Of a stretch of DNA of 64,000 nt, positions 1 to 64,000 are shown in pieces. The notes below the pieces were generated by a model. That model was not told the origin of the DNA. It searched no databases and saw only the letters and a list, made by a program, of their open reading frames with translations. The number at the start of each line of letters is the position of its first letter. The stretch's first letter is position 1. The DNA lies in NCBI GenBank assembly GCA_946902875.1, contig OX336350.1, positions 21,256,048 through 21,320,047 on the forward strand, written 5' to 3'. The translations under genes were made by a program, and so were the position numbers. The stretch is from Nematopogon swammerdamellus. Taxonomy: Eukaryota; Arthropoda; Insecta; Lepidoptera; Adelidae.

Positions 1-455
1 CGCGTCAAACGCGGGCGACGACGAATGACGACACATCAAGGCATTCATTGGCCGGTTGGCTACATTTTGAAGCGCCATCGTATTCCATACAAGACGGAAG
101 CGACCGATGTCCCCCCCGTCCCGCGCGGACCCGCTGATCAGCCTTTCGAGTTGGCGCAGCGGGGAGTGCATTTAGTGACGCGGTAGCGAGTAGAGCGAGC
201 TAGCGAGCGAGCTAGGTGTGTGTGTTGCGTGTGCGGGTGTGTGCGCGCTGCGTCCACACGACGAGTATTTCTTGTGCTGTGCGAAGTGCGATGCGATGCG
301 ACTAGCGAGCTAGGCTAGGTGTGTTGTGTGCGTGTGTGTGTGCGCATTGGCTCGCGAGTTGATAGCTGCATATATTCCGTTATGTAGGTATGGACTTTGT
401 ATGGATGAATCCTGTGCAGTGTTGTTAAATTTAAAGTGATTTATTGGTAATTATA
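1..455 (+). promoter_or_regulatory. CpG- and GT-rich leader upstream of a short ORF
   Basis: Unlike the AT-rich surroundings, the first 350 bases are rich in CG and GT. A stretch of the type gcgagctag...ggtgtgtg...gtgcgc occurs twice (about 195-250 and 302-349), so part of the leader is a local duplication. No clear TATA box is visible. The position directly upstream of the ATG at 456 suggests a CpG-type promoter and 5' UTR; this is an inference from composition only. Confidence 0.3.
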
Positions 456-593
456 ATGGCAAACTCCTACCGAGCTATCTACAGCAAGGAAAAGGAGTTG
501 CTAACAAAATTGAGGAAGAAAGAAGATTTTCACGATCGAGTCATCGAAAATTTCTTGTCTGTGGAACGAAGAGTGGACTTCATGTACAAATAA
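456..593 (+). CDS. Possible 45-residue microprotein or terminal exon
   Basis: ATG at 456 in the context ttataATGGC opens 45 codons ending in TAA at 591-593. The product begins MANSYRAIYSKEKELL and ends RRVDFMYK. It is highly charged (Lys/Glu/Arg), probably helical, with no signal peptide, membrane segment or cysteines. An AATAAA overlaps the stop (589-594) and another lies at 717-722, so a complete small transcript unit (GC-rich leader, ORF, poly(A) signal) is plausible. It lies on the strand opposite the MTHFS exon at 1512-1634 and would be inside that gene's first intron if the gene continues leftwards. I do not recognise the family. It could also be a chance frame or the last exon of a gene starting outside the window. 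Confidence 0.35.
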   Translation: MANSYRAIYSKEKELLTKLRKKEDFHDRVIENFLSVERRVDFMYK

Positions 594-1511
594 AATGTAA
601 CAATTCAAGCTTGTATGCCTGTCTCGTCGTCGTCGTGCCAGAGGAGACGTCGCTGTTGTCGGCTGCACTGCAACTCGACAGCTTTGACACAACCAGTAGG
701 TACCTATCTACAGACAAATAAATCGTAAGTGAGCAAAATAAATCATTTAAACTAAATATTATAAACTATTTATATCGTAATCGTCTTTCAGTTTTTGAAC
801 TCATTGTGGTAGAAATAAATTAACGCGTAGGTACCTAAGTTATGAAATTATGAAAAAAAAAATCCTTAGCCAGAGCCAACCCAATATTCAGGACCAGGAG
901 TCGCCGCTGCTTATGCCCCCGTAAGTTTTTGCATTCCTGCTGCGAACCTTTTCCTTTATACAGCGGGACCATCTTTTGGATTGGTTGGTATTGAAATAAA
1001 AGATTGTGTTTTAATAATTTTGTGACATTTAATAAAAAAAAGAATCAATCTGATACCAGTACCAGTTTAGTAACTATCTTAGCAATTAAATTATTAGTAT
1101 TGGATGGAACTTTGGAACTATTTGGAACTGTGTTTATGCTTTTCCGGCTTCGAGTCTGTTCATACATATTTCATAGTGGTCATTTAAGCCCGCGGGCTGA
1201 GTGGGCTGTGGGCTGAGTTGACCAATGATTCGTTCCGAGAAGTTTTGTCGCGACTCGAACATCAGCATTAATAAACGACATCGATCAATGCGCTGAAGTT
1301 CCGCGGATGCTGATGCTGATACTGATGCTGATGTTCGCAACAACCCTGCTCCCTAGACCTAGACAGCACTTTTACCAAATGTCCCCGGACTCACTGTCCA
1401 TCGAGTTTTTATTATAATAAAATACCGAATTTCGAATACTTTCTATTCGTGAAATTTCTCAAGCCAATCATGAAAAATGCTTTATAATATGAGTGTTTTA
1501 AGTAATATCAC
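594..1511. other. Non-coding, presumed intronic stretch
   Basis: AT-rich sequence with short open frames in several registers that show no family resemblance. If the MTHFS exon to the right belongs to an intact gene, this is the start of its first intron. A small repeat of gctgatgctgatactgatgctgatg sense (about 1309-1333) is the only local pattern. Confidence 0.4.
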
Positions 1512-1634
1512 CTTGTCGTATATGAGTTTGGACTGGCGTCGCTTCTCGTCCCCGCTCAGCTCGGCGAGACGCGCCGACACCTCCGCGCGCAGCAGCGCCT
1601 TCGCCGGGTTCGCCGCTCCCTTCAGGGGCGCCAT
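1512..1634 (-). CDS. MTHFS: 5-formyltetrahydrofolate cyclo-ligase, first coding exon
   Basis: Minus-strand ATG at 1634 opens 41 codons ending exactly at a consensus splice donor (AAG|GTGATA, intron from 1511 leftwards). The peptide has the family's N-terminal pattern: a basic helix with A-K-x-x-L-R-x-E, then R-L-x-x-L-S-x-x-E-K-x-R-Q-S, ending L-I-Y-D-K. In the known family the N-terminal Lys/Arg of this helix contributes to ATP binding. The enzyme is cytosolic and converts 5-formyl-THF plus ATP to 5,10-methenyl-THF in one-carbon metabolism. An in-frame upstream ATG at 1670 would add 12 residues; I chose 1634 because the family begins shortly before this helix and the context is gtgATGG. The exon is GC-rich against an AT-rich background. 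Later exons are not visible in the window, so it could also be an orphaned duplicated exon. Confidence 0.72.
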
Positions 1635-1840
1635 CACTGCACTAGAGGGGGCGTCAGAGAACATACGCAATAAACATGAAGTATCAAGTAACTAATAGGT
1701 AATTGTTGGAAAATGCAAGAGAAAAAATATCTAGCGAAGAAATATGAAGCGAGTACACGCTTAGTACCTGGGTGAATAAACTTTTTCTTGTTTTTGGTAC
1801 CTATATTAAGTTAGTTTTTAGTCCCGCACCGTCACTCATA

Positions 1841-1945
1841 TTAAATAATGAACTCGGCTTACCGGTGCGATAATGGCGAGCGCATCGCTCAGCTGCAGCG
1901 ATGCGCTCGCCATTATCGCACCGGTAAGCCGAGTTCATTATTTAA
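1841..1945. repeat. Perfect 49-bp-arm palindrome with TTAA ends
   Basis: Arms 1841-1889 and 1897-1945 are exact reverse complements around the 7-base loop cagctgc. The ends are TTAA, the target site used by piggyBac-type elements, and the direct repeat acctatattaag occurs at 1799-1810 and 1945-1956. The absence of any mismatch implies recent origin or gene conversion. Confidence 0.85.
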
Positions 1946-4176
1946 CCTATATTAAGTCTGAAAACAGGATATTATCTTGATAAATTTACCTTATTTTAAT
2001 AGTTACAGCAACTCTCAGATAGGTAATTGATTAATAAGAAGAAGCTGCACAAAAAATTTTGAGTAATTTATAAAAAAAAATTGGTTACCCTGGGGACAAC
2101 CCCTTTTTTCCGTACAAAACTGGGGACAAGATTGTCCCCTGGGTCACCCCTAAAAAATTAGTTATGTTTTATTTTAAATAGTTTTCTTCTTTTATTTCAA
2201 TTGCCTATCAACCTAAGTACTTTATACTTATTGATTTTCAGCTAAGTAATAAATTGTAATAAACTTTCTTTTTATTTAATTTTGCAGCTGGTTTTTACGT
2301 TACAAGAAAAAGTTGATCCACCCACCTACAAACATAAAAAAATTAGAAATATGTAGGTAGGTAATAAATAATAAACACAAAATATATCATTCTAGAACAA
2401 TACCCTAATCACTGATATATAAATCACACATACCTACACGTAATACAATCACATACTAGATGACTTAGATAATTGTTATTATCATTCATTTACTTTCCTT
2501 TTCCTTCAAGATGTCGAGCAAAAATTTCAGCTACCGCATAATATCCAATTCGCCAACGCGAGTGCCGATTTGTCGAAAGCGCGCATAGATAGTAAGAACA
2601 AGACGAGCCCAACCGGTATTCACATTTCACAGCAAATCTTCCAAGCAAAATATTTTTAATGTAAAAAAGAATGTTCAAGTAGTTAACACAAACCTGTCAC
2701 TCCCGGTAGCGATACTCAACACAGTACACACTGACCACTGACTGACGTAGACGCAATATCAACACGAAAGAGTTTCTTGTTTCCTTTACAATCGCCTTGA
2801 TAACATAATCTATCTCACAACTTTACTCACTACATTCCACCACAACATACACTTATTATTTTTCCTCAATTATGTTTATGATGTTCGCATTTGTACGACA
2901 TCTAGCTCCATCTGTGAATCACGTCGAGAAACTTGTGTTCGGAAGCTCTCGTACTCCTGAAAAATTTAAAGTCTTACAGACGGCAACCTCCTTAGATACT
3001 TTTACATTTTAAGTGTTATTTGTGTAACTGAAATCTGAGGTAAGGTTTACATATGCACCTGGGGCATTCAGCTACGTACGGATCACATTTCGTGTATTCG
3101 GCGAATCGATAAGTGAGACAGCAGGAGGGGTTCATGCATGCCTACACACGAACCAGACTTAGCGCTTACTGTGTTCACAGATAGATGGCGCAGATTGAAC
3201 TTCTACTTTCTTCAAATCAAAGCCATTGTTCAACTGAATGACACTAATCACTAGAATTAACCGCACTTCTGCTTCCAAAACTTCAAGCAGGCGAAATGGG
3301 CGGTCTTTTTTGAAGAGATGATGCTAAAAGGTTTGTTAGGAACAATAGCCTATTGTGAGTGTCGAGTGAGGGCAATATAAGATAAGATAAAGAATACCAT
3401 TGCCTAGCTACCTAGGTATTTAAAGTTAAAATATAATTTTCGAAGTTACCGTTGACATCAAATTGTGGTCCTTCGAGCCGGATTGCATAAACTTAAGCAA
3501 TGTGTATAACTTTTCTACGACTTTGGCTCTTTATCTACTTTGTAAAGATATTCGTAAAACCTCTTCGATATGAAAGAAAATGTATGTGAATATTAAAATA
3601 CATCTTTACAATCTTTAAAAGATCGCATATCTGTAATAGCTACTATCCGAGCAGACACCAAATTAGGTTGCGTCGTCATCTCGTCTCGCTTGATAACTTT
3701 GCATCCCACCCACTTGAGTCTTGTTAAATTGAATTTAATCACGTTCGCGTTCCTCTTTCCTATTGGCTCGTCAATTAAAGTATGTCTTTGTATCTAGCAA
3801 GTCTCGAGAGGGGAGTAAGCGGGAGAAGACTATGCTGATAATATAATCAATATTAGATTATTAAACATTTTATGGCTTACTCAAGATCGTTCTCTAATGT
3901 AAATATAACAAACAAGATCATTAAAAACCCATATAATAATAATTTGCTGATATTAAAGCATTATGCTTTATCTGGAAAATTAAATACCAAAGCGCTTATG
4001 GAACGGACGACGACGACGTCCGTGCATTCCGTGACTGGCTCCTATGAACCATTCACGGCCATGATTTGATATTACCTTTAAATAACCTTAGTAGGTTCAC
4101 GGCCAAGGACTTCTACTATTTGTGCCGTATCGGGCGGGACTCTAAGAAGTCATTGAACGTTTGGATTGGGCTAAGG
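1946..4176. other. AT-rich DNA without recognisable features
   Basis: No open frame longer than about 65 codons, no family resemblance and no long repeat arms. The frame at 2490-2678 (minus) has no coding character I can identify. Confidence 0.5.
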
Positions 4177-4372
4177 TTTTCAGGGTTCTGTATCAACAAG
4201 GCAGCCTATTACTAAGCCCACGCATCTGACTGTCTGTCTGTCCGTCCGAGGGCTGTATCTTCTGAACCGTAACAGGTAGCCGGTTGAAATTTTCAAATAA
4301 TATGCGTTATTATAGCGGATATGCCAACAAATAATAAAAAAGCAAAAATTAAGGTGGTCCCCATACAAGTAT
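4177..4372 (+). repeat. Dispersed lepidopteran repeat, family C (fragment)
   Basis: Starts with an agggttctgta head and contains 'cctattactaagcc', 'gtctgtccgtccg', 'gaaccgtaacaggtagccgg' and 'gtggtccccatacaag', in the same order as the copies at 28460 and 54345. Family C is a short interspersed repeat usually ending in actcgcacttggccgg. This copy lacks that end. Confidence 0.7.
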
Positions 4373-5099
4373 CATAATATGAGGAACAGCGCCATCTACC
4401 GAATGATCAAACATTAACTACATAAGTGTGAACGGTCACCGATAGATGACGTGAGTGAGGGATGACGCCATCTATCTCGTTGTTATCTCTATATCTATCT
4501 CGTCTAAGCTCGTTATTTTATTTACTGACTTGCTAAATACGAAGGACTCAATATATCAATACAAAAAATAAGCTGCGTCGAACGCGAGATATGTGCGCAT
4601 GCGACCGCGTGATTGCTGCGTACACCAGCTATGGAACATACGGCTACGGAACCCTCAGTGTGTAAACAATGTTCTCATTTGAACTGGTTTTTAGCATTTA
4701 AGTCCCAAAGTCTAAGTAGTGTATATTCGCAAAATTCGAAGAAAACTGCTTACAATCGTCATAAACAAATCGTATTATAAACTGATTATAAAGTGTAGAA
4801 GTAATAAGTAAATCGATTGGGTTGGGTTTTTTATATTGGCGTTTTATTTGTGTCAACGAGTTGTGTTTAGTAGTCACTCACTGATATCTTGATCAAATTT
4901 TCAAATCAAATATAAAATGTGTATACGGAAAGTAGAATTTTATTTATGCAGCATAACAAAACAAATATTATAATAAAATTTGTAATTCATGAACATAGGT
5001 AGAGTCATTGAATAAAATCAATGGTAGAGTAAGTAAAAGATGGTAAAAGCGTAAAAGTAAATACTGCACGGCCGGCCGGTCTGTCAGTCCAGTCAGTCC
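4373..5099. other. AT-rich spacer
   Basis: No feature seen apart from short open frames without coding character. Confidence 0.45.
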
Positions 5100-5539
5100 G
5101 TTCAGTCGCCAGACAGTAAGTAGACCAGCCAGCCGGCAGCCTGTCAGTCAATTCATTCAGTCCAGCCCGGGGAAGCGAAGTTAGCGGCTGTTTCGCGGTC
5201 GCTCCGCTCCGACCTTCGCGCAAAACTTTTCTCACGTCAATGGATATAACCTAACAGCTCCTAAACTTTAGCCAGAGTCCTTCTCGTCCTTTCTGTCGCC
5301 CCGTGCTAAGATGTGAGGCGACGCCAGTGCTGGCTGCGCTGTCTGGTGCCGGTGCGGGAGTTTATTTACGTCTCTCGTGTGTAATCTTCACGTGTATCAT
5401 CCGTAGCGTGTGCGCGGGTATATACATCTGTTTGTGCATCGGTTCGAGAAAAGCGAGTTTGGTGTGGTGGTGGTTGCTGGTTTTGTTTGCATGCAGTGTC
5501 GTTCGCCCACCACGGTGCGGGCGGACCGGCGGCGGCGGC
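5100..5539 (+). promoter_or_regulatory. GC-rich leader of the exon at 5540
   Basis: GC content rises sharply, with CpG-rich words and a run of ggcggcggc just before the ATG. The composition and the position directly before a spliced-looking coding start suggest a CpG-type promoter plus 5' UTR. The frame that begins upstream at 5303 is in another register and ends inside the presumed intron. Confidence 0.3.
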
Positions 5540-5629
5540 ATGAGTATCCAAAAGTGCCTGTTGGACAACTCCTCGAAGGTGATAAAGGCCATGTCAACGA
5601 GCAAGTCTTCGAACGACAACAATAAAACG
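5540..5629 (+). CDS. Possible first coding exon of an unidentified gene
   Basis: ATG at 5540 (context ggcATGAG) opens 30 codons that end in phase at a splice donor (ACG|GTATAT, GT at 5630-5631). The peptide starts MSIQKCLLDNSSKVIKAM and then becomes Ser/Asn-rich. The combination of GC-rich leader, ATG and donor is what a vertebrate- or insect-type first coding exon looks like. I do not recognise the protein, and no second exon was found in the window. The frame continues through the donor without a stop for some codons, so splicing is inferred. Confidence 0.35.
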
Positions 5630-6439
5630 GTATATAGATTACTTTACTGCTTACATTGTGTTTGTATAATTGAAGATTTTAAAATTGGTTTCATCGGCCG
5701 AATTATCGTCACAGGTATCGTCGACTAGTTCACTGACCCATTTTTTGCCGCAATTATGATTTTTTTCATTGTCGTCCTTGCGGAAAGGCAAGGGTCGTTT
5801 GACCGTACAGCCAAGTCTTAGGTTTGATATTATTTTCCTATGCTTAGGCAGGTAAAAATCCACAGCGTGAGTCCAGACCGCAACCTACGGTCCGGTGGCT
5901 GCGCCCCCGCGTTCCGTCCGTCGTATTATCCAGTTCCAGTTTGAGTTCGCTTGCAATAATTTTGTTTAATCCATCCACAGGCTTCGCCATATAGTCGCGT
6001 AAAACGCAGGAGAAAGCTTGCGTTTATCGGAAGTTTCAGCCCACCAAGAAGCTTTAGTTCCGCCTGACACGATGATAAATCGTATCGTGTTATGGGAATT
6101 TTGGCCTTGAGACGAGTATGGTTGGTTCCTTCTGGCGGCGCGGTGGCGGCGGCGGCGCGGAGGAGGCGCGGCGCTGCGGAGGCCGGCCGAAGGTCGGTGT
6201 CGCCGTGTATGACCGCCACACAATCCGATCAGGATCAGGACTTCAGGACGATCTGACTCAGTTTCATCTGATGCGTTTGGTTGTTCTATCCGCGCATGGT
6301 AGGCTTGATTTTAACGTGATCTAAACTATTTCAGTCGCTTGAATTTTGTGTTGTTTATTTCACGCTAAGACGTCACTCTGTGACTTGGGCGCTTCTATCA
6401 AGGAACCTTTTCTTTTTTTAGCGTTCCATTCTATACCTA
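5630..6439. other. Presumed intron with a GC-rich pocket
   Basis: Contains a GC-rich block (about 6120-6210, ggcggcggcg type). A 97-codon minus frame at 5926-6219 reads smoothly in its last 60 codons but matches nothing I know. It may be an antisense exon or chance. Confidence 0.3.
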
Positions 6440-6838
6440 TGTCAGCCTCGATAGCTCAGTGGTGCAGACAGTCAACTGTCGCTATTGAATGTTAAGCAAC
6501 GCTGGCCGCGGTCAGTACTTGGATGGGTGACCGCTGACCGTTGGAGGCTGACCGAGGTTCGGATTCCTCGTAAAACTGTAGGTCCCTTCCCTCCTAATCT
6601 TACTCGGTGGTAGGGTTTAACCCGCCCGGGTTGGTACCACCGCACTGAATGAAACGTCGGTCCAAACGGCTATAATTAGTCTGTGTTTTCCGACCAGTTC
6701 AGTGTAGCCGGCACGATCAAAGGGGGAAGCACTGACATGGCACCTAGTTCACCCGGTGTTATGGGCTGACATCACGGACGTTGTAGGTGATGTAGCCAAC
6801 CGTGCCAGTTTCGATAAAAAAAAAAAAAAAAAAAAAAA
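6440..6838 (+). mobile_element. SINE family A1: tRNA/5S rRNA chimeric head, full length
   Basis: The 5' end reads gtcagcctcgatagctcagtgg, containing a tRNA-like A box (TAGCTCAGTGG). It is followed by a segment closely resembling the internal promoter of 5S rRNA (gttaagcaacgctgg...gcggtcagtacttgg, atgggtgaccgc) and then a tRNA-like B box (GGTTCGGATTCC). The body carries GTAAAACTGTAGGTCCCTT, a ggtggtagggtt...ttggtaccaccg stem and the tail ggtgatgtagccaaccgtg, ending in poly(A) at 6816-6838. RNA polymerase III transcription and LINE-mediated mobility are inferred from this structure. It is the cleanest full-length copy in the window. Confidence 0.85.
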
Positions 6839-7090
6839 CCTACCGTACGGGCCGGCAGGGCCCCCCTGTTACTAAACCTACGTCGTCCGTCCGTCCTACC
6901 TTATACCGGGTGTATCTTTTGAACCGTAAGTAGGTAATAGGTATGTAGCCGGTTGAAAATTTAACAGAATATGTTATTTATTTATTATGGAGGGTATCAA
7001 CATAATCTTTAATTTTAAAAAAATCGATTTAAACTTATGGGTAATCTGTATTAATCTGTATTCCAAAAAAAATTTTCAAATCAAAAATTT
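6839..7090 (+). repeat. Dispersed repeat family C (diverged copy)
   Basis: Shares cctacgtcgtccgtccgtcc, tgaaccgtaa...gtagccggttgaaa and the 'atatgttattt' segment with the other family C copies. It adjoins the poly(A) of the SINE at 6440. Confidence 0.5.
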
Positions 7091-7717
7091 TTGGTTTTTT
7101 AAATAGGTATGTCATACTAGACTAGATCATGTTATATTATAAGTGTCAAAAGGTACTAACTATGTATATCACTACCAGGAAATATTAGTCAAATTCCGGA
7201 ATTCCCGGAAGAGGTGATTTTAAACACTCCATGTTATGGCTTCTCGCCAACATTATTTATTTATAGTTACCTACTCTACCTATTTCGAACCTTGCTTATA
7301 ATAAGTTAGTATGTAGGTCTGTAGGTAATTTCCTGTGCCTAACTCCACAGTTTACAACTTAGGTGCCTACTACGCACAAAGGAGAGAGATTTGCTGCTAA
7401 ATGAGCATTTCAGTAATTTCACCTAATACCTATGTTCTCATCTCTATTTGGCGTGCATATATTGAATCCACCTGGCTGGGCGGGCAGTGGGCATTGTATT
7501 CGTATGTAGGCTAAACGTGTCGCAGTCTTTGGTCGCAGTTGGATGTTTCTATATTTAACTAGTTTAGTAGGTAGGTACTAGGTACAATATTATTGTTTTG
7601 TTCGTCTCACGCGTTCGAGATAAGTCTAGATAAAACGCGTCGCAAATCATGTAGACGAGATACCTACTATAATATTCCTAAGATGAAATGTTATATCTAA
7701 ATAGTATCTTCATGTAC
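7091..7717. other. AT-rich spacer
   Basis: No gene or long repeat seen. taggtaggtac-type words are frequent. Confidence 0.45.
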
Positions 7718-7719
7718 AG

Positions 7720-7858
7720 ACAACTGCTCTCATTTCTCACACTTCAGGAACCCTGTCAAAATAAAATATTTGATTATTTGCATAATTTTGTAGGGGTAAT
7801 GAATGAGTGAATGTTAATTTGACAAGGTTCCTAAAGTGTGAGAAATGAGAGCAGTCGT
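7720..7858. mobile_element. 139-bp MITE with 41-bp terminal inverted repeats
   Basis: Left arm 7720-7760 and right arm 7818-7858 are reverse complements with three or four mismatches (core ctgctctcatttctcacac). The 57-bp centre is AT-rich. A possible 5-bp duplication (tgtac) lies near both ends but does not fit the arm boundaries exactly. Confidence 0.7.
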
Positions 7859-8239
7859 GTGTACCTACCTATCACACACGGCAAAGATACGATTGTATTT
7901 TGTTAAACCTATACATTCTTATAATACCGCTATCGACCGATACTGGCCGGGTAATCAGTGGGTACTGCCGGGTGAAACAGTTTTTTAACTTCGCTCGAAT
8001 AAAATCAAAGAAAGTCGTACAACTAGCCGACAAGTGACAGAAGCCTTACTAACACATCGTGGGATGGTTGAAAACAAAGACGCAAATCTCCATCATAAGG
8101 GCAGTTTCAACTAGAATCAGGGGCACACGTGAAAGCACACCACAGATTGGTGTGGCTAGAAGACGGCGGCGGCGGCGCGGCGCTGCTGGCTTATTTTCTA
8201 CCGAAGAACAATAAGACCTGAACACTGAAGAAGAATAAC

Positions 8240-8829
8240 GAGGTCAGGACATTAGGTAAACTCTACAAAGCACAAGTAAGACCGGTGATGGAATATTGCA
8301 GTCATCTTTGGGAGGGTTCCCCTGAGTACCTTCTTTCAGCCTTGGATTCTATTCAGCGACGAGCCATTCGCCTCATTGGTGACTCCGTACTCACAAAGGA
8401 CCTTCAACCTCTAAAGCACAGACGTATCGTTGGGTCATTGAGCCTGTTTTATCGGTACTACTATGGCCGCTGCTCTGACGAACTTGCTTCCCTTATCCCT
8501 CCTCCTCCTGTTCGCCTTCGCCAAACCCACCATACTCTCGCGGAACACCCGTTTGTAGTCGACAGAAGAGTTCTTCGAACTGCACGATTCTCTAAATCGT
8601 TCTTGTGCCGCACTGCAAAGGTGTGGAACGGGCTCCCAGGAAATATCTTCCCCCACTCCTACAATCCACAGATCTTGAAATCGCGGGTTAATAGCCTTTC
8701 CCCAGCAACATTAGTCCACCTCCAAGCCGGACTGGCACCTCCTCGGGGGTGAAATTGGCTGCGCCTGAGGTTGCAACCTCGGACAGAGCCACCCAGTTCG
8801 GTAGCAATAAAAAAAAAAAAAAAAAAAAC
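8240..8829 (+). pseudogene. 5'-truncated LINE: C-terminal reverse transcriptase end and 3' UTR
   Basis: The open frame up to 8752 encodes the C-terminal domain found after the RT in Jockey/R1/CR1-superfamily LINEs. It reads LYKAQVRP-VMEYCSHLW, then IQRRAIRLIGD, then the conserved R-T-A-K-V-W-N-G-L-P near the end. The 3' UTR ends in a poly(A) run at about 8810-8829, so this is the retained 3' end of one insertion. The palm domain and the upstream ORF are missing, so it cannot encode an active polymerase. It is related to the LINE pieces at 35543-35600/49717-50103 and 33395-34270. Confidence 0.8.
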
Positions 8830-8990
8830 AAAGAGATGGCTGAGTGCAACTTCAGATTATCAGAATGCGTGCTTCATTGCTGAATGTAATCTATTATAAT
8901 TTGCATGTAGGTAGGTACTGTATGAAATATAATGTAATAAATAAATTTTATATTAATGTTTTTAAATTTACCCTGTTATTAATTTAACTA

Positions 8991-9180
8991 ATTTAATTTT
9001 TTTTACGGATTAACAGTGGTAGGTACTTACTGAAGACTTAGGTACATAAGTCGACGTTTCGCCCGCTACGCCACGAACTCCCGAAGTCCCTGAAGAAGCC
9101 CGTGACCTAGCGAGCGAAACGTCGACTTATTTAAGTCTTCAGTAACTACCACTACTGTTAGTCCGTAAAAAAAATTAAAA
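8991..9180. mobile_element. Inverted-repeat element, 190 bp
   Basis: The arms at about 8991-9063 and 9112-9180 pair: ttttttacggattaacag with ctgttagtccgtaaaaaaa, and cttaggtacataagtcgacg with cgtcgacttatttaag, then gtttcgc with gcgaaac. The intervening piece has cctgaagaagcccgtgacc. It is a foldback MITE. Confidence 0.7.
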
Positions 9181-9262
9181 TTAGTATATTTGACGCGCAG
9201 ACGCCGACGCGACGCCGACGACGACGCGACGGTGGCGACCGCGGCGCGACGACGACGACGCC
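9181..9262. repeat. GC-rich (gac/cga)n-like block
   Basis: Degenerate trinucleotide block of gacgacgcg type, strikingly GC-rich in AT-rich surroundings. Similar pockets occur at 51770-51845 and 57480-57507. Confidence 0.6.
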
Positions 9263-9700
9263 TGTACTGTCTATCATGCACTCGTTCGTAGTTGTAGATG
9301 TCTCCCTGATTCTAGGACGTAGAACACTTCAAGATAACATCTTCGGTTGTGTGTGATCAGGATCACAGGTGGTGTAGCAGAACACTGATTGATAACCCCA
9401 AATGGTTTATTGTACGATTTCATTTGATATGGCACGCGTGGTTACGTGCGTGCAAGTACGAGTAGGTACCTATGTATGCACCGAAGGAGATGTTATGTAC
9501 AAATGAGTGTGGATGTATATATGTACCTATGTAGGTCGGTGTGTCGTGTGTACAGTATTATTATAATAGGTATCCATGGATTGAAGGTGACAGACGACAA
9601 CACATCCAATCATCGATGCATAATGAATGAATTATTTCAGCGGCTCGGTAAGTTTTGATAGACCTCTATAAGTAAACAAAATAACATAAATAAATAACGT
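9263..9700. other. Spacer without recognised features
   Basis: Short frames only; gtatgtac-type words are frequent. Confidence 0.4.
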
Positions 9701-9857
9701 AGAGTGCCAGGCAGTAATGAACATCGAGTATTAGAAACTAAGAGCGTCGTCGTCTCTATCGCACAGAGAGACGTGCGAGTTCGTGCGACAGGGACGACGC
9801 TCTACAACCGGATGTCTCTTTCTAAAGCTCGATGTACATTACTTACTGCCGGGTACT
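9701..9857. mobile_element. MITE with inverted ends and inner hairpin, copy 1
   Basis: The outer ends gtgccaggcagtaatg and cattacttactgccgggtac pair, as do the inner blocks tagaaactaagagcgtcgtc and gacgacgctctac. The centre holds a second small hairpin around gtcgcac...gtgcgac. A related copy lies at 11640-11815. The poly(T) end of a SINE abuts at 9859. Confidence 0.65.
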
Positions 9858-9858
9858 G

Positions 9859-10298
9859 TTTTTTTTTTTTTTTATGGAAACTTGACACGGTTGGCTACAT
9901 CACCTACAACATCCGTGATGTAAGCCCATAACACCGGGTGAACTAGGTGCCATGTCAGTGCTTCCCTTCATTTCGCGCCGGCTACACTGAACTGGACGGA
10001 AAACACGAACTATTTACATAGCCGTTTCGACCGACGTTTCGCTCAGTGCGGTGGTACCAACCCGGCCGGGATAAACCCTACCACCTAGTAAGGTAAGAAG
10101 GGAAGGGACCTACAGTTTAACGTGGTATCCGAACCACGGTCAGCCTCCAACAGTCGGGCGGTCATCCATCCAATAACTGACCGCACCATTAAGCTGCCGA
10201 GGCTGACGATCCCTTAGTCGACTTTTACGACTTGCGACGGGGAGAGATGCAGTGGGGCTATTCTTTTTAAGTACCGACCCCACACGGTACGAACATAC
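9859..10298 (-). mobile_element. SINE family A2 with 5' extension
   Basis: Minus-oriented copy, poly(A) as T-run 9859-9873 and chimeric head ending at 10207. The 5S-like part is partly deleted (gaccgcaccattaagctgcc). Beyond the head lies a roughly 90-bp extension containing cgactaaggga and gcccc-actgcatctctccccg. The copies at 27497-27980 and 35031-35522 have the same extension, so it defines a longer subfamily. Confidence 0.75.
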
Positions 10299-10638
10299 AT
10301 ACCATCGCGCCGTATCGGGGTAGGCAGAGTAGTCGATGTTGTGCTGCAAACGCAACCTTAGCCATCCGTTTCTAATCCCTGCTCCAATTGGCAATAATAT
10401 GTTACCTCTTGAATATGGTTTACGCTTATGGAAAAGAACTATGTATTGTATTTGTGATACATTTTTGCATTTGTCCATGAATCGTGTCTATTGTGCTATT
10501 AAGTATTCTGTGCTATTGTACAAGAACTGCATGTATATATATTATATACTTGTAAAGAGAGAATAGTGATGATGACTCGTACTGTGTCGGCAGTGGCAAA
10601 CACTTTTGTAAATGTAGACTAAGTTAGTGGACGTAAAC
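10299..10638. other. Unassigned, with a family H fragment
   Basis: Positions 10318-10352 match the start of the repeat at 30070 (gtatcggggtaggcagagta, then gttgtgc). The remainder has no recognised feature. Minus and plus frames of 76-112 codons here run through repeats and are not genes. Confidence 0.4.
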
Positions 10639-10800
10639 AAAAAAAAAAAACCGGCCAAGTGCGAGTCGAACTCGCGCACCGAGGGTTCCGTATCGCCATG
10701 TCATGATTAGCGCTGCTTCATACTGTTTTCGGTAGATGGCGCGCATACACTTTTTAGTTTCTTGTATGGGGGCTCCGTGGATTTTTTACATTTTCTTATT
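10639..10800 (-). repeat. Dispersed repeat family C, terminal part
   Basis: Carries the family terminus ccggccaagtgcgagtcgaa followed by ctcgcgcaccgagggttccg, then 'ttcggtagatggcgc'. This is the conserved end also seen at 12640-12677, 28920-28954 and 54625-54650. Confidence 0.7.
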
Positions 10801-10839
10801 TTTATTATTTGTTGTTATATCGGCCATAATCCTTCCTTA

Positions 10840-11050
10840 CCTATAATAAAATCCAACGTCTGCTTTCTGTCTGAGTGTCTGGGTGTATGTCTGTCTGTCC
10901 GCTTATAACTCGAGAACCACTGAACCGATTTTAATAAAACAAAATTCTACGGATAGCTTGATTCTTCCCATCAACTATAGGCTACTTACTATCACGCTAA
11001 ATGGCTTATGAGGTTAGCAGTGAAGTGAAATATGAGAGCGGGCGGAGCCG
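10840..11050 (+). repeat. Dispersed repeat with 'ctcgagaaccactgaaccgat' core, Helitron-like end
   Basis: Begins tataataaaatccaacgtctg, contains gtctgtctgtccg and ctgaaccgattttaataaaa, and ends near gagcgggcggagccgcgggc. Insect non-autonomous Helitron-type repeats commonly end with such a gcgaagccgcggg terminus. The assignment is tentative. A similar terminus occurs at 54932-54955. Confidence 0.4.
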
Positions 11051-11639
11051 CGGGCACAGCTTGTGTTTATATGTATGTATGTTTGTCCACGCATTTCTCC
11101 GAAACTATTAATCGGATTTTATTCTTATTTTATTGGCTTACATTTATTTTAATGTATCATGTATCACTTGCCCGCGAGTATGGCTACATGGGGAAATTAC
11201 ATGGGGAGCTTATTGAGTGATTAAGGTCACCACGGCACGCGTCGGTCGGTAGGTGTCGTCCACGTGTCGTCCGTGCAACCAGTGCGAGTACCAGTCGAGT
11301 ACGTAACGTACACTGCTCCTATTGATTAGTTATAGTCGTTAGTTAGTAGATATCGAGTGAGTGAGCCAGTGAATACGCTTTCGTTACTCGCACTGTGTAG
11401 TGTAGGGTGTTTTAGGATAGGCTTGAGAAACTTCAGGAATATAAAGTATTCATTATTAGAAGAAAAGAAGGCGGACGTTAACCGTCCACTAAAGCTCGGT
11501 GAAATTTTCACCAAAAAGTACTATAAAATGACCGAATCTGGGAAAAAGTTTCAGAGCTTTTCGTCTTCAAATATGGACCCCTATCGAACCCTGAAGTTAC
11601 GAAACCCTACCCTGAAACACCCGGGACACCTATAGTACA
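11051..11639. other. Unassigned spacer
   Basis: The 92-codon plus frame 11357-11635 has no recognisable domain and ends next to a MITE. I see nothing else. Confidence 0.35.
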
Positions 11640-11815
11640 CGGCGGTGAATACCTAACGCGTGTTTAGCGTTAGTAAGAGACAATACGGTTGTAGAGCGTT
11701 GTCCCTGTCGCACAGAGACGTGCGAGTTCGTGCGACAGGGACTACCGGCGCTCTACAAGCGGATTACCTCGTTCTAAAGCTCGACACGCATCATTTGCTG
11801 GCGGGAAGTGGGAAC
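11640..11815. mobile_element. MITE with inverted ends, copy 2
   Basis: Same family as 9701-9857: ggttgtagagcgttgtccctg pairs with cagggactaccggcgctctac, around gtcgcacagagacgtgcgag, with the outer word ttctaaagctcga also shared. Confidence 0.65.
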
Positions 11816-11984
11816 TGTACCTGTACGATAGTACCTATTAAGTATTCTGTGACTGTGCGAGCTTACGTCGCCATATGTTTTGTAAGGCGGCGAGCGATAT
11901 ATTGGCGTGTCTCGAACTTACAGCGATTGCTATTAGATAGCTTATTTATGATTGTACTGCAATGTACTATAATGTATAGCACTG

Positions 11985-12085
11985 TCCTGTGTCTCGGCAG
12001 TGGTTCCGTACCGCTGAAGGCCGGGAGGACTGGAGGAAAAGTGGAGAGGAGAGGCGTATGTACAGCAGTGGACGCATACACGCTG
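11985..12085 (+). pseudogene. RTE-type LINE C-terminal scrap
   Basis: Translating with one frame change gives W-F-R-x-A-E-x-R-x-x-W-R followed by E-A-Y-V-Q-Q-W-T, the usual end of insect RTE LINE polymerases. No other part of the element is present. Confidence 0.4.
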
Positions 12086-12221
12086 ATTGACTGACAATGA
12101 AATAAAAAATAAAAGAAAATATTGCACTAGAAACATGTTAAAGTGCACTTTTTGTCTGGTTTTCCGCTATTGTATAAATATTCGCGATGGACTCGAAAAA
12201 TACGAATCGGGTTTCCATTGT

Positions 12222-12677
12222 GTTTTTAGGGTATCGTACCTCAGAAGAGGAAAAAAACGGAACCCTTGCAGGATCACTCTCGTGTCTGTCTGTCTATCCA
12301 TCTGTCACAGCTTATTTTCTCCGAATCTAAGTACTGGACGAAAAAATATAGAGTATATTTGTTGACCCAATCATGGACATATAGCGTAAATGAACGAATT
12401 TCGATTTTGGGAGACAAATTAGAAAGTTTAAAAAAATCATTTTTTTTCAAGTGACCTAAGTATTAGTGGAAATGGCTCAATAAAAGAATAAATTTTTTTT
12501 TATAACTTTAAAATACATAGTTTAAAGATATTATTAAAAATATACGAAAACTACTGCGTCAAAAAATTTGGAAAAAAATATTGGGAATATAAGGCCTCTG
12601 ATATAGTTTTCACGGAAAACGGAATGGTACGGAGCCCTCTCCACGCGAGTTCGACTCGCACTTGACGGCTTTTTTTA
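12222..12677 (+). repeat. Dispersed repeat family C, longest copy
   Basis: Runs from tttttagggtatcgtacc to actcgcacttgacgg, about 455 bp, with gtctgtctgtctatccatc near the start and ggtacggagccctc near the end. The two ends are imperfectly complementary (agggtatcgtacc / ggtacggagccct), which suggests a terminal-inverted-repeat element rather than a SINE. Confidence 0.65.
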
Positions 12678-13321
12678 ATAGATTCAGCAACTCTTTCATT
12701 GTTTTCGCGATGTCCTTCGGCTATGACGACGGATAACTAACTATCCGTAACCATTATTCTGTCTTTGTTCTCCGAACATTTTTAACAAATTGGCACTTCA
12801 ATGAATGCCATATTGTAAAAAGATATATTGGGCACATTTTTTGTTGGAGGAAGCTGACGAGAAGTGAAGATGAAAAGATAATTTAGGTTGATGAACATGG
12901 TGTATGATTAAGTAAGGTTGGCGTAGTGGATGGATGTGAAGAACGGTGTTATCTTGTCACTCCTTGGGTGCTGTCCAGGCAATGGCTCACTCTTCTTTGG
13001 CCATGAAGTGTCTGCGCAAGAGCAGTTGGAAGGACTGGCTGTGGCGGCATCACTAGGCGTGGTTAGTGGATTGTGGTTTCTAAGTCCTGGAGTGGAGAGT
13101 TTTGAAGTGCAACACAATATTTATCAGTAGACAAGTAGAAAACACAATCGTGAATTAAAGCCTGGAGAAAGTATGTATAGATTTTTAGTTTTCAGCTTTG
13201 ACTAGGTACAATCTAAGACAGGATAATAAATAATGATGATTTTTTTAATTTTAATATAGCATTTTTTATTTGATTACTATTTTATTTTGTATTGTTACCT
13301 AGCTTTTTACTCGCCCCACTA
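12678..13321. other. Unassigned; small frame at 12930-13130
   Basis: A 66-codon plus frame has a hydrophobic Gly/Leu/Ser-rich centre but no domain, and the opposite strand is also open, so I do not call a gene. The rest is AT-rich. Confidence 0.35.
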
Positions 13322-14105
13322 TAGTCCAGTCAAGTTAAACATGAAAAGGGGGTCGTGCTTGCAAAAGGTCGTGTCGTTCTGAATTTTTTATATGTTGTTA
13401 GGACTTAAACCAATATGCATTGCAATATTGCAATAAAAAACCAGATTTGCAATTTCGAAAGTGCTGTGCGAGCGGCGGCGGTGTACCCAAAAAACCATGA
13501 AATTTTCGGACTTTTTTAAGTTTTTGCTCAATATCTCAGTTAAGGAAGGGTCTGACCGGTATAGTCACTATATACATTTAAAGTAGACTAAATTTGCTAC
13601 AATTTGAGACCAAGGCGAGCTCTATACAGCCATTGGTTCTTAAGATACAGTCCTTCGAAAATAGGATTTTTTTTTTTTCAAAAAGTGATTTTTTTTTAAA
13701 TGGTCACTTATTTTGTGAAATATCTTCTAAAATACGTCTCCCACGTCAAATTTTACGTGAAATGAAGTTGTGGTAAATTTAATTACCTTTCATTTGAGAC
13801 CACACTCGTACCTGTCGGCCCAGCGGTTCTCTCAAAAAAAGGCAAATAACCAAAAACAGTCATAAGTGGGTTTTGGGGGTAAATGCAAATAAACTGTTCT
13901 CACGTCTTTTTATGGTTTTATTTATCAAACAGTTACAATAATTTTACATTTTTATTGTTACAGAAACAATTGGGAACAGTTGCAGACGAATGAAGGACCC
14001 CGTGGCAATAACATTCTTTTTGGATCGTGAAGATCTGCTAATCTTGCAAGGAAGGCTATTTTAGGACGCGGGGCCCTTCCAGGGCAGCTCTTAGTGTGTT
14101 GCGAA

Positions 14106-14192
14106 ATGTCTATCAATCCGGGCGTGTGTTTCGTGTGTCGTGAGGACCTCGACACAGGTTCTGTTGTGATCATCAAAGAACGAGCACATTGA
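14106..14192 (+). pseudogene. N-terminal CxxC fragment of an arthropod/cnidarian uncharacterised family
   Basis: ATG at 14106 opens 28 codons containing C-F-V-C-R-E-D-L-D-T-G-S-V-V-I-I-K-E-R and then a stop. From memory, a large set of uncharacterised arthropod and cnidarian proteins begins with C-x-x-C, about 7 residues, G, VV, then a K-E-R-G-type word. The fit is in motif order only. The same kind of proteins end in a FEN-like segment and a cysteine-rich tail, as found at 20410-21540. The fragment sits just at the inner edge of the left arm of foldback element 1, where the two arms stop matching. It cannot make a full protein. Confidence 0.4.
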
Positions 14193-14659
14193 AAATGAAT
14201 CTACGGAATTCGATTTTTTTTTCAAAAAGGTTAGGCTACAGGGCAATCCCTTAACCCGATCGTCTTTGTTTAGGCTCAAATTGTAGCTGACAAAATTTTC
14301 CAGACGAGTTTTTCTTAAAATTTTTATATCATTCTTCGTTTCCAAAATATCGAGCGCCAAAATAAAAATTCGGAAAAAATTGATTTTTTTTTTCACTATT
14401 TCGGCCATAACTTTTTTAGTTTTTTACTTTCTCGAATAATTCTTTTTGAACCTTACAGCTCTCGTGAATACGCGTCTCTTGAGTTTTTTTTTTAATATCA
14501 TCTTCACAACTCTCCGAGATATAAGGGGATCACACTTTTTCGTACGAAAAGACATTTCCAATGTCAACACCGGCTATAAAATGTTGTATGATCATTGGTA
14601 CAAGGAACAAAAAGGCGATGCGCAGCAAGAGCGGTTGAGTTGTGAAGGCAGCAGCATAA

Positions 14660-14794
14660 ATCATCGTGGAAGATATCCGCACACAAGTGTATGACACAAG
14701 TCAGTATCCCCCCTCGGACGATTTCTTCAACAATGTTGATTCTGTCATCCCTGAGTCACACACCCGGATGGATAGACATTTCGCAACACACTGA
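14660..14794 (+). pseudogene. Internal coding fragment, probably same family
   Basis: After an in-frame stop at 14657-14659, 44 codons are open. They contain the words I-I-V-E-D-I-R, V-Y-D-T-S-x-Y-P and V-D-S-V-I-P-E-S and have a coding-like composition, then the frame runs into the inverted arm and stops. A preceding gcagcag could act as a splice acceptor. I associate it with the family of the neighbouring fragments by character and position, not by a certain match. Confidence 0.3.
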
Positions 14795-15243
14795 GAGCTG
14801 CCCTGGAAGGGCCGAGCGTCCTCAAATAGCCTTCCTTGCAAGATTAGCAGATCTTCACAATCCAAAAAGAATGCTATTGCCACGGGGTCTTTCATTTGTC
14901 TTCAACTTTTCCCAATTGTTTCTGTAACAAAAAAAAGCCTATTTTCGAAGAACGGTAACTTGGGAAACCAATGGCTCGCTTAGTCTCAAATTGTAGCAAA
15001 TTTAGTCTACTTTAAAAGTATGCATAATGACTATACCGGTCAGACCCTTCCTTCACTGAGATATTGAGCAAAAACTGAACAAAGTCCGAAAATTTCATGG
15101 TTTTTTGGGTACACCGCCGCTCGCACAGCACTTTCGAAATTGCAAATCTGGCTTTTTAATATTGGTTTAAGTCCTAACAACATATAAAAAATTCAGAACG
15201 ACACGACCTTTTGTAAGCACGGATGTACATCTTGACTGGACTA

Positions 15244-15640
15244 CTAGTTCTGCTGCACAGCGTGCGTTTAATATTCCGGTAGTAAATTTTTTTAAATAAA
15301 ATTTTTCGGAAGTGGCAACTTTAAATGCTAATGCGCAAAATATATGTAGGTACGAAATGTCAGTAGGAATTGAATAACATACCTAATCAATCACTATAAG
15401 GTAATCCAGATTAGCGCAATGACCCAAGCAGTTCACCACAAGGGGCGTTGGATAAGTCAGTGAACCATCGTAAATAGACCTTTGTCTATCTATGACCTAT
15501 GTCTTTCAAAATTAGTTCATAGTACGCTAAGGGGTGGTTCTGTATCGGAAATAGATAACTTTTGAAGAACAAAGATTTTTTTTTACAAAAAATATTTTTT
15601 AAAATGTAAAATGTAAAAAAAATATTTCTTAATCGTTTCA
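15244..15640. other. Spacer
   Basis: AT-rich; contains ttcatagtacgctaagggg, whose complement recurs near 25505 (cccttagcgtactatgaac), a small shared repeat end. No gene seen. Confidence 0.4.
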
Positions 15641-15641
15641 G

Positions 15642-16047
15642 TTTTTTTTTTATGTAATCCGGTATGGGTGGCTGAGTTGGAGGGGCCGAAGCGCATGCTC
15701 CGACCAGCCAATATCACCTCCGAGAAGGTAGGTGCCATACCGGAGACTTCCCTGGATTGCTGGCTATACTGGACTAGAGGAGAACACAACCGAGGCTGCT
15801 ATGCGGCCATCTTACATACAGTACGGTGGTACCAACCCAGTCGGCTACAATTTAAGGCTACCACCTAGTAAGGGGCAAGAGAAGGGACCTACAGTTTTAC
15901 ACCGGTTCCGAACGGTGAATCAGCAGGTGTAGGTATGCACATAAATTTTTTCGTCAGAAAAAACTCATTGGTACACGCAGACGGGATTGAAACCGCGGAC
16001 CTCTCGAATGAGAAGCCGATGCCCAAACCACTCGGCCACCCGCCGCT
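15642..16047 (-). mobile_element. SINE family B1: tRNA-like head, full length
   Basis: Minus-oriented, about 405 bp. The head (16047 downward) reads as a tRNA-like sequence with A box TGGCCGAGTGG and B box GGTTTCAATCCC. The body has GTAAAACTGTAGGTCCCTT, ggtggtag...gttggtaccaccg and gatattggctggtcggagc, and the tail is ccggattacat plus poly(A) (T-run 15642-15651). The body is homologous to SINE family A although the head differs. Other copies are at 50625-50918 and 58671-59029, and fragments at 27137 and 28138. Confidence 0.85.
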
Positions 16048-16305
16048 AAATTTTTGTTTCATGCCTGGAACAAAAAAGTCTTCAACACATAGATCTCTTT
16101 CTTTCATAAATTGTGGAAAACCACAATTTTAGTTTTATTAGTGTGGAATAGAAAGAATTTGATTTTTTTACCAACTTCCACGTGTTACATCATAATGGTA
16201 ATGAAGACTTTTTTGTTACTGTTATGAAACTGAATCGATTAGGCTATAAAAATCAACCACCAATTTATTTATTTAAATACATAAACAAATATTATATTTT
16301 ACATA
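16048..16305. other. Spacer between SINE B1 and foldback element 2
   Basis: AT-rich; no feature seen. Confidence 0.4.
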
Positions 16306-17049
16306 AAAAACTATTATTAAAAACAAAAAACCCGACTACGAAAACAAAAAAGGAAAAAATAAGATAATTTTGTAATATATTGAGGCAAAGTGCAGTTTAG
16401 AATACGTACTAGCAAAACTTAGGAATAGTCCCTTCTCTTAGCTTCAAAAAAGGCCAAAATAGTTCACTTTGTGATACCAGCACCAACTTTTAGTATGTTA
16501 TTATATATGTTATTTTATATAAAAAACCGTCGGGACACAAGCTGTAGAGTGCCTGGATCCCCAGATATGACGTCATCAAAATGGCGGCCGCCGCATTTTG
16601 AAAACTGCAAATTATTTCGAAACTGTGAGGCTTATATACATGTGTGAGGTGTCAAATTAAAGGTAATTAAGTGTTCTATAATATTGTTCTTACATAAGAC
16701 CACGTGAGTAGTACCGTTACAGAAATATTTAAAATTTTGTGAAAATTTTACTTTCAAATTGTTCGTATTTTTACTATAGTCTCTAAACTATTCATTTTAT
16801 ACCAAAACTATGTATTACAGAAACATTTACCACATTTTCACCTTTTTAATAAAAAAAAACCGTACGTTGATCGGATTAAAAATTTCTTAGTTATGCCACT
16901 TTTAGCTAGGCGCTCCCGCTTGTCCGCACGGGTGTCGCGCGCGATCTGTAATAAAAAATACATTGGTGAACTGGTTAATTAACTTTTATATATTTATAGT
17001 ATTATATATTCAGCTATATTTATTTTATACATGTATAATATAGCAACTA

Positions 17050-17156
17050 TACAATATAGTTATTAAAAAAATCACACATTTGCATATATTTCGACATGCT
17101 GTCGTCTTCAGTCGAAATATATGCAAATGTGTGATTTTTTTAATAACTATATTGTA
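17050..17156. repeat. Perfect 45-bp-arm hairpin at the LINE 3' end
   Basis: Arms 17050-17094 and 17112-17156 (tacaatatagttattaaaaa ... complement) are exact, with a 17-base loop containing gctgtcgtcttc. It lies between the LINE's AT-rich tail and the target duplication. It is either a 3' structural element of the LINE RNA, a snap-back product of target-primed synthesis, or a small MITE. Confidence 0.85.
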
Positions 17157-17536
17157 TAAATAATAAAATTAAATAATAAGCCATGCTATTGTATGTATGT
17201 ATATATTCTTTATTGAACACCAATTTATCAAAATTAGGTACAACAGGCGAGCTTAATGCCGCGAGGCATTCTATTCTAACTAACCTTTGGGATGTGGGAG
17301 AAGTACATGCAGGCGAACAAGAATAGTTTGTGACAATGTGTTAGATTAAAGAAATATGTATGATAAACTACGTACGAATACTACATAGATACTTTAATAA
17401 GCATATATATGTATATAATAAACTTAAATATTATATGTACATTAATCGGTGGTACCGTTGTGCAACACAATCAACTGAATGACGGGAGAGTAAGAGAGGG
17501 GCGTAAAGATATGTACTTATGTAATATAAATTGCAT

Positions 17537-20194
17537 TTACTTCGGTAAGGAAAGGAGAAGTTTGTTTAAATTTATCTTAAATACATTCATAGACGTAGAG
17601 GAGCGTAAATGCACAGGCAGATTATTCCAGAGGCGAGCTGTTTGTACTGTGAAAGAGTCCGTGTAGAACGAGCTTGAGTGAGCCGGTATTGCCAAGAGTA
17701 AGTTGTCAGCAGATCTTAAAGCCAGGCCGTGAGAAGAAAGAAATTCAAATCGTTCACTCAAGTATTTGGGAGCAGCAGGATCATTAAGTGTGCGGAAGAG
17801 AAGAGAGAGGGCGTGAGAGTTCCTGCGACCACGAACATCGAGCCACTGAAGGCGAGCTCGATATTCAGATATATGGTCATACTTGCGCAATCCGAAAATA
17901 TAGCGAATGCACAAGTTAAGAATACGGTCAAGTTTGTTGAGGAGATCCTCATTTAGGTCAAGATAACACACATCAGCATAATCTAGAATTGGCAATAAGA
18001 GAGATTGAGTGAGCGTAATTTTTGTGCCAGTGGGAATGAAGTTTTGCAAACGCTTGAGAGAGTGCATGCTCCCGAAGACCTTACGACTGACCTCATTAAC
18101 CTGCACACTCCATGTAAGAGATTCATCGATCATAAGCCCTAAATTTTTAACGCACTTGCTGTAGGGGATAGCTATGCCATTGAAAACAACGACGGGGCGA
18201 GTATCCCTGTCCAGCTTTGCCAACAATTTAGGTGATCCGACGATTATGACTTGTGTCTTAGCAGGATTAACGAGCAGTCCGAAGCGCGCAGCCCAATCGA
18301 GTACAGACTCAAGGTCTATATTCATGAGGGCTACGGCAGTATGAGTGTCCTCGAGACGGAAGTGACGGTAGAGCTGCAAGTCGTCAGCATATAGATGGTA
18401 GGAACACATAAGAGAGACAACAATATTGTTGATGAAAATGGAAAATAGTAATGGAGAGAGCACACCGCCTTGTGGTACGCCGGCAGTGATGTCACACCAC
18501 TTAGAAGTGGCATTGTTGACACGAACGCACTGGCGACGACCGCTGAGATAGGAAAAGAACCAATCGAGTACTGACTGTGAAATGTTCAAGGAACGCAGAA
18601 TAGCAAGAAGGATTTCGAAATCAACAGTGTTGAAAGCACTGCTGAAATCAAGTAGAACCAGCAGAGTAAGTTTCCGATCATCCATTGCATGGCGGATATC
18701 ATCGGTTATTTTGACAAGTGCAGAGACTGTGCTATGAGATGGTCGAAATCCCGATTGATATCGATTTAAGAGGCAGTTTGCAGAAAGATACATGGAGAGT
18801 TGGGAGTGAACCACACGTTCAAGTACTTTAGATAAAAAAGGAAGTATGGAAATAGGACGATAATCCTTGAACTGAGTGGGGGAGCTGATCTTAGGGAGCG
18901 GTATCATATAGGCCTTCTTCCACAGTTCAGGAAAAGTTGCCGACACTAGCGAATAGTTGATTATGTGGGTGAATATGTGTACAACATTGTCTAATATCGG
19001 CAAAAACAGTTCCCGACTCATGTCATCAGGACCTACAGCCTTACTCTTAATAGAGAGGATGATACGTTTTACTTCACAGTCAGTGACTCTGGTGAAACCA
19101 AATTGATCAGAGTCGGAAATTAAGGCTGAATTCAACTGTCTAAGTGTGTGAGCCTTAACAGATGGGTCCATAACTATAGGAGAAGAGGAGAAATGTCGGT
19201 TTAAGCCATCGAGATCAATCAATTGATTAATCTCAGACGATGACTTGCCGACACCTAGAGTGCGTAGAAACTTCCACATATTGTGTGGAGAACAATTTTC
19301 AATAGACTCATTAATATGGCGGCGTTTTGCATTTCTACACATCTGATTACACCGATTTCTCGCAGCTTTGTATTTTTCCCAGTTTTCTTCCGTCTGTTGG
19401 CGTTTATGCCTTCGCTTTAAGGCATCCCGACGAGCCATCATACTGCGGATCCCGTCGTTCAGCCATGGAGCTGGACTACGTTTGATTCGTACTGAATGTA
19501 TTGGAGCATGTTTGTCATACAGAGCAGTCAACTCGGTAGACATGATCTGTACTTTAGAATCGACACAGTCTGAATTAAATAAAAGAGTCCAGTCAATGGA
19601 GTCAGCACCTGCTCTCAGCGCGTCAACATCCATTTTGGCAAAATTACGCTGAAGGTGGACTTTGGTTTTTTGTTTAGGAGGCTTCATTTTGTATGAGAGA
19701 AAAATAAGGTCGTGGTTAGAGAAACCAGGAGCGGTAAATTGACCGTGGTGAGAAACTAAATCGTTGCGTGAGGTGAGAATGAGATCAAGAAGCGAGTGAG
19801 AATCACGCACATGGTAAGTGGGCTGAAGGGGAAGAATGTTTATATTAAGGGATCTAGTAATAGATAGAAGTTTGTGGGAACGGATGTCATCTTTGACAAG
19901 GCAAGTGTTAAAGTCACCTAATAGAACCAGATGTGTGTATTCTGGAGCATACTGCTCTAAGAGAAGCTCAAATTGACTGAAGTAGTTAACTTGAGGAGGA
20001 CAATAAAAGACACCGAGTAGGAGTTTAGAGTGGTTGAAAGTCAATTCAAGGAGAATATATTCCGCAGAGGCAGAATATTCTGAAGGAGATTTGTTGAGAA
20101 TTTTGTAGGAAATGCTGCTCCTAAGGTAAACAGCAACACCTCCCCACCCTTTTTTAGTCCTGTCGCTATTGGTATTAATAAAAATATATTTCAA
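17537..20194 (-). CDS. LINE endonuclease/reverse transcriptase ORF2, 885 codons
   Basis: Encodes an apurinic-type endonuclease (residues about 1-170, lacking the first part) with L-L-G-D-F-N at 91-96 and S-N-H-D-L-I at 159-164. A linker and a reverse transcriptase (about 370-640) follow, with Y-R-P-I-S at 445-449, L-L-D-F-S-S-A-F-N-T-V-D at 514-525 (first catalytic Asp at 516), G-V-P-Q-G-G-V-L-S-P at 572-581 and Y-A-D-D at 602-605. The C-terminal domain ends with the typical A-R-L-W-N-N-L-P (853-860). All catalytic residues visible in the retained part are present and no stop or frameshift interrupts 885 codons. The ATG at 20194 lies at the truncation point, so the true N-terminus and ORF1 are absent. 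Sequence style fits the Jockey/CR1/L2-like group (possibly Daphne or Crack-like); the clade is not certain. It nicks DNA and copies its RNA at the nick, in cis. Confidence 0.92.
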   Translation of the reverse strand: MKYIFINTNSDRTKKGWGGVAVYLRSSISYKILNKSPSEYSASAEYILLELTFNHSKLLLGVFYCPPQVNYFSQFELLLEQYAPEYTHLVLLGDFNTCLVKDDIRSHKLLSITRSLNINILPLQPTYHVRDSHSLLDLILTSRNDLVSHHGQFTAPGFSNHDLIFLSYKMKPPKQKTKVHLQRNFAKMDVDALRAGADSIDWTLLFNSDCVDSKVQIMSTELTALYDKHAPIHSVRIKRSPAPWLNDGIRSMMARRDALKRRHKRQQTEENWEKYKAARNRCNQMCRNAKRRHINESIENCSPHNMWKFLRTLGVGKSSSEINQLIDLDGLNRHFSSSPIVMDPSVKAHTLRQLNSALISDSDQFGFTRVTDCEVKRIILSIKSKAVGPDDMSRELFLPILDNVVHIFTHIINYSLVSATFPELWKKAYMIPLPKISSPTQFKDYRPISILPFLSKVLERVVHSQLSMYLSANCLLNRYQSGFRPSHSTVSALVKITDDIRHAMDDRKLTLLVLLDFSSAFNTVDFEILLAILRSLNISQSVLDWFFSYLSGRRQCVRVNNATSKWCDITAGVPQGGVLSPLLFSIFINNIVVSLMCSYHLYADDLQLYRHFRLEDTHTAVALMNIDLESVLDWAARFGLLVNPAKTQVIIVGSPKLLAKLDRDTRPVVVFNGIAIPYSKCVKNLGLMIDESLTWSVQVNEVSRKVFGSMHSLKRLQNFIPTGTKITLTQSLLLPILDYADVCYLDLNEDLLNKLDRILNLCIRYIFGLRKYDHISEYRARLQWLDVRGRRNSHALSLLFRTLNDPAAPKYLSERFEFLSSHGLALRSADNLLLAIPAHSSSFYTDSFTVQTARLWNNLPVHLRSSTSMNVFKINLNKLLLSLPK

Positions 20195-20409
20195 TCTCTA
20201 TAATATAGCAAAATTTTCAACTTTTTGGAAAACAACAGTACAATTTATATAAATAAATGAGGTACTATAATAATAGTACTTAAACTTATGTGACTTAGAC
20301 TGGTGAAGTTTCCACATATAATGTAATTACTACGTTTTTGACATATAATTACTACGTTTTTGAATGTGTGTGGAAAATCAAATAAAAGTATGTGAAATCA
20401 GCAGATACC

Positions 20410-20973
20410 TTAGATAATTTCTCTAGAGCATGCTCCTTCGCATGCACAAAGGAGGGTGCATTTCAGTTCGTTCTTCACGCACCCTGATCTCGTGCACCTT
20501 TTCTTGCATTTACAAGTTAAGAGTTCCTTGCAACTGTTATTGGCGTCAGGAATAGTTTTCCATACAGGAGTATACGACAGTCCGTTGTTCTTACTTTCGC
20601 AACCTCAGTTTTTCGGGTTGGAGTATAGACAATTTGTCCATGTTTTAGTCTGTCTGTAGGACTGCTCGCTTAAGGTGTTGTAGTAATGCATCTTGCGTCG
20701 GTGGTATATGCTCTATAGACCTGTTCCTTTTAGTGAACAGGACTCTTCGTGCTGTGTTCACGCTGATAGTCTCGCTTGTAGGGTGGTGTGAACTACAAAC
20801 TTTTCGATAAATCTAAATTCTGTACTGTTTTGTGGTGGTATTCCCGCATGAGTACATTTTAAAAGCGGCGTCTACATCTCTCAAATTCAATCATGTTTTC
20901 CACGCACTTTCTTCCCAATTCCATAAAACGCTGACACCGTGTCGCACCCGGTAAATGCGTGAAAAAATGGCAT
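20410..20973 (-). pseudogene. Decayed FEN/XPG-like nuclease segment plus cysteine-rich tail (left palindrome arm)
   Basis: Minus-strand reading from 20973 gives M-P-F-F-H-A-F-T-G-C-D-T-V-S-A-F-Y-G-I-G-K-K. After several frameshifts it reaches a tail with C-K-E-L-L-T-C-K-C-K-K-R-C-T, later K-C-T-L-L-C-A-C-E-G-A-C, and TAA at 20410-20412. The spacing GCDx5-xxGIGxKxA equals that of the helix-two-turn-helix of FEN1/XPG nucleases (GCDYxxxIxGIGPKRA), where the Asp binds metal. From memory, FHAFTGCDT and the Cys-rich tail mark uncharacterised arthropod/cnidarian proteins. The tail is better preserved here than in the opposite arm, while the frame after GIGKK is one base short. Not functional as it stands. 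Confidence 0.55.
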
Positions 20974-21022
20974 CAAATAGGGCATTCCACTTGCTAGGAG
21001 AGTACAAAAGACATGGTCGGCG

Positions 21023-21540
21023 TTTTGTGGAATTGGGAAGAAAAGTGCGTGGAAAACATGGTTGAATTTGAGAGATGTAGACGCCGCTTTTGAAACGTAC
21101 TCATATGCGGGAATACCATCACATAACAGTACAGAATTAACATTGATCGAAAAGTTTGTAGTTCACATCTACCACCCTACAAGTGATACTACCAGCGTGA
21201 ACACAACACGAAGAGTCCTGTTCACTAAAAGGAACAGGTCTATAGAGCATATACCACCGACACCAAGATGCATTACTACAACACCTTAAGCGAGCAGTGC
21301 TACAGACTAAAATATGGACAAATTGTCTATACTCCAACCCGGAAAAAATTGACCCATGCAACTGAGGTTGGGAAAGTAAAAACAACGGACTGTCGTATAC
21401 ACCTGTATGGAAAACTATTAAATGCCAGTAACAGTTGCAAGGAACTCTTAACTTATAAATGCAAGAAAAGGTGCACGAGATGTGGGTGCGTGAAGAGCGA
21501 ACCGGAACGAACTGAAATGCATGCTCCAGAGAAATTTAAT
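21023..21540 (+). pseudogene. Opposed copy of the FEN-like/Cys-tail gene fragment (right palindrome arm)
   Basis: Plus-strand frames carry G-I-G-K-K-S-A-W-K-T-W from about 21033, then E-K-F-V-V-H-I-Y and S-V-N-T-T-R-R-V-L-F-T-K-R up to a stop at 21289. A frame change leads into D-A-L-L-Q-H-L-K-R-A-V-L-Q-like and C-K-E-L-L-T-Y-K-C-K-K-R-C-T near 21440-21480. It is the mirror copy of 20410-20928. Where one arm has a frameshift the other often keeps the frame, so the arms decayed independently after the inverted duplication. The GCD part lies left of the palindrome centre and is absent here. Confidence 0.5.
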
Positions 21541-22325
21541 TATATAGAGAATTTTATTTATATACATATATAAATTTATATGTGGAAACTTCACCAGTCT
21601 AGATCACATAATTTTAAGTACTATTATAGTATCTTCATTATTTATATAAGTTGTACTGTAAGTTTTCCAAAAAGTTGAAAAAAAATAAAAAATATATATA
21701 TAATTTGCTATATTATACATATATAAAATAAATATAGCTGAATATATAATACTATAAATATATAAAAGTTAAATAAAAGTTAATTAACCAGTTCACCAAT
21801 GTATTTTTTATTACAGATCGCGCGCGACACCCGTGCGAACAAGCGGGAGCGCCTAGCTAAAAGTGGCATAACTAAGACATTTTTAATCCGATCAACGTAC
21901 GGTTTTTTTTATTAAAAAGGAGAAAATGTGGTAAATGTTTCTGTAATACATAGTTTTGGTATAAAATGAATAGTTTAGAGACTATAGCAAAAATACGAAG
22001 AATTTGAAAGTAAAATTTTCACAAAATTTTAAATATTTCTGTAACTGTACTACTCACGTGGTCTTATGTAAGAACAATATTATAGAACACTTAATTACCT
22101 TTAATTTGACACCTCACATATGTATATAAGCCTCACAGTTTCGAAATAATTTGCAGTTTTCAAAATGCGGCGGCCGCCATTTTGATGACGTCATATCTGG
22201 GGATCCAGGCACTCTACAGCTTGTGTCCCGACGGTTTTTAAAATAAAATAACATGTTTAATAACATACTAAAAGTTGGTGCTGGTATCACTAAGTGAACT
22301 ATTTTTATGCTAAGAGAAGGGACTA

Positions 22326-22640
22326 GAAGTCGAATATATGATTCTGAAAATATAGCATTAGGTATCGATCATAATTAATTATGTACTTGAACATAGTCAA
22401 TCTGCTTTGATAATATGAACGAAAGGTCCTTCGAACACAATTAATAATACAGCCGGAGTCGGAGTCAGCAAATCTTCTTGAAAATCTAGCTGACTCCGAC
22501 TCCGGCTGTATTATTAATTGTGTTCGAAGGACCTTTCGTTCATATTATCAAAGCAGATTGACTATGTTCAAGTACATAATTAATTATGATCGATACCTAA
22601 TGCTATATTTTCAGAATCATATAAGTATTCGACTTCCTAA
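22326..22640. mobile_element. 315-bp near-perfect palindromic MITE
   Basis: Arms of about 145 bp (from gaagtcgaatatatgattctg inwards to agccggagtcggagtcagc) flank a roughly 20-base centre. It interrupts the right arm of foldback element 2 exactly where the left arm has gaatagtccc, so it is a later insertion. I see only a couple of mismatches between the arms. Confidence 0.85.
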
Positions 22641-22846
22641 GTTTTGCTAGTACGTATTCTAAACTGCACTTAGCCCCAATATATTACAAAATTATCTTAT
22701 TTTTTCCTTTTTTGTTTTCGTAGTCGGGTTTTTTGTTTTTAATAATAGTTTTTATTTCACACTTTTTAGAACATAACATAACTCTACATTAATAATATAA
22801 TGTTTTGTTTAAAATTTAATTTTGTTTTTAAATTAAATCCTGTCAT

Positions 22847-22922
22847 GTCAGCCTCGGTAGCTCATTGGTGCAGTCGGTCGACTGTTATTAAGCAGTGCAG
22901 TGCTGAGCGTCAACACAGACCA
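22847..22922 (+). mobile_element. SINE family A3, truncated head
   Basis: Starts gtcagcctcggtagctcat and goes into ttattaagcagtgcagtgct, then is replaced by the inverted-repeat element beginning at about 22922. Confidence 0.6.
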
Positions 22923-23215
22923 TCTATACATATTATGCATACTCATCATATTGTACATACATGATGTAATCAGACATGACAGCACAGATTACCAACATGA
23001 CAGTTAACTCCACGTACTCTACTTAGTACCACGTCAGTCAGCTAGATTTTCAAGAAGTTTTGCTGACTCCGACTCCGGCTGTATAACAGTTAATAAAGTT
23101 GTCAATTTTATTAACTGCCATGTTGGTAATCTGTGCTGTCATGTTTGATTAGTTGATTACATCATGTATGTACAATATGATGAGTATGCATAATATGTAT
23201 AGAGGTATATTGTTA
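22922..23215. mobile_element. Foldback element with 85-bp arms, derivative of the 22326 MITE core
   Basis: The left arm (ctatacatattatgcatact ... aatctgtgct about 22926-23006) pairs with the right arm (23130-23210). Near its centre it contains ttttgctgactccgactccg, the same word as the core of the palindromic MITE at 22326-22640, which indicates a common family or template switching between neighbours. Confidence 0.65.
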
Positions 23216-23325
23216 TTTCTGAAGATAACTTTCTCAAATTAATTTATTGGCACCTGCGGTACAGATCTGAAAAAATTAATTATGAGAAACAAATTATCCA
23301 CAGAAATAGCAATATCTACAACATC

Positions 23326-23560
23326 TGTGATGTCAGACCATAACACCGGGTGAACTTGGTGCCACGTCAGCCTTCCCTTCGGTCGTGCCGGCTACACTGA
23401 ACTGGACGGAAAGCACAAACTATTTACATAGCCGTTTTGACCCACCTTTCATTCAGTGCGGTGGTATCAACCCGGGCGGGTTAAACCCTACCACCTACCT
23501 AGTAATATAAGAAGGGAGTCATATCCTTTAGTCGCCTTTTACGCCATACACGGGGAGAGA
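23326..23560 (-). mobile_element. SINE family A4, partial
   Basis: Body of family A in minus orientation (accataacaccgggtgaact, ggtggtatcaacccgggcgg). The chimeric head is lost and the 5' extension motif (gtcgccttttacgcc, acggggagagatgc) is joined directly to the body. Confidence 0.65.
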
Positions 23561-23955
23561 TGCTTACAGGTCTTAAAGAAAGAAGTTTAAATTATTAAGT
23601 TATTATTGGGCTTTTACTTGGAGTATATGAAATAAAACAAACACTCTTATAAATATAAAATTCGGATTGGTATTTTATTAAACCATTTACATAAATATAC
23701 ACATTACATATGATTTGTTTTATGTTTAAATGTAGTACATTTGCGCTGTTTATAGGAATAAATGACCTTTGCGTTTCTGTTCAAGAGAATTGAACTTATA
23801 TGTTTCGAATACAACGTTTTTCTTCGGCATGAAGATATTTATCAAATTGTTGTAATACTTCTTCCATTGACTTAAAATTCTGACTTCTTCATATTGATCA
23901 AGAGATGTGAATTGTGTCAACAAATCCTTCAGGCTTCTCAATGCGTGAGAACATG
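23561..23955. other. Spacer with an unassigned minus frame
   Basis: An 89-codon minus frame (23750-24019) overlaps the terminal inverted repeat of the next element, so its N-terminal third is transposon end. The remainder is Lys/Leu-rich with no family I know. Confidence 0.3.
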
Positions 23956-25200
23956 GGTTTTTCCCAGTGGTCAGATTGATGGTCAGACTAGTCTGGCCAA
24001 CGGGAATTTTTTTTCCCATTGGTTAGATTAGCTCACGATTTAGTAAAGTACAGTTGAATACGAAAATAAGAAGAGGTCATATAACTATTAAATATAAATA
24101 GGTTTTATTTGTGACATTATGGAGTTTGTTGACACTGGTTGGAAACTCTTTGCAAGTTGCTTCCAGGCTTTCTACTCCGACCAACTAAACTGACCAACTG
24201 AAACGGATCAACTATTTTTCTTTCCCAACGATACAATTTTGAAAAATAGACAAAAATGATAAACATTATATTACATTATAGGCCAGGATTAAGAAACATT
24301 AACAAACATGAAGTCACCAAAGTACCAGGGCAGCAGAAATTGAAAGGAGGTTTCCATAATTTTATATAAGTTAATCGCTATTATAATAATAATAGCGACT
24401 AACTTATACGGAAACCTATTCGAAAACGCGTATTAATGGTATTCAATAATAGGTGCCAGGATTTATTCATTCATCCAAGACCAGGGAGAGAATCCTGGCC
24501 TCTCTCTGGCCTTGGATGAATGAATAAATCCTGGCACCTATTATTGAATACCATGAATACGCGTTTTCGAATAGGTTTCCGTATAAGTCAATCGCTATTA
24601 TTAATATAATAGCGATTAACTTATATAAAATTATGGAAACCTCCTTTCAATTTCTGCTGCCCTGGTACTTTAGAACCGTTCCCAGTAGTCTTAACAAGAA
24701 GTAGTCTTTCGGGTTTCCACTTTAATTACGGTGACTTTACTCTGACCAATAAGGTTTCGACCAGCGGTATCATTTAAAAGAATGTGTTTAATTGTACCAA
24801 ACCTGACCATTTGAAATTCTGACGAATTGCAAATCTGTCCATTTGAAAGTCTGACGATTTGAAAATCTGACCAAATGAAAAGAAAGGTAATTTCCATGTA
24901 AGTATTTGCATACACGATAAAAACCATTTAATTTAAATGAATAAAAATATATTCCTATCGGACCAACCAAAAAGTTGTATTATTGAGAAAGAAAAATAGT
25001 TGATACATTTTCGCAAAAAAGTGTACTTAATGTCTTTATAATGCAAAACCTCGAAATTCAAAACAGTTTTCACTTTGATTGTACTTTTTTCTATGTATTT
25101 TTTGTTTTTTATCCAGCTGTCAAATTAATCTGACCAATGGGAAAAAAAATTCCCGTTGGCCAGACTAGTCTGACCATCAATCTGACCACTGGGAAAAACC
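23956..25200. mobile_element. 1.25-kb element with 74-bp terminal inverted repeats
   Basis: The left end (ggtttttcccagtggtcaga..., 23956-24029) and the right end (25127-25200) are almost exact complements. Each contains the small internal palindrome gactagtc. A second inner pair (aactatttttctttc / gaaagaaaaatagtt) lies near 24210 and 24990. Short units of the type ctgaccatttgaaattctga repeat at 24800-24880. No transposase frame remains and no target duplication is visible. Confidence 0.75.
24319..24671. mobile_element. 353-bp palindrome nested in the TIR element
   Basis: The arms pair from aaagtaccagggcagcagaa to its complement at 24671 with few mismatches. The centre (gaccagggagagaatcctgg) is short. 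Each arm itself contains a smaller hairpin (agttaatcgctatta...aatagcgactaactta), so the DNA can form a cruciform with side arms. Confidence 0.85.
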
Positions 25201-25347
25201 GATTATTTTTTGCTGATTTTCACAAATTCGTTATTAAGATTGAGTACTAACCTATCCTATGTCAATTTCGCAATGTTCTAGAACATTTTGGTATATCTTT
25301 CATTGAGAATCGACGCTTCTTCTAGGCGCTACGCTCTTTCTAACCCT

Positions 25348-25393
25348 CATACATACATACATACATACATACATACATACATACATACATACA
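25348..25393. repeat. (CATA)n microsatellite
   Basis: About eleven uninterrupted catacata units in a row. Confidence 0.95.
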
Positions 25394-25568
25394 AACATTC
25401 AGGCTAAACACATTACCCTCCTGTTGGCTTCGCCGTAGTCGGGTAAAAAAGCCCAAGATCCAAAAAAAATATATAGGTTTTACTCCCTATATTATACAGA
25501 ACCCCCCCTTAGCGTACTATGAACTAATTTTGAAAGACCTACTAATAGTACTAATAATGGGATGTGAC

Positions 25569-25883
25569 TAGGGTTGCCAGATGTTCGCGATTAAAAAAAC
25601 GGACAACCAAAAACTCAATTATTAATTAGAGAACTCTATTCAGATTTTTAAAGTAAAACACATGAAATGTTAAGAAAGAAAGTTTTATTCATACTTAAGT
25701 CACCACAACACAAACAAGTCATCAATGGCCTAGCAATAGCTTATGTATGGCGGGAATAGAAATATTGCAGTATTACCGGGCGGGAAATTTAATAACCGGA
25801 CAAAACCTGGTCATATTTTTTTACCGGGCAGGGGCTTCGGAAACCGGACTGTCCGGGCCAAAACCGGACATCTGGCAACCCTA
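25569..25883. mobile_element. hAT-type MITE E1, 315 bp
   Basis: Termini tagggttgccagatgt and acatctggcaaccctA are inverted repeats. The exact 8-bp direct repeat gatgtgac flanks the element (25561-25568 and 25884-25891). An 8-bp duplication with short TIRs is the hAT superfamily signature. The interior has ccggacaaaacctggtca and accgggcaggggcttcg and no coding capacity. Confidence 0.9.
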
Positions 25884-26065
25884 GATGTGACACAAAATTA
25901 ACTCTCCCATGGAATTATTCGAGGCTTGCGCGCTATTGGACGAGCTGCCCTCCGCGCCGGCATATTCAGTTAAATTCAATTTAATTCAATTTCTTTAATC
26001 GCTTTAGGTAACAAGTTACACTTAGGTTCGACACACATTATATTTCCGAAACCAGTGACATCATG

Positions 26066-26368
26066 GTGACCGCTCGACCGTTGGAGGCTGACCGTGGTTC
26101 GGATTCCACGTAAAACCGTGGGTCCCTTCCTTCCCTTCTTACCTTACTAAGTGGTAGGGTTTATCCCGCCCGGGTTGGTACCACCGCACCGAATGAAACG
26201 TCGGTCGAAACGGCTATGTAAATAGTGCGTGTTTTCCGACCAGTTCAATGTAGCCGACATGAAATGTAGGGAAGCGCTGACACGACACCTAGTTCACCCG
26301 GTATTATGGGTTGACATCACGGATGTTGTAGGTGATGTAGCCAACCGTTTCAGTTTCCATAAAAAACA
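26066..26368 (+). mobile_element. SINE family A5, 5'-truncated within the head
   Basis: Starts inside the 5S-like part (gtgaccgctcgaccgttgg), keeps the B box GGTTCGGATTCC and the whole body, and ends ttccataaaaaac. Confidence 0.8.
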
Positions 26369-27136
26369 TAGAGTATATATATTATAAATTACTTACACAT
26401 GAATACAGACCTACTTATGTATGTATTGGTTACAAAATGTTGACTTTGTTAACTATGTATTTCTCAGAAATATTCTAGGTAGGTATGTATGCGTAGCTCT
26501 AATTGCATCGCGACCACATCCTAACCTGAAGCCCCGGAACGGTGTGATTTTGTATTTGAAACGGCGCAACCATAATATTATTCATTATTCATTACTTAGC
26601 ACTGACATGGCACCTAGTTCACCGAGGTGTGATAAGCTGACATCATGTGTACCTACGTGATGTCTTTAAGTCAACACATACATCAGTTTTCTTTACAAAA
26701 TAATACAAATTAACCGATTTTAAAAAAGAGGGTTTTGTATCTTGATTCAACCGTTATGTAGGTGTCAGTGTCGTTTCCATAAAAAAAGGGATATCAGTTT
26801 TCTTTAAAAAAATTAAATTAAAAAAAGCAGGGTTACCGTTATCTATGTATTTTGATGACCCGATAAATGTCCACCACAGGACAAAAAGTCGGAAATTAAT
26901 TTTGTATACAGAAATCGCAGCTTTGCGGATAGTATTCTTACTATGTGTGTAACAAACATCATGGTCACGTGTGCGGACGGGGGGTGGTGTGCGGGTGTGG
27001 GGGATGTAGGTGAGCGGGTAAGGGGCGGGTGACGAATGGAGTGTGTGGACCCGGAGGAGCGATACATCACCTGCTCCGCGCGCCGCTGCCGCATACTTGT
27101 GTGAATGTATTCGCTTCCGTTCCGCCGCGCGCGCCA
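26369..27136. other. Spacer with scraps
   Basis: 26598-26665 is a diverged SINE A tail (cactgacatggcacctagtt). 26990-27130 is GC-rich with open frames on both strands that lack family resemblance; I call no gene. Confidence 0.35.
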
Positions 27137-27210
27137 CGGGTTTTTTTTTATGGAATCCGGTTTGGGCTGAGTCAGGGGAGCCCGAGCGCTTCGACCAGCC
27201 AATAATATCT
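27137..27210 (-). mobile_element. SINE family B4, 3' tail only
   Basis: T-run then atggaatccggtttgggctg and gaccagccaataatatcttc, matching the end of family B. Confidence 0.55.
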
Positions 27211-27249
27211 TCAAAAGGCGTCTTTTAAATAAATATATTACTAATAAAT

Positions 27250-27480
27250 ATAGTACTGTGTGAGGCCGGTAAATCGGTCCTTCCACCGAGTCGTTGAGCA
27301 GGTGGGGTTTTGTGCCCTAATGCTACTAGTCGTTACTAGCTGCTCTCGTAGCTGCTTGATAGTTATCTTGTCCGAATACTTTGCTAAACGTGCTGGTCGA
27401 TGTTGTGTTGAAATTTTCCAAAGTTCTTGCAGTACAACACCGATTACTCTGCTTACCCTGATTGTTGGGATACAGCGTGT
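27250..27480 (-). repeat. Dispersed repeat family H
   Basis: Minus-strand counterpart of 30070-30345. Contains ccgaatactttgctaaacgt, gttgtgt...gtacaacaccgattactc (a stem of gttgtgc/gcacaac type) and accgagtcgttgagcag. Also found at 10318-10352 and, diverged, inside the LTR element at 40441. Confidence 0.6.
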
Positions 27481-27496
27481 ACGGTATTTATGTATG

Positions 27497-27980
27497 TTTT
27501 TTTTTTTATGGAACCTGACACGGTTGGCTACATCACCTACAACATCCGTGATGTCAGCCCATAACACAGGGTGAACTAGGTGCCATATCAGTGCTTCCCT
27601 TCATTTCATGTCGGCTACACTAAACTGGACGGAAAACACGAACTATTTACATAGCCGTTTCGACCGACGCGACGTTTCGCTCAGTGCGGTGGTACCAACC
27701 CGGCCGGGATAAACCCTACCACCTAGTAAGGTAAGAAGGGAAGGGACCTACAGTTTAACGTGGAATCCGAACCACGGTCAGCCTCCAACGGTCGAGCGGT
27801 CACCCATCCAATCACTGACCGCGCTCAGCGTTGCTTAATAACAGTTGACTAACCAACCGCCACGTGACTGAGCTACCGAGGCTGACGAATTTTCTTATCC
27901 CTTAGTCGACTTTTACGACATGCGACGGGGAGAGATGCAGTGGGGCTATTCTTTTTAAGTACCGACCCCACACGGTACAT
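27497..27980 (-). mobile_element. SINE family A7 with 5' extension, full length
   Basis: Minus orientation: T-run 27497-27507, body, chimeric head ending gaggctgac at 27887. The extension (cgacttttacgacatgcgac ... agtaccgaccccacacgg) follows to about 27980. Together with 9859-10298 and 35031-35522 it defines the extended subfamily. Confidence 0.85.
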
Positions 27981-28005
27981 ACATGTAAATATATTAATAC
28001 ATTTT

Positions 28006-28137
28006 TGTCCGCCTTGTGGCTGGCTGGTATGGCGCCTCTCTGAGCGTGGTTGCGCGAGGAGTGCGGTGTTATTGCCTGTGTCTGATCTTATTTTGAATTT
28101 TTGTTCACCGGCCCCGGCCGGCTGTCCATAAACAATA
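28006..28137 (+). mobile_element. 3' UTR scrap of the LINE family at 35543/49717
   Basis: Reads gtccgccttgtggctggctg, ctctctgagcgtggttgcgc and ggtgttattgcctgtgtctg, then ends ggctgtccataaac. It matches the reverse complement of 49717-49800 followed by 35543-35600. This is independent evidence that those two blocks were once contiguous. Confidence 0.7.
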
Positions 28138-28275
28138 TCATCTCCCGAGAAAGTGCCATGCCTACCGCAAACTTGCATTTTGAATTGCTGGATATAGGTA
28201 TACTGAACATAGAGGAGAACAGTCGAGGCCATCTTTACCAGGCTACAATTTGAGCATACCACCTAGGTAGTAAAA
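28138..28275 (-). mobile_element. SINE family B5, body fragment
   Basis: Contains caatatcatctcccgagaaa, gtgccatgcctaccg and actgaacatagaggagaaca, the body of family B in minus orientation, diverged. Confidence 0.5.
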
Positions 28276-28459
28276 TAAATAAAACCGTATATACCCCTTG
28301 CCTACGGTATTTCGTGGAATCCGTACCACGACCAGCCTCGGCGGGCGGACGTTCACGCTTCCAAGTTACACGTCCATAATCTAGTGAATTATAGTGGCTA
28401 ACTACATATTATCTCGCTGCGCCTATTCAGTTACAAGAATGGTTACAAGTGCTTGTAGC
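28276..28459. other. Spacer
   Basis: Nothing recognised. Confidence 0.4.
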
Positions 28460-28954
28460 TTTTTAGGTTTCCGTATCCCGTACGGAAGCCTATTACTAAG
28501 CCTGCTCCGTCTGTCCGTCTGTCCGAGGACTGTATCTCTTGAACCGTAATAGGTAGCCGGTTGAACTGTTCACAGAATATGCGTTACTATGGCGGATATA
28601 ACAACAAATAATAAAAAATAGAAAATGTTAAAACAGGCTTTTATACATTGCAATGTTGAAAAACAAGTGAAAAGACCGTTTCATTTTGGTTTTTTATTTT
28701 TTCATTACAGTTTTCATATTGACGTATTTGATTTTCAAATATGACATCTTTGTTTATGTTGCATTTGTGGACATATTGTTACCACGGTTCTGATTGTTTC
28801 CAGGGTTACGGTTACTTCCTTGGTTACCGTTATTACTTCCTTGGTTACCGTTGTTATTTCCTTGGTTACGATTTTTGTACATACGCGGAGGCGGATAATA
28901 GCGGATAGATACGTACGGCAACCTCCGTGCGCGAGTAAAACTCGCACTTAATAG
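28460..28954 (+). repeat. Dispersed repeat family C with internal minisatellite
   Basis: Runs from ttttaggtttccgtatc to acctccgtgcgcgagtaaaa ctcgc. Between the halves lies a private segment with a minisatellite (28786-28872). Confidence 0.65.
28786..28872. repeat. 24-bp minisatellite, about 3.5 copies
   Basis: Units of ttacttccttggttaccgtt-atta type. On the minus strand they read as Asn/Gly/Gln repeats (NNGNQGS) within an 80-codon open frame (28754-28996) that overlaps repeat C. A genuine low-complexity protein end is possible but unsupported. Confidence 0.7.
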
Positions 28955-29635
28955 ATTTTTAGCATACCTTACAGCATTATTTCGGTTATCTATCAATTAT
29001 CAGCAAAATTACATACGCTTGAACTTTCGTCGAGCAAAATGTTGAGATTGTCGCGATGTTTGCTGGCGGCCACCAGCCATCACTCACTCTCTGGAGACAG
29101 GATAAATATTTGCGCGGGCGCATTACTCACTCCTTCTCCGCAATGCGGTTTTTGCGGATTTGAACCTACATAGATTAATTGCACAATATTTACCTGTCGA
29201 CATCGCTGTTTTTATTATTCCAGTACTTACCTACTTCGTTTTCTATTAGGACCATCCGATTTTAGAATAGGTATTATATATTTAAATGTCAACTGAACGC
29301 ATCAGTGCAGTGTAACAAAATGTACCAACAAATTGCTCCTAAACATGGTTAGGAACCTACTCGTTGGGCTGAACTTATCAAGTGCAAGTCCAAATATTTT
29401 AGAAGAAAAGAAGATGTTTCATGAACGCCCGCTCGTATCGGAACCGCTGTCGCCAGTTTCCGATCGCACACAATCACAATTCACACACACGAACGCACGT
29501 ACACATTCGCACCAGCGATTTTTGGCCAATACAAAGCGTTGCACCCACGTGCGCTGCCCATATTACGGTGCCGCGGACACGCCTCCTTCGCATATCTACT
29601 CTCCTTCCATCTTTGGTGGCGTCTGAAGTGAGAGA
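28955..29635. other. Spacer with a GC-richer block
   Basis: 29410-29600 is GC-rich with overlapping frames (97 and 99 codons). No family resemblance; the right end runs into a LINE fragment. Confidence 0.3.
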
Positions 29636-29870
29636 AGTTCTCTTCTCAGCAGCGTGCTCCAAGGTTCAGTACTTGCTCCAACACTCTTCGGTATTTTCAT
29701 CGATGACATCTGCTCAATAATTCGCTCCAAATGCAGCTTGCTTCCAGACGACGCTAAACTCGCTACCGACCCAGTCGTAACCTGTAGCGTACTCAGAGAT
29801 GACCTGGATAGAATACTGGAGTGGACTCGTCACTCATTCGTGAAGACAACTGAAATGTACACAGTGCTGG
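29636..29870 (+). pseudogene. LINE reverse transcriptase palm fragment
   Basis: Encodes V-L-Q-G-S-V-L-A-P-T-L-F-G-I-F-I-D-D-I followed by L-L-P-D-D, a damaged form of the (F/Y)-A-D-D active site, then L-D-R-I-L-E-W-T. It resembles Jockey-superfamily polymerases. The catalytic Tyr-Ala is replaced, so it is inactive. Confidence 0.7.
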
Positions 29871-30069
29871 CTGCTCATAAGGAAAAGCAACCCGACTACA
29901 AAATTGGAAGCGGGTAAGCATCTCAGATGGTTAAGTGCCCACCTTTAATAAACCATATTCAAAACATAGTTTATTGCGTGAGCAAACGTCCTCCTCTACG
30001 TCATTAGAATCCTCCCAAACACTGACAGTCAATACTTTTTTTGTAAATATATCACACATCAAATCACAC

Positions 30070-30345
30070 ATACCACACGCCGTATCCCGACAATCGGGTT
30101 AAGCAGAGTAATCGGTGTTGTGCTACAAGTATTCGGTAAATTACAGCACAACACCAACCACCACGTTTAGCAAAGTATTCGGACAAGATAACTCAGATCA
30201 GGCAGCAAGTAAGGCATGAAGGCCCTCATGCTAGATGACTCGGTGGAAACACCGTGCCAAGGTGAGAGGTGGCTATCCTGTCGCCCTTATGCACGGGGAG
30301 AGATGCAGTGGGGCTATTCTTATTAAGTACCGGCCCCACACAGTA
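30070..30345 (+). repeat. Dispersed repeat family H joined to the SINE A extension motif
   Basis: Begins cgccgtatcccgacaatcgg and contains the stem gttgtgctac...ttacagcacaac and tttagcaaagtattcggaca. It ends with the extension motif cggggagagatgcagtgggg seen upstream of extended SINE A copies. Families A and H therefore share a module. Confidence 0.6.
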
Positions 30346-30437
30346 CTGATTCATATATTGTATAAATCATACATACTATTTCTTCTTGAATATGCGTTTA
30401 AAATTTAGAACCCGTGTTTCAACAAAGATATTATTTT

Positions 30438-30700
30438 ACTAGAAAGGGTACAAAGAAGAGCGACCAAAACGAGAGCGGCCAATCTCTGAAGAGGAAAAGA
30501 TATGAGGAGAGATTGAAATTGCTCAAACTTACGACATTAGAACAACGTAGAGAGAGAGGGGCCTCATAGAAACCTACAAAATCATAGAAACCTACAGCAT
30601 CGGTCACTATGATTGCCCTGAACTCTGAACTAAAATATGTCTTCACAATGAACACAAATAGATCCCTCCGAGGCCATAGCTTAATGAATCTGCAATGAAC
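30438..30700 (+). pseudogene. LINE C-terminal domain scrap
   Basis: With frameshifts it reads R-V-Q-R-R-A-T-K, Y-E-E-R-L-K-L-L-K-L-T-T-L-E-Q-R-R-E-R-G and L-I-E-T-Y-K-I. This is the standard post-RT region of CR1/Jockey-type LINEs. Heavily decayed. Confidence 0.65.
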
Positions 30701-31012
30701 TAGAGTGACAAATTTCAATATGAAGTCATAATTTCCGTTCTCGTCCCTACGGATGAGTTGGTCAGCCAGCTCGTAGGCAGCGAAGTTGTCCAATCAAAAC
30801 TTCTGATAGGTATTGCACAACAGAGGTTCATCGAAAAGCAATCTGTGTCGGGGGATTCTGTTTGTTGCCGGCTGGTATCGCCATCGATCAACCGACTCTT
30901 TAGATATGTGACCTTTACTAAGTGTGTCACAAAAACTGGCAACGTACACTACACCAACATTAATGAAAGACAACGTATTAAAATACAACACGTGAAGAAG
31001 ATATGAAAAAAA
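30701..31012. other. Spacer
   Basis: Opposed short frames without family resemblance. Confidence 0.35.
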
Positions 31013-31186
31013 AAGTCTTTAAAAAAATATAAAAACCGCCTTAAAAAATGTATGAAATAAAAAAAACGAACTCTAGAGTTGAAGGCGGTCGGTGATTTTT
31101 GCTTGCTTTAGCACCGCCTTCAACTCGAGGGTTCGATTTTTTTTAATTTCATACATTTTTGAAGGCGGTTTTTATATTTTTTTTAA
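31013..31186. mobile_element. Palindromic element with ~75-bp arms
   Basis: Left arm (aaatataaaaaccgcctt ... gttgaaggcggt) and right arm (accgccttcaactcgagg ... gaaggcggtttttatattt) pair around about 20 bases. Frequently seen lepidopteran 'gaaggcggt' type. Confidence 0.75.
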
Positions 31187-31432
31187 ATAGGTTTTGATTT
31201 CACAGGGTTTTTTTGTAATATTTTTGCTATTAATGTACTCGGCGGAATCGCTTTCCAATCCGATCTTGACCAAATTGAAATGGGACCACACGGGAAGCAC
31301 CAGCTTTCAAAGAAAAAAAGAATTTTCAAAATCGGTTCACTCAGTTGAAAGTTCTGAGGTAACAAACATAAAAAAAACGGTCGAATTGAGAACCTCCTCC
31401 TTTTTTTTTGAAGTCGGTTAAAAAAGTAGGTT
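31187..31432 (+). repeat. Dispersed repeat family I ('gaagtcggttaaaaa' tail)
   Basis: Contains aatcggttcactcagttgaa, aagttctgaggtaacaaaca, gaattgagaacctcctcc and the terminal gaagtcggttaaaaa. A second copy in minus orientation interrupts the mariner at 52341-52440. Confidence 0.7.
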
Positions 31433-32179
31433 CGCCCGTTTGAAAGAATGATAATAACTATCCCATGTGTGAGCGGAATAGTAGTTCGTTGACGAGTGAG
31501 TACGGGACGAGCCGTCTTTATTTCATGCGGACCTGCTCGAGGACCTGCCTATACGCAGCGTCGCTTGCCGTATCTAGTGCTTTGATTGATTGATGTTTAT
31601 CAGTATGAATCTACTGCGTGCGAGGACAGTAACGCATATAATGCGAGGAGGTATATGTGGTGGCACAGGAGATACGCACGGTAAGATAACGGTGGACATC
31701 AGTTAGCGCTAAGTGTGCTATGCAACTACCATGTCACTGCTGATAATCCTATCCTATTACTTTAAGTGAGCTAAACTTGTTTCTCGGAAACGGCTCTAAT
31801 GATTTGGATGAAATTTTTATTTACATAAATTTTTTTTTTCAATTTATCTAGATAGGTGTAGACACCGAGCGAAGCTCCGTCGCCCCGGCACTAATCATTA
31901 TATACGTAATCACAACAGAATCGGGTTGGTTACCATTTCGAAATTTGAAAAGTCCTGACAAAAAGCCGGACATTTATAAAAAAGTTCCAACATTTTAGTG
32001 TTAAAAAATGATAAAAATTTGATATTAGAACTAAAGTTCATTATGTCAAGTTGAGGTTAAACTATAGTTTAATGGAGATTGTAGAATAATTTAACTTTAT
32101 GTTTTATTTTTAAGTAATATGTTAAATTACATTAATAAATTTTTTTTCCATTTAAGTCGAACATCCGAAAACATTAAAC
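31433..32179. other. AT-rich spacer
   Basis: Contains gtagacaccgagcgaagctccg near 31858, a repeat-end-like word. No gene seen. Confidence 0.35.
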
Positions 32180-32620
32180 ATTTAAATTAGAAATTTAAAA
32201 AAAACTCGACCCTTAAAAAGTCAACAATAATAAGTAAATACCCGCGCAGCTTGATTTTTTATATTTATTTAATTTAGTAGTATGTAAACGGGAATTATTT
32301 TTGACTTATTAAGGGTTGTGGTTTTTTAAATTTTTAATTGAACATTTTTTTCAAGCTTTAAAAAAACCGCATGCAAATCCACCCACTTCTTAAGATAATT
32401 AATTGTTTGATTACCTAATTACTTGATTACTTGATTACAAACATAGCTAACAACCATCCCGATTAAACCAGCTGCTTTTTAATAAAAAAACCCCATCCAC
32501 ATCGGTCCATCCGTTTGGGTGCTACGATGCCACAGCAGACATACACATACACACATATACACACACACGTTAAACTTATGAAGTTATGACACTCCTCTTT
32601 TTTCTTTGCCGGTTAAAAAG
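32180..32620 (-). mobile_element. Foldback repeat family D1, degenerate
   Basis: Shares cccgcgcagctt, gattacttgattacaaacat, agcta, catccacatcggtccatccg and a (CA)n-like stretch with 55849-56304 and 57536-58029. Its inner palindrome has decayed. Confidence 0.65.
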
Positions 32621-33289
32621 AAGGCCGAAAGTCCGGGCGGAAGGTAACCCCGAATAGTTCCACCACTAAATCAACCGCACCTTTGTTCCGTTTTGCCTCT
32701 TACGAATAAAAGGTAAGGTATTGTATAGACCTACGAGGTGAATAAAATGCAGGAAAAAGTTTTAGGTTTTGAAATTGAATTCAGGTTCCCTGTGGAGGGC
32801 CATCTTTTAGATTTAGTGAGGAGGTAGTTCGTTCTCAGCGCGCCCGCCTCGCTCGCTGCTCGCTTATGTACGACGACACCGCGATCTGGAGACTTTTTAA
32901 ATTTTACATTCCCCGTGGTTCAGGAAGTCGGGAAAATTTGTGTGCAGTGCGACCTAGATCTCGACCTAGATTTTAAATTAATGTTCTATTCACTCAAAAA
33001 TCCGCCCCTACGCCGACCATCCAACCCAACCACTAACGGCCAAAATTGCGGAAACTAAGAAATTGTGTAGACTGGGATAATAATAGGCAAGATTTTTTTT
33101 ATATATTTGATTGAAAACGCGATAAGTATGCGTCTGCGACAGGTGTGCCCAGCCCACTGCCATCAGTTTGCTAATTTATTGTCGAAGACCCCATAACCGC
33201 TGAGGTAGAAGGAAACCTAGTGTGGGACACCCCCCGGCTAGGTGCACAGACGCCCTAAAATAGGTAGCCGGGAGTGTGGATGGATGAGA
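32621..33289. other. Spacer
   Basis: No recognised feature; GC-richer around 32830-32880. Confidence 0.35.
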
Positions 33290-33382
33290 AGGGCGGAAGA
33301 CCACGTGTGGTGGCGTGTCGTGGCGTGTCGTGGGAGAGACGTATGTCCAGCAGCGGACTGATACCGGCTGATGATGATGAAG
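33290..33382 (+). pseudogene. RTE-type LINE 3' end
   Basis: Contains gtgtcgtgggagagacgtat gtccagcagcggactg and ends ggctgatgatgatgaa. In insect RTE elements this is the end of the RT frame followed by a short (gat)n tail. Only the last tens of bases are present. Confidence 0.6.
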
Positions 33383-33394
33383 CAACATCTGGCG

Positions 33395-34270
33395 CCGAGC
33401 CACCCATAAGGTGCCTTTAGTAGACATCATCTGTAGAACCGATTGGTACGCCTCCGTGGTAGTCCAACATGTAGGGATTCTGAAGGTAAATATTTGAAAC
33501 ACTATTAGGTAAATTACTAAGAAAATGTTTTTGTCAACTACTGAGAAAACAAAAAACAAGGTTAGCTCTCGGATACATCAGGGTTATTAGATTTTATTGT
33601 AATTGACACAAAACAGAACATTGTACAAAAAAAAATCCTAGGAATGTACAATACATAACAACGTAAGTAGTGCCACTCTCATTAAATTTTGAGCTTTTTA
33701 GGGTCCCGTCCTGTAACTCAAAAGATGAAAAAAAAAAACGGAACCTTGAAAAGCAGATAATAAAATGAAGAGGTAATATTTACGATTGAAGGACCCGAGA
33801 GCGTACTTGGTGTAAATTATGTGGGCAGGGAGAGCGTTCGAGAGTTTACCAGTTCTGTGAGAAAAGATCTTCAGAACCGATTGGTACGCATACGTCGAGG
33901 CATCCGAGGTAAGTCCAGCGTGTAGGGATGCTATCCCTACCCAGTGCGCGTGGAAGGCGCGTGCGGAGCTGGAAAGGGGACTGCGGGATCGCGCTAAACA
34001 GCTCCTCCGAGTACTCCCCATGGAATAAGCGATTGTAGAACACACTTTAGGCGCCGACATCCTTCCGAAGTTGCATTGGTCATAGATCTCGGGAAACCTT
34101 GCTTAGGTCTCCCACTATTCGCATGGCTCGATGCTGGATCGCGTTCAGAGGCGCAAACTGGTATTTAGCTGAGCCATCCCACAAGTGCGAGCAATACTCC
34201 AAGCAGAACCTAATTTGCGATTTATACCAAAGCAGGATTTGACCCGGCGTGAAGTACCGCCTTGCCCTCG
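33395..34270 (-). pseudogene. LINE RT C-terminal region, broken copies
   Basis: Minus-strand frames from 34270 down give R-Y-F-T-P, C-L-E-Y-C-S-H-L-W-D-G-S, I-Q-H-R-A, V-F-Y-N-R-L-F-H-G-E-Y-S-E-E-L and then V-P-I-G-S-E-D-L-F-S, with several frameshifts. This is the C-terminal domain of a Jockey/R1-type LINE. A second scrap of the same region (33400-33480) lies downstream. Neither is functional. Confidence 0.7.
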
Positions 34271-34785
34271 CAATGGCGCCGGAATTTTAGGTCGTGCGAT
34301 GCGATAGTTCGACTCCGAGGACCGCTTAATGAAGGTGGTCGCTTAATTGAAGCGACGTGCCTTGGAAAGAGGGAGCTGGTGTGAACGCCGCTATCTTTAC
34401 AAAGAACGCGCAAACTTGTGTCATAAAAACATGGAAACTCTGCAGCGGACATATGAGAATTATGTTTTCCTACTTGCACACTGTTTCGGCTAGCGAATGT
34501 ACTGCATCTAAATGTGCACAGAGCACGAGATAAGCGCATAATGCATTCGCAAACAGATTAAATGCCACGCCGCCGCCGCAGACCCCGCGCACGCGACCAC
34601 CACCGGCCGACCGCCCACTCGTCCGCTGCGTTTTCCTAATCTGTGACTGCGTCCACTTCGTTCGCTATCGCTATCATACAAGTACATTACACTGGGCTAG
34701 TTCATACCAACGAACCTATTATACGAGTCGCAGATCAGGGAAATAACGGCCACACGCGCCGTCAAGAGCGCTCTATATATATTTT
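34271..34785. other. Spacer
   Basis: 34560-34640 is GC-rich (cgccgccgcagacc type). No gene recognised. Confidence 0.35.
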
Positions 34786-35005
34786 TTTTTTATGGAAACT
34801 GAGACGGTATGCTACATCACCTACAACGTCCGTAATGTCAGCCCATAACACCGGGTGACCTAGGTGCCATGTCAGTGCTTCCCCCTTTGATCGTGCCGGC
34901 TACACTGAACTAGTCAGAAAACACAAACTATTAACATAGCCGTTTCGACCGACGTTTCATTCAGTGCGGTGGTTAAACCCTACCACCAAGTAATGTATGG
35001 GAACA
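34786..35005 (-). mobile_element. SINE family A8, 5'-truncated
   Basis: Minus orientation tail and body (ggtatgctacatcacctac ... ttcattcagtgcggtgg); lacks the head. Confidence 0.7.
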
Positions 35006-35027
35006 CGGTGGTGGTGTTCTCGCCAAA

Positions 35028-35030
<3 letters not shown>

Positions 35031-35062
<32 letters not shown>

Positions 35063-35522
35063 GAACCTGACACGGTTGGCTACATCACCTACAACATCCG
35101 TGATGTCAGCCCATAACACAGGGTGAACTAGGTGCCATGTCAGTGCTTCCCTTCAATTCATGTCGGCTACACTAAACTGGACGGAAAACACGAACTATTT
35201 ACATAGCCGTTTCGACCGACGTTTCGTTCAGTGCGGTGGTACCAACCCGGCCGGGATAAACTCTACCACCTAGTAAGGTAAGAAGGGAAGGGACCTACAG
35301 TTTAACGTGGAATCCGAACCACGGTCAGCCTCCAACGGTCGAGCGGTCACCCATCCAATCACTGACCGCGCTCAGCGTTGCTTAATAACAGTTGACTAAC
35401 CAACCGCGCCACTGAGCTACCGAGGCTGACGAATTTTCTTATCCCTTAGTCGACTTTTACGACATGCGACGGGGAGAGATGCAGTGGGGCTATTCTTTTT
35501 AAGTACCGACCCCACACGGTAC
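35031..35522 (-). mobile_element. SINE family A9 with 5' extension, full length
   Basis: T-run 35031-35059, complete body, chimeric head ending gaggctgac at 35430, and extension to about 35522. It lies about 80 bp left of the LTR element but is not its target. Confidence 0.85.
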
Positions 35523-35542
35523 AAAAAAAATTCCTCCATCTA

Positions 35543-35600
35543 CTTTTTTTTATGGACGACAGGCACGGGTGGCTGTGCCCAACAGTTCAAAGGAAGCCAG
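35543..35600 (-). mobile_element. 3' end of the LINE that hosts the LTR element (left half)
   Basis: T-run then atggacgacaggcacgggtg ... aaaggaagccag. In minus orientation this is the end of a LINE 3' UTR whose remaining part continues at 49717. Compare the related contiguous end at 28006-28137. Confidence 0.7.
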
Positions 35601-36080
35601 TGTGACGAATCACAACCTACCTCAATGAAAATAGCTAGCAATAGGACGTATGAAGGCTGGCTGGTAAAATGTTATAAGGCGTAGGAGTTAGTTTAGCGCC
35701 TGGGTAGTGAGTATAGCAAAGAGACCGCGTTGCGTATAAATTGTAGCGGGTGGCATGTAGTCAGGCGCAGATAATACAACTTGCATACATTTTGAACAGA
35801 AATAGCTAGCAACACCGTATAAGCGATAAATGATGATAGATAAGTATTATACGTCGGCATGCAGTAAGATATAGGACGAATTGACTGTATTACATCTACT
35901 TTTGTGAATTCGTAGCATTTTTCAGAGATTAGCTACTGAAAGTTTTAGGGAAATATGGAACGCATTTTTAAGGAAAATTGCTTCAGGCATTGTGATTGGT
36001 TGACCAATGGGAAACGCGGAAATGATGTTGGGGATGATTTTCGATTGGTCATGGGGGTAAGAGTGGGAGTAAGAAAGCGA

Positions 36081-36120
36081 GGCTATTTAAGGGCGTGTAA
36101 CACGGTAGGAGCACTTTTTC
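36081..36120 (+). promoter_or_regulatory. Candidate LTR core promoter
   Basis: ggctatttaaggg supplies a TATA-like box (36083-36089). About 30 bases downstream lies ggagcactttt (about 36108-36118), a reasonable start region. The equivalent lies at 47847-47886 in the 3' LTR. This would make U3 about 510 bp. Confidence 0.4.
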
Positions 36121-36210
36121 TGCAGCTGCGAGCCTCGAGGGAACAACGTGCCTGAGCCCCGGTAATCTCTAAGTCGCATCGAGCGCCATTGTTTTTCGGC
36201 ATCAACGCTT

Positions 36211-36217
36211 CGGTGAG
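36211..36217 (+). other. Candidate 5' splice site in the LTR transcript
   Basis: cg|gtgagt at 36211-36217 is a near-consensus donor about 100 bases after the proposed start site. Another (gtg|gtaaga) follows at about 36781. Retroviral-type leaders often carry a donor here. Function is unproven. Confidence 0.35.
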
Positions 36218-36271
36218 TCTTGGACGCCGCGCGATATTTTGGAGTTTTCTAGTTGCAATTCGACCAGTTCT

Positions 36272-36310
36272 ATTAAATTGCATTGTCTTGAAGTCTTCTT
36301 TTGGTGGCTG
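36272..36310 (+). terminator. Candidate poly(A) signal in the LTR
   Basis: ATTAAA at 36272-36277, followed at about 25-45 bases by a GT-rich stretch (ttggtggctgggctag). With a start near 36113 it defines an R region of about 180 bp. No AATAAA occurs in the LTR. Confidence 0.4.
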
Positions 36311-36420
36311 GGCTAGTTTTGGAAACAATACTGGCTTTTCAGAAATTATTTGCTAGTATTAGGGATGTGAAATATTTTTATATGGACCATCACTGGAGCA
36401 CTGTGTGGGATGCTAGCTAT

Positions 36421-36770
36421 GCTGAAATATGCATACATGCATACTATTACAGGGCTCTTTCCCTTTTGGAGCACTGGGTGAGGGAGCGGGTACGCTGAAA
36501 TATGCATGCACGCCCACTCACGCAGAGTTCTTTCATGGAATGTTGTGAGGGAAGCGGGTTTTGCTGAAATATGCATACACGCACGATCTCACAGGGTTCT
36601 TCCTTGGAACGTTGTATGTGGGTTGCGGGTACGCTGAAATATGCATGCGCGCGCACTCATGCGAGGTTCTTTTCCTTTCGATGGAATGTTGGGTGGCAAC
36701 GCTAGCTATGCTGAATAAGCATACACGCTTGTTCGCACAAGATTCAGTTCATTCTCTATGATATCACGAG
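36421..36770 (+). repeat. Five-unit array of 69-77 bp with a gctgaaatatgcat core
   Basis: gctgaaatatgcat starts at 36421, 36494, 36563 and 36633, and a diverged unit (gctgaataagcat) at 36710. Each is followed by alternating ca/cg and a gttctt...gga block. The array is repeated in the 3' LTR (48187-48536). The core contains ATATGCAT, an octamer-like word. Confidence 0.8.
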
Positions 36771-37328
36771 AAAATGCCTCGTGGTAAGAAGACGTAACAT
36801 AAGGTCGAAGAGCAACTGGAATTCTGGCTAAATTATCAAATTATAACGTGGGTAGTTAGGTTCTTCAAACACTAAATTCATATTGGTAGGTTAGTCATGT
36901 AGCTGTGTGAATTAATTCTCCTTAATCTTGCAAGGGAGAGAGGGTTCGCTTCGTGGGAACGAGTAGTATCATAGCGTGTAGTAGTTAGTGAGGTAGGTAC
37001 TAGGAAGACCAGGTAAATACCCCACAGTGGTTATCCTTAGTCCTGCTAGGGGAAGAGGTCCAAATTGTTATGATCTGTTAGAGCGATACCTATTCTATCT
37101 GGGCGAAGGAGTGGCGGTACTCTAAGGACCGGTGCAAGCTGAGCTGACCGTCTGAGGAGGAAACCTGTGGTAGCCTTCTTTCGATAGGCGGAGCCCGTCG
37201 GACGAAGTACTTCGAGGTTAGGATAGGGACCACACACACACACACTTACACACACACGCACGCCTTTAGGATTTGGGGTCCGTAGGGGCCCTAAATCACC
37301 CACATTACACCACGAGTTTCATTTTAAA

Positions 37329-37509
37329 TCTCTTCCTAAGAGAAACAGTTTCTTCACAGGATAGGAAACAAAGGGGGCCATTAGGTATACAAAATAGAGC
37401 TGCTGGTAGTGAAGCAGCCCTATATGGATGATGGCCACTGTGAGGAGCGTGGAGAGCCCGGGTGAGGAAACCCGGACTCGTGGAGCTCCTTACTTCCCCT
37501 TCGGGGGAA
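37329..37509 (+). ncRNA. Chain of short hairpins including a cUUCGg tetraloop
   Basis: Consecutive exact stems: tctctt-cct-aagaga (37329-37343), gaaac-a-gtttc (about 37342-37352), gctgct...agcagc (37399-37418), ccgggt...acccgg (about 37459-37475) and ttcccc-ttcg-ggggaa (37494-37509). The last is the exceptionally stable C(UUCG)G tetraloop. Identical in the 3' LTR. A structured RNA domain in the LTR transcript, such as packaging, dimerisation or initiation, is inferred. Confidence 0.45.
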
Positions 37510-37940
37510 ATTGTTTGAATAATATGAAAATTACTGGTTAACACAATTTCTGGGAGGAGAGAACACAGACAATTACAATGTGAGGGAAGAGACACAGTAA
37601 TATAGGAGAGGCGGACTTAGGCAGAAAATTTCAAATGTAGTTAGAATATTATTCGAAGAACAAAGGTTAAGATAGAAAGCTAGGGATTGAGTTAGTACTC
37701 TGGGTTATACGGTTACACAACGCTTCCTCGAAGAGAGGAAGATACAGGGTCCATCTACACTTAACTCAGTGTACACGTATGTATACATTGATTGAGTTTA
37801 CCTAGAGATCACTTGAATGCTAAACGCAGGCCATGTTTTATTTTAGAGGTTACTCGCGGAAGCGTGGAATTTCGGAATAATTATTCGACAACACCTATCG
37901 GGTGAAGTATAAATACAAAATATACTTTGGTGAGAGGCTA

Positions 37941-38175
37941 GTTCGTCGCAGTGGTGCCTAAGACCAGGATAGTTCTTCTCTAAATCTAGGATACCTAGGG
38001 TTCAAAAAAAAAAAAAAAAAAAGATTGGAAAATTTTTTTTTTAAAAAAAAGGGAAAATTGAATAACAATCTAGTACGTTGAAGTGGAGCCTTAAGACCAG
38101 GCTAGATTCTATCCAAATCTAGGATACCTAGGGTTCAGAAAAAAAAATGGAAGAAAAATGTAGTTCGTTGCGGTT
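37941..38175 (+). repeat. Degenerate repeat spanning the LTR/interior junction
   Basis: ctagttcgtcgcagtggtgc...aaatctaggatacctagggttc is followed by tagtacgttgaagtggagcc...aaatctaggatacctagggttc about 135 bases on, and by tagttcgttgcggtttagg at 38161. The LTR terminus itself is part of the repeated unit. Between the units lies an A-rich/T-rich run. Confidence 0.65.
37951..37975 (+). other. Candidate primer-binding site
   Basis: One base after the 5' LTR lies tggtgcctaagaccagga. It begins TGG as expected for pairing with a tRNA CCA end. I cannot assign the tRNA from memory. Similar words recur at about 38085 (gtggagccttaagaccagg), so this could also be just part of a local repeat. Confidence 0.3.
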
Positions 38176-39589
38176 TAGGCAGTAGTTCAGGACAATAATA
38201 GGGGTCTTATATACTCAAAAGCGATAGGAAAAAATCCAACTCATAGGGAGTAGCGATATAAGTAAACAACGTTTAGGAAGTGATACCGGGAAAGTGATTA
38301 AGTGTGGAATTCGGTGAGGAAATGCGTGAAAAGTTGTTCGTGGAACGCGGTGCTGACTGGCAGTTTTGCGAGAGAAGAGATTTGGACTCCCGCCTACGAG
38401 GCGGGAGGTTTCGCCGCTTGAAGCTGAGAGTGAGTACATATTTCATTTTCCGGCGCGAGTGCAGTCTGTGTACAATTAGTTAATTTACAGGAATATTGTC
38501 TACAATTTGCCGACAATGTTGCTAGAAAACCGATTTTAACGTGAACGAATTGTCACCAGAAAGTCGACTAGAGATTCATCTTTGAGTTCGTAAAAGAAAA
38601 TTGCTTACATTTCCTTCTAGGAAGTTCATTATCATTGTTCTGCGGACATCTAGAAATATTTAAGTGAAAACCAATTTTGACCAATGGGATGTGAGCGCCG
38701 GTGCGGTATGGCGTTCGCTATTGGCTAGAATGAGCAGCGCCGTGATAGAAAAAAAAACTGTTTGCACGAAGAATGTAGTCGGGTTGAGAGGTGATAGACT
38801 AAACAAAGTGGAAGTTAGGGGAATGGTATGTATGAATGGTGTGAGGCATATTTTTAAGCGGAATGTTAGCAACTTCGTAGAAGTAAGGTGGGGCCAAAGG
38901 GAAATATTTTATCCAGAGATTGTGAAACTAAAATCAATAATTTATTCCGGGTACACCGAGATATAGCAGGAAGAGGAAACATTTTTTTATATGGGTTATC
39001 GGAAAAATTGTGCTATAAGCCCAAAAGCCAATTAATTTAGAATCCTAGAATGTACTAAAATCAACAATATTGTAGTAAGAATATTCTATGAAAACCTTAG
39101 TTGTAAAATTGGATAGCCATTCTATTTAAGTTAAGGCACGCCAACTGAGCGCGGAGGGCTTCATACCTAAAACACTGAAGTTATGTTCGAAAATAATCTT
39201 GTCATGTGTAATAATTAGGTACACTCGCGCGCGAAATAGTTTATCGGGGCCAGTTTGAGGTCAATAAAGGGAATTTTCTAGTTGTTTTTGTGGAAAAGAA
39301 GTTAGTTGGGGTGTGAGCTTCCTTTGTAAAATAAAAAAACCGTAAAATATGTGTGTTTGAAAAGAGTGGTTATGTTTGACCGGGTTCCAACAGACTCATT
39401 TAATTTTGGTTGAGATTGTCGCCGAGGAATAAAAAGATTCGAATCTTTATTTCATTTTAGAGGAATGCGAGAAGAACGAAACATAGCATTTTGAAAATGT
39501 ATAATGGATGTTTAGTTAATGATTTGTGTAGTAGTGATAAGGTGTGCATTTTAGGCTCCAAAGTAGGTATTTCGCGAATTAGTAGCGAG
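38176..39589 (+). other. LTR-element interior, segment without repeats
   Basis: No coding domain; a 100-codon frame (38664-38966) has no recognisable motif. Moderately GC-balanced. Confidence 0.5.
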
Positions 39590-40380
39590 CGACGGTATGG
39601 CACCTACTAGTAGGTGATGGTAGGTTAAGGTTAGGGGATCCCAGTTAATTGATGTGACTAATTAGGTGCCATGTACAAGTGAAGGTTAGTTGTAAAGTTG
39701 TGTCTAGGTCTGACTTTGCGTGTGTGGGCGATATGGTACTTACTAGATTAGGTTAGTGGTAAACGAAGGTCATGGTGTACAAGTTGACCAGTGGAAGTAA
39801 TTAGGTGCCATGTACAATGTTGGTTAGGTCGTGAGGTTGAGTCTTGGTCAGATTTTTGTGTGTGTGTGGCGAATAGAGGCTCTTAGTGAACATGCCGAAT
39901 ACGTGGTTCATTTCGAGTGAGTGGTTTTGGGCTTGAATGTAGTGTTTGTTTATTGATAGGATAGGGAATGGATTGTTAAGTTTGTTTATTTTGGAACTGA
40001 TTGGTTGGTATGAGGAATGGGGATTCCAGTTGCTCAAGGAATGCGTGCGGGGAATGTAAGAGTTAAAACGGTTAGGAGGGAGCAAGTGCAATGTCGGAGA
40101 ACGTGCCGATCGAGATATTTAATTTTTATCGGTCGTGCATGATTGTTGTCCGTGCGGAATGCGGAAGGAATGGATTATAAAGAGTATAGGAATTAGGTGC
40201 CATGACAGAGGTCCAGGTTTCGATTTTAGGTTGCGGTCGTATGTATAGGTGTCAAAAGGTGAGAGGGCCAGTTGGTGAGTGTTGATGCGATTGGAGGTCG
40301 AATTAAGCCTGTCGATTTGTGATCCATATCGAGTGAGTGGTTTTAGATTTGCCCATAAATGTGTTTGTTTAATTAATTAG
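39590..40380 (+). repeat. Degenerate duplications with 'aattaggtgccatg' units
   Basis: aattaggtgccatgtacaa occurs near 39660 and 39799, and aattaggtgccatgacaga near 40190. cgagtgagtggttttgg and cgagtgagtggttttag occur near 39914 and 40329. The interior grew partly by local duplication. Confidence 0.55.
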
Positions 40381-40440
40381 ACTAATTTATAAATAATATT
40401 TGATACATGTGTACATGTTGCACGCGTTGAAAGAAAACAG

Positions 40441-40530
40441 TCGGGGTGGGCGGAGTGATTGATGTTGTGCGGTGGGAGCTCTGGTGAATTGCAGCACAAC
40501 GCCGATCACCACGTTTTGCAAATTATTTTA
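40441..40530 (+). repeat. Diverged family H module captured in the LTR element
   Basis: ggagtgattgatgttgtgcgg...gaattgcagcacaacgccgat caccacgttttgcaaa matches family H (30090-30190) in order and retains its gttgtgc/gcacaac stem. It shows that the interior contains genomic repeat sequence. Confidence 0.6.
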
Positions 40531-40569
40531 TAACTAAGTTTGGTTATTGTGCGGGCTACAAGGTGGTGT

Positions 40570-41350
40570 CAGGGGTTTCTAACTTTTCTAAAGGGAAGTG
40601 TCAGGGGTTACAAACCTTTTTCCAAATTTATAGGTCAGGGATTTTAAACTTTTTCAGATACATATATATAAGCAGTTTCCAAACTTTTAGGCTTGGTAAG
40701 TGTCATGCCTTTCGAATTCATGATATGTAGGGGGTTGTAAACATTTTACAAGGGCACGATAAGTCAGGGGTTTCCAAACCTTTCAACTTTGGAAAAGAGT
40801 AGTGGTTCTTAGAACATTTTTGAATTTCGCAATGATTCAGAGGTCTAGACTTTCGATATATTTTCGAATTGGTATTATATCAGGAGTTCTCAACCTTTTC
40901 CAAATTTAGGTTGTAAGCCTTTTCAAATTCATGATAAGTCAGGGGTGCTCAAACTTTTCCAAATTTATATTGTCAGGGATTTCGAACTTTTCCAAATTCA
41001 TGATAAGTCAGGGGTGCTCAAACTTTTCCAAATTTATATTGTCAGGGATTTCGAACTTTTTCAAATTCATGATAAGTCAGGGGTGCTCAAACTTTTCCAA
41101 ATTTAGATTGTCAGGGATTTCGAACTTTTCAAGTTCACGATAAGCCAGGGGTGCTCAAACTTTTACAAATTTAGATTGTCAGGGATTTCGAACTTTTCAA
41201 ATTCACGATAAGCCAGGGGTGCTCAAACTTTTTCAAATTTATATTGTCAGGGATTTCGAACTTTTTCAAATTCATGATGAGTCAGGGGTTCTCAAAGGTT
41301 TCCAAATTAAGTTAGTGTCAGGGATTTCGAACCATTTCAAAATCGTGACA
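40570..41350 (+). repeat. 69-bp tandem array
   Basis: Units of gtcaggggtgctcaaacttt tccaaattta... start at 40938, 41007, 41076, 41144, 41212 and 41281 (spacing 68-69), with more diverged units before 40938. Each unit holds two half-units (tcaggggtgctc..., tcagggatttcgaac...). Because 69 is divisible by three, a 70-codon repetitive frame appears by chance. Confidence 0.9.
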
Positions 41351-41399
41351 TGTCAGGGGTTTACAACTTTATTTACAAAAATATTTTTGATTTAAGGGA

Positions 41400-42900
41400 G
41401 GCCTCAACATCCCAAGAATATTTCGGAGTCAGGGGTTCTCAACTTTCGGAATATTTTCTAATTTTAAATATTTTAGGGTTCTCAACTTTAAGAAATACTT
41501 TTACTTTTCCGGAATATTTAAGGGAGGTCTCAGCTTCCAAAAATAGTTTGAACTTAGCGGTTTTTAATTTCAAAAATATCTTCAAATTTTGAATTTCTAG
41601 GGTCTCAACTTTAGAAAAATATTTTATTTTTCCTCAGGATATTTAAGGAAGGTCTTAACTTCCAAACATATTTGCACTTAGCGGTTCTTAATTTTCAAAA
41701 ATATTTTCAAATTTTGAAATTTTAGGGTCTCAACTTTAGAAAAATATTTTTACTTTTCCGGAATATTTAAGGGAGGTCTCAGCTTCCAAAAATATTTTGA
41801 ACTTAGCGGTTTTTAATTTCAAAAATATTTTCAAATTTTGAATTTCTAGGGTCTCAACTTTAGAAAAATATTTTATTTTTCCTCAGGATATTTAAGGAAG
41901 GTCTTAACTTCCAAACATATTTGCACTTAGCGGTTCTTAATTTTCAAAAATATTTTCAAATTTTGAAATTCTAGGGTCTCAACTTTAGAAAAATATTTTA
42001 TTTTTCCTTAGGATATTTAAGGGAGGTCTTAACTTCCAAAACGTTTTGAACTTAGCGGTTCTTAATTTTCAAAAGTATTTCCAAATTTTTTATTATTTTG
42101 GGTTTTCAATTTTGAAAAATATTTATTTTCCTCAGGATATTTAAGGGAGGTCTTAACTTCCAAACATATTTGCACTTAGCGGTTCTTAATTTTCAAAAAT
42201 ATTTTCAAATTTTGAAATTCTAGGGTCTCAACTTTAGAAAAATATTTTATTTTTCCTTAGGATATTTAAGGGAGGTCTTAACTTCCAAACATATTTGAAC
42301 TTAGCGGTTCTTAATTTTCAAAAATATTTTCAAATTTTGAAAGTCTAGGGTTCTCAACTTTAGAAAATTATTTTATTTTCCTCAGGATATTTAAGGGAGG
42401 TCTTAACTTCAAAAAAAAAAAAAAAAAAAATTTTGAACTTACCGGTTCTTATTTTTGAAAAATATTTTCAAATTTTAAACATCTTAGGGTTCTCAATTTT
42501 TTAAAAAATATTTTATTCTTCCAGGATATTTAAAGGAGGTCTCAACTTCCAAAAATATTTTGAGGTCAGACATTCTAAACTTTCAAAATTATTTTCAAAT
42601 CTTGAATGTTTAGGGTTCTCAAATTTAGAAAATTACTTTCATTTTCCAGATTATTAAGGGAGGTTTCAAATTCCAAGTATTTTGGATTAAGCGGTCCTCA
42701 GACTTTCGAGAATAGTGCCAAATTTGGAATGGTTTAGGGTTCTCGACTTTAGAAATATTTTAATTTTAGGAATGTTTAGGGAGGAGTCCGACTTTCAATA
42801 TGTTTTGAGTTCAGGAGTTCCCAACTTTCAAAGTGTTTCGGATTTTGAATATTTCAGGGGTCTATACTCTAGTAATGCCTTTATTCTTTCGGAATGTAAG
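41400..42900 (+). repeat. 124-bp tandem array, about ten units
   Basis: The marker (a)agg(g/a)aggtct occurs at 41521, 41646, 41770, 41894, 42020, 42144, 42269, 42394, 42533 and 42656, spaced 123-126 except one 139-base step caused by a 22-base A-run. Each unit contains a gcggttcttaattttcaaaa segment and gggtctcaactttagaaaaa. The half-unit theme (tcaa-tttt) resembles the 69-bp array, suggesting common origin. Confidence 0.9.
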
Positions 42901-43673
42901 GGAAGTGTGTTATGTATATTGCACCTAACGCGAATCAAGGACACGGTAATAGGCTATTAGAGATATTGTAAGTAATTATAAATTTATACCGTGCAGCGCT
43001 GTCACTCGATGCTGGCAGTAGTGAACGAATTCGCTATTCGTTTGATTCCCACGATTTAAAAGGGAAGAAAAAAGGAGAAACTTTATTCTTATAAACACCA
43101 ATACACACGGTCAAACAAAATATCAAATATTGTGTGACAGGTTCAACTCGAGGTTTGATTATTGGATAGACTATCATGAATTGGATGTGATTTATTGTGT
43201 TAATTATTAGTTATTTTTAGTAATTTACTGTCTTATCTTTGAACTTAGCTATATCTGCTTTTGCATAGAGGACATTTTCCCCACATGCGCAGGCATGTCT
43301 GTTCGTGTACACGAATGATACTTGCGTACTTAGGGATCGTGAATACATTGGTGTTTGGGTGCGTGGGCGCATATTTAATTGGTTACTTACATATCTACTT
43401 GTGTGTCTATAGATACCTAATTGCGTGCGTACATGCGTGGATGCGTGCAGGCGTTCGTGCGCATATGTAATTGTGTGCGTACTTGCTGATTGGTATGACT
43501 ATGCTTGCGAATCCGTGCGTACATGCATATTACTTGGTTACCTGCGTCGGTAGGGATTGTTGTGGATGCGCGGGGACAGGCTTCGAACCCCGGACTGCGG
43601 GTGGTTCGTCACTCTTCGGTTTATGATCTGGCTAAGTATTTGTGAGTGAGCTGAGTACATGTTAATATTATCC

Positions 43674-44156
43674 TACTGAAAAAAAAGAGTAAGAAGAGAA
43701 AAGAAAAAAAAAATAACCAAAAGAATAACAAAAGGTAAGTGTATCTCGCAATATTATATTTTAAAATGATAGAACAAGGACTTATAGTTAAATAAGATGC
43801 TGATGAAATATTATGCTACTACTCTCAACCATCCAGGGATTGACAGGAAGAAATTCCTATAATGGGATAAGTCCGCCTTTACGCCTCAGGTAAATTATGT
43901 ACCGTGCATGTTTCTGTGAGATGTGTCCGAACGGTCGGGAATTATTATTTATCTATTTATGTTAAATAATTTATTTTCGTGGATGAATACTAAACCACAT
44001 ATTTACATAGACTAATCACGTGTTTATAGGGTGTATACTTACATGGACTTAACTATATATATATTTTTTTTAAATATCAATTCTATAATTAATTATTAGA
44101 CCAAATAAGAGGTAGAGGATTTGAATATTGTTTTAATTATGATTTTTCTTTTTCAG
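43674..44156 (+). other. Candidate intron with purine-rich upstream tract
   Basis: A 60-base A/G-rich tract (43674-43734) ends in aaag|gtaagt, a perfect donor at 43735. At 44156 gatttttctttttcag|gaaa is a strong acceptor with a polypyrimidine tract. The 422-base interval fits an insect intron. It suggests that the element makes a spliced non-coding RNA. A purine tract of this kind could also serve as a secondary plus-strand primer. Confidence 0.4.
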
Positions 44157-44810
44157 GAAAATACTTATTCGTCTTTGAATAAATAGGTACTTGAGTGCGG
44201 TTAATGTTAACGTTTTATTTATAGTGGGGTTTACATAAGTCTACGCATACCAAAATCAACGAATATTCTTCGATGCACATGCGGATTGCAATATTGCAGG
44301 GCAATATTGCATTATTATTATTAATTTGTAATCAAGATCGAAAAAAAAATATATATATACGAATTAAACTTGGCGTTTTATTAGGTACACTGGACCATTT
44401 AAACGGTGCCCTGTATCTATTCTTATTAGAAGGTCCTATTGTCTCATATTATGATCGAACAGGTGGTAAAATGTTTCAAGTTATATATAAAATTACTTAT
44501 AAAATAAGAATCTGGTTTTATTGTTCGGGTTGTGTGAAGCAGAATACTGTTACACACATCGCCTTGACATTGCGGGGTATTTTATAAGTATCTTAAACTG
44601 TTTAAAGTATTGTACGTCGGGTTGATAAATGCTGTATGAGTTGACGAGTGTTGTGTAAAAAAGTTTTATCATCGTGCTAGCTGAAGGCGGGTAATGTTGA
44701 GCGGATCTTTATGCATTTGTTTTGGGTGGTGAGTTATTTAGGAGAGGTTGGGGTTGGGGATGATACATTAATTTTATGGGAGGATGAGCAATGGAGGATA
44801 CGACGAATCT

Positions 44811-47365
44811 GGCGGGCGAACGGTGAGTCTTCAACAATCGTACTAACCTTTATGTTATGCATGTATACTATTATTTAGAACGCGGAATTTGGAAGGCGAA
44901 GAATTGGGAGAAGTTTGGTTTGACGTACAGTAGAGATTTCCTATTTATCTGGTAACTGAAAGGACGACTCCTTTACGGCGTACGCGCATCATATTGTGCC
45001 GTAACAAGAGCATACTTGTTGTCTTTAGGGTTACGGAATGCATATGTTTAGGCGGGCGAGAAAATGGAATAGGTTAAAATTAGATAGAAAATAAAATAAA
45101 TGTTATAGAATAAAATAGGTATGGTAATGATCAAAGATAAAAACTACCTTCTTATCGCAGTCTTAAGGGAATGCGAATCTGTACGTGTAGACCATAGGTT
45201 TAGGGGCCGTGATCGTCTAGTGGGTAGGACCCTACGTTGTTAGGGTAGTATTGCTACAGTGCGATACTGTTTAACTTAGAGAAGTAGTAGAATAATGATA
45301 TTTACTATTCAATACTGAAATTTCAGAATTGAAAGTGAATTGGTTTGGTAAAATACGGTAATTTGGTACGATTTGAATTGGTTTGGTAAAATACGGTAAA
45401 GTGGGTGCGAATTGACTCCGTTTGGTAAAATCCGGTAAAGTGGGTACGAATTGACTCGGTTTGGTAAAATACGGTATAAGTGGTACGATTTGACTCGGTT
45501 TGGTAAAATACGGTAAGGTGGTACGATTTGACTCGGTTTGGTCAAATTCGGTAAGTAAACCACGTAGTTATCATAGGATAGGATAGAGTCCGGCGGGCGA
45601 GGTAAGATACTAGGTAGGTTGTTTTTCGTATGTGCAATATAGGAAGGGAACACAATAGGGAACGATCATCATTTGTTGGACGAGCTATAGAGTAAACATA
45701 GTTTGGCGGGCGTACTACTTACTAACGGTAGGGTTCGGTCCACCTGGTACGGGAGGAGTAGGTAGAAGGGAGTCTTGAGCGACAGACTAGGGATTGGGGT
45801 TATGGTTTATATAGGGATAGATAGAGCGTGTACGGAGGATATTTCGGATAAAATATCAGTTAAAACAGTCAGTTAATACGGTGCGTTCATAGATTTACAT
45901 AGTCAGGCGGGCGAATAGAGTATGAAAATGAAGTAAAATTGGTAATTAGGGCATCGAACGTAGCCGCGGATCGTGTGTAGGTTGGCGAGTTAAATTATGC
46001 TGTCCTGAAGTAAGGACGAGTTAGGAGGTACAGTTGTAGATATAGATTCTTAGTATTATTCTGGGGTTAATTAAAGGACGGAGACAGTAGAAACTATAGC
46101 ATATATATAGCTAGGGAATAGAAAGCTCTAACGAATAATACCCGCTACGGACAAATAGGAATAAAATCCTGTTCGGCGTGGGGGAGTTGAGTTATTGATA
46201 ATTATGAACAAAAGGTTTTAAGACTTAGAATAGACTTGTTGGTAGATGCTGGGTTTGGATGGTTGTGTAAATACAGAAATACGCGAGTAAACCATTGGGT
46301 ATTATAGTGTCTGTACTCGGTAGTGAAACTTCCTTCTAATGAGAGCAGAGCTCTGACCTGAAGAGACTTTTACAATGAATCAGGACACTTTGGTTTCGAT
46401 TTTTATTGCATTTCCCATACATTGCTCCGAAAAGAATGTGAACGTAAACTCAGTGTGTTGAACACACGAATGGGACTTGGAAAATGTGAGGTGAACAAAG
46501 CCATAGTGCAGAACTTTACATTTCATCGAGACCTTAATTTGTTCTCGCTCGGGAGGGAAAATGTTATCATGTACCGAGGGCGTTCTACACTAAGCAAAAA
46601 GGAGCGTTTAAAGTTAGTGGTGACATTTTCCGGTCTATGAAAAGTGATAGAACATAGCAATTTGAACCATTGACCGGAGCAATGTTGGATGAGATTAAAG
46701 TAGAGTCGTGTACAATCAGACTGGGCCCATCCATTCGTCAACGGGTGAGTTAGTTAGCAAAGGTTATGATTCGGAAGAAGCAAAGTCAATTTAATATTCT
46801 CTCAGTAATAATTTCCCAGTTTTCCTGTCTATAACTAGAAAGGTTAAGGTGTTGGAATGTGCGGCGTGTCTAAACCGGAGGTGGCAAGGTATGTTGTGCG
46901 CTCTTCCTGGAGAGAAGTACTGATCCTGCCCTACCAGCGAGGGGTAAGACTACAGGTTTCCTGAGCTGGTGGGAAATCTTTCTATGGCATGAAACAGGGT
47001 ATTAAGTGTTTAGTAATTTCATTTTGAGCTTCTGATGAGTCTAACCTGACTATACTAGGACGAATGCCCATATGTTGTGTTGTGTGGTCGGGACTGCTTA
47101 GCACCAAAATAAAATGCCACAATCATTCTGGTAAGGGAACAAACACCCTATTAGAAGAATTTGTTGGTACTACGGACCTTCTGGACAGGGAACGAACACC
47201 CTAACAGAGGCACATCTACGAAAAGCAGTACTGCAGCCATAGCATTAATATATGTTGGCGACAGACAGACATAGACTATAGTATGGTGTAGAGACGCTAG
47301 TCGCGATCATGGAAGGAGAAAATAGATTCTTTCCCATGCCGCGAAAATCGCCTCTAGGCGGGCGA
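44811..47365 (+). repeat. Six dispersed ggcgggcga motifs
   Basis: Located at 44811, 45051, 45592, 45714 (ggcgggcgt), 45906 and 47357, the last directly against the 3' LTR. The word is rare in such AT-rich sequence and is flanked by a or t on the left. Otherwise this segment holds no coding or structural feature beyond the 39-bp array. Confidence 0.6.
45341..45570 (+). repeat. 39-bp tandem array, six units
   Basis: Units of ggtttggtaaaatacggtaa agtgggtacgaattgactc start about every 38-40 bases from 45341 to 45534. Confidence 0.9.
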
Positions 47366-47366
47366 C

Positions 47367-49716
47367 TGTGACGAATCACAACCTACCTCAATGAAAATAG
47401 CTAGCAATAGGACGTATGAAGGCTGGCTGGTAAAATGTTATAAGGCGTAGGAGTTAGTTTAGCGCCTGGGTAGTGAGTATAGCAAAGAGACCGCGTTGCG
47501 TATAAATTGTAGCGGGTGGCATGTAGTCAGGCGCAGATAATACAACTTGCATACATTTTGAACAGAAATAGCTAGCAACACCGTATAAGCGATAAATGAT
47601 GATAGATAAGTATTATACGTCGGCATGCAGTAAGATATAGGACGAATTGACTGTATTACATCTACTTTTGTGAATTCGTAGCATTTTTCAGAGATTAGCT
47701 ACTGAAAGTTTTAGGGAAATATGGAACGCATTTTTAAGGAAAATTGCTTCAGGCATTGTGATTGGTTGACCAATGGGAAACGCGGAAATGATGTTGGGGA
47801 TGATTTTCGATTGGTCATGGGGGTAAGAGTGGGAGTAAGAAAGCGAGGCTATTTAAGGGCGTGTAACACGGTAGGAGCACTTTTTCTGCAGCTGCGAGCC
47901 TCGAGGGAACAACGTGCCTGAGCCCCGGTAATCTCTAAGTCGCATCGAGCGCCATTGTTTTTCGGCATCAACGCTTCGGTGAGTCTTGGACGCCGCGCGA
48001 TATTTTGGAGTTTTCTAGTTGCAATTCGACCAGTTCTATTAAATTGCATTGTCTTGAAGTCTTCTTTTGGTGGCTGGGCTAGTTTTGGAAACAATACTGG
48101 CTTTTCAGAAATTATTTGCTAGTATTAGGGATGTGAAATATTTTTATATGGACCATCACTGGAGCACTGTGTGGGATGCTAGCTATGCTGAAATATGCAT
48201 ACATGCATACTATTACAGGGCTCTTTCCCTTTTGGAGCACTGGGTGAGGGAGCGGGTACGCTGAAATATGCATGCACGCCCACTCACGCAGAGTTCTTTC
48301 ATGGAATGTTGTGAGGGAAGCGGGTTTTGCTGAAATATGCATACACGCACGATCTCACAGGGTTCTTCCTTGGAACGTTGTATGTGGGTTGCGGGTACGC
48401 TGAAATATGCATGCGCGCGCACTCATGCGAGGTTCTTTTCCTTTCGATGGAATGTTGGGTGGCAACGCTAGCTATGCTGAATAAGCATACACGCTTGTTC
48501 GCACAAGATTCAGTTCATTCTCTATGATATCACGAGAAAATGCCTCGTGGTAAGAAGACGTAACATAAGGTCGAAGAGCAACTGGAATTCTGGCTAAATT
48601 ATCAAATTATAACGTGGGTAGTTAGGTTCTTCAAACACTAAATTCATATTGGTAGGTTAGTCATGTAGCTGTGTGAATTAATTCTCCTTAATCTTGCAAG
48701 GGAGAGAGGGTTCGCTTCGTGGGAACGAGTAGTATCATAGCGTGTAGTAGTTAGTGAGGTAGGTACTAGGAAGACCAGGTAAATACCCCACAGTGGTTAT
48801 CCTTAGTCCTGCTAGGGGAAGAGGTCCAAATTGTTATGATCTGTTAGAGCGATACCTATTCTATCTGGGCGAAGGAGTGGCGGTACTCTAAGGACCGGTG
48901 CAAGCTGAGCTGACCGTCTGAGGAGGAAACCTGTGGTAGCCTTCTTTCGATAGGCGGAGCCCGTCGGACGAAGTACTTCGAGGTTAGGATAGGGACCACA
49001 CACACACACACTTACACACACACGCACGCCTTTAGGATTTGGGGTCCGTAGGGGCCCTAAATCACCCACATTACACCACGAGTTTCATTTTAAATCTCTT
49101 CCTAAGAGAAACAGTTTCTTCACAGGATAGGAAACAAAGGGGGCCATTAGGTATACAAAATAGAGCTGCTGGTAGTGAAGCAGCCCTATATGGATGATGG
49201 CCACTGTGAGGAGCGTGGAGAGCCCGGGTGAGGAAACCCGGACTCGTGGAGCTCCTTACTTCCCCTTCGGGGGAAATTGTTTGAATAATATGAAAATTAC
49301 TGGTTAACACAATTTCTGGGAGGAGAGAACACAGACAATTACAATGTGAGGGAAGAGACACAGTAATATAGGAGAGGCGGACTTAGGCAGAAAATTTCAT
49401 ATGTAGTTAGAATATTATTCGAAGAACAAAGGTTAAGATAGAAAGCTAGGGATTGAGTTAGTACTCTGGGTTATACGGTTACACAACGCTTCCTCGAAGA
49501 GAGGAAGATACAGGGTCCATCTACACTTAACTCAGTGTACACGTATGTATACATTGATTGAGTTTACCTAGAGATCACTTGAATGCTAAACGCAGGCCAT
49601 GTTTTATTTTAGAGGTTACTCGCGGAAGCGTGGAATTTCGGAATAATTATTCGACAACACCTATCGGGTGAAGTATAAATACAAAATATACTTTGGTGAG
49701 AGGCTAGTTCGTCGCA
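47367..49716 (+). repeat. 3' LTR, 2,350 bp
   Basis: Second copy of the LTR, starting tgtgacgaatcacaacc at 47367 and ending gttcgtcgca at 49716, followed by the target duplication ccag. All promoter, tandem-unit and hairpin features of the 5' LTR are repeated here. Confidence 0.93.
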
Positions 49717-50103
49717 CCAGACACAGCCAATAACACCACTCCTCGCGAAACCACGCTCAGAGAGGCGCCGTGCCAGCTACAAGGCGGACAAAGAGGCCGT
49801 TGTCTAATTTATTAACACACTCGCCGGAAGTCCGTTCCATATTTTCGCCGTACGAAATAGGAACGATTTCGAAAAGCGATGCGTTCTCAGAAGTTTTGCG
49901 TCAATAACATATGGATGTTCCGAGCGTGTCCGGCGGGTGTGACGGAAACGAATCGGGCAGGAGGGATTAGGGAAGCCAGTTCTTCGGAGCATCGGCAGTG
50001 GTAGTACCTATAAAACAGGCTACCTGAACCAATTGTTCGCCTCTGTTGCAATGATTCAAGTCCCTCCGTGAGCTTGGCATCACCAATTAGGCGAACTTAC
50101 GAA
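49717..50103 (-). pseudogene. LINE 3' part hosting the LTR element (right half)
   Basis: Minus-strand frames from about 50100 give R-L-I-G-D-A-K-L, G-S-L-F-Y-R-Y-Y. After a frameshift follow R-S-E-H-P-Y-V-I-D, R-F-S-K-S-F-L-F-R-T-A-K-I-W-N-G-L-P and a stop. The 3' UTR runs through 49717 and resumes at 35600. It is the C-terminal RT domain of a Jockey/CR1-type LINE, 5'-truncated. The element was interrupted in its UTR by the LTR retrotransposon. Confidence 0.8.
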
Positions 50104-50624
50104 CTTACAGTAATGTGCACACAATGCTACGCGGCCGCTCAGCTCAGCGATCGCATTTCGAAATTTCCAGCCAATGAGAGAGCGCAAAGGAGTCGATATA
50201 TATCCCAAATTCTGGCGATTGTGTCCCCGAAATCCTGAACATTTAGCCAAGGGCGACTCTATCCCCCCGCGCTGATCACAAGAGAGATTCGTACTCACTG
50301 TTATCCTGCTTCGCTTTAGTGGCTGTTATGAATTCTCTCAAGTTTTGGGGAAAGCTCCAGAACAAAGGAAGGTGTGTTAACTAGGTAAAGTTGTACGCCG
50401 TGACGTGCCGTAGCTCTCGCTGGAGCGCGCCTCGTGTCGGTTGACACGTCTCGCTCTGCGCCAGGGAGAGAGTGCGACAAGGGCGAGTGCGGTGTAACGC
50501 CGCGCCGCGCTGCAGTAGCCTGTAGCCACTTCGCACAAGTCTAGGTAACTGGGTCACGATGCGATTGCGTTTTACTTACTGGTAGTAAGTACCCGCAGCT
50601 GGCGCAGTTGTGTTTGCACAAGGG
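50104..50624. other. GC-richer unassigned block
   Basis: 50390-50530 is CpG-rich (gcgccgcgccgcgctgcag). It may be a promoter-like remnant, but no downstream coding exon is seen. Confidence 0.3.
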
Positions 50625-50918
50625 CAAGCCTGCTTCACCGTTCGGAACCGGTGTAAAACTGTAGGTCCCTTCCCTTGCCCCTTACTAGGTGGTAGGCTCA
50701 AATTGTAGCCGACTGGGTTGGTACCACCGTACTGGATGTAAGATGGCCGCAAGCAACCTCGGTTGTGTTCTCCTCTAGTCCAGTATAGCCAGCAATCTAG
50801 GGAAGTCTCCGGTATGGCACCTACCTTCTTGGAGGTGATATTGGCTGGTTAGAGCATGTGCTTTGGCCCCTCCGACTCAGCCACCCATACCGGATTACAT
50901 AAAAAAAAAAAAAAAAAA
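50625..50918 (+). mobile_element. SINE family B2, 5'-truncated
   Basis: Starts at the head/body junction (gcttcaccgttcggaaccgg), then GTAAAACTGTAGGTCCCTT, gttggtaccaccgtactgg, gatattggctggttagagc and poly(A) at 50901-50918. Confidence 0.85.
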
Positions 50919-50945
50919 GCCTACTCTATCGCCAAAAAACTTTGG

Positions 50946-51198
50946 ATTTTTAGGGCTCCGTACGGGACTCTTATTACAAAGTTTGCGCCGACGTCTGCCC
51001 GTCCGTCTGTCCTTTATTGATGTAATCCGGTATGGTTGGCTGATTAAAAGGGACCAGAGCAAGTTTTTTTGTTGTTTTTCTCTATCGTAAAAACGGTTAT
51101 ACGGTCAAGCGTCTTTGGTGTGATTATAGCGCAAACTAAAACAACAAATAATAAAAACCCACCAATTGCGTGGTGCCAGTTGGCCGGTTTTTATAGCT
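50946..51198 (+). repeat. Dispersed repeat family C interrupted by a SINE B tail
   Basis: tttttagggctccgtacggg...gtctgcccgtccgtctgtcc is family C. 51016-51062 (gatgtaatccggtatggttg) is a piece of SINE B. Family C seems to resume to ttggccggttttta near 51193. Confidence 0.5.
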
Positions 51199-51966
51199 AC
51201 TTGAGAGCAGGCCTGACCGTGAATATACTGATCTAGTTTGTGAAACACATTCGACAAATCTTCGAATGGTTGAAGGATTCTTATCTGTTTTCCGATAAAT
51301 TAATAACTGTTTTGACATAACTGTGTTTGCGGTTGCGGTATCTTGATTAATGAACTGTTACCTGAATGTGTAATATATTTACCGAGGCACAAGCTCCTAT
51401 CAATGTTCTTTCAGAGGCTTTCATGGATTGTCCTAAGTGACAGGATCAATTCAGTCAGAATTCGTTTCTGTCGCTGACGTTCGCCTTATTTCGTCCATCT
51501 CAAATCGAAATCCAATATTCGTTCGACCTTACTCGCGTCAAATCTTCCTTCTCGGCATCCAGCCAGCGATCGCACATATCGCTTAGTGTCACGAGTCACG
51601 ACCGCGTCGGATCCTCTCCCCGCCGCGCCTCTGCCGGCGCCGCCGTGTCTGTCTCATGCATGATCCCATTTGTGTGCTCGCCGGCCACGTTGTTGGTTTT
51701 ACTTGACAGTTACTTTAACCAAATATACCGGATGCTTGCCCACTTGACGATAACCGCGCGGCGACAAGACGCGACGTCGTCGCCGGCTCTCGCACTCGCG
51801 GCGACGACGACGACGGCGGCGGCAACGTCACGGTAGCGGCGGCGTTTAATATATTTTTATCTCAACTGCTAGCTATGTACGCTTGCTAATTATAAGAAAA
51901 TCGGCCAAGTGCGTGTCGGACTAGCGCGGTTTCTGCACCACAAAAACGAGTGGGGACAGCCCTTTA
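51199..51966. other. Spacer with GC-rich pocket and family C end
   Basis: 51600-51845 is CpG-rich, including cggcgacgacgacgacgg. 51899-51943 carries tcggccaagtgcgtgtcgga, a family C terminus. No coding exon recognised. Confidence 0.35.
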
Positions 51967-52735
51967 CTACGAGGGTGGATCCAAAACTTCTAAGCCCGAC
52001 CATGAAATTGAAAGAAAAGTGGGTCCAAATCAATTTTTATTTTTCGCCATAGTCTCCATTAAGGTCAATGCACTTTTTCCACCTGACCTGCAACCTTCGA
52101 AAAAAAAAGATTCCGGAAGGTCGTCAAAAAACTCATTTACTGCGGCTTTAAGTGTTTTTTTTTATTTGAAAAAAGGTGGTAATCCGAGGGGGCTAAATCC
52201 GACGAATAAGGTGCGTGGGGCAATAATTCATAACCACAATTATGGATTTCAGACATTGATTCAGCCGAAGTGAGAACCCGGGCGTTGTTGTCTTGATGGA
52301 ACAACACTTTCTTCCGCAGCAACGCAACCCCGGCCTTTTTTTAACCGACTTCCAAAAAAGGAGGAGGTTCTCAATTCGTCTGTATGTTTTTTTTTATTTT
52401 TTTTTTTATTTTTTTTTTTTCTTTGATTTCTTCTTGAAGTCTTCGCAAAAGGTTCCAATAATATTTTGAATTTATAGTTTTGCCTTTTGGTAAATAATCC
52501 ACGAAAATAATCTCCTTCGCATCCCAGAAAACTGAAGCCATGACTTTGTTGGTTGACAAAACGACCTTAGCCTTCTTCGGAGTGGGTGTGCCAGATCTTT
52601 TCCACTGCTTCGATTGTTGTTTCGATTCAGGAGTATGGTGGTGAACCCAGCTTTCATCCATGGTAACGAAACGGGACAAAAAATCCTCGGGATCTGCCTC
52701 AAAAAGTTCCAAACAATCGAGGGAAATTGTGAAGC
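51967..52735 (-). pseudogene. mariner transposase, broken, N-terminus missing
   Basis: Minus-strand reading from about 52735 gives L-E-L-F-E-A-D-P-E-D-F-L-S-R, T-M-D-E-S-W-V-H-H (first catalytic Asp), later V-L-F-H-Q-D-N-N-A-R-V (second Asp), and Y-S-S-D-L-A-P-S-D-Y-H-L-F (third, the D34D position). Family members of about 345 residues use these three Asp residues for cut-and-paste at TA. The DNA-binding N-terminal 130 residues are absent, a 100-bp repeat interrupts the frame at 52341-52440, and stops and frameshifts follow. The left end tacgagggtggatccaaaa (51967) resembles a mariner terminal repeat. Confidence 0.85.
52341..52440 (-). repeat. Family I repeat inserted into the mariner
   Basis: ttaaccgacttccaaaaaag, gaggaggttctcaattcg and a T-rich tail split the transposase frame between the E-E-I-K-E-K region and the R-K-x-V-L-F-H-Q-D segment. 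Same family as 31187-31432. Confidence 0.75.
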
Positions 52736-53183
52736 AAACTCAGTTTGTTTTCATGTTATATTTGGTTTTAGGCTATAAATCACAACGCTACGTCTTCGGC
52801 GGCGGCGGTCTGAGCTGTGAGCGAAGAGAAACCACGGGCAAAAGTTAGTACTACAATGATTTTATTACTAAGTTGTGAATCCAGTCGCTACAAGGTCACG
52901 TCATTAGTCTGTGGGTACTCATCTTTAATTTAACTTTCCTAAGTCTTAAGATTTGCGAGACATTACACACAGTTCATTAATTTACATAAACTGGTAGGGT
53001 TAGTTAGGCTTACGCTGTATGTTCTAGTCCGCACAAATTAAAGAATTTCCGATTTGGCACCTCTCCAGGCTCCGCCGCCAGCGCGGAGGATTGAGAAAAA
53101 ACGTGACTTTCATTCAAGTTGCCGCCGGCGCCGAGCCGGCCCGCCGCGCCGTCCCCGCGCCCCGGCCCGCCACGCCGCGCCGC
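52736..53183. other. Spacer, GC-rich at the right end
   Basis: 53085-53183 is GC-rich (gccggcgccgagccgg). No gene recognised. Confidence 0.35.
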
Positions 53184-53540
53184 ATATATCCAAAGTCTAG
53201 TATGCGAGTTGCTCTGATTGGTGTAGAGACGAGTCTGGCTCCGCCTCCGGCACCCCCCGCGAACCTACTGAATCCGATATTCGTTTGGTCGCATATGTAC
53301 TTTGGTGGCTCAGTGGTAGAGTGGAGGGTTTTTATTTTGATCTCGGCCATGGGTTCGTGTCCCTTTTGTCAAAATTCGTTTTGTTTTTTTTAAGCAATGT
53401 TAAAATTAGGTTGTGGTAATTTTTTTTTATAACCACCTAAGAAAACTTTATTTTCGGAAATACTTCAGAAATTTATATTTCCCGCCAAAGTTGAGAACGA
53501 CCAATCAGAGCAACTCGCATACTAGACTTTGGAAATATGC
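53184..53540. mobile_element. 357-bp inverted-repeat element with a tRNA-like core
   Basis: The ends ccaaagtctagtatgcgagt tgctctgattggt (from about 53190) and their complement (53500-53533) are exact over more than 30 bases. Inside, 53305-53361 contains TGGCTCAGTGGTAGAG and GGTTCGTGTCCC, spaced like tRNA A and B boxes but without a foldable acceptor stem. It is a MITE that carries, or was assembled around, a tRNA-like promoter. Confidence 0.65.
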
Positions 53541-53631
53541 CGCCGGGCCAGTGTGCGCGGCGTCTTGGCTTCCGCGGAAATTAGGCACAAAATTAGCATT
53601 TTCCTTGGACTCTCGTCCGCCGAAAGCCGAG
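53541..53631. other. Short spacer
   Basis: No feature. Confidence 0.3.
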
Positions 53632-54020
53632 GTTTTTTTTTAATGGTAACTGACACGGTTGGCTACATCACCTACAACGTCTGTGATGGCAGCCCATAAC
53701 ACCGTGTGAACTAGGTGCCATGTCAGTGCTTCCCCCTTTGATCGTGCCGGCTACACTGAACTGGTCGGAAAACACAAACTATTTACATAGCCGTTTGGAC
53801 CGACGTTTCATTCAGTGCGGTGGTACCAACCCGGGCGGGTTAAACCCTACCACCAAGTAAGATTAGGAGGGAAGGGACCTACAGTTTTACGAGGAATCCG
53901 AACCTCGGTCAGCCTCCAACGGTCAGCCGGTCACCCATCCAAGTACTGACCGCACCCAGCGTTGCTTAACATTCAATAGCGACAGTTGACTGTCTGCACC
54001 ACTGAGCTATCGAGTCTGAC
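53632..54020 (-). mobile_element. SINE family A10, full length
   Basis: T-run 53632-53641, body, B box complement ggaatccgaacc, and 5S-like segment (aagtactgaccgcacccagc gttgcttaac). The A box complement is ccactgagcta and the 5' end is at 54020. Closely similar to A1 in the head (tcaatagcgacagttgact). Confidence 0.88.
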
Positions 54021-54114
54021 AGGCTCGCTATCGAGGCTGGAGGTCTATGTGGCTCGACACTCGAACGCTGTTGTATGTAACGATTTCCCTCCTAGCGCTA
54101 AATGCTACAATATT

Positions 54115-54260
54115 ATATTATTATATCCTGCCGACGCGACGGACTCGTTAGTGTTATCGCCATTTGATTATTGCGACATCGTGTACGGCAATAGAGCATG
54201 CTATAAAAACAGAGCGAGCGATACAGCGTGTGCTTAATGCGTGCGCGCTCATGTTACTTA
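54115..54260 (+). pseudogene. LINE RT C-terminal scrap
   Basis: Reads L-V-L-S-P-F-D-Y-C-D-I-V-Y-G-N and, after one shift, A-I-Q-R-V-L-N-A-C-A. This is the 'thumb-end' region common in Jockey/CR1 LINEs (PxxDYCDxVY...RIQRVQNxC). Only about 45 codons remain. Confidence 0.6.
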
Positions 54261-54344
54261 TATGTTAATTTATGGGGCGAATGTGAGTGGAAGAGTCGGG
54301 AGGAGTCGCCCTAGCTAGACGCACGTACCTGGCTGGACCAGACC

Positions 54345-54650
54345 TTTTTTAGGTTTCCGTACCCCGCACGGAAGCCTATTACTAAGCCTACAACGTCTGT
54401 CTGTCCGTCCATCCGTCCGTCCGTCCGTCCGTCCGTCCGTCCGTCCGTCCGTCCGTCCGTCGGTCCGATGGCTGTATCTTTGGAACCGTAATAGTTAGCC
54501 GGTTGAAATTTTCACAGAATGTGTGTTATTTTGGCAAATATAACAAATAATAAATAAAATAATGTGGTCCCCATACAAGAAACGTGTTTTTTTTCAATGT
54601 TTTTTTTTGTGGTGCGGAAACCTCAGTGCGCGAGTCCGACTCGCACTTGG
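54345..54650 (+). repeat. Dispersed repeat family C, full copy
   Basis: From ttttttaggtttccgtaccc to gtgcgcgagtccgactcgca cttgg, 306 bp, with an expanded (gtcc)n run and a T-rich 3' half ending ttttttttgtggtgcgg. Confidence 0.75.
54398..54466. repeat. (GTCC)n microsatellite
   Basis: About 14-15 gtcc units within repeat C; shorter forms occur at the same place in other copies, so the array expanded from a native gtctgtccgtcc seed. Confidence 0.95.
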
Positions 54651-54702
54651 CATGCCTGATCTGATCCAGGTGCGTCTAGGGCGGGCGACCCTTCCCGGCT
54701 CT

Positions 54703-54760
54703 ACGAAAGAAATTTGTGGAGCGAATGTGAGTGCACATTCGCTCCACAAATTTCTTTCGT
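54703..54760. repeat. Perfect 27-bp hairpin with 4-base loop
   Basis: Arms 54703-54729 (acgaaagaaatttgtggagc...) and 54734-54760 around agtg. The loop-side word gcgaatgtgagtg also occurs singly at 54273, so the hairpin probably arose by strand switching during repair or replication. Confidence 0.85.
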
Positions 54761-54765
54761 TATTT

Positions 54766-55203
54766 TCCTATCATCTGTTCTTCCAACATGACCGAACCAC
54801 CGAAGGTTCCTTGAAAATAGGTACGATTACTATACTTTAAAGTTTCCAGAAACAAAATTAGCTTTTCCGCGCGCCGAAATAAAGTTACGGTAGCGGGCTT
54901 ACTTACTTTATTCTTTTTAAATACGAATTTCACGCGAGCGAAGCCGCGGGCTTAAGCTATACTTAATATGTTGTCACGTGACCAGCTTCGGTTTGCTCTT
55001 AAAGCCGTGGGCGGACCACCCGCATGCGCAGACGTCCGGCGATAATGTGACACCTGCCTGCCAGGCAGCGTCTCGTCATCATCACATCACACCAATGACG
55101 ATAAGACATCAAAGAGTTGTCGCTGTCCGACCTCCCCTTCTTCGCCGCCGCCGCCTCCGCTTGCTAAACATACAAGTACATTGATTTGATTACACTTGTT
55201 TAT
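54766..55203. other. Spacer
   Basis: 54932-54955 has gcgagcgaagccgcgggctt, a Helitron-like terminus. 55020-55035 has cgcatgcgcaga, an NRF1-type word. A CpG-rich block at 55120-55165 precedes no visible exon. Confidence 0.3.
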
Positions 55204-55587
55204 GTCAGCCTCGATAGCTCAGTGGTGCAGACAGTCGACTCTCGCTATTGATGGTTAAGCAACGCTGGGCGCGGTCAGTACTTGGATGGGTGACCGTTCG
55301 ACCGTTGAAGGCTGACCGTGGTTCGGATTCCACGTAAAACTGTGGGTCCCTTCCCTTCTTTCCTTACTTGGTGGTAGGGTTCAACCCGCCCGGGATGATA
55401 CCACCGCACTGAATGAAACTTTAGTCGAAACGGCTTGCAAATAGTTTGTGTTTTCCGTCCAATTCAGTGTAGCCGGCACGACCGAAGAGAAGCACTGACA
55501 TGGCACCTAGTTCACCCGGTGTTATGGGCTGACATCACGGATGTTGTAGGTGATGTAGCCAACCGTGTCAGTTTCTACAAAAAAAAA
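55204..55587 (+). mobile_element. SINE family A11, full length
   Basis: gtcagcctcgatagctcagt, the 5S-like segment (gttaagcaacgctgggcgcg gtcagtacttgg), B box GGTTCGGATTCC, body, and poly(A) at 55579-55587. It is the closest of all copies to 5S rRNA in its middle. Confidence 0.88.
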
Positions 55588-55848
55588 GCTACTGTGAAGA
55601 CACTGTGAAGATCCTGCTACAATGTTTATGCAGCCTGTGCTCGGTTTGGTGACAGACACCACTGTAATCAAGAATCGATCTAGATTGCGGCACAATTGAT
55701 GCAATCAAGCCAGATGCGTCAGCCTCCTTCATACTGAGCTGTTCGACACTCGAAAATCCCGACAGCGTATTTCACCACGAATGTTTGTAAGATTCAAATT
55801 CCTATACTCATGAACGTGTCCCGGCTGTGGCTGCAATTATTGTTTTTA
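55588..55848. other. Spacer
   Basis: No feature recognised. Confidence 0.35.
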
Positions 55849-56304
55849 AACCCCGACGAAAAAAAAAACTGAGGGGTGTTATAAGTTTGTCGTGTGTGTG
55901 AGGGTGTGTGTGTGTGTGTGTGTGTGTGTCTGTCTGTGGCATCTTAGCTCCCAAACGGATGGACCGATTTGGATGCGATTTTTTTTATTAGGAAGCTTGT
56001 TTAATCGTGATGGTTCTTAGCTATGTTTGTAATCAAGTAATTACGTAATAAAAACATTATTTATCTTAAAAAGTGGAAAGATTTTCATGCGGCTTTTTGA
56101 AAAGAGCTTGAAATAAAAGTTAAATTACAAATTTAAAAACCCCCTACCCTTCAAAATTAAAAAATAATTTCCGTTTACTTACTTAAAGGAGTCGGGGGGC
56201 CGCTAAGTAAATAAAATATAAAAACTCAGAGCTGCGTGGGAATTTACTTAGCGGTCCACCGACTCCTTAAGTAAGTAAACGGAAATTACTTTTTATTTTT
56301 TACC
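55849..56304 (+). mobile_element. Foldback repeat family D2
   Basis: Starts aaaccccgacgaaaaaaaa, has a (GT)n run (about 55891-55929), then gcatcttagctcccaaacgg and atggaccgatttggatgcga. It ends in a 55-bp-arm palindrome (56160-56300; tccgtttacttacttaaagg ... complement). It is in opposite orientation to 57536-58029 and lacks that copy's final segment. Confidence 0.8.
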
Positions 56305-56953
56305 TCAGACCTTGAGATGACCTGTATGCCAAATGCAAAAAAAAAGATTGCACTAAAATTATTTCTTTCTGGCCCTTGCCGCAATGAAGGTCATTACAAC
56401 TAATTTTATGGCTTAGACCCATTGTCTTCATTGTGAACCAGTCGGAATGAATTAGGCTCAGGACGGTTGATTGAACTTTACTGTAAACTCAACTCACTGT
56501 ACATAATACGCACTTGACCGGTGTTGGGTGATTCCCCGGAGCCGCGAGAGACAATGTGACTCGTTTTTGGCAAATTGACGTTGCCTTCGTAATGGTCAGT
56601 CGCCTCATTTATTTCCACTAGACTGGATTATGTCCTTGAAGGAAATAATATCGAACTCTACGCAGAACGCAGAGGTGCCGACTGACGGAGCGCGGCAAGT
56701 ACTAGTCAGAACAGGAAATGTGCTAATCTACAAACAGGTAGCCTTGTAATTCTATGATAGCATAAATTACTCGAAACAATTTATGGCAACTTTTATGCCA
56801 ACACCAAAAACCAACAACGTTCTCTCAGTTTTCGACTTTTGACGTAGAGTACGGATATCGGGTTATACAAAGTGGCAGCGGGGTGGAATACTTGATGTTG
56901 GAGAAACGGAATTGACGCATAAAAGTATTTTCTTCAGATATATGCAAGGCCGA
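56305..56953. other. Spacer
   Basis: Short frames only; no recognised feature. Confidence 0.35.
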
Positions 56954-57064
56954 TTTTTTTTTATGGAAACTGACGCGGTTGGCTACATCGTCTACAGCAC
57001 CCGTGATGTCAGCCCATAACACCGGGTGAATGAGGTACCATATCAGTGCTTCCCTTCATTTCAG
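56954..57064 (-). mobile_element. SINE family A12, tail only
   Basis: T-run, then atggaaactgacgcggttgg and ataacaccgggtgaatgagg; broken off after cttcatttcagg. Confidence 0.7.
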
Positions 57065-57507
57065 GTCAAAATAAAGAGAAATAAAAAAACGTCCCGACCA
57101 GGTTCGTACCTGAAACTCGGGATGACGATCCTCTCAAAATTTCGAACAGTTGCATCTTCTACAGTGTGACGCAGAAACCTGCGTTTTAATGAAGAAATAA
57201 AATTTTTTTTAAAGTATACTTAGTTAAATATGGTCACGGGGGCGGGATGACATTTTCGTTTGCTAGACAACTTTTTAAATTTTCGACAATCTCGAACACT
57301 CTACTCTCTCTTCATTTTCGATGTGCGGTCCATAAATTAATCGCCAGACCGATACATGTGACCTCGGTACGCAGTAGCTATACTGTAAGTAAGTACCATC
57401 ACGCCAAGTAAGTACGCGGAGAGTAAACAGTGGAAGCAGATATGTCGCGACGACGGCGACGTCTCGAAGTACTTAGCTAGCGGCGCGGCGGCGGCGCGGA
57501 GGAGGCG
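57065..57507. other. Spacer ending in a GC-rich pocket
   Basis: 57480-57507 is ggcgcggcggcggcgcggag, the target of the hAT MITE that follows. Confidence 0.35.
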
Positions 57508-58386
57508 TAGGGTTGCCAGATGTTCGCCATTAAAAAGTAAAATTACAAATTTAAAAAACCCCGACTCTAAAAAAGTCAAAAATAATTTCTGTTTACTTAC
57601 TTAAAGGTGTCGTTGGACCGCTAAGTAAATTCCCGCGCAGCTCTGAGTTTTTATATTTTATTTACTTAGCGGTCCAACGACACCTTTAAGTAAGTAAACA
57701 GAAATTATTTTTGACTTTTTTAGAGTCGGGGGTTTTTTGAATTTGTAATTTAAATTTTATATGAAGCTTTTTAAAAAAAAACCGCATGCAAATCGGTCCA
57801 CTTTTTAAGATAATAATTTTTTTTTCTTACTTAATTACTTGATTACTTGATTACAAACATAGATAAGAACCATCCCGATTAAACAAGCTTGATAATAAAA
57901 AAAACCGCATCCAAATCGGTCCATCCGTTTGAGAGCTACGATGCCACAGACAGACACACAGACACAGACACACACACACACACACACACGTCAAACTTAT
58001 AACACCCCTCGGTTTTTTTTCGTCGGGGGTTAAAACACGGACAACCAAAAACTCAATTATTAATTAGAGAATTGTATTTAGTGAAATGTTAAGAAAGAAA
58101 GTTTTATTCATACTTAGTCACAACATAAACAAGTCATCATCATAGTACAAACAAATCAATATATCTTTAGGACCCGCCGCTCGCCCGCCCGCCTGCCCTG
58201 CCACCTTCCTTCCCCCAAAGCGTGCGCGTGCCTAGCAAATAGCTTATGTATGGCGGGAACAGAAATATTGCAGTATTACCGGGCGGGAAATTTAAAAACC
58301 GGACAAAACCTGGTCATATTTTTTTACCGGGCAGGGGCTTCGAAAACCGGACTTTCCGGGCCAAAACCGGATATCTGGCAACCCTA
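57508..58386. mobile_element. hAT-type MITE E2 with a nested insertion
   Basis: The ends tagggttgccagatgttcgc and gatatctggcaaccctA match E1 (25569-25883). The flanks aggaggcg (57500-57507) and cggaggcg (58387-58394) agree in 7 of 8 bases, a likely 8-bp duplication. The interior right of 58036 is collinear with E1 but carries about 80 extra GC-rich bases near 58150-58235. Confidence 0.85.
57536..58029 (-). mobile_element. Foldback repeat family D3 nested in E2
   Basis: Flanked by ttaaaa at 57530-57535 and 58030-58035; E1 has an uninterrupted gattaaaaaaacggacaacc at this place (empty site). It contains the exact 57-bp-arm palindrome 57585-57715, the gcatccaaatcggtccatcc segment, a (CA)n run (57962-57989) and the terminal ccgtcgggggtt type end. 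Confidence 0.85.
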
Positions 58387-58670
58387 CGGAGGCGGCGGCG
58401 GCGTAGGCAATGTGTACACTAACTGCCGATAAGGCCGTCTGCAACACGAACCTGCGAATCGGTAGCCTTGTCGCGTAGTTTGCTTTTGTTTTTTTTTCCT
58501 CTGAGTCAGATGACCCGCTTTTTCACGGTGTATGGCTCATCATTTGTGGTAAAACTTTATCAGATCAGAAACACAATCGGTGTAGGTTAAAACAGAAACT
58601 TATTACTTAACATCAGAAATACATGTAAAATATACACCTCTACATTTGACGTTCGTCTTTATTTTTATAA
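58387..58670. other. Spacer
   Basis: No feature recognised. Confidence 0.35.
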
Positions 58671-59029
58671 GTAATCCGGTATGAGTGGCTGAGTCGGAGG
58701 GGCCAAAGCACATGCTCCGACCAGCCAATATCACCTCCGAGAAGGTTGGTGCCATACCGGAGACTTCCCTGGATTGCTGGCTATACTGGACTAGAGGAGA
58801 ACACAACCGAGGCTACTATGCGGCCATCTTACATCCAGTACGGTGGTAACAAACCAGTCGGTTACAATGGACCTACAGTTTTACACCGGTTCCGAACGGT
58901 GAAGCAGCAGGTGTAGGTATGCACGTAAATTTTTCCGTCAGACAAAACTCATTGGTACACGCCGACCGGATTCGAATCTCTGACCTCTCGCTTGAGAAGC
59001 CGATGCCCAAACCACTTGGCCACCCGCCG
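58671..59029 (-). mobile_element. SINE family B3, full length with internal deletion
   Basis: gtaatccggtatgagtggct ... ggccacccgccgg. The head keeps A box TGGCCAAGTGG and a B box-like GATTCGAATC. About 45 bases around the ggtggtag stem are missing. Confidence 0.85.
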
Positions 59030-60485
59030 GTTCTTTCGATAACGACTTAACCTACATATTTACATGTGATGTAAACAGGCTAGACTAGACCAATTAGGTA
59101 AGTTAAACCACAGAATACTAAATAGGTACTGGTTAGACGTTCAGATAATTTACCGATTACCTCACTCATTCCAAATGATAGAATGACGAAAACGAGTGGC
59201 TGGACTAGCTAAACCCTGTATCCGAGGGACGGGCGACCCGCGACGAGACGGTGTGACGGGATGACTACGAAAGGTCTATCAGGTACAGTCAGATTCACGA
59301 GCGAGCTTAGCGGAGGCGCGATGCAAGCTCGCAGACTGACGAGGGTTTCAGGGGAACGCTATTAACCTTGTCCTAAAGATTCCGGGCTCTGTGAGGAAAG
59401 GTGTTGTACGAGGTAGGTTAGGAACATGCACGCTGCTTCAACATTGGCAGGAGAGTTTGAGAAATGTTTCGGTTCTCGTCTGGGAATGTCCGTGTCCGCT
59501 AATCAGTGAGAATGTTCAATAGGATTAGATGGATTTAGTCAGATAGGGGAGAACAGCTGTAGTGAAGACAGTGAAGAGCTTATGATTAGTTAACTTTGAT
59601 GTAACGCCAAAATGATTAGATATGCTACACAGGAGTGAATACTTACCCTTTACCTACACTAATCCTAATTGGATACGGTTATTTTAGGATACATAACAGA
59701 TTATTGCAGAATTATTGGAATTTTTGAAACGAAGTTCCTTAAGTATGGCAGGTTACACTCCAGACACTTGGCGAATGAGAGTAGGCCGAAAAAAGTGTAA
59801 GACTTCGATCATCTTGACACTTTTGCTGTAGTAAGTGTGTTTGTGTGTTTCAAAGCGTATATCTATGTATAGGTATATTACTTCAGTATTAGACATAATA
59901 ATTTTTTTTAATTTTTCATTGAATTGCTTGATTGAAACGTTGTTAACTTATTTCATTGTGCGTGTTATTTAATACATATATTACTATACAAGGAACTTCG
60001 TTCCAACCGGGTGTCCCGCGACATCTCTCGTCTTTTTTGTAAAGAACCTTTTTCAAGCAGACCATAGTCCAACAATGTCTTACACAGGTAAGAAATTGTT
60101 CTACAGGTTCATTTCTTAACGGGCGGTGCAGTGGCGTCTTGGTATCTTTTATTAAGAAAAAAAAAAGGTTGCTTACCATCACTAACAGTGTATTTGCCCA
60201 AGTCACTATCCATACAAAGCGCCTTTACCGAGCGCGTAACAAGAACCGCTTACACGTGACAGGACAGCTCATGCATTAATCGTGTGCCGGGATGAGACTT
60301 ATGTTCTCTCGCGCCGCCGCGAACCTTCTTCGTAATAAGTGTAGCTAACGAAGATTAATTACTGACACCGCCAACGGCTTTCTTAACTCTACACCTATGT
60401 CACGCACGTGTAAGAAATTCACAACATTCTACAGGACGCTGTATGCGGACTGAAGTGTGAATTCGATTCTGGACAATGATGTGAC
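59030..60485. other. Spacer without recognised features
   Basis: Frames up to 87 codons (59943-60206 minus) show no family resemblance. No long repeats found. Confidence 0.35.
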
Positions 60486-60812
60486 AATGAGCCTCCGTAG
60501 CTCGGTGGTGTGATGCGTCGACGTTCGATCTCGGTGCTAAGCACACCCGGATGCGGTTGGAAGTGTTTCTTTCAGATAATTAAACGACTTCTTTTTTCTC
60601 CGTGGAGCGGGCTTCTCAAAGATTCGGGAGGATTTCGGATGTATGTATGAAAATGATATCGAATAAAAATCGATTTTAAACCGTGGGGTGGGGTGGGACG
60701 GAGGGGGGGGGGGGGGGGGTCCGTCCAGTTAATTGTAGCCGGCACGACCAAAGGGAAGCACTGCTATGGCAATTAGTAGTGATGTAGCCAACCACGTCTC
60801 TTTCCATAGAAA
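60486..60812 (+). mobile_element. Rearranged SINE: tRNA-like head and family A tail around a G-run
   Basis: gagcctccgtagctcggtgg (A-box-like TAGCTCGGTGG) and a short 5S-like gctaagcacacccgg start the unit. 60720-60812 is the family A tail (gtagccggcacgaccaaagg, gtgatgtagccaaccac). The middle is replaced by unrelated sequence and the G-rich tract. Confidence 0.55.
60685..60719 (+). other. Potential G-quadruplex / poly(G) tract
   Basis: gggg-t-gggg-t-ggg followed after six bases by 17 consecutive G (60703-60719). Four G-tracts within 35 bases satisfy the usual quadruplex pattern. The long homopolymer may be partly a sequencing or assembly artefact. Confidence 0.7.
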
Positions 60813-62678
60813 AAATAGCATACAAATTATTTCCCTAATTTTTGCAGTATACGAACGACAAACAGCGTCACTACGTCAGAATTTCCCTCAACTGTTTGTC
60901 CCTTGGGACCAAAATGGCATTGATTAGAAACGTAAAACTGATAAGAAGTGACGCAGGTGCAAGTTCACCGTGCTACCTGTTTTCACTATTGACATTCCGA
61001 CATGTCGCCAGTCATTTCAACCCAGTGGAGCAGGCGACTTATTCTGTTCCGTTCGCACACTTTCCATCTCAAATTGTTCTCAGTTCCCATTGTTTTTCGT
61101 TTTAATGGTTTTCAGTTCCAACTTCAAAATGAATTCATCGAAATCTCTTCTTTGTCGGTGTCTAAAATGTTCGATTTAGTTGGCTAAATACTGTTGCGTT
61201 TAATAGTGACGTAAACGTGCTATCAGCGTAAGTGTATACACAGACTTACAGTACTGTACGGTACTAAGTCCAGGGTTTTTGAAAGTGTGATCGTGCGTTC
61301 GTGCATATTGTGCTGGTATGCCGTCCTCTACGCCCTTCTTCGTTTACGGCAGCTACGGCATCTATTACTCGCAGCACACACAGGTACGTTTGCCGTCACA
61401 TTCGGTACCACACGGCACACACACACACACACAAAACTTAATGCGCTAATACAAGTTAAATACGAAGTCTTTGAAAAAAAAAATTGAGACACTTAGCACT
61501 ATTTACGAATTAGCACTAGAGTTCGATCGATAGGTTAGAATGAATGTAGATACTTTGATATTCAGATTTATTTGTACCGACAGAATCTAATGGTTTAATA
61601 ATATTTTTTAGCTACTAAAAAGTAGCAACTCCTATATATTTCAGTAGTGCCAAATATAGATTTTTTTTATTTGAGATTATATTTCTTAAAGCGCTTTATT
61701 AAAATAGGAAGTAAAGTAAAATAAGGTTGCACTCCGAGAGTGCCGGCAGAAGTGAAAACTTAAACATCAACGTTGTGCATTTTTTAATATTTTGGAATGG
61801 TTAGGGAATAATTTCGCACGAATTGTTTTATTTATCAGTATAAAAGTACTATCATTTATGTGTTAAAATACAATATTCATTTATTGCGCTATCGTAGACA
61901 AACATGACAATTTATATTACATAAAAAATGTAACACTACAGAACTATTATAATTATTTTACATCAAAAAGTTTATTTCTCAGAAAAATCAACTTTCATCC
62001 ATAATTTCAACGAATCTTACGCTTTTTCGATCAGGCTACGGATCTGACGCGAGTTTAACATTTTTTACCCATCTAAAAAAGTGCCAAGCTCCGCTAAAGA
62101 AGTTTTCACTTCAAAAAAAAATACCGTCACCGTCACCGTTAACTTGTTCGAATACGAACTACTGTTATTATCCGGCAGCACGCCGCGCCGGATATGTTTT
62201 ATTCATTTTATTGCAATAAATGCAAATTAAAAATCATGTTTTCATTACGCCAAAGAATTTAATTACTTCTAACGCGCGTACATAAGTACACTCATCCACT
62301 TTTTTTTTCCAAACGCCGTATTTGGCTGGTCTAAGCGCCTTCAGTCAGACTCCTGTACATATACTCGTGTTATCTCAGGGACTCGCAACCAAAACTTGGT
62401 AATGTCAGCTTCGAGCAACGAAGTTGGAATGTTCACGCCAATGTTTACGAACGTTCATTAGACAATTAAACTTCTTTGCTTTTTGTTTGTTTCATTTACA
62501 TAGCGTGCGTGTGACTATTATTTTGAAAACTGAATTGGTTACAATTTTAGGGTGGTTACTGGTTGGGTTAGGTTTAATTTTAGATGAGCGTTTCTATGTA
62601 CATACTTACTTGTCACACTTGAAGACACGAAAAAGGGTGTGTGTACTTATGTACGCGCGTTTGTAGTTAAACAATTAA
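60813..62678. other. Spacer without recognised features
   Basis: Overlapping plus frames at 60842-61187 lack family resemblance. A (CA)n stretch lies at 61418-61433. Otherwise AT-rich. Confidence 0.35.
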
Positions 62679-62785
62679 GGAGGTCCCCATATAATAAACG
62701 TGTTTTTTCAAAGTTTTTTTTTTGTGGTGTGGAAACCTCCGTGCGCGTGTCTGACTCGCACTTGGCCGGGGGGTTTTTTTTTTGG
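62679..62785 (+). repeat. Dispersed repeat family C, 3' end
   Basis: ggtccccatataataaacgt, then a T-rich run, gtggtgtggaaacctccgtg and ctgactcgcacttggccgg, the complete family C terminus. Confidence 0.75.
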
Positions 62786-63546
62786 GCTTACGCTTCACAG
62801 TGTCGGAGATAATATTGTGTTATGCAATGACTGTACAATGTGAAACAAAGCGGTTACAACTAGAATATCAGTATAAGATGCGTCCTAGCCTGGACGATTT
62901 TCGTATATTTTCTTTAATGTCTTAAACTGTGCATTTAAAATTATAAAAAAAAACATTTGTATTTCTTATAACGAACCCTTTCGTCTGCCAAAAAATTACT
63001 TTCTAATTTGCTCCCAAAATCTAATTCCATCATTTACTCTTATTACGTCCGTGATTGCGTCGTCAAACTCTATATGTACCAAATTTCAACGTTTTTTCAA
63101 ATTTCAAAGTAGATTAAGCTGTGATAGACGGACAGACAGACAGACACGAGATTGATCCTAAGAAACCATAAGAAACTACCTGAACTTAGTGAAATTGAGA
63201 AGATTACCAAGACGCGATAGAGACAAACTTTTAATGACCGCTTAAATGATGAAGTCTGTCTAAAAATTTTATGTTTCATGAACTTGTAATATTTCTGTAA
63301 GTTAAGATTGCAGTGACCGAAGCTAAATTGTTTTGCAGGCGTGAAAGCTGCCCGAATGCTCAATGAATTTACGATTTTCCTTAAAATAGACCAAATTTTC
63401 AATTTAAATTAAGATGAAATGAAAAACCGCGCAACCGCGGCTCCTGTTTGATTACAGAGTAAGAAGCTCTTTAAGACTTTTTAACGTATTTTTTGCGTTT
63501 CTTAATTTAGTATGCAGGTTTAAAACATTCGCCAGAGCGTTGTATC
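62786..63546. other. Spacer
   Basis: Contains gacggacagacagacagaca at 63128, a repeat C-like word in reverse. No gene recognised. Confidence 0.35.
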
Positions 63547-63981
63547 TAGGCTTGCCAGATCTCATGTTAGCCTTCCCGGGACATATCTACAACCTGCATT
63601 CCGTCAGAAATAAGGTGGAGGAATGTAAGAAAATTTTTTGTGTTAGAATTTTTACGGCGAACTTTTTCTGTTTTTTTTTATCGCGAACAACTTTAGTAAG
63701 CAACACTACACTGAAATGAAAGTAGAATCGTTCTTTACATTAATTATTCATATTTCTTGTGAATGTCTAATTTGAGTAATTTATCAGCATCTGGACATCT
63801 GGACTTTTGTTCTCGCTTTTGTTAGCCGGTTCTTGCGCGACATCAAGTCGTATGTACAAACATATTTTTCTTCCCGGGACAAATTGCACTCTCCGGGACA
63901 AAATGATCCTTCGCCCGGGACACGGGACATTGGAGCCTAGCACGGGACAATCCCGGAAATCCCGGGCACCTGACAACCCTA
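63547..63981. mobile_element. hAT-type MITE E3, 435 bp
   Basis: The exact 8-bp direct repeat gttgtatc flanks it (63539-63546 and 63982-63989). The ends taggcttgccagat and acctgacaaccctA are imperfect inverted repeats related to E1/E2. The interior near the right end repeats cgggaca words (ctccgggacaaaatg, cccgggacacgggaca). A minus frame at 63767-64000 reads through the end and is not a gene. Confidence 0.85.
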
Positions 63982-64000
63982 GTTGTATCGTTGTATTCAC

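Follow-up and report, generated by a model that had tools for sequence, protein, structure and literature searches.

A large non-coding LTR retrotransposon family with BTB-bearing Ty3/Gypsy relatives in the genome of Nematopogon swammerdamellus

A 14-kb long terminal repeat (LTR) element that codes for no protein raises the question of how it came to be copied. One such element occupies positions 35601–49716 of a 64,000-nucleotide stretch of the Nematopogon swammerdamellus genome (the window of this analysis), and the initial annotation took it for an unusually large LARD-like element of an animal, recently mobile and with its autonomous partner located elsewhere. We consider it very probable that the element is one full-length representative of a non-coding LTR family (LARD type) that is large, was recently active, and is presumably copied by coding sisters, whose proteins would act in trans.

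The boundaries of the element were reproduced exactly as annotated. In a pairwise comparison, the 5' LTR (35601–37950, plus strand) and the 3' LTR (47367–49716, plus strand) are 2,350 bp each and align without gaps at an offset of 11,766, with a single mismatch (37634/49400). Their identity ends exactly at TG...CA on both sides, where comparison of the LTR ends places the two copies of a CCAG target-site duplication (TSD; 35597–35600 and 49717–49720). The LTR termini form an imperfect inverted repeat of 9 bp (8/9 matching; TGTGACGAA/TTCGTCGCA), and the total length of 14,116 bp lies well outside the size range of TRIM elements (less than about 1 kb). Within the 5' LTR, promoter-like motifs (ATTGG/CCAAT at 35995, 36004, and 36044; TATTTAA at 36084) mark a probable RNA polymerase II promoter at 35995–36090 (plus strand). 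A splice-donor-like GGTGAGT (36212) and a poly(A)-like ATTAAA (36272) follow at 36212–36277 on the same strand and would imply that R is short and that U5 spans about 1.65 kb. Repeat finding also located 69-bp tandem repeats in the LTR (36421–36672, plus strand; also 48187–48438).

The interior (37951–47366, plus strand; 9,416 bp), whose sense strand is rich in G and poor in C, had been annotated as lacking any gag- or pol-like frame, and our results agree. The longest stop-to-stop frame is 120 amino acids, a length that first-order Markov sequence equalled or exceeded in 76 of 200 interior simulations and in 105 of 200 for the whole element. With stops read as X, no Pfam domain reached the cut-off in the six interior frames and five of the six LTR frames; three weak interior matches (E = 0.09–0.22) fell far under it, while the same method did recover a disrupted mariner fragment close to 52 kb (E = 1.9e-22). 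Three-base periodicity is missing from the interior (0 of 77 windows above 4, versus 5 of 17 in the LINE frame of the window). In a protein collection, a single frame from the LTR and another from the interior had no matches, Rfam reported nothing at the gathering score in the window (best E = 1.9 within 35001–49800), and exact LTR and primer-binding-site (PBS) patterns were not matched in viral contigs. A 19-mer matched prokaryote genome contigs four times, in unrelated bacteria; this is near chance (about two matches expected), and the candidate was rejected.

Instead of the single-copy repeat against which the initial annotation had cautioned, we found a dispersed family. The first 800 bp of the LTR detected 204 candidate places in the same 699-Mb genome, a total that includes unscored places; all 40 that were scored are 97–100 per cent identical, and 34 of them form 17 pairs. 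The non-coding centre (43000–45000) likewise gave 270 candidates, scored and unscored, with 40 of 40 scored at 93–100 per cent. Dispersed copies with different 4-bp duplications, the test set beforehand, were also observed: perfect TSDs, of 12 kinds, bound 15 of the 16 copies with readable ends, the TSD of C30 (a coding copy) having one mismatch and the ends of C16 being unreadable among the 17 LTR pairs. Because flanking bases differ at 15 readable copies among the 16 others (8–10 bases read per side, fewer at one), an assembly duplication, the other caution raised by the initial annotation, does not account for the repeats. The two LTRs of a copy differ by 0–8 mismatches across the 12 copies measured, with none in three. 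In C31, the copy's own 5' flank stands where the interior should have its 3' end, a sign of either exchange between LTRs or local misassembly. Since an LTR end can thus be overwritten or misassembled, LTR identity alone is an imperfect clock that does not date insertions.

The initial annotation also proposed, as a check, a search of the same genome for a relative that bears gag-pol and has matching LTR ends; two longer copies of about 20 kb (C30 and C24b) have the LTR, PBS, leader, and 3' end in common with the non-coding form. Specifically, about 5 kb at the 5' side and about 2 kb at the 3' side of the window interior are common to these copies at 86–98 per cent identity, and a block of tandem repeats with 69-bp and ~125-bp units (40600–42900, plus strand) has a counterpart in both. 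A 2.4-kb segment of the non-coding form (42965–45340, plus strand) was not found in either; in its place, C30 and C24b carry gag-like and Ty3/Gypsy pol frames and a BTB frame. Their 1,200-amino-acid frame contains gag-asp protease, RVT_1, RNaseH, H2C2, and rve domains, in the protease-RT-RNaseH-integrase order of Ty3/Gypsy elements. The reverse transcriptase (RT) of this partner occurs at 95–100 per cent identity at 11 loci (nine full, one split, and one partial), two of which (C30 and C24b) were examined throughout their interiors. The pol frame is uninterrupted in six of eight coding loci examined, with a pN/pS of 0.13 across those six, and the BTB/POZ frame is uninterrupted at ten of the 11 RT loci. 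The window element shows no trace of the partner proteins (best E = 1.6), whereas all four are recovered from the control copy C24b. In an LTR tree, the two coding copies occupy separate, supported places among 15 non-coding copies. The genome therefore holds relatives with coding capacity, which are probably autonomous.

The partner BTB, which may resemble Mod(mdg4), matched 53 solved-structure sequences, a list that is headed by a ZBTB17 fusion and does not include Mod(mdg4). RTs of sister groups at 73–75 per cent identity account for 28 places among 40 scored RT candidates. Two sister groups, each sampled by a single 1-kb piece from the corresponding offset, showed no BTB there; as these are two pieces for 28 places, the result is no proof of absence.

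Both ends of the interior carry features relevant to replication. The PBS position TGGTGCCTAAGACCAGGA (37952–37969, plus strand) lies one base past the 5' LTR, and its 18-mer (TGGTGCC...) is identical at 14 of the 16 sites that could be read, including that of the window, with C30 and C31 one base off each. No tRNA gene fitting it perfectly was matched by a pattern limited to intron-less tRNA genes of ordinary length; compared by eye, it would match tRNA-Phe 3' ends at 16/21 and a tRNA-Leu D-arm at 13/15. The LTR end, PBS, and leader are tandemly duplicated at 37938–38158 (plus strand; copies 37938–38022 and 38070–38158), the second copy having drifted, and among 11 other copies examined, the leaders of C30, C24b, and C10a are alignable only from interior base 133.

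At the opposite end, no purine tract of at least 9 nt adjoins the 3' LTR, and the final 400 bases hold a single such tract, of 12 nt, whose end lies 44 bases upstream. GGCGGGCGAC adjoins the 3' LTR instead in 16 of 17 copies, both coding copies included. A motif search found GGCGGGCGA at 44811–44819, 45051–45059, 45592–45600, and 45906–45914, a variant, GGCGGGCGT, at 45705–45713, and a sixth site, again GGCGGGCGA, at 47357–47365 (all plus strand), which lies one base before the 3' LTR in the expected place of the polypurine tract, at a junction alike in 16 of 17 copies. The GGCGGGCG signal occurs on the sense strand only, in 4–6 copies within the 3' 3 kb of both the coding and the non-coding forms. 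When the 3' 2 kb of 17 copies were aligned column by column (counts exclude C31), repeats came out misaligned, and 5, 7, and 4 of 9 motif columns varied at three internal sites. When five internal sites were anchored by context, 3 of 504 motif bases were mismatched versus 312 of 8,360 flank bases, after copies without found context were dropped (3, 3, 0, 10, and 1 of 16 per site); the Fisher P-value of 1.8e-5 is not a true probability, because the copies have common ancestry. The terminal site points in the opposite direction (C31 accounts for all 7 differences in 128 motif bases, versus 33 in 2,242 flank bases) and, with the motif differing more than its flanks, adds nothing to the case for conservation.

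Could the window element be a decayed autonomous element whose LTRs look young through gene conversion? The overwriting (or misassembly) at the LTR junction of C31 would fit, but no gag or pol relic was found in the element, its 2-kb non-coding centre is itself repeated at 93–100 per cent in all scored places, and perfect TSDs, of 12 kinds, at 15 of the 16 readable copies also count against it; we regard decay as very improbable. Hardly credible at all is an assembly or segmental duplication in place of retrotransposition, which is favoured by the near-identity of the window's two repeats and nothing more, and opposed by the differing flanks at the 15 other readable copies and by the same TSDs, spread over many contigs. 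An autonomous element of an unrecognized kind, with proteins too divergent for Pfam, would suit the size of the interior and no other observation: frame lengths are random-like, periodicity was not found, and the proteins of the coding sisters, which bear the same LTRs, are absent from the window element, making this explanation about as implausible as decay.

Mobilization by a different Gypsy family, such as the 73–75 per cent sister groups, in place of the LTR-sharing coding copies deserves more weight than these, while still being unlikely. Sister RT places are the more numerous, and LTR homology has been argued to be unnecessary for trans-mobilization (PMC10886601, section 4.2). Against this stand the LTR, PBS region, leader, and 3' junction common to the coding copies (a comparison of ends confined to LTR-sharing copies) and the uninterrupted pol in six of eight of their loci. 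We therefore favour a recent LARD-type element, presumably copied by its coding sisters, because two LTRs with TG...CA ends and a TSD enclose a large non-coding interior, near-identical non-coding copies are dispersed through the genome, and a related coding element has ends in common with them.

The common ends and the recency of the copies suggest how mobilization in trans by the coding partner may proceed. RNA polymerase II would transcribe the element from the LTR, and Gag of the coding copies would package the non-coding RNA via the common leader. Their reverse transcriptase would begin at the PBS position, the plus strand may begin at GGCGGGCGA, and their integrase would insert the DNA, giving 4-bp duplications. 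The two forms probably differ by the exchange of a coding block of about 8 kb for the unrelated 2.4-kb segment.

A comparable relationship exists in mouse, where the non-coding LTR element ETn is copied by its coding sister MusD with LTRs in common, in a mammalian system of about 5–6 kb with an endogenous-retrovirus partner. Among insects, 38 non-coding, tandem-repeat-bearing LTR elements (cqUNK) have been described from Culex quinquefasciatus, one of 14.6 kb (PMC3286476, Table 2). The annotation as a large LARD-like element is supported, but 'animal' is not in itself new, because non-coding insect LTR elements were already described there. Like our element, cqUNK elements lack coding sequence and have TSDs, internal tandem repeats, and LTRs that are alike (>98 per cent), and their PBS has a candidate counterpart here; they differ in LTR length (125–931 bp versus 2,350 bp), in TSDs that, where given, are mostly 5 bp, in a reported polypurine tract, and in that their description reports no master copy (PMC3286476), whereas a coding partner exists here. 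The LARDs of barley, a plant (Kalendar et al. 2004; treated in PMC3532108), are also large, LTR-bounded, non-coding, and non-autonomous, with LTRs of about 4.4 kb and an internal domain of about 3.5 kb, compared to 2.35 and 9.4 kb here. In the honey bee, another insect, 301 elements (3.10 per cent of the genome) are classed as LARD; these are computed classes with no partner known to us, and the authors inspected in detail only those that contained a class I or II element (PMC4028053). Helenus and Ajax (TRIMp3) are non-autonomous LTR elements too, the animal Helenus having 4-bp TSDs and a Gypsy link, but they are miniature and their LTRs are small-RNA-derived (PMC10886601), whereas Rfam detected no such RNA here.

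Three features are unusual: the large size, a partner with a BTB frame, and the occurrence of GGCGGGCGA where a polypurine tract is expected. We offer as a speculative and rather doubtful proposal that the forms constitute a system of two parts, whose layout we did not find in print. The autonomous Gypsy element would have captured a host-type BTB/POZ regulator and kept it free of stops (in all ten copies at 95 per cent or more). The GGCGGGCG sites of both forms would either replace the polypurine tract with several plus-strand origins in a 14–20-kb element or be targets in which the BTB protein is involved. The non-coding form, for its part, would keep the sites, drop the genes, and outnumber its partner. 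If confirmed, a BTB-carrying Gypsy element with a non-purine plus-strand start would be of specialist interest. With both forms in one genome, the proteins and the point of exchange can be named, which the Culex precedent, without a master copy, does not offer. It can hence be asked what an RNA must keep to be copied by another element's proteins; common to both forms are the 2.35-kb LTRs, the 5-kb leader, and the 2-kb 3' end.

The element at positions 35601-49716 of the window has LTRs of 2,350 bp each, which differ by a single mismatch, have TG...CA ends, and are flanked by CCAG on either side, at the positions and with the termini that the initial annotation had assigned to them. The interior had been described as non-coding, and three lines of evidence bear this out. 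Within positions 37951-47366, the longest stop-to-stop frame measures 120 amino acids, a length reached in 76 of 200 random simulations of the same composition; no Pfam domain scored above the cut-off in any of the six frames (with stops as X); and 3-base periodicity exceeded 4 in 0 of 77 windows of the interior. As a positive control, the Pfam search recovered a broken mariner fragment elsewhere in the window (E = 1.9e-22). The sense strand of the element is G-rich and C-poor, with a GC skew of 0.07 to 0.36 (twelve 2,350-base windows), compared to -0.10 to 0.17 in the flanks (181 windows). A 92-base stretch of the interior (40436-40527) is approximately 73 per cent similar to positions 27375-27466 and 30090-30179 of the left flank. 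The tandem units at 40600-42900 contain CAGGGGTGCTCAAACTTTT, which we take to resemble the ends of hAT transposons.

The presumably autonomous partner that the initial annotation had expected elsewhere was identified as two coding copies, C30 and C24b, which have the same LTR, leader, and 3' end as the window element. Their interiors are 14.5 and 15.0 kb long, respectively (sums of pieces). The parts in common, with 86-98 per cent identity, are, on the 5' side, the leader with the tandem repeats as far as approximately position 42964 of the window and, on the 3' side, the end from approximately 45340. In the stretch between these parts, C30 and C24b hold approximately 8 kb with coding frames. 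One frame, of 1,200 aa, combines G-patch, aspartic protease, reverse transcriptase (RT), RNase H, H2C2, and integrase domains; another encodes a BTB/POZ domain (PF00651, E = 1e-23); a gag-like frame and one of 135 aa have no Pfam match above the cut-off. Within the 1,200-aa Gypsy pol frame, the G-patch domain (residues 51-87 of genomic piece L048:229-3828) precedes the protease. The RT piece of the coding form was found, with 95-100 per cent identity, at 11 loci, nine of which hold it in full, one split, and one in part. The pol frame is uninterrupted at six of the eight loci compared and interrupted at two, and pN/pS among the six uninterrupted loci is 0.13. Two sister Gypsy groups, with RTs 73-75 per cent identical to that of the partner, were represented by 5 and 23 scored places; no BTB was found in one 1-kb piece examined from each group.

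The BTB frame is stop-free at ten places (95-100 per cent identity), coinciding with the RT loci that are full or split: L024:3-923 (G000:C30:4500481-4501401, in the window's own genome) and nine other coding loci. At the partial RT locus it is in pieces with 87-88 per cent identity; diverged or broken pieces are located at C24:2917173, C23:4002235, and C22:12522474, and shorter ones elsewhere. Its pN/pS is 0.31, from pieces of six copies with few differences. The domain may resemble Mod(mdg4), and its best whole-domain match beyond the BTBs of the element is a BTB at C4:24785470 (50 per cent over 103 residues). Seven places at G000:C10:20579460-20638337 are 33-36 per cent identical to the element's BTB, and this cluster is probably a host gene array.

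In the genome searched (699,432,277 bases in 39 contigs, with the window on contig C19), an 800-base query from the start of the LTR retrieved 204 candidate places. Of these, 40 were scored, all of them full-length at 97-100 per cent identity, and 34 of the 40 form 17 pairs, including that of the window. The ends of these 17 copies (the window element and 16 others) were read, and of the 16 with readable ends (all but C16), 15 have perfect 4-bp target duplications (CCAG, AGCT, CTAT, GTAC in three copies, TAAG, CTGA, GGAG, CATT in two, GTGG, TATG, ACAG, and GTAT), corroborating a dispersed family with differing duplications; the remaining copy, a coding one, has AAAC/AAAT ends. LTR-to-LTR mismatches, compared in 12 copies over the aligned length, range from 0 to 8, with none in three copies. 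At a moth mutation rate of 2.9e-9 per site and generation, the single mismatch of the window element would correspond to some 70,000 generations, with a large uncertainty and with the reservation that LTR ends may be overwritten: in copy C31 (L044/L043), 47 bases matching its own 5' flank stand in place of the last 55 interior bases, either through an exchange between LTRs or through local misassembly. Within the tandem-repeat block of the non-coding copy C9b (L045-L046) lies a BEL/Pao element of approximately 8 kb (Peptidase_A17, RVT_1), and in copy C15 (L051) approximately 3.45 kb without a match in the window element replaces part of the interior.

No trace of the partner proteins was detected in the window element (tblastn, best E 1.6), whereas the control copy C24b was positive for all four. 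Neither of the two coding copies examined has a match to positions 42965-45340 of the window element. With 2 kb of this stretch as the query, 270 candidates were obtained, and all 40 scored, spread over many contigs, were 93-100 per cent identical; therefore, the non-coding form has multiplied in its own right. It also outnumbers the coding form (at least 40 scored places versus 11 RT loci). In the LTR tree of the 17 copies, the two coding copies are placed separately among the 15 non-coding ones, on supported branches, a placement that points to family members having repeatedly exchanged LTRs or coding blocks.

The putative primer-binding site (PBS), TGGTGCCTAAGACCAGGA, begins one base after the 5' LTR. 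It was readable in 16 copies, and its 18 bases are identical in 14 of them, whereas C30 and C31 differ by one base each. The window element has a drifted second PBS copy 132 bases further downstream, a duplication that is missing from the leaders of C30, C24b, and C10a. A search for tRNA genes of ordinary length whose acceptor stem fits the PBS found none. There is no polypurine tract before the 3' LTR of the window element; instead, in 16 of 17 copies the 3' LTR is directly preceded by GGCGGGCGAC. In the last 2.6 kb of the window element's interior, the 8-mer GGCGGGCG is present six times, in sense orientation only (0.03 expected); each of the 17 copies has four to six in its 3' 3 kb, where none is antisense. 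Over the approximately 50 kb of window flanks, there are two occurrences of the 9-mer and four of the 8-mer. With the sites anchored by their context, differences at the five internal ones number 3/504 in the motif versus 312/8,360 in its flanks; the terminal site (7/128 versus 33/2,242) is more variable than its flanks because of C31. A column-wise alignment, with repeats out of register, showed variation in 5, 7, and 4 of the nine columns of the motif at three of the internal sites. We infer that the GGCGGGCGAC/GGCGGGCG motif is a candidate plus-strand start.

Other repeats of the window include an 886-aa LINE frame (endonuclease and RT; 17537-20197, minus strand), bracketed by an inverted pair (16426-17065 and 21686-22325; 93 per cent), and a mariner transposase fragment (52371-52739, minus strand). 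Among the best 120 of 1,681 relatives of the LINE RT, the organism-named ones are from moths and butterflies (48-57 per cent identity), with the exception of one archaeal MAG label, which makes a lepidopteran host very probable. Near-palindromes are located at 20451-21527 and 24319-24671. A dispersed repeat of approximately 300-490 bp (6440-6825, 9857-10296, 26065-26366, 27491-27984, 35037-35525, 53633-54021, and 55203-55587) is probably a SINE; its 35-kb copy has a T-run at one end, looks tRNA-promoter-like by eye, and had no Rfam match.

Earlier reports describe comparable elements: in Culex, 38 LTR elements that are non-coding and contain tandem repeats, one of 14.6 kb, with masters not known (PMC3286476); 301 LARD-class elements, or 3.10 per cent of the genome, in the honey bee annotation (PMC4028053); ant TRIMs, in a paper stating that earlier reports of LARDs and TRIMs came from plants only (PMC3532108); and animal Helenus TRIMs, which have 4-bp duplications and are tied to Gypsy (PMC10886601). 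Among the publications listed for such an element, titles and abstract openings revealed no BTB-bearing LTR retrotransposon. The initial reading was right in substance: the window element belongs, as a LARD-type member, to a Gypsy family whose coding partner is now identified, and it was presumably mobilized in trans. Its unusual traits are its size, the BTB gene of its partner, and the non-purine 3' junction.
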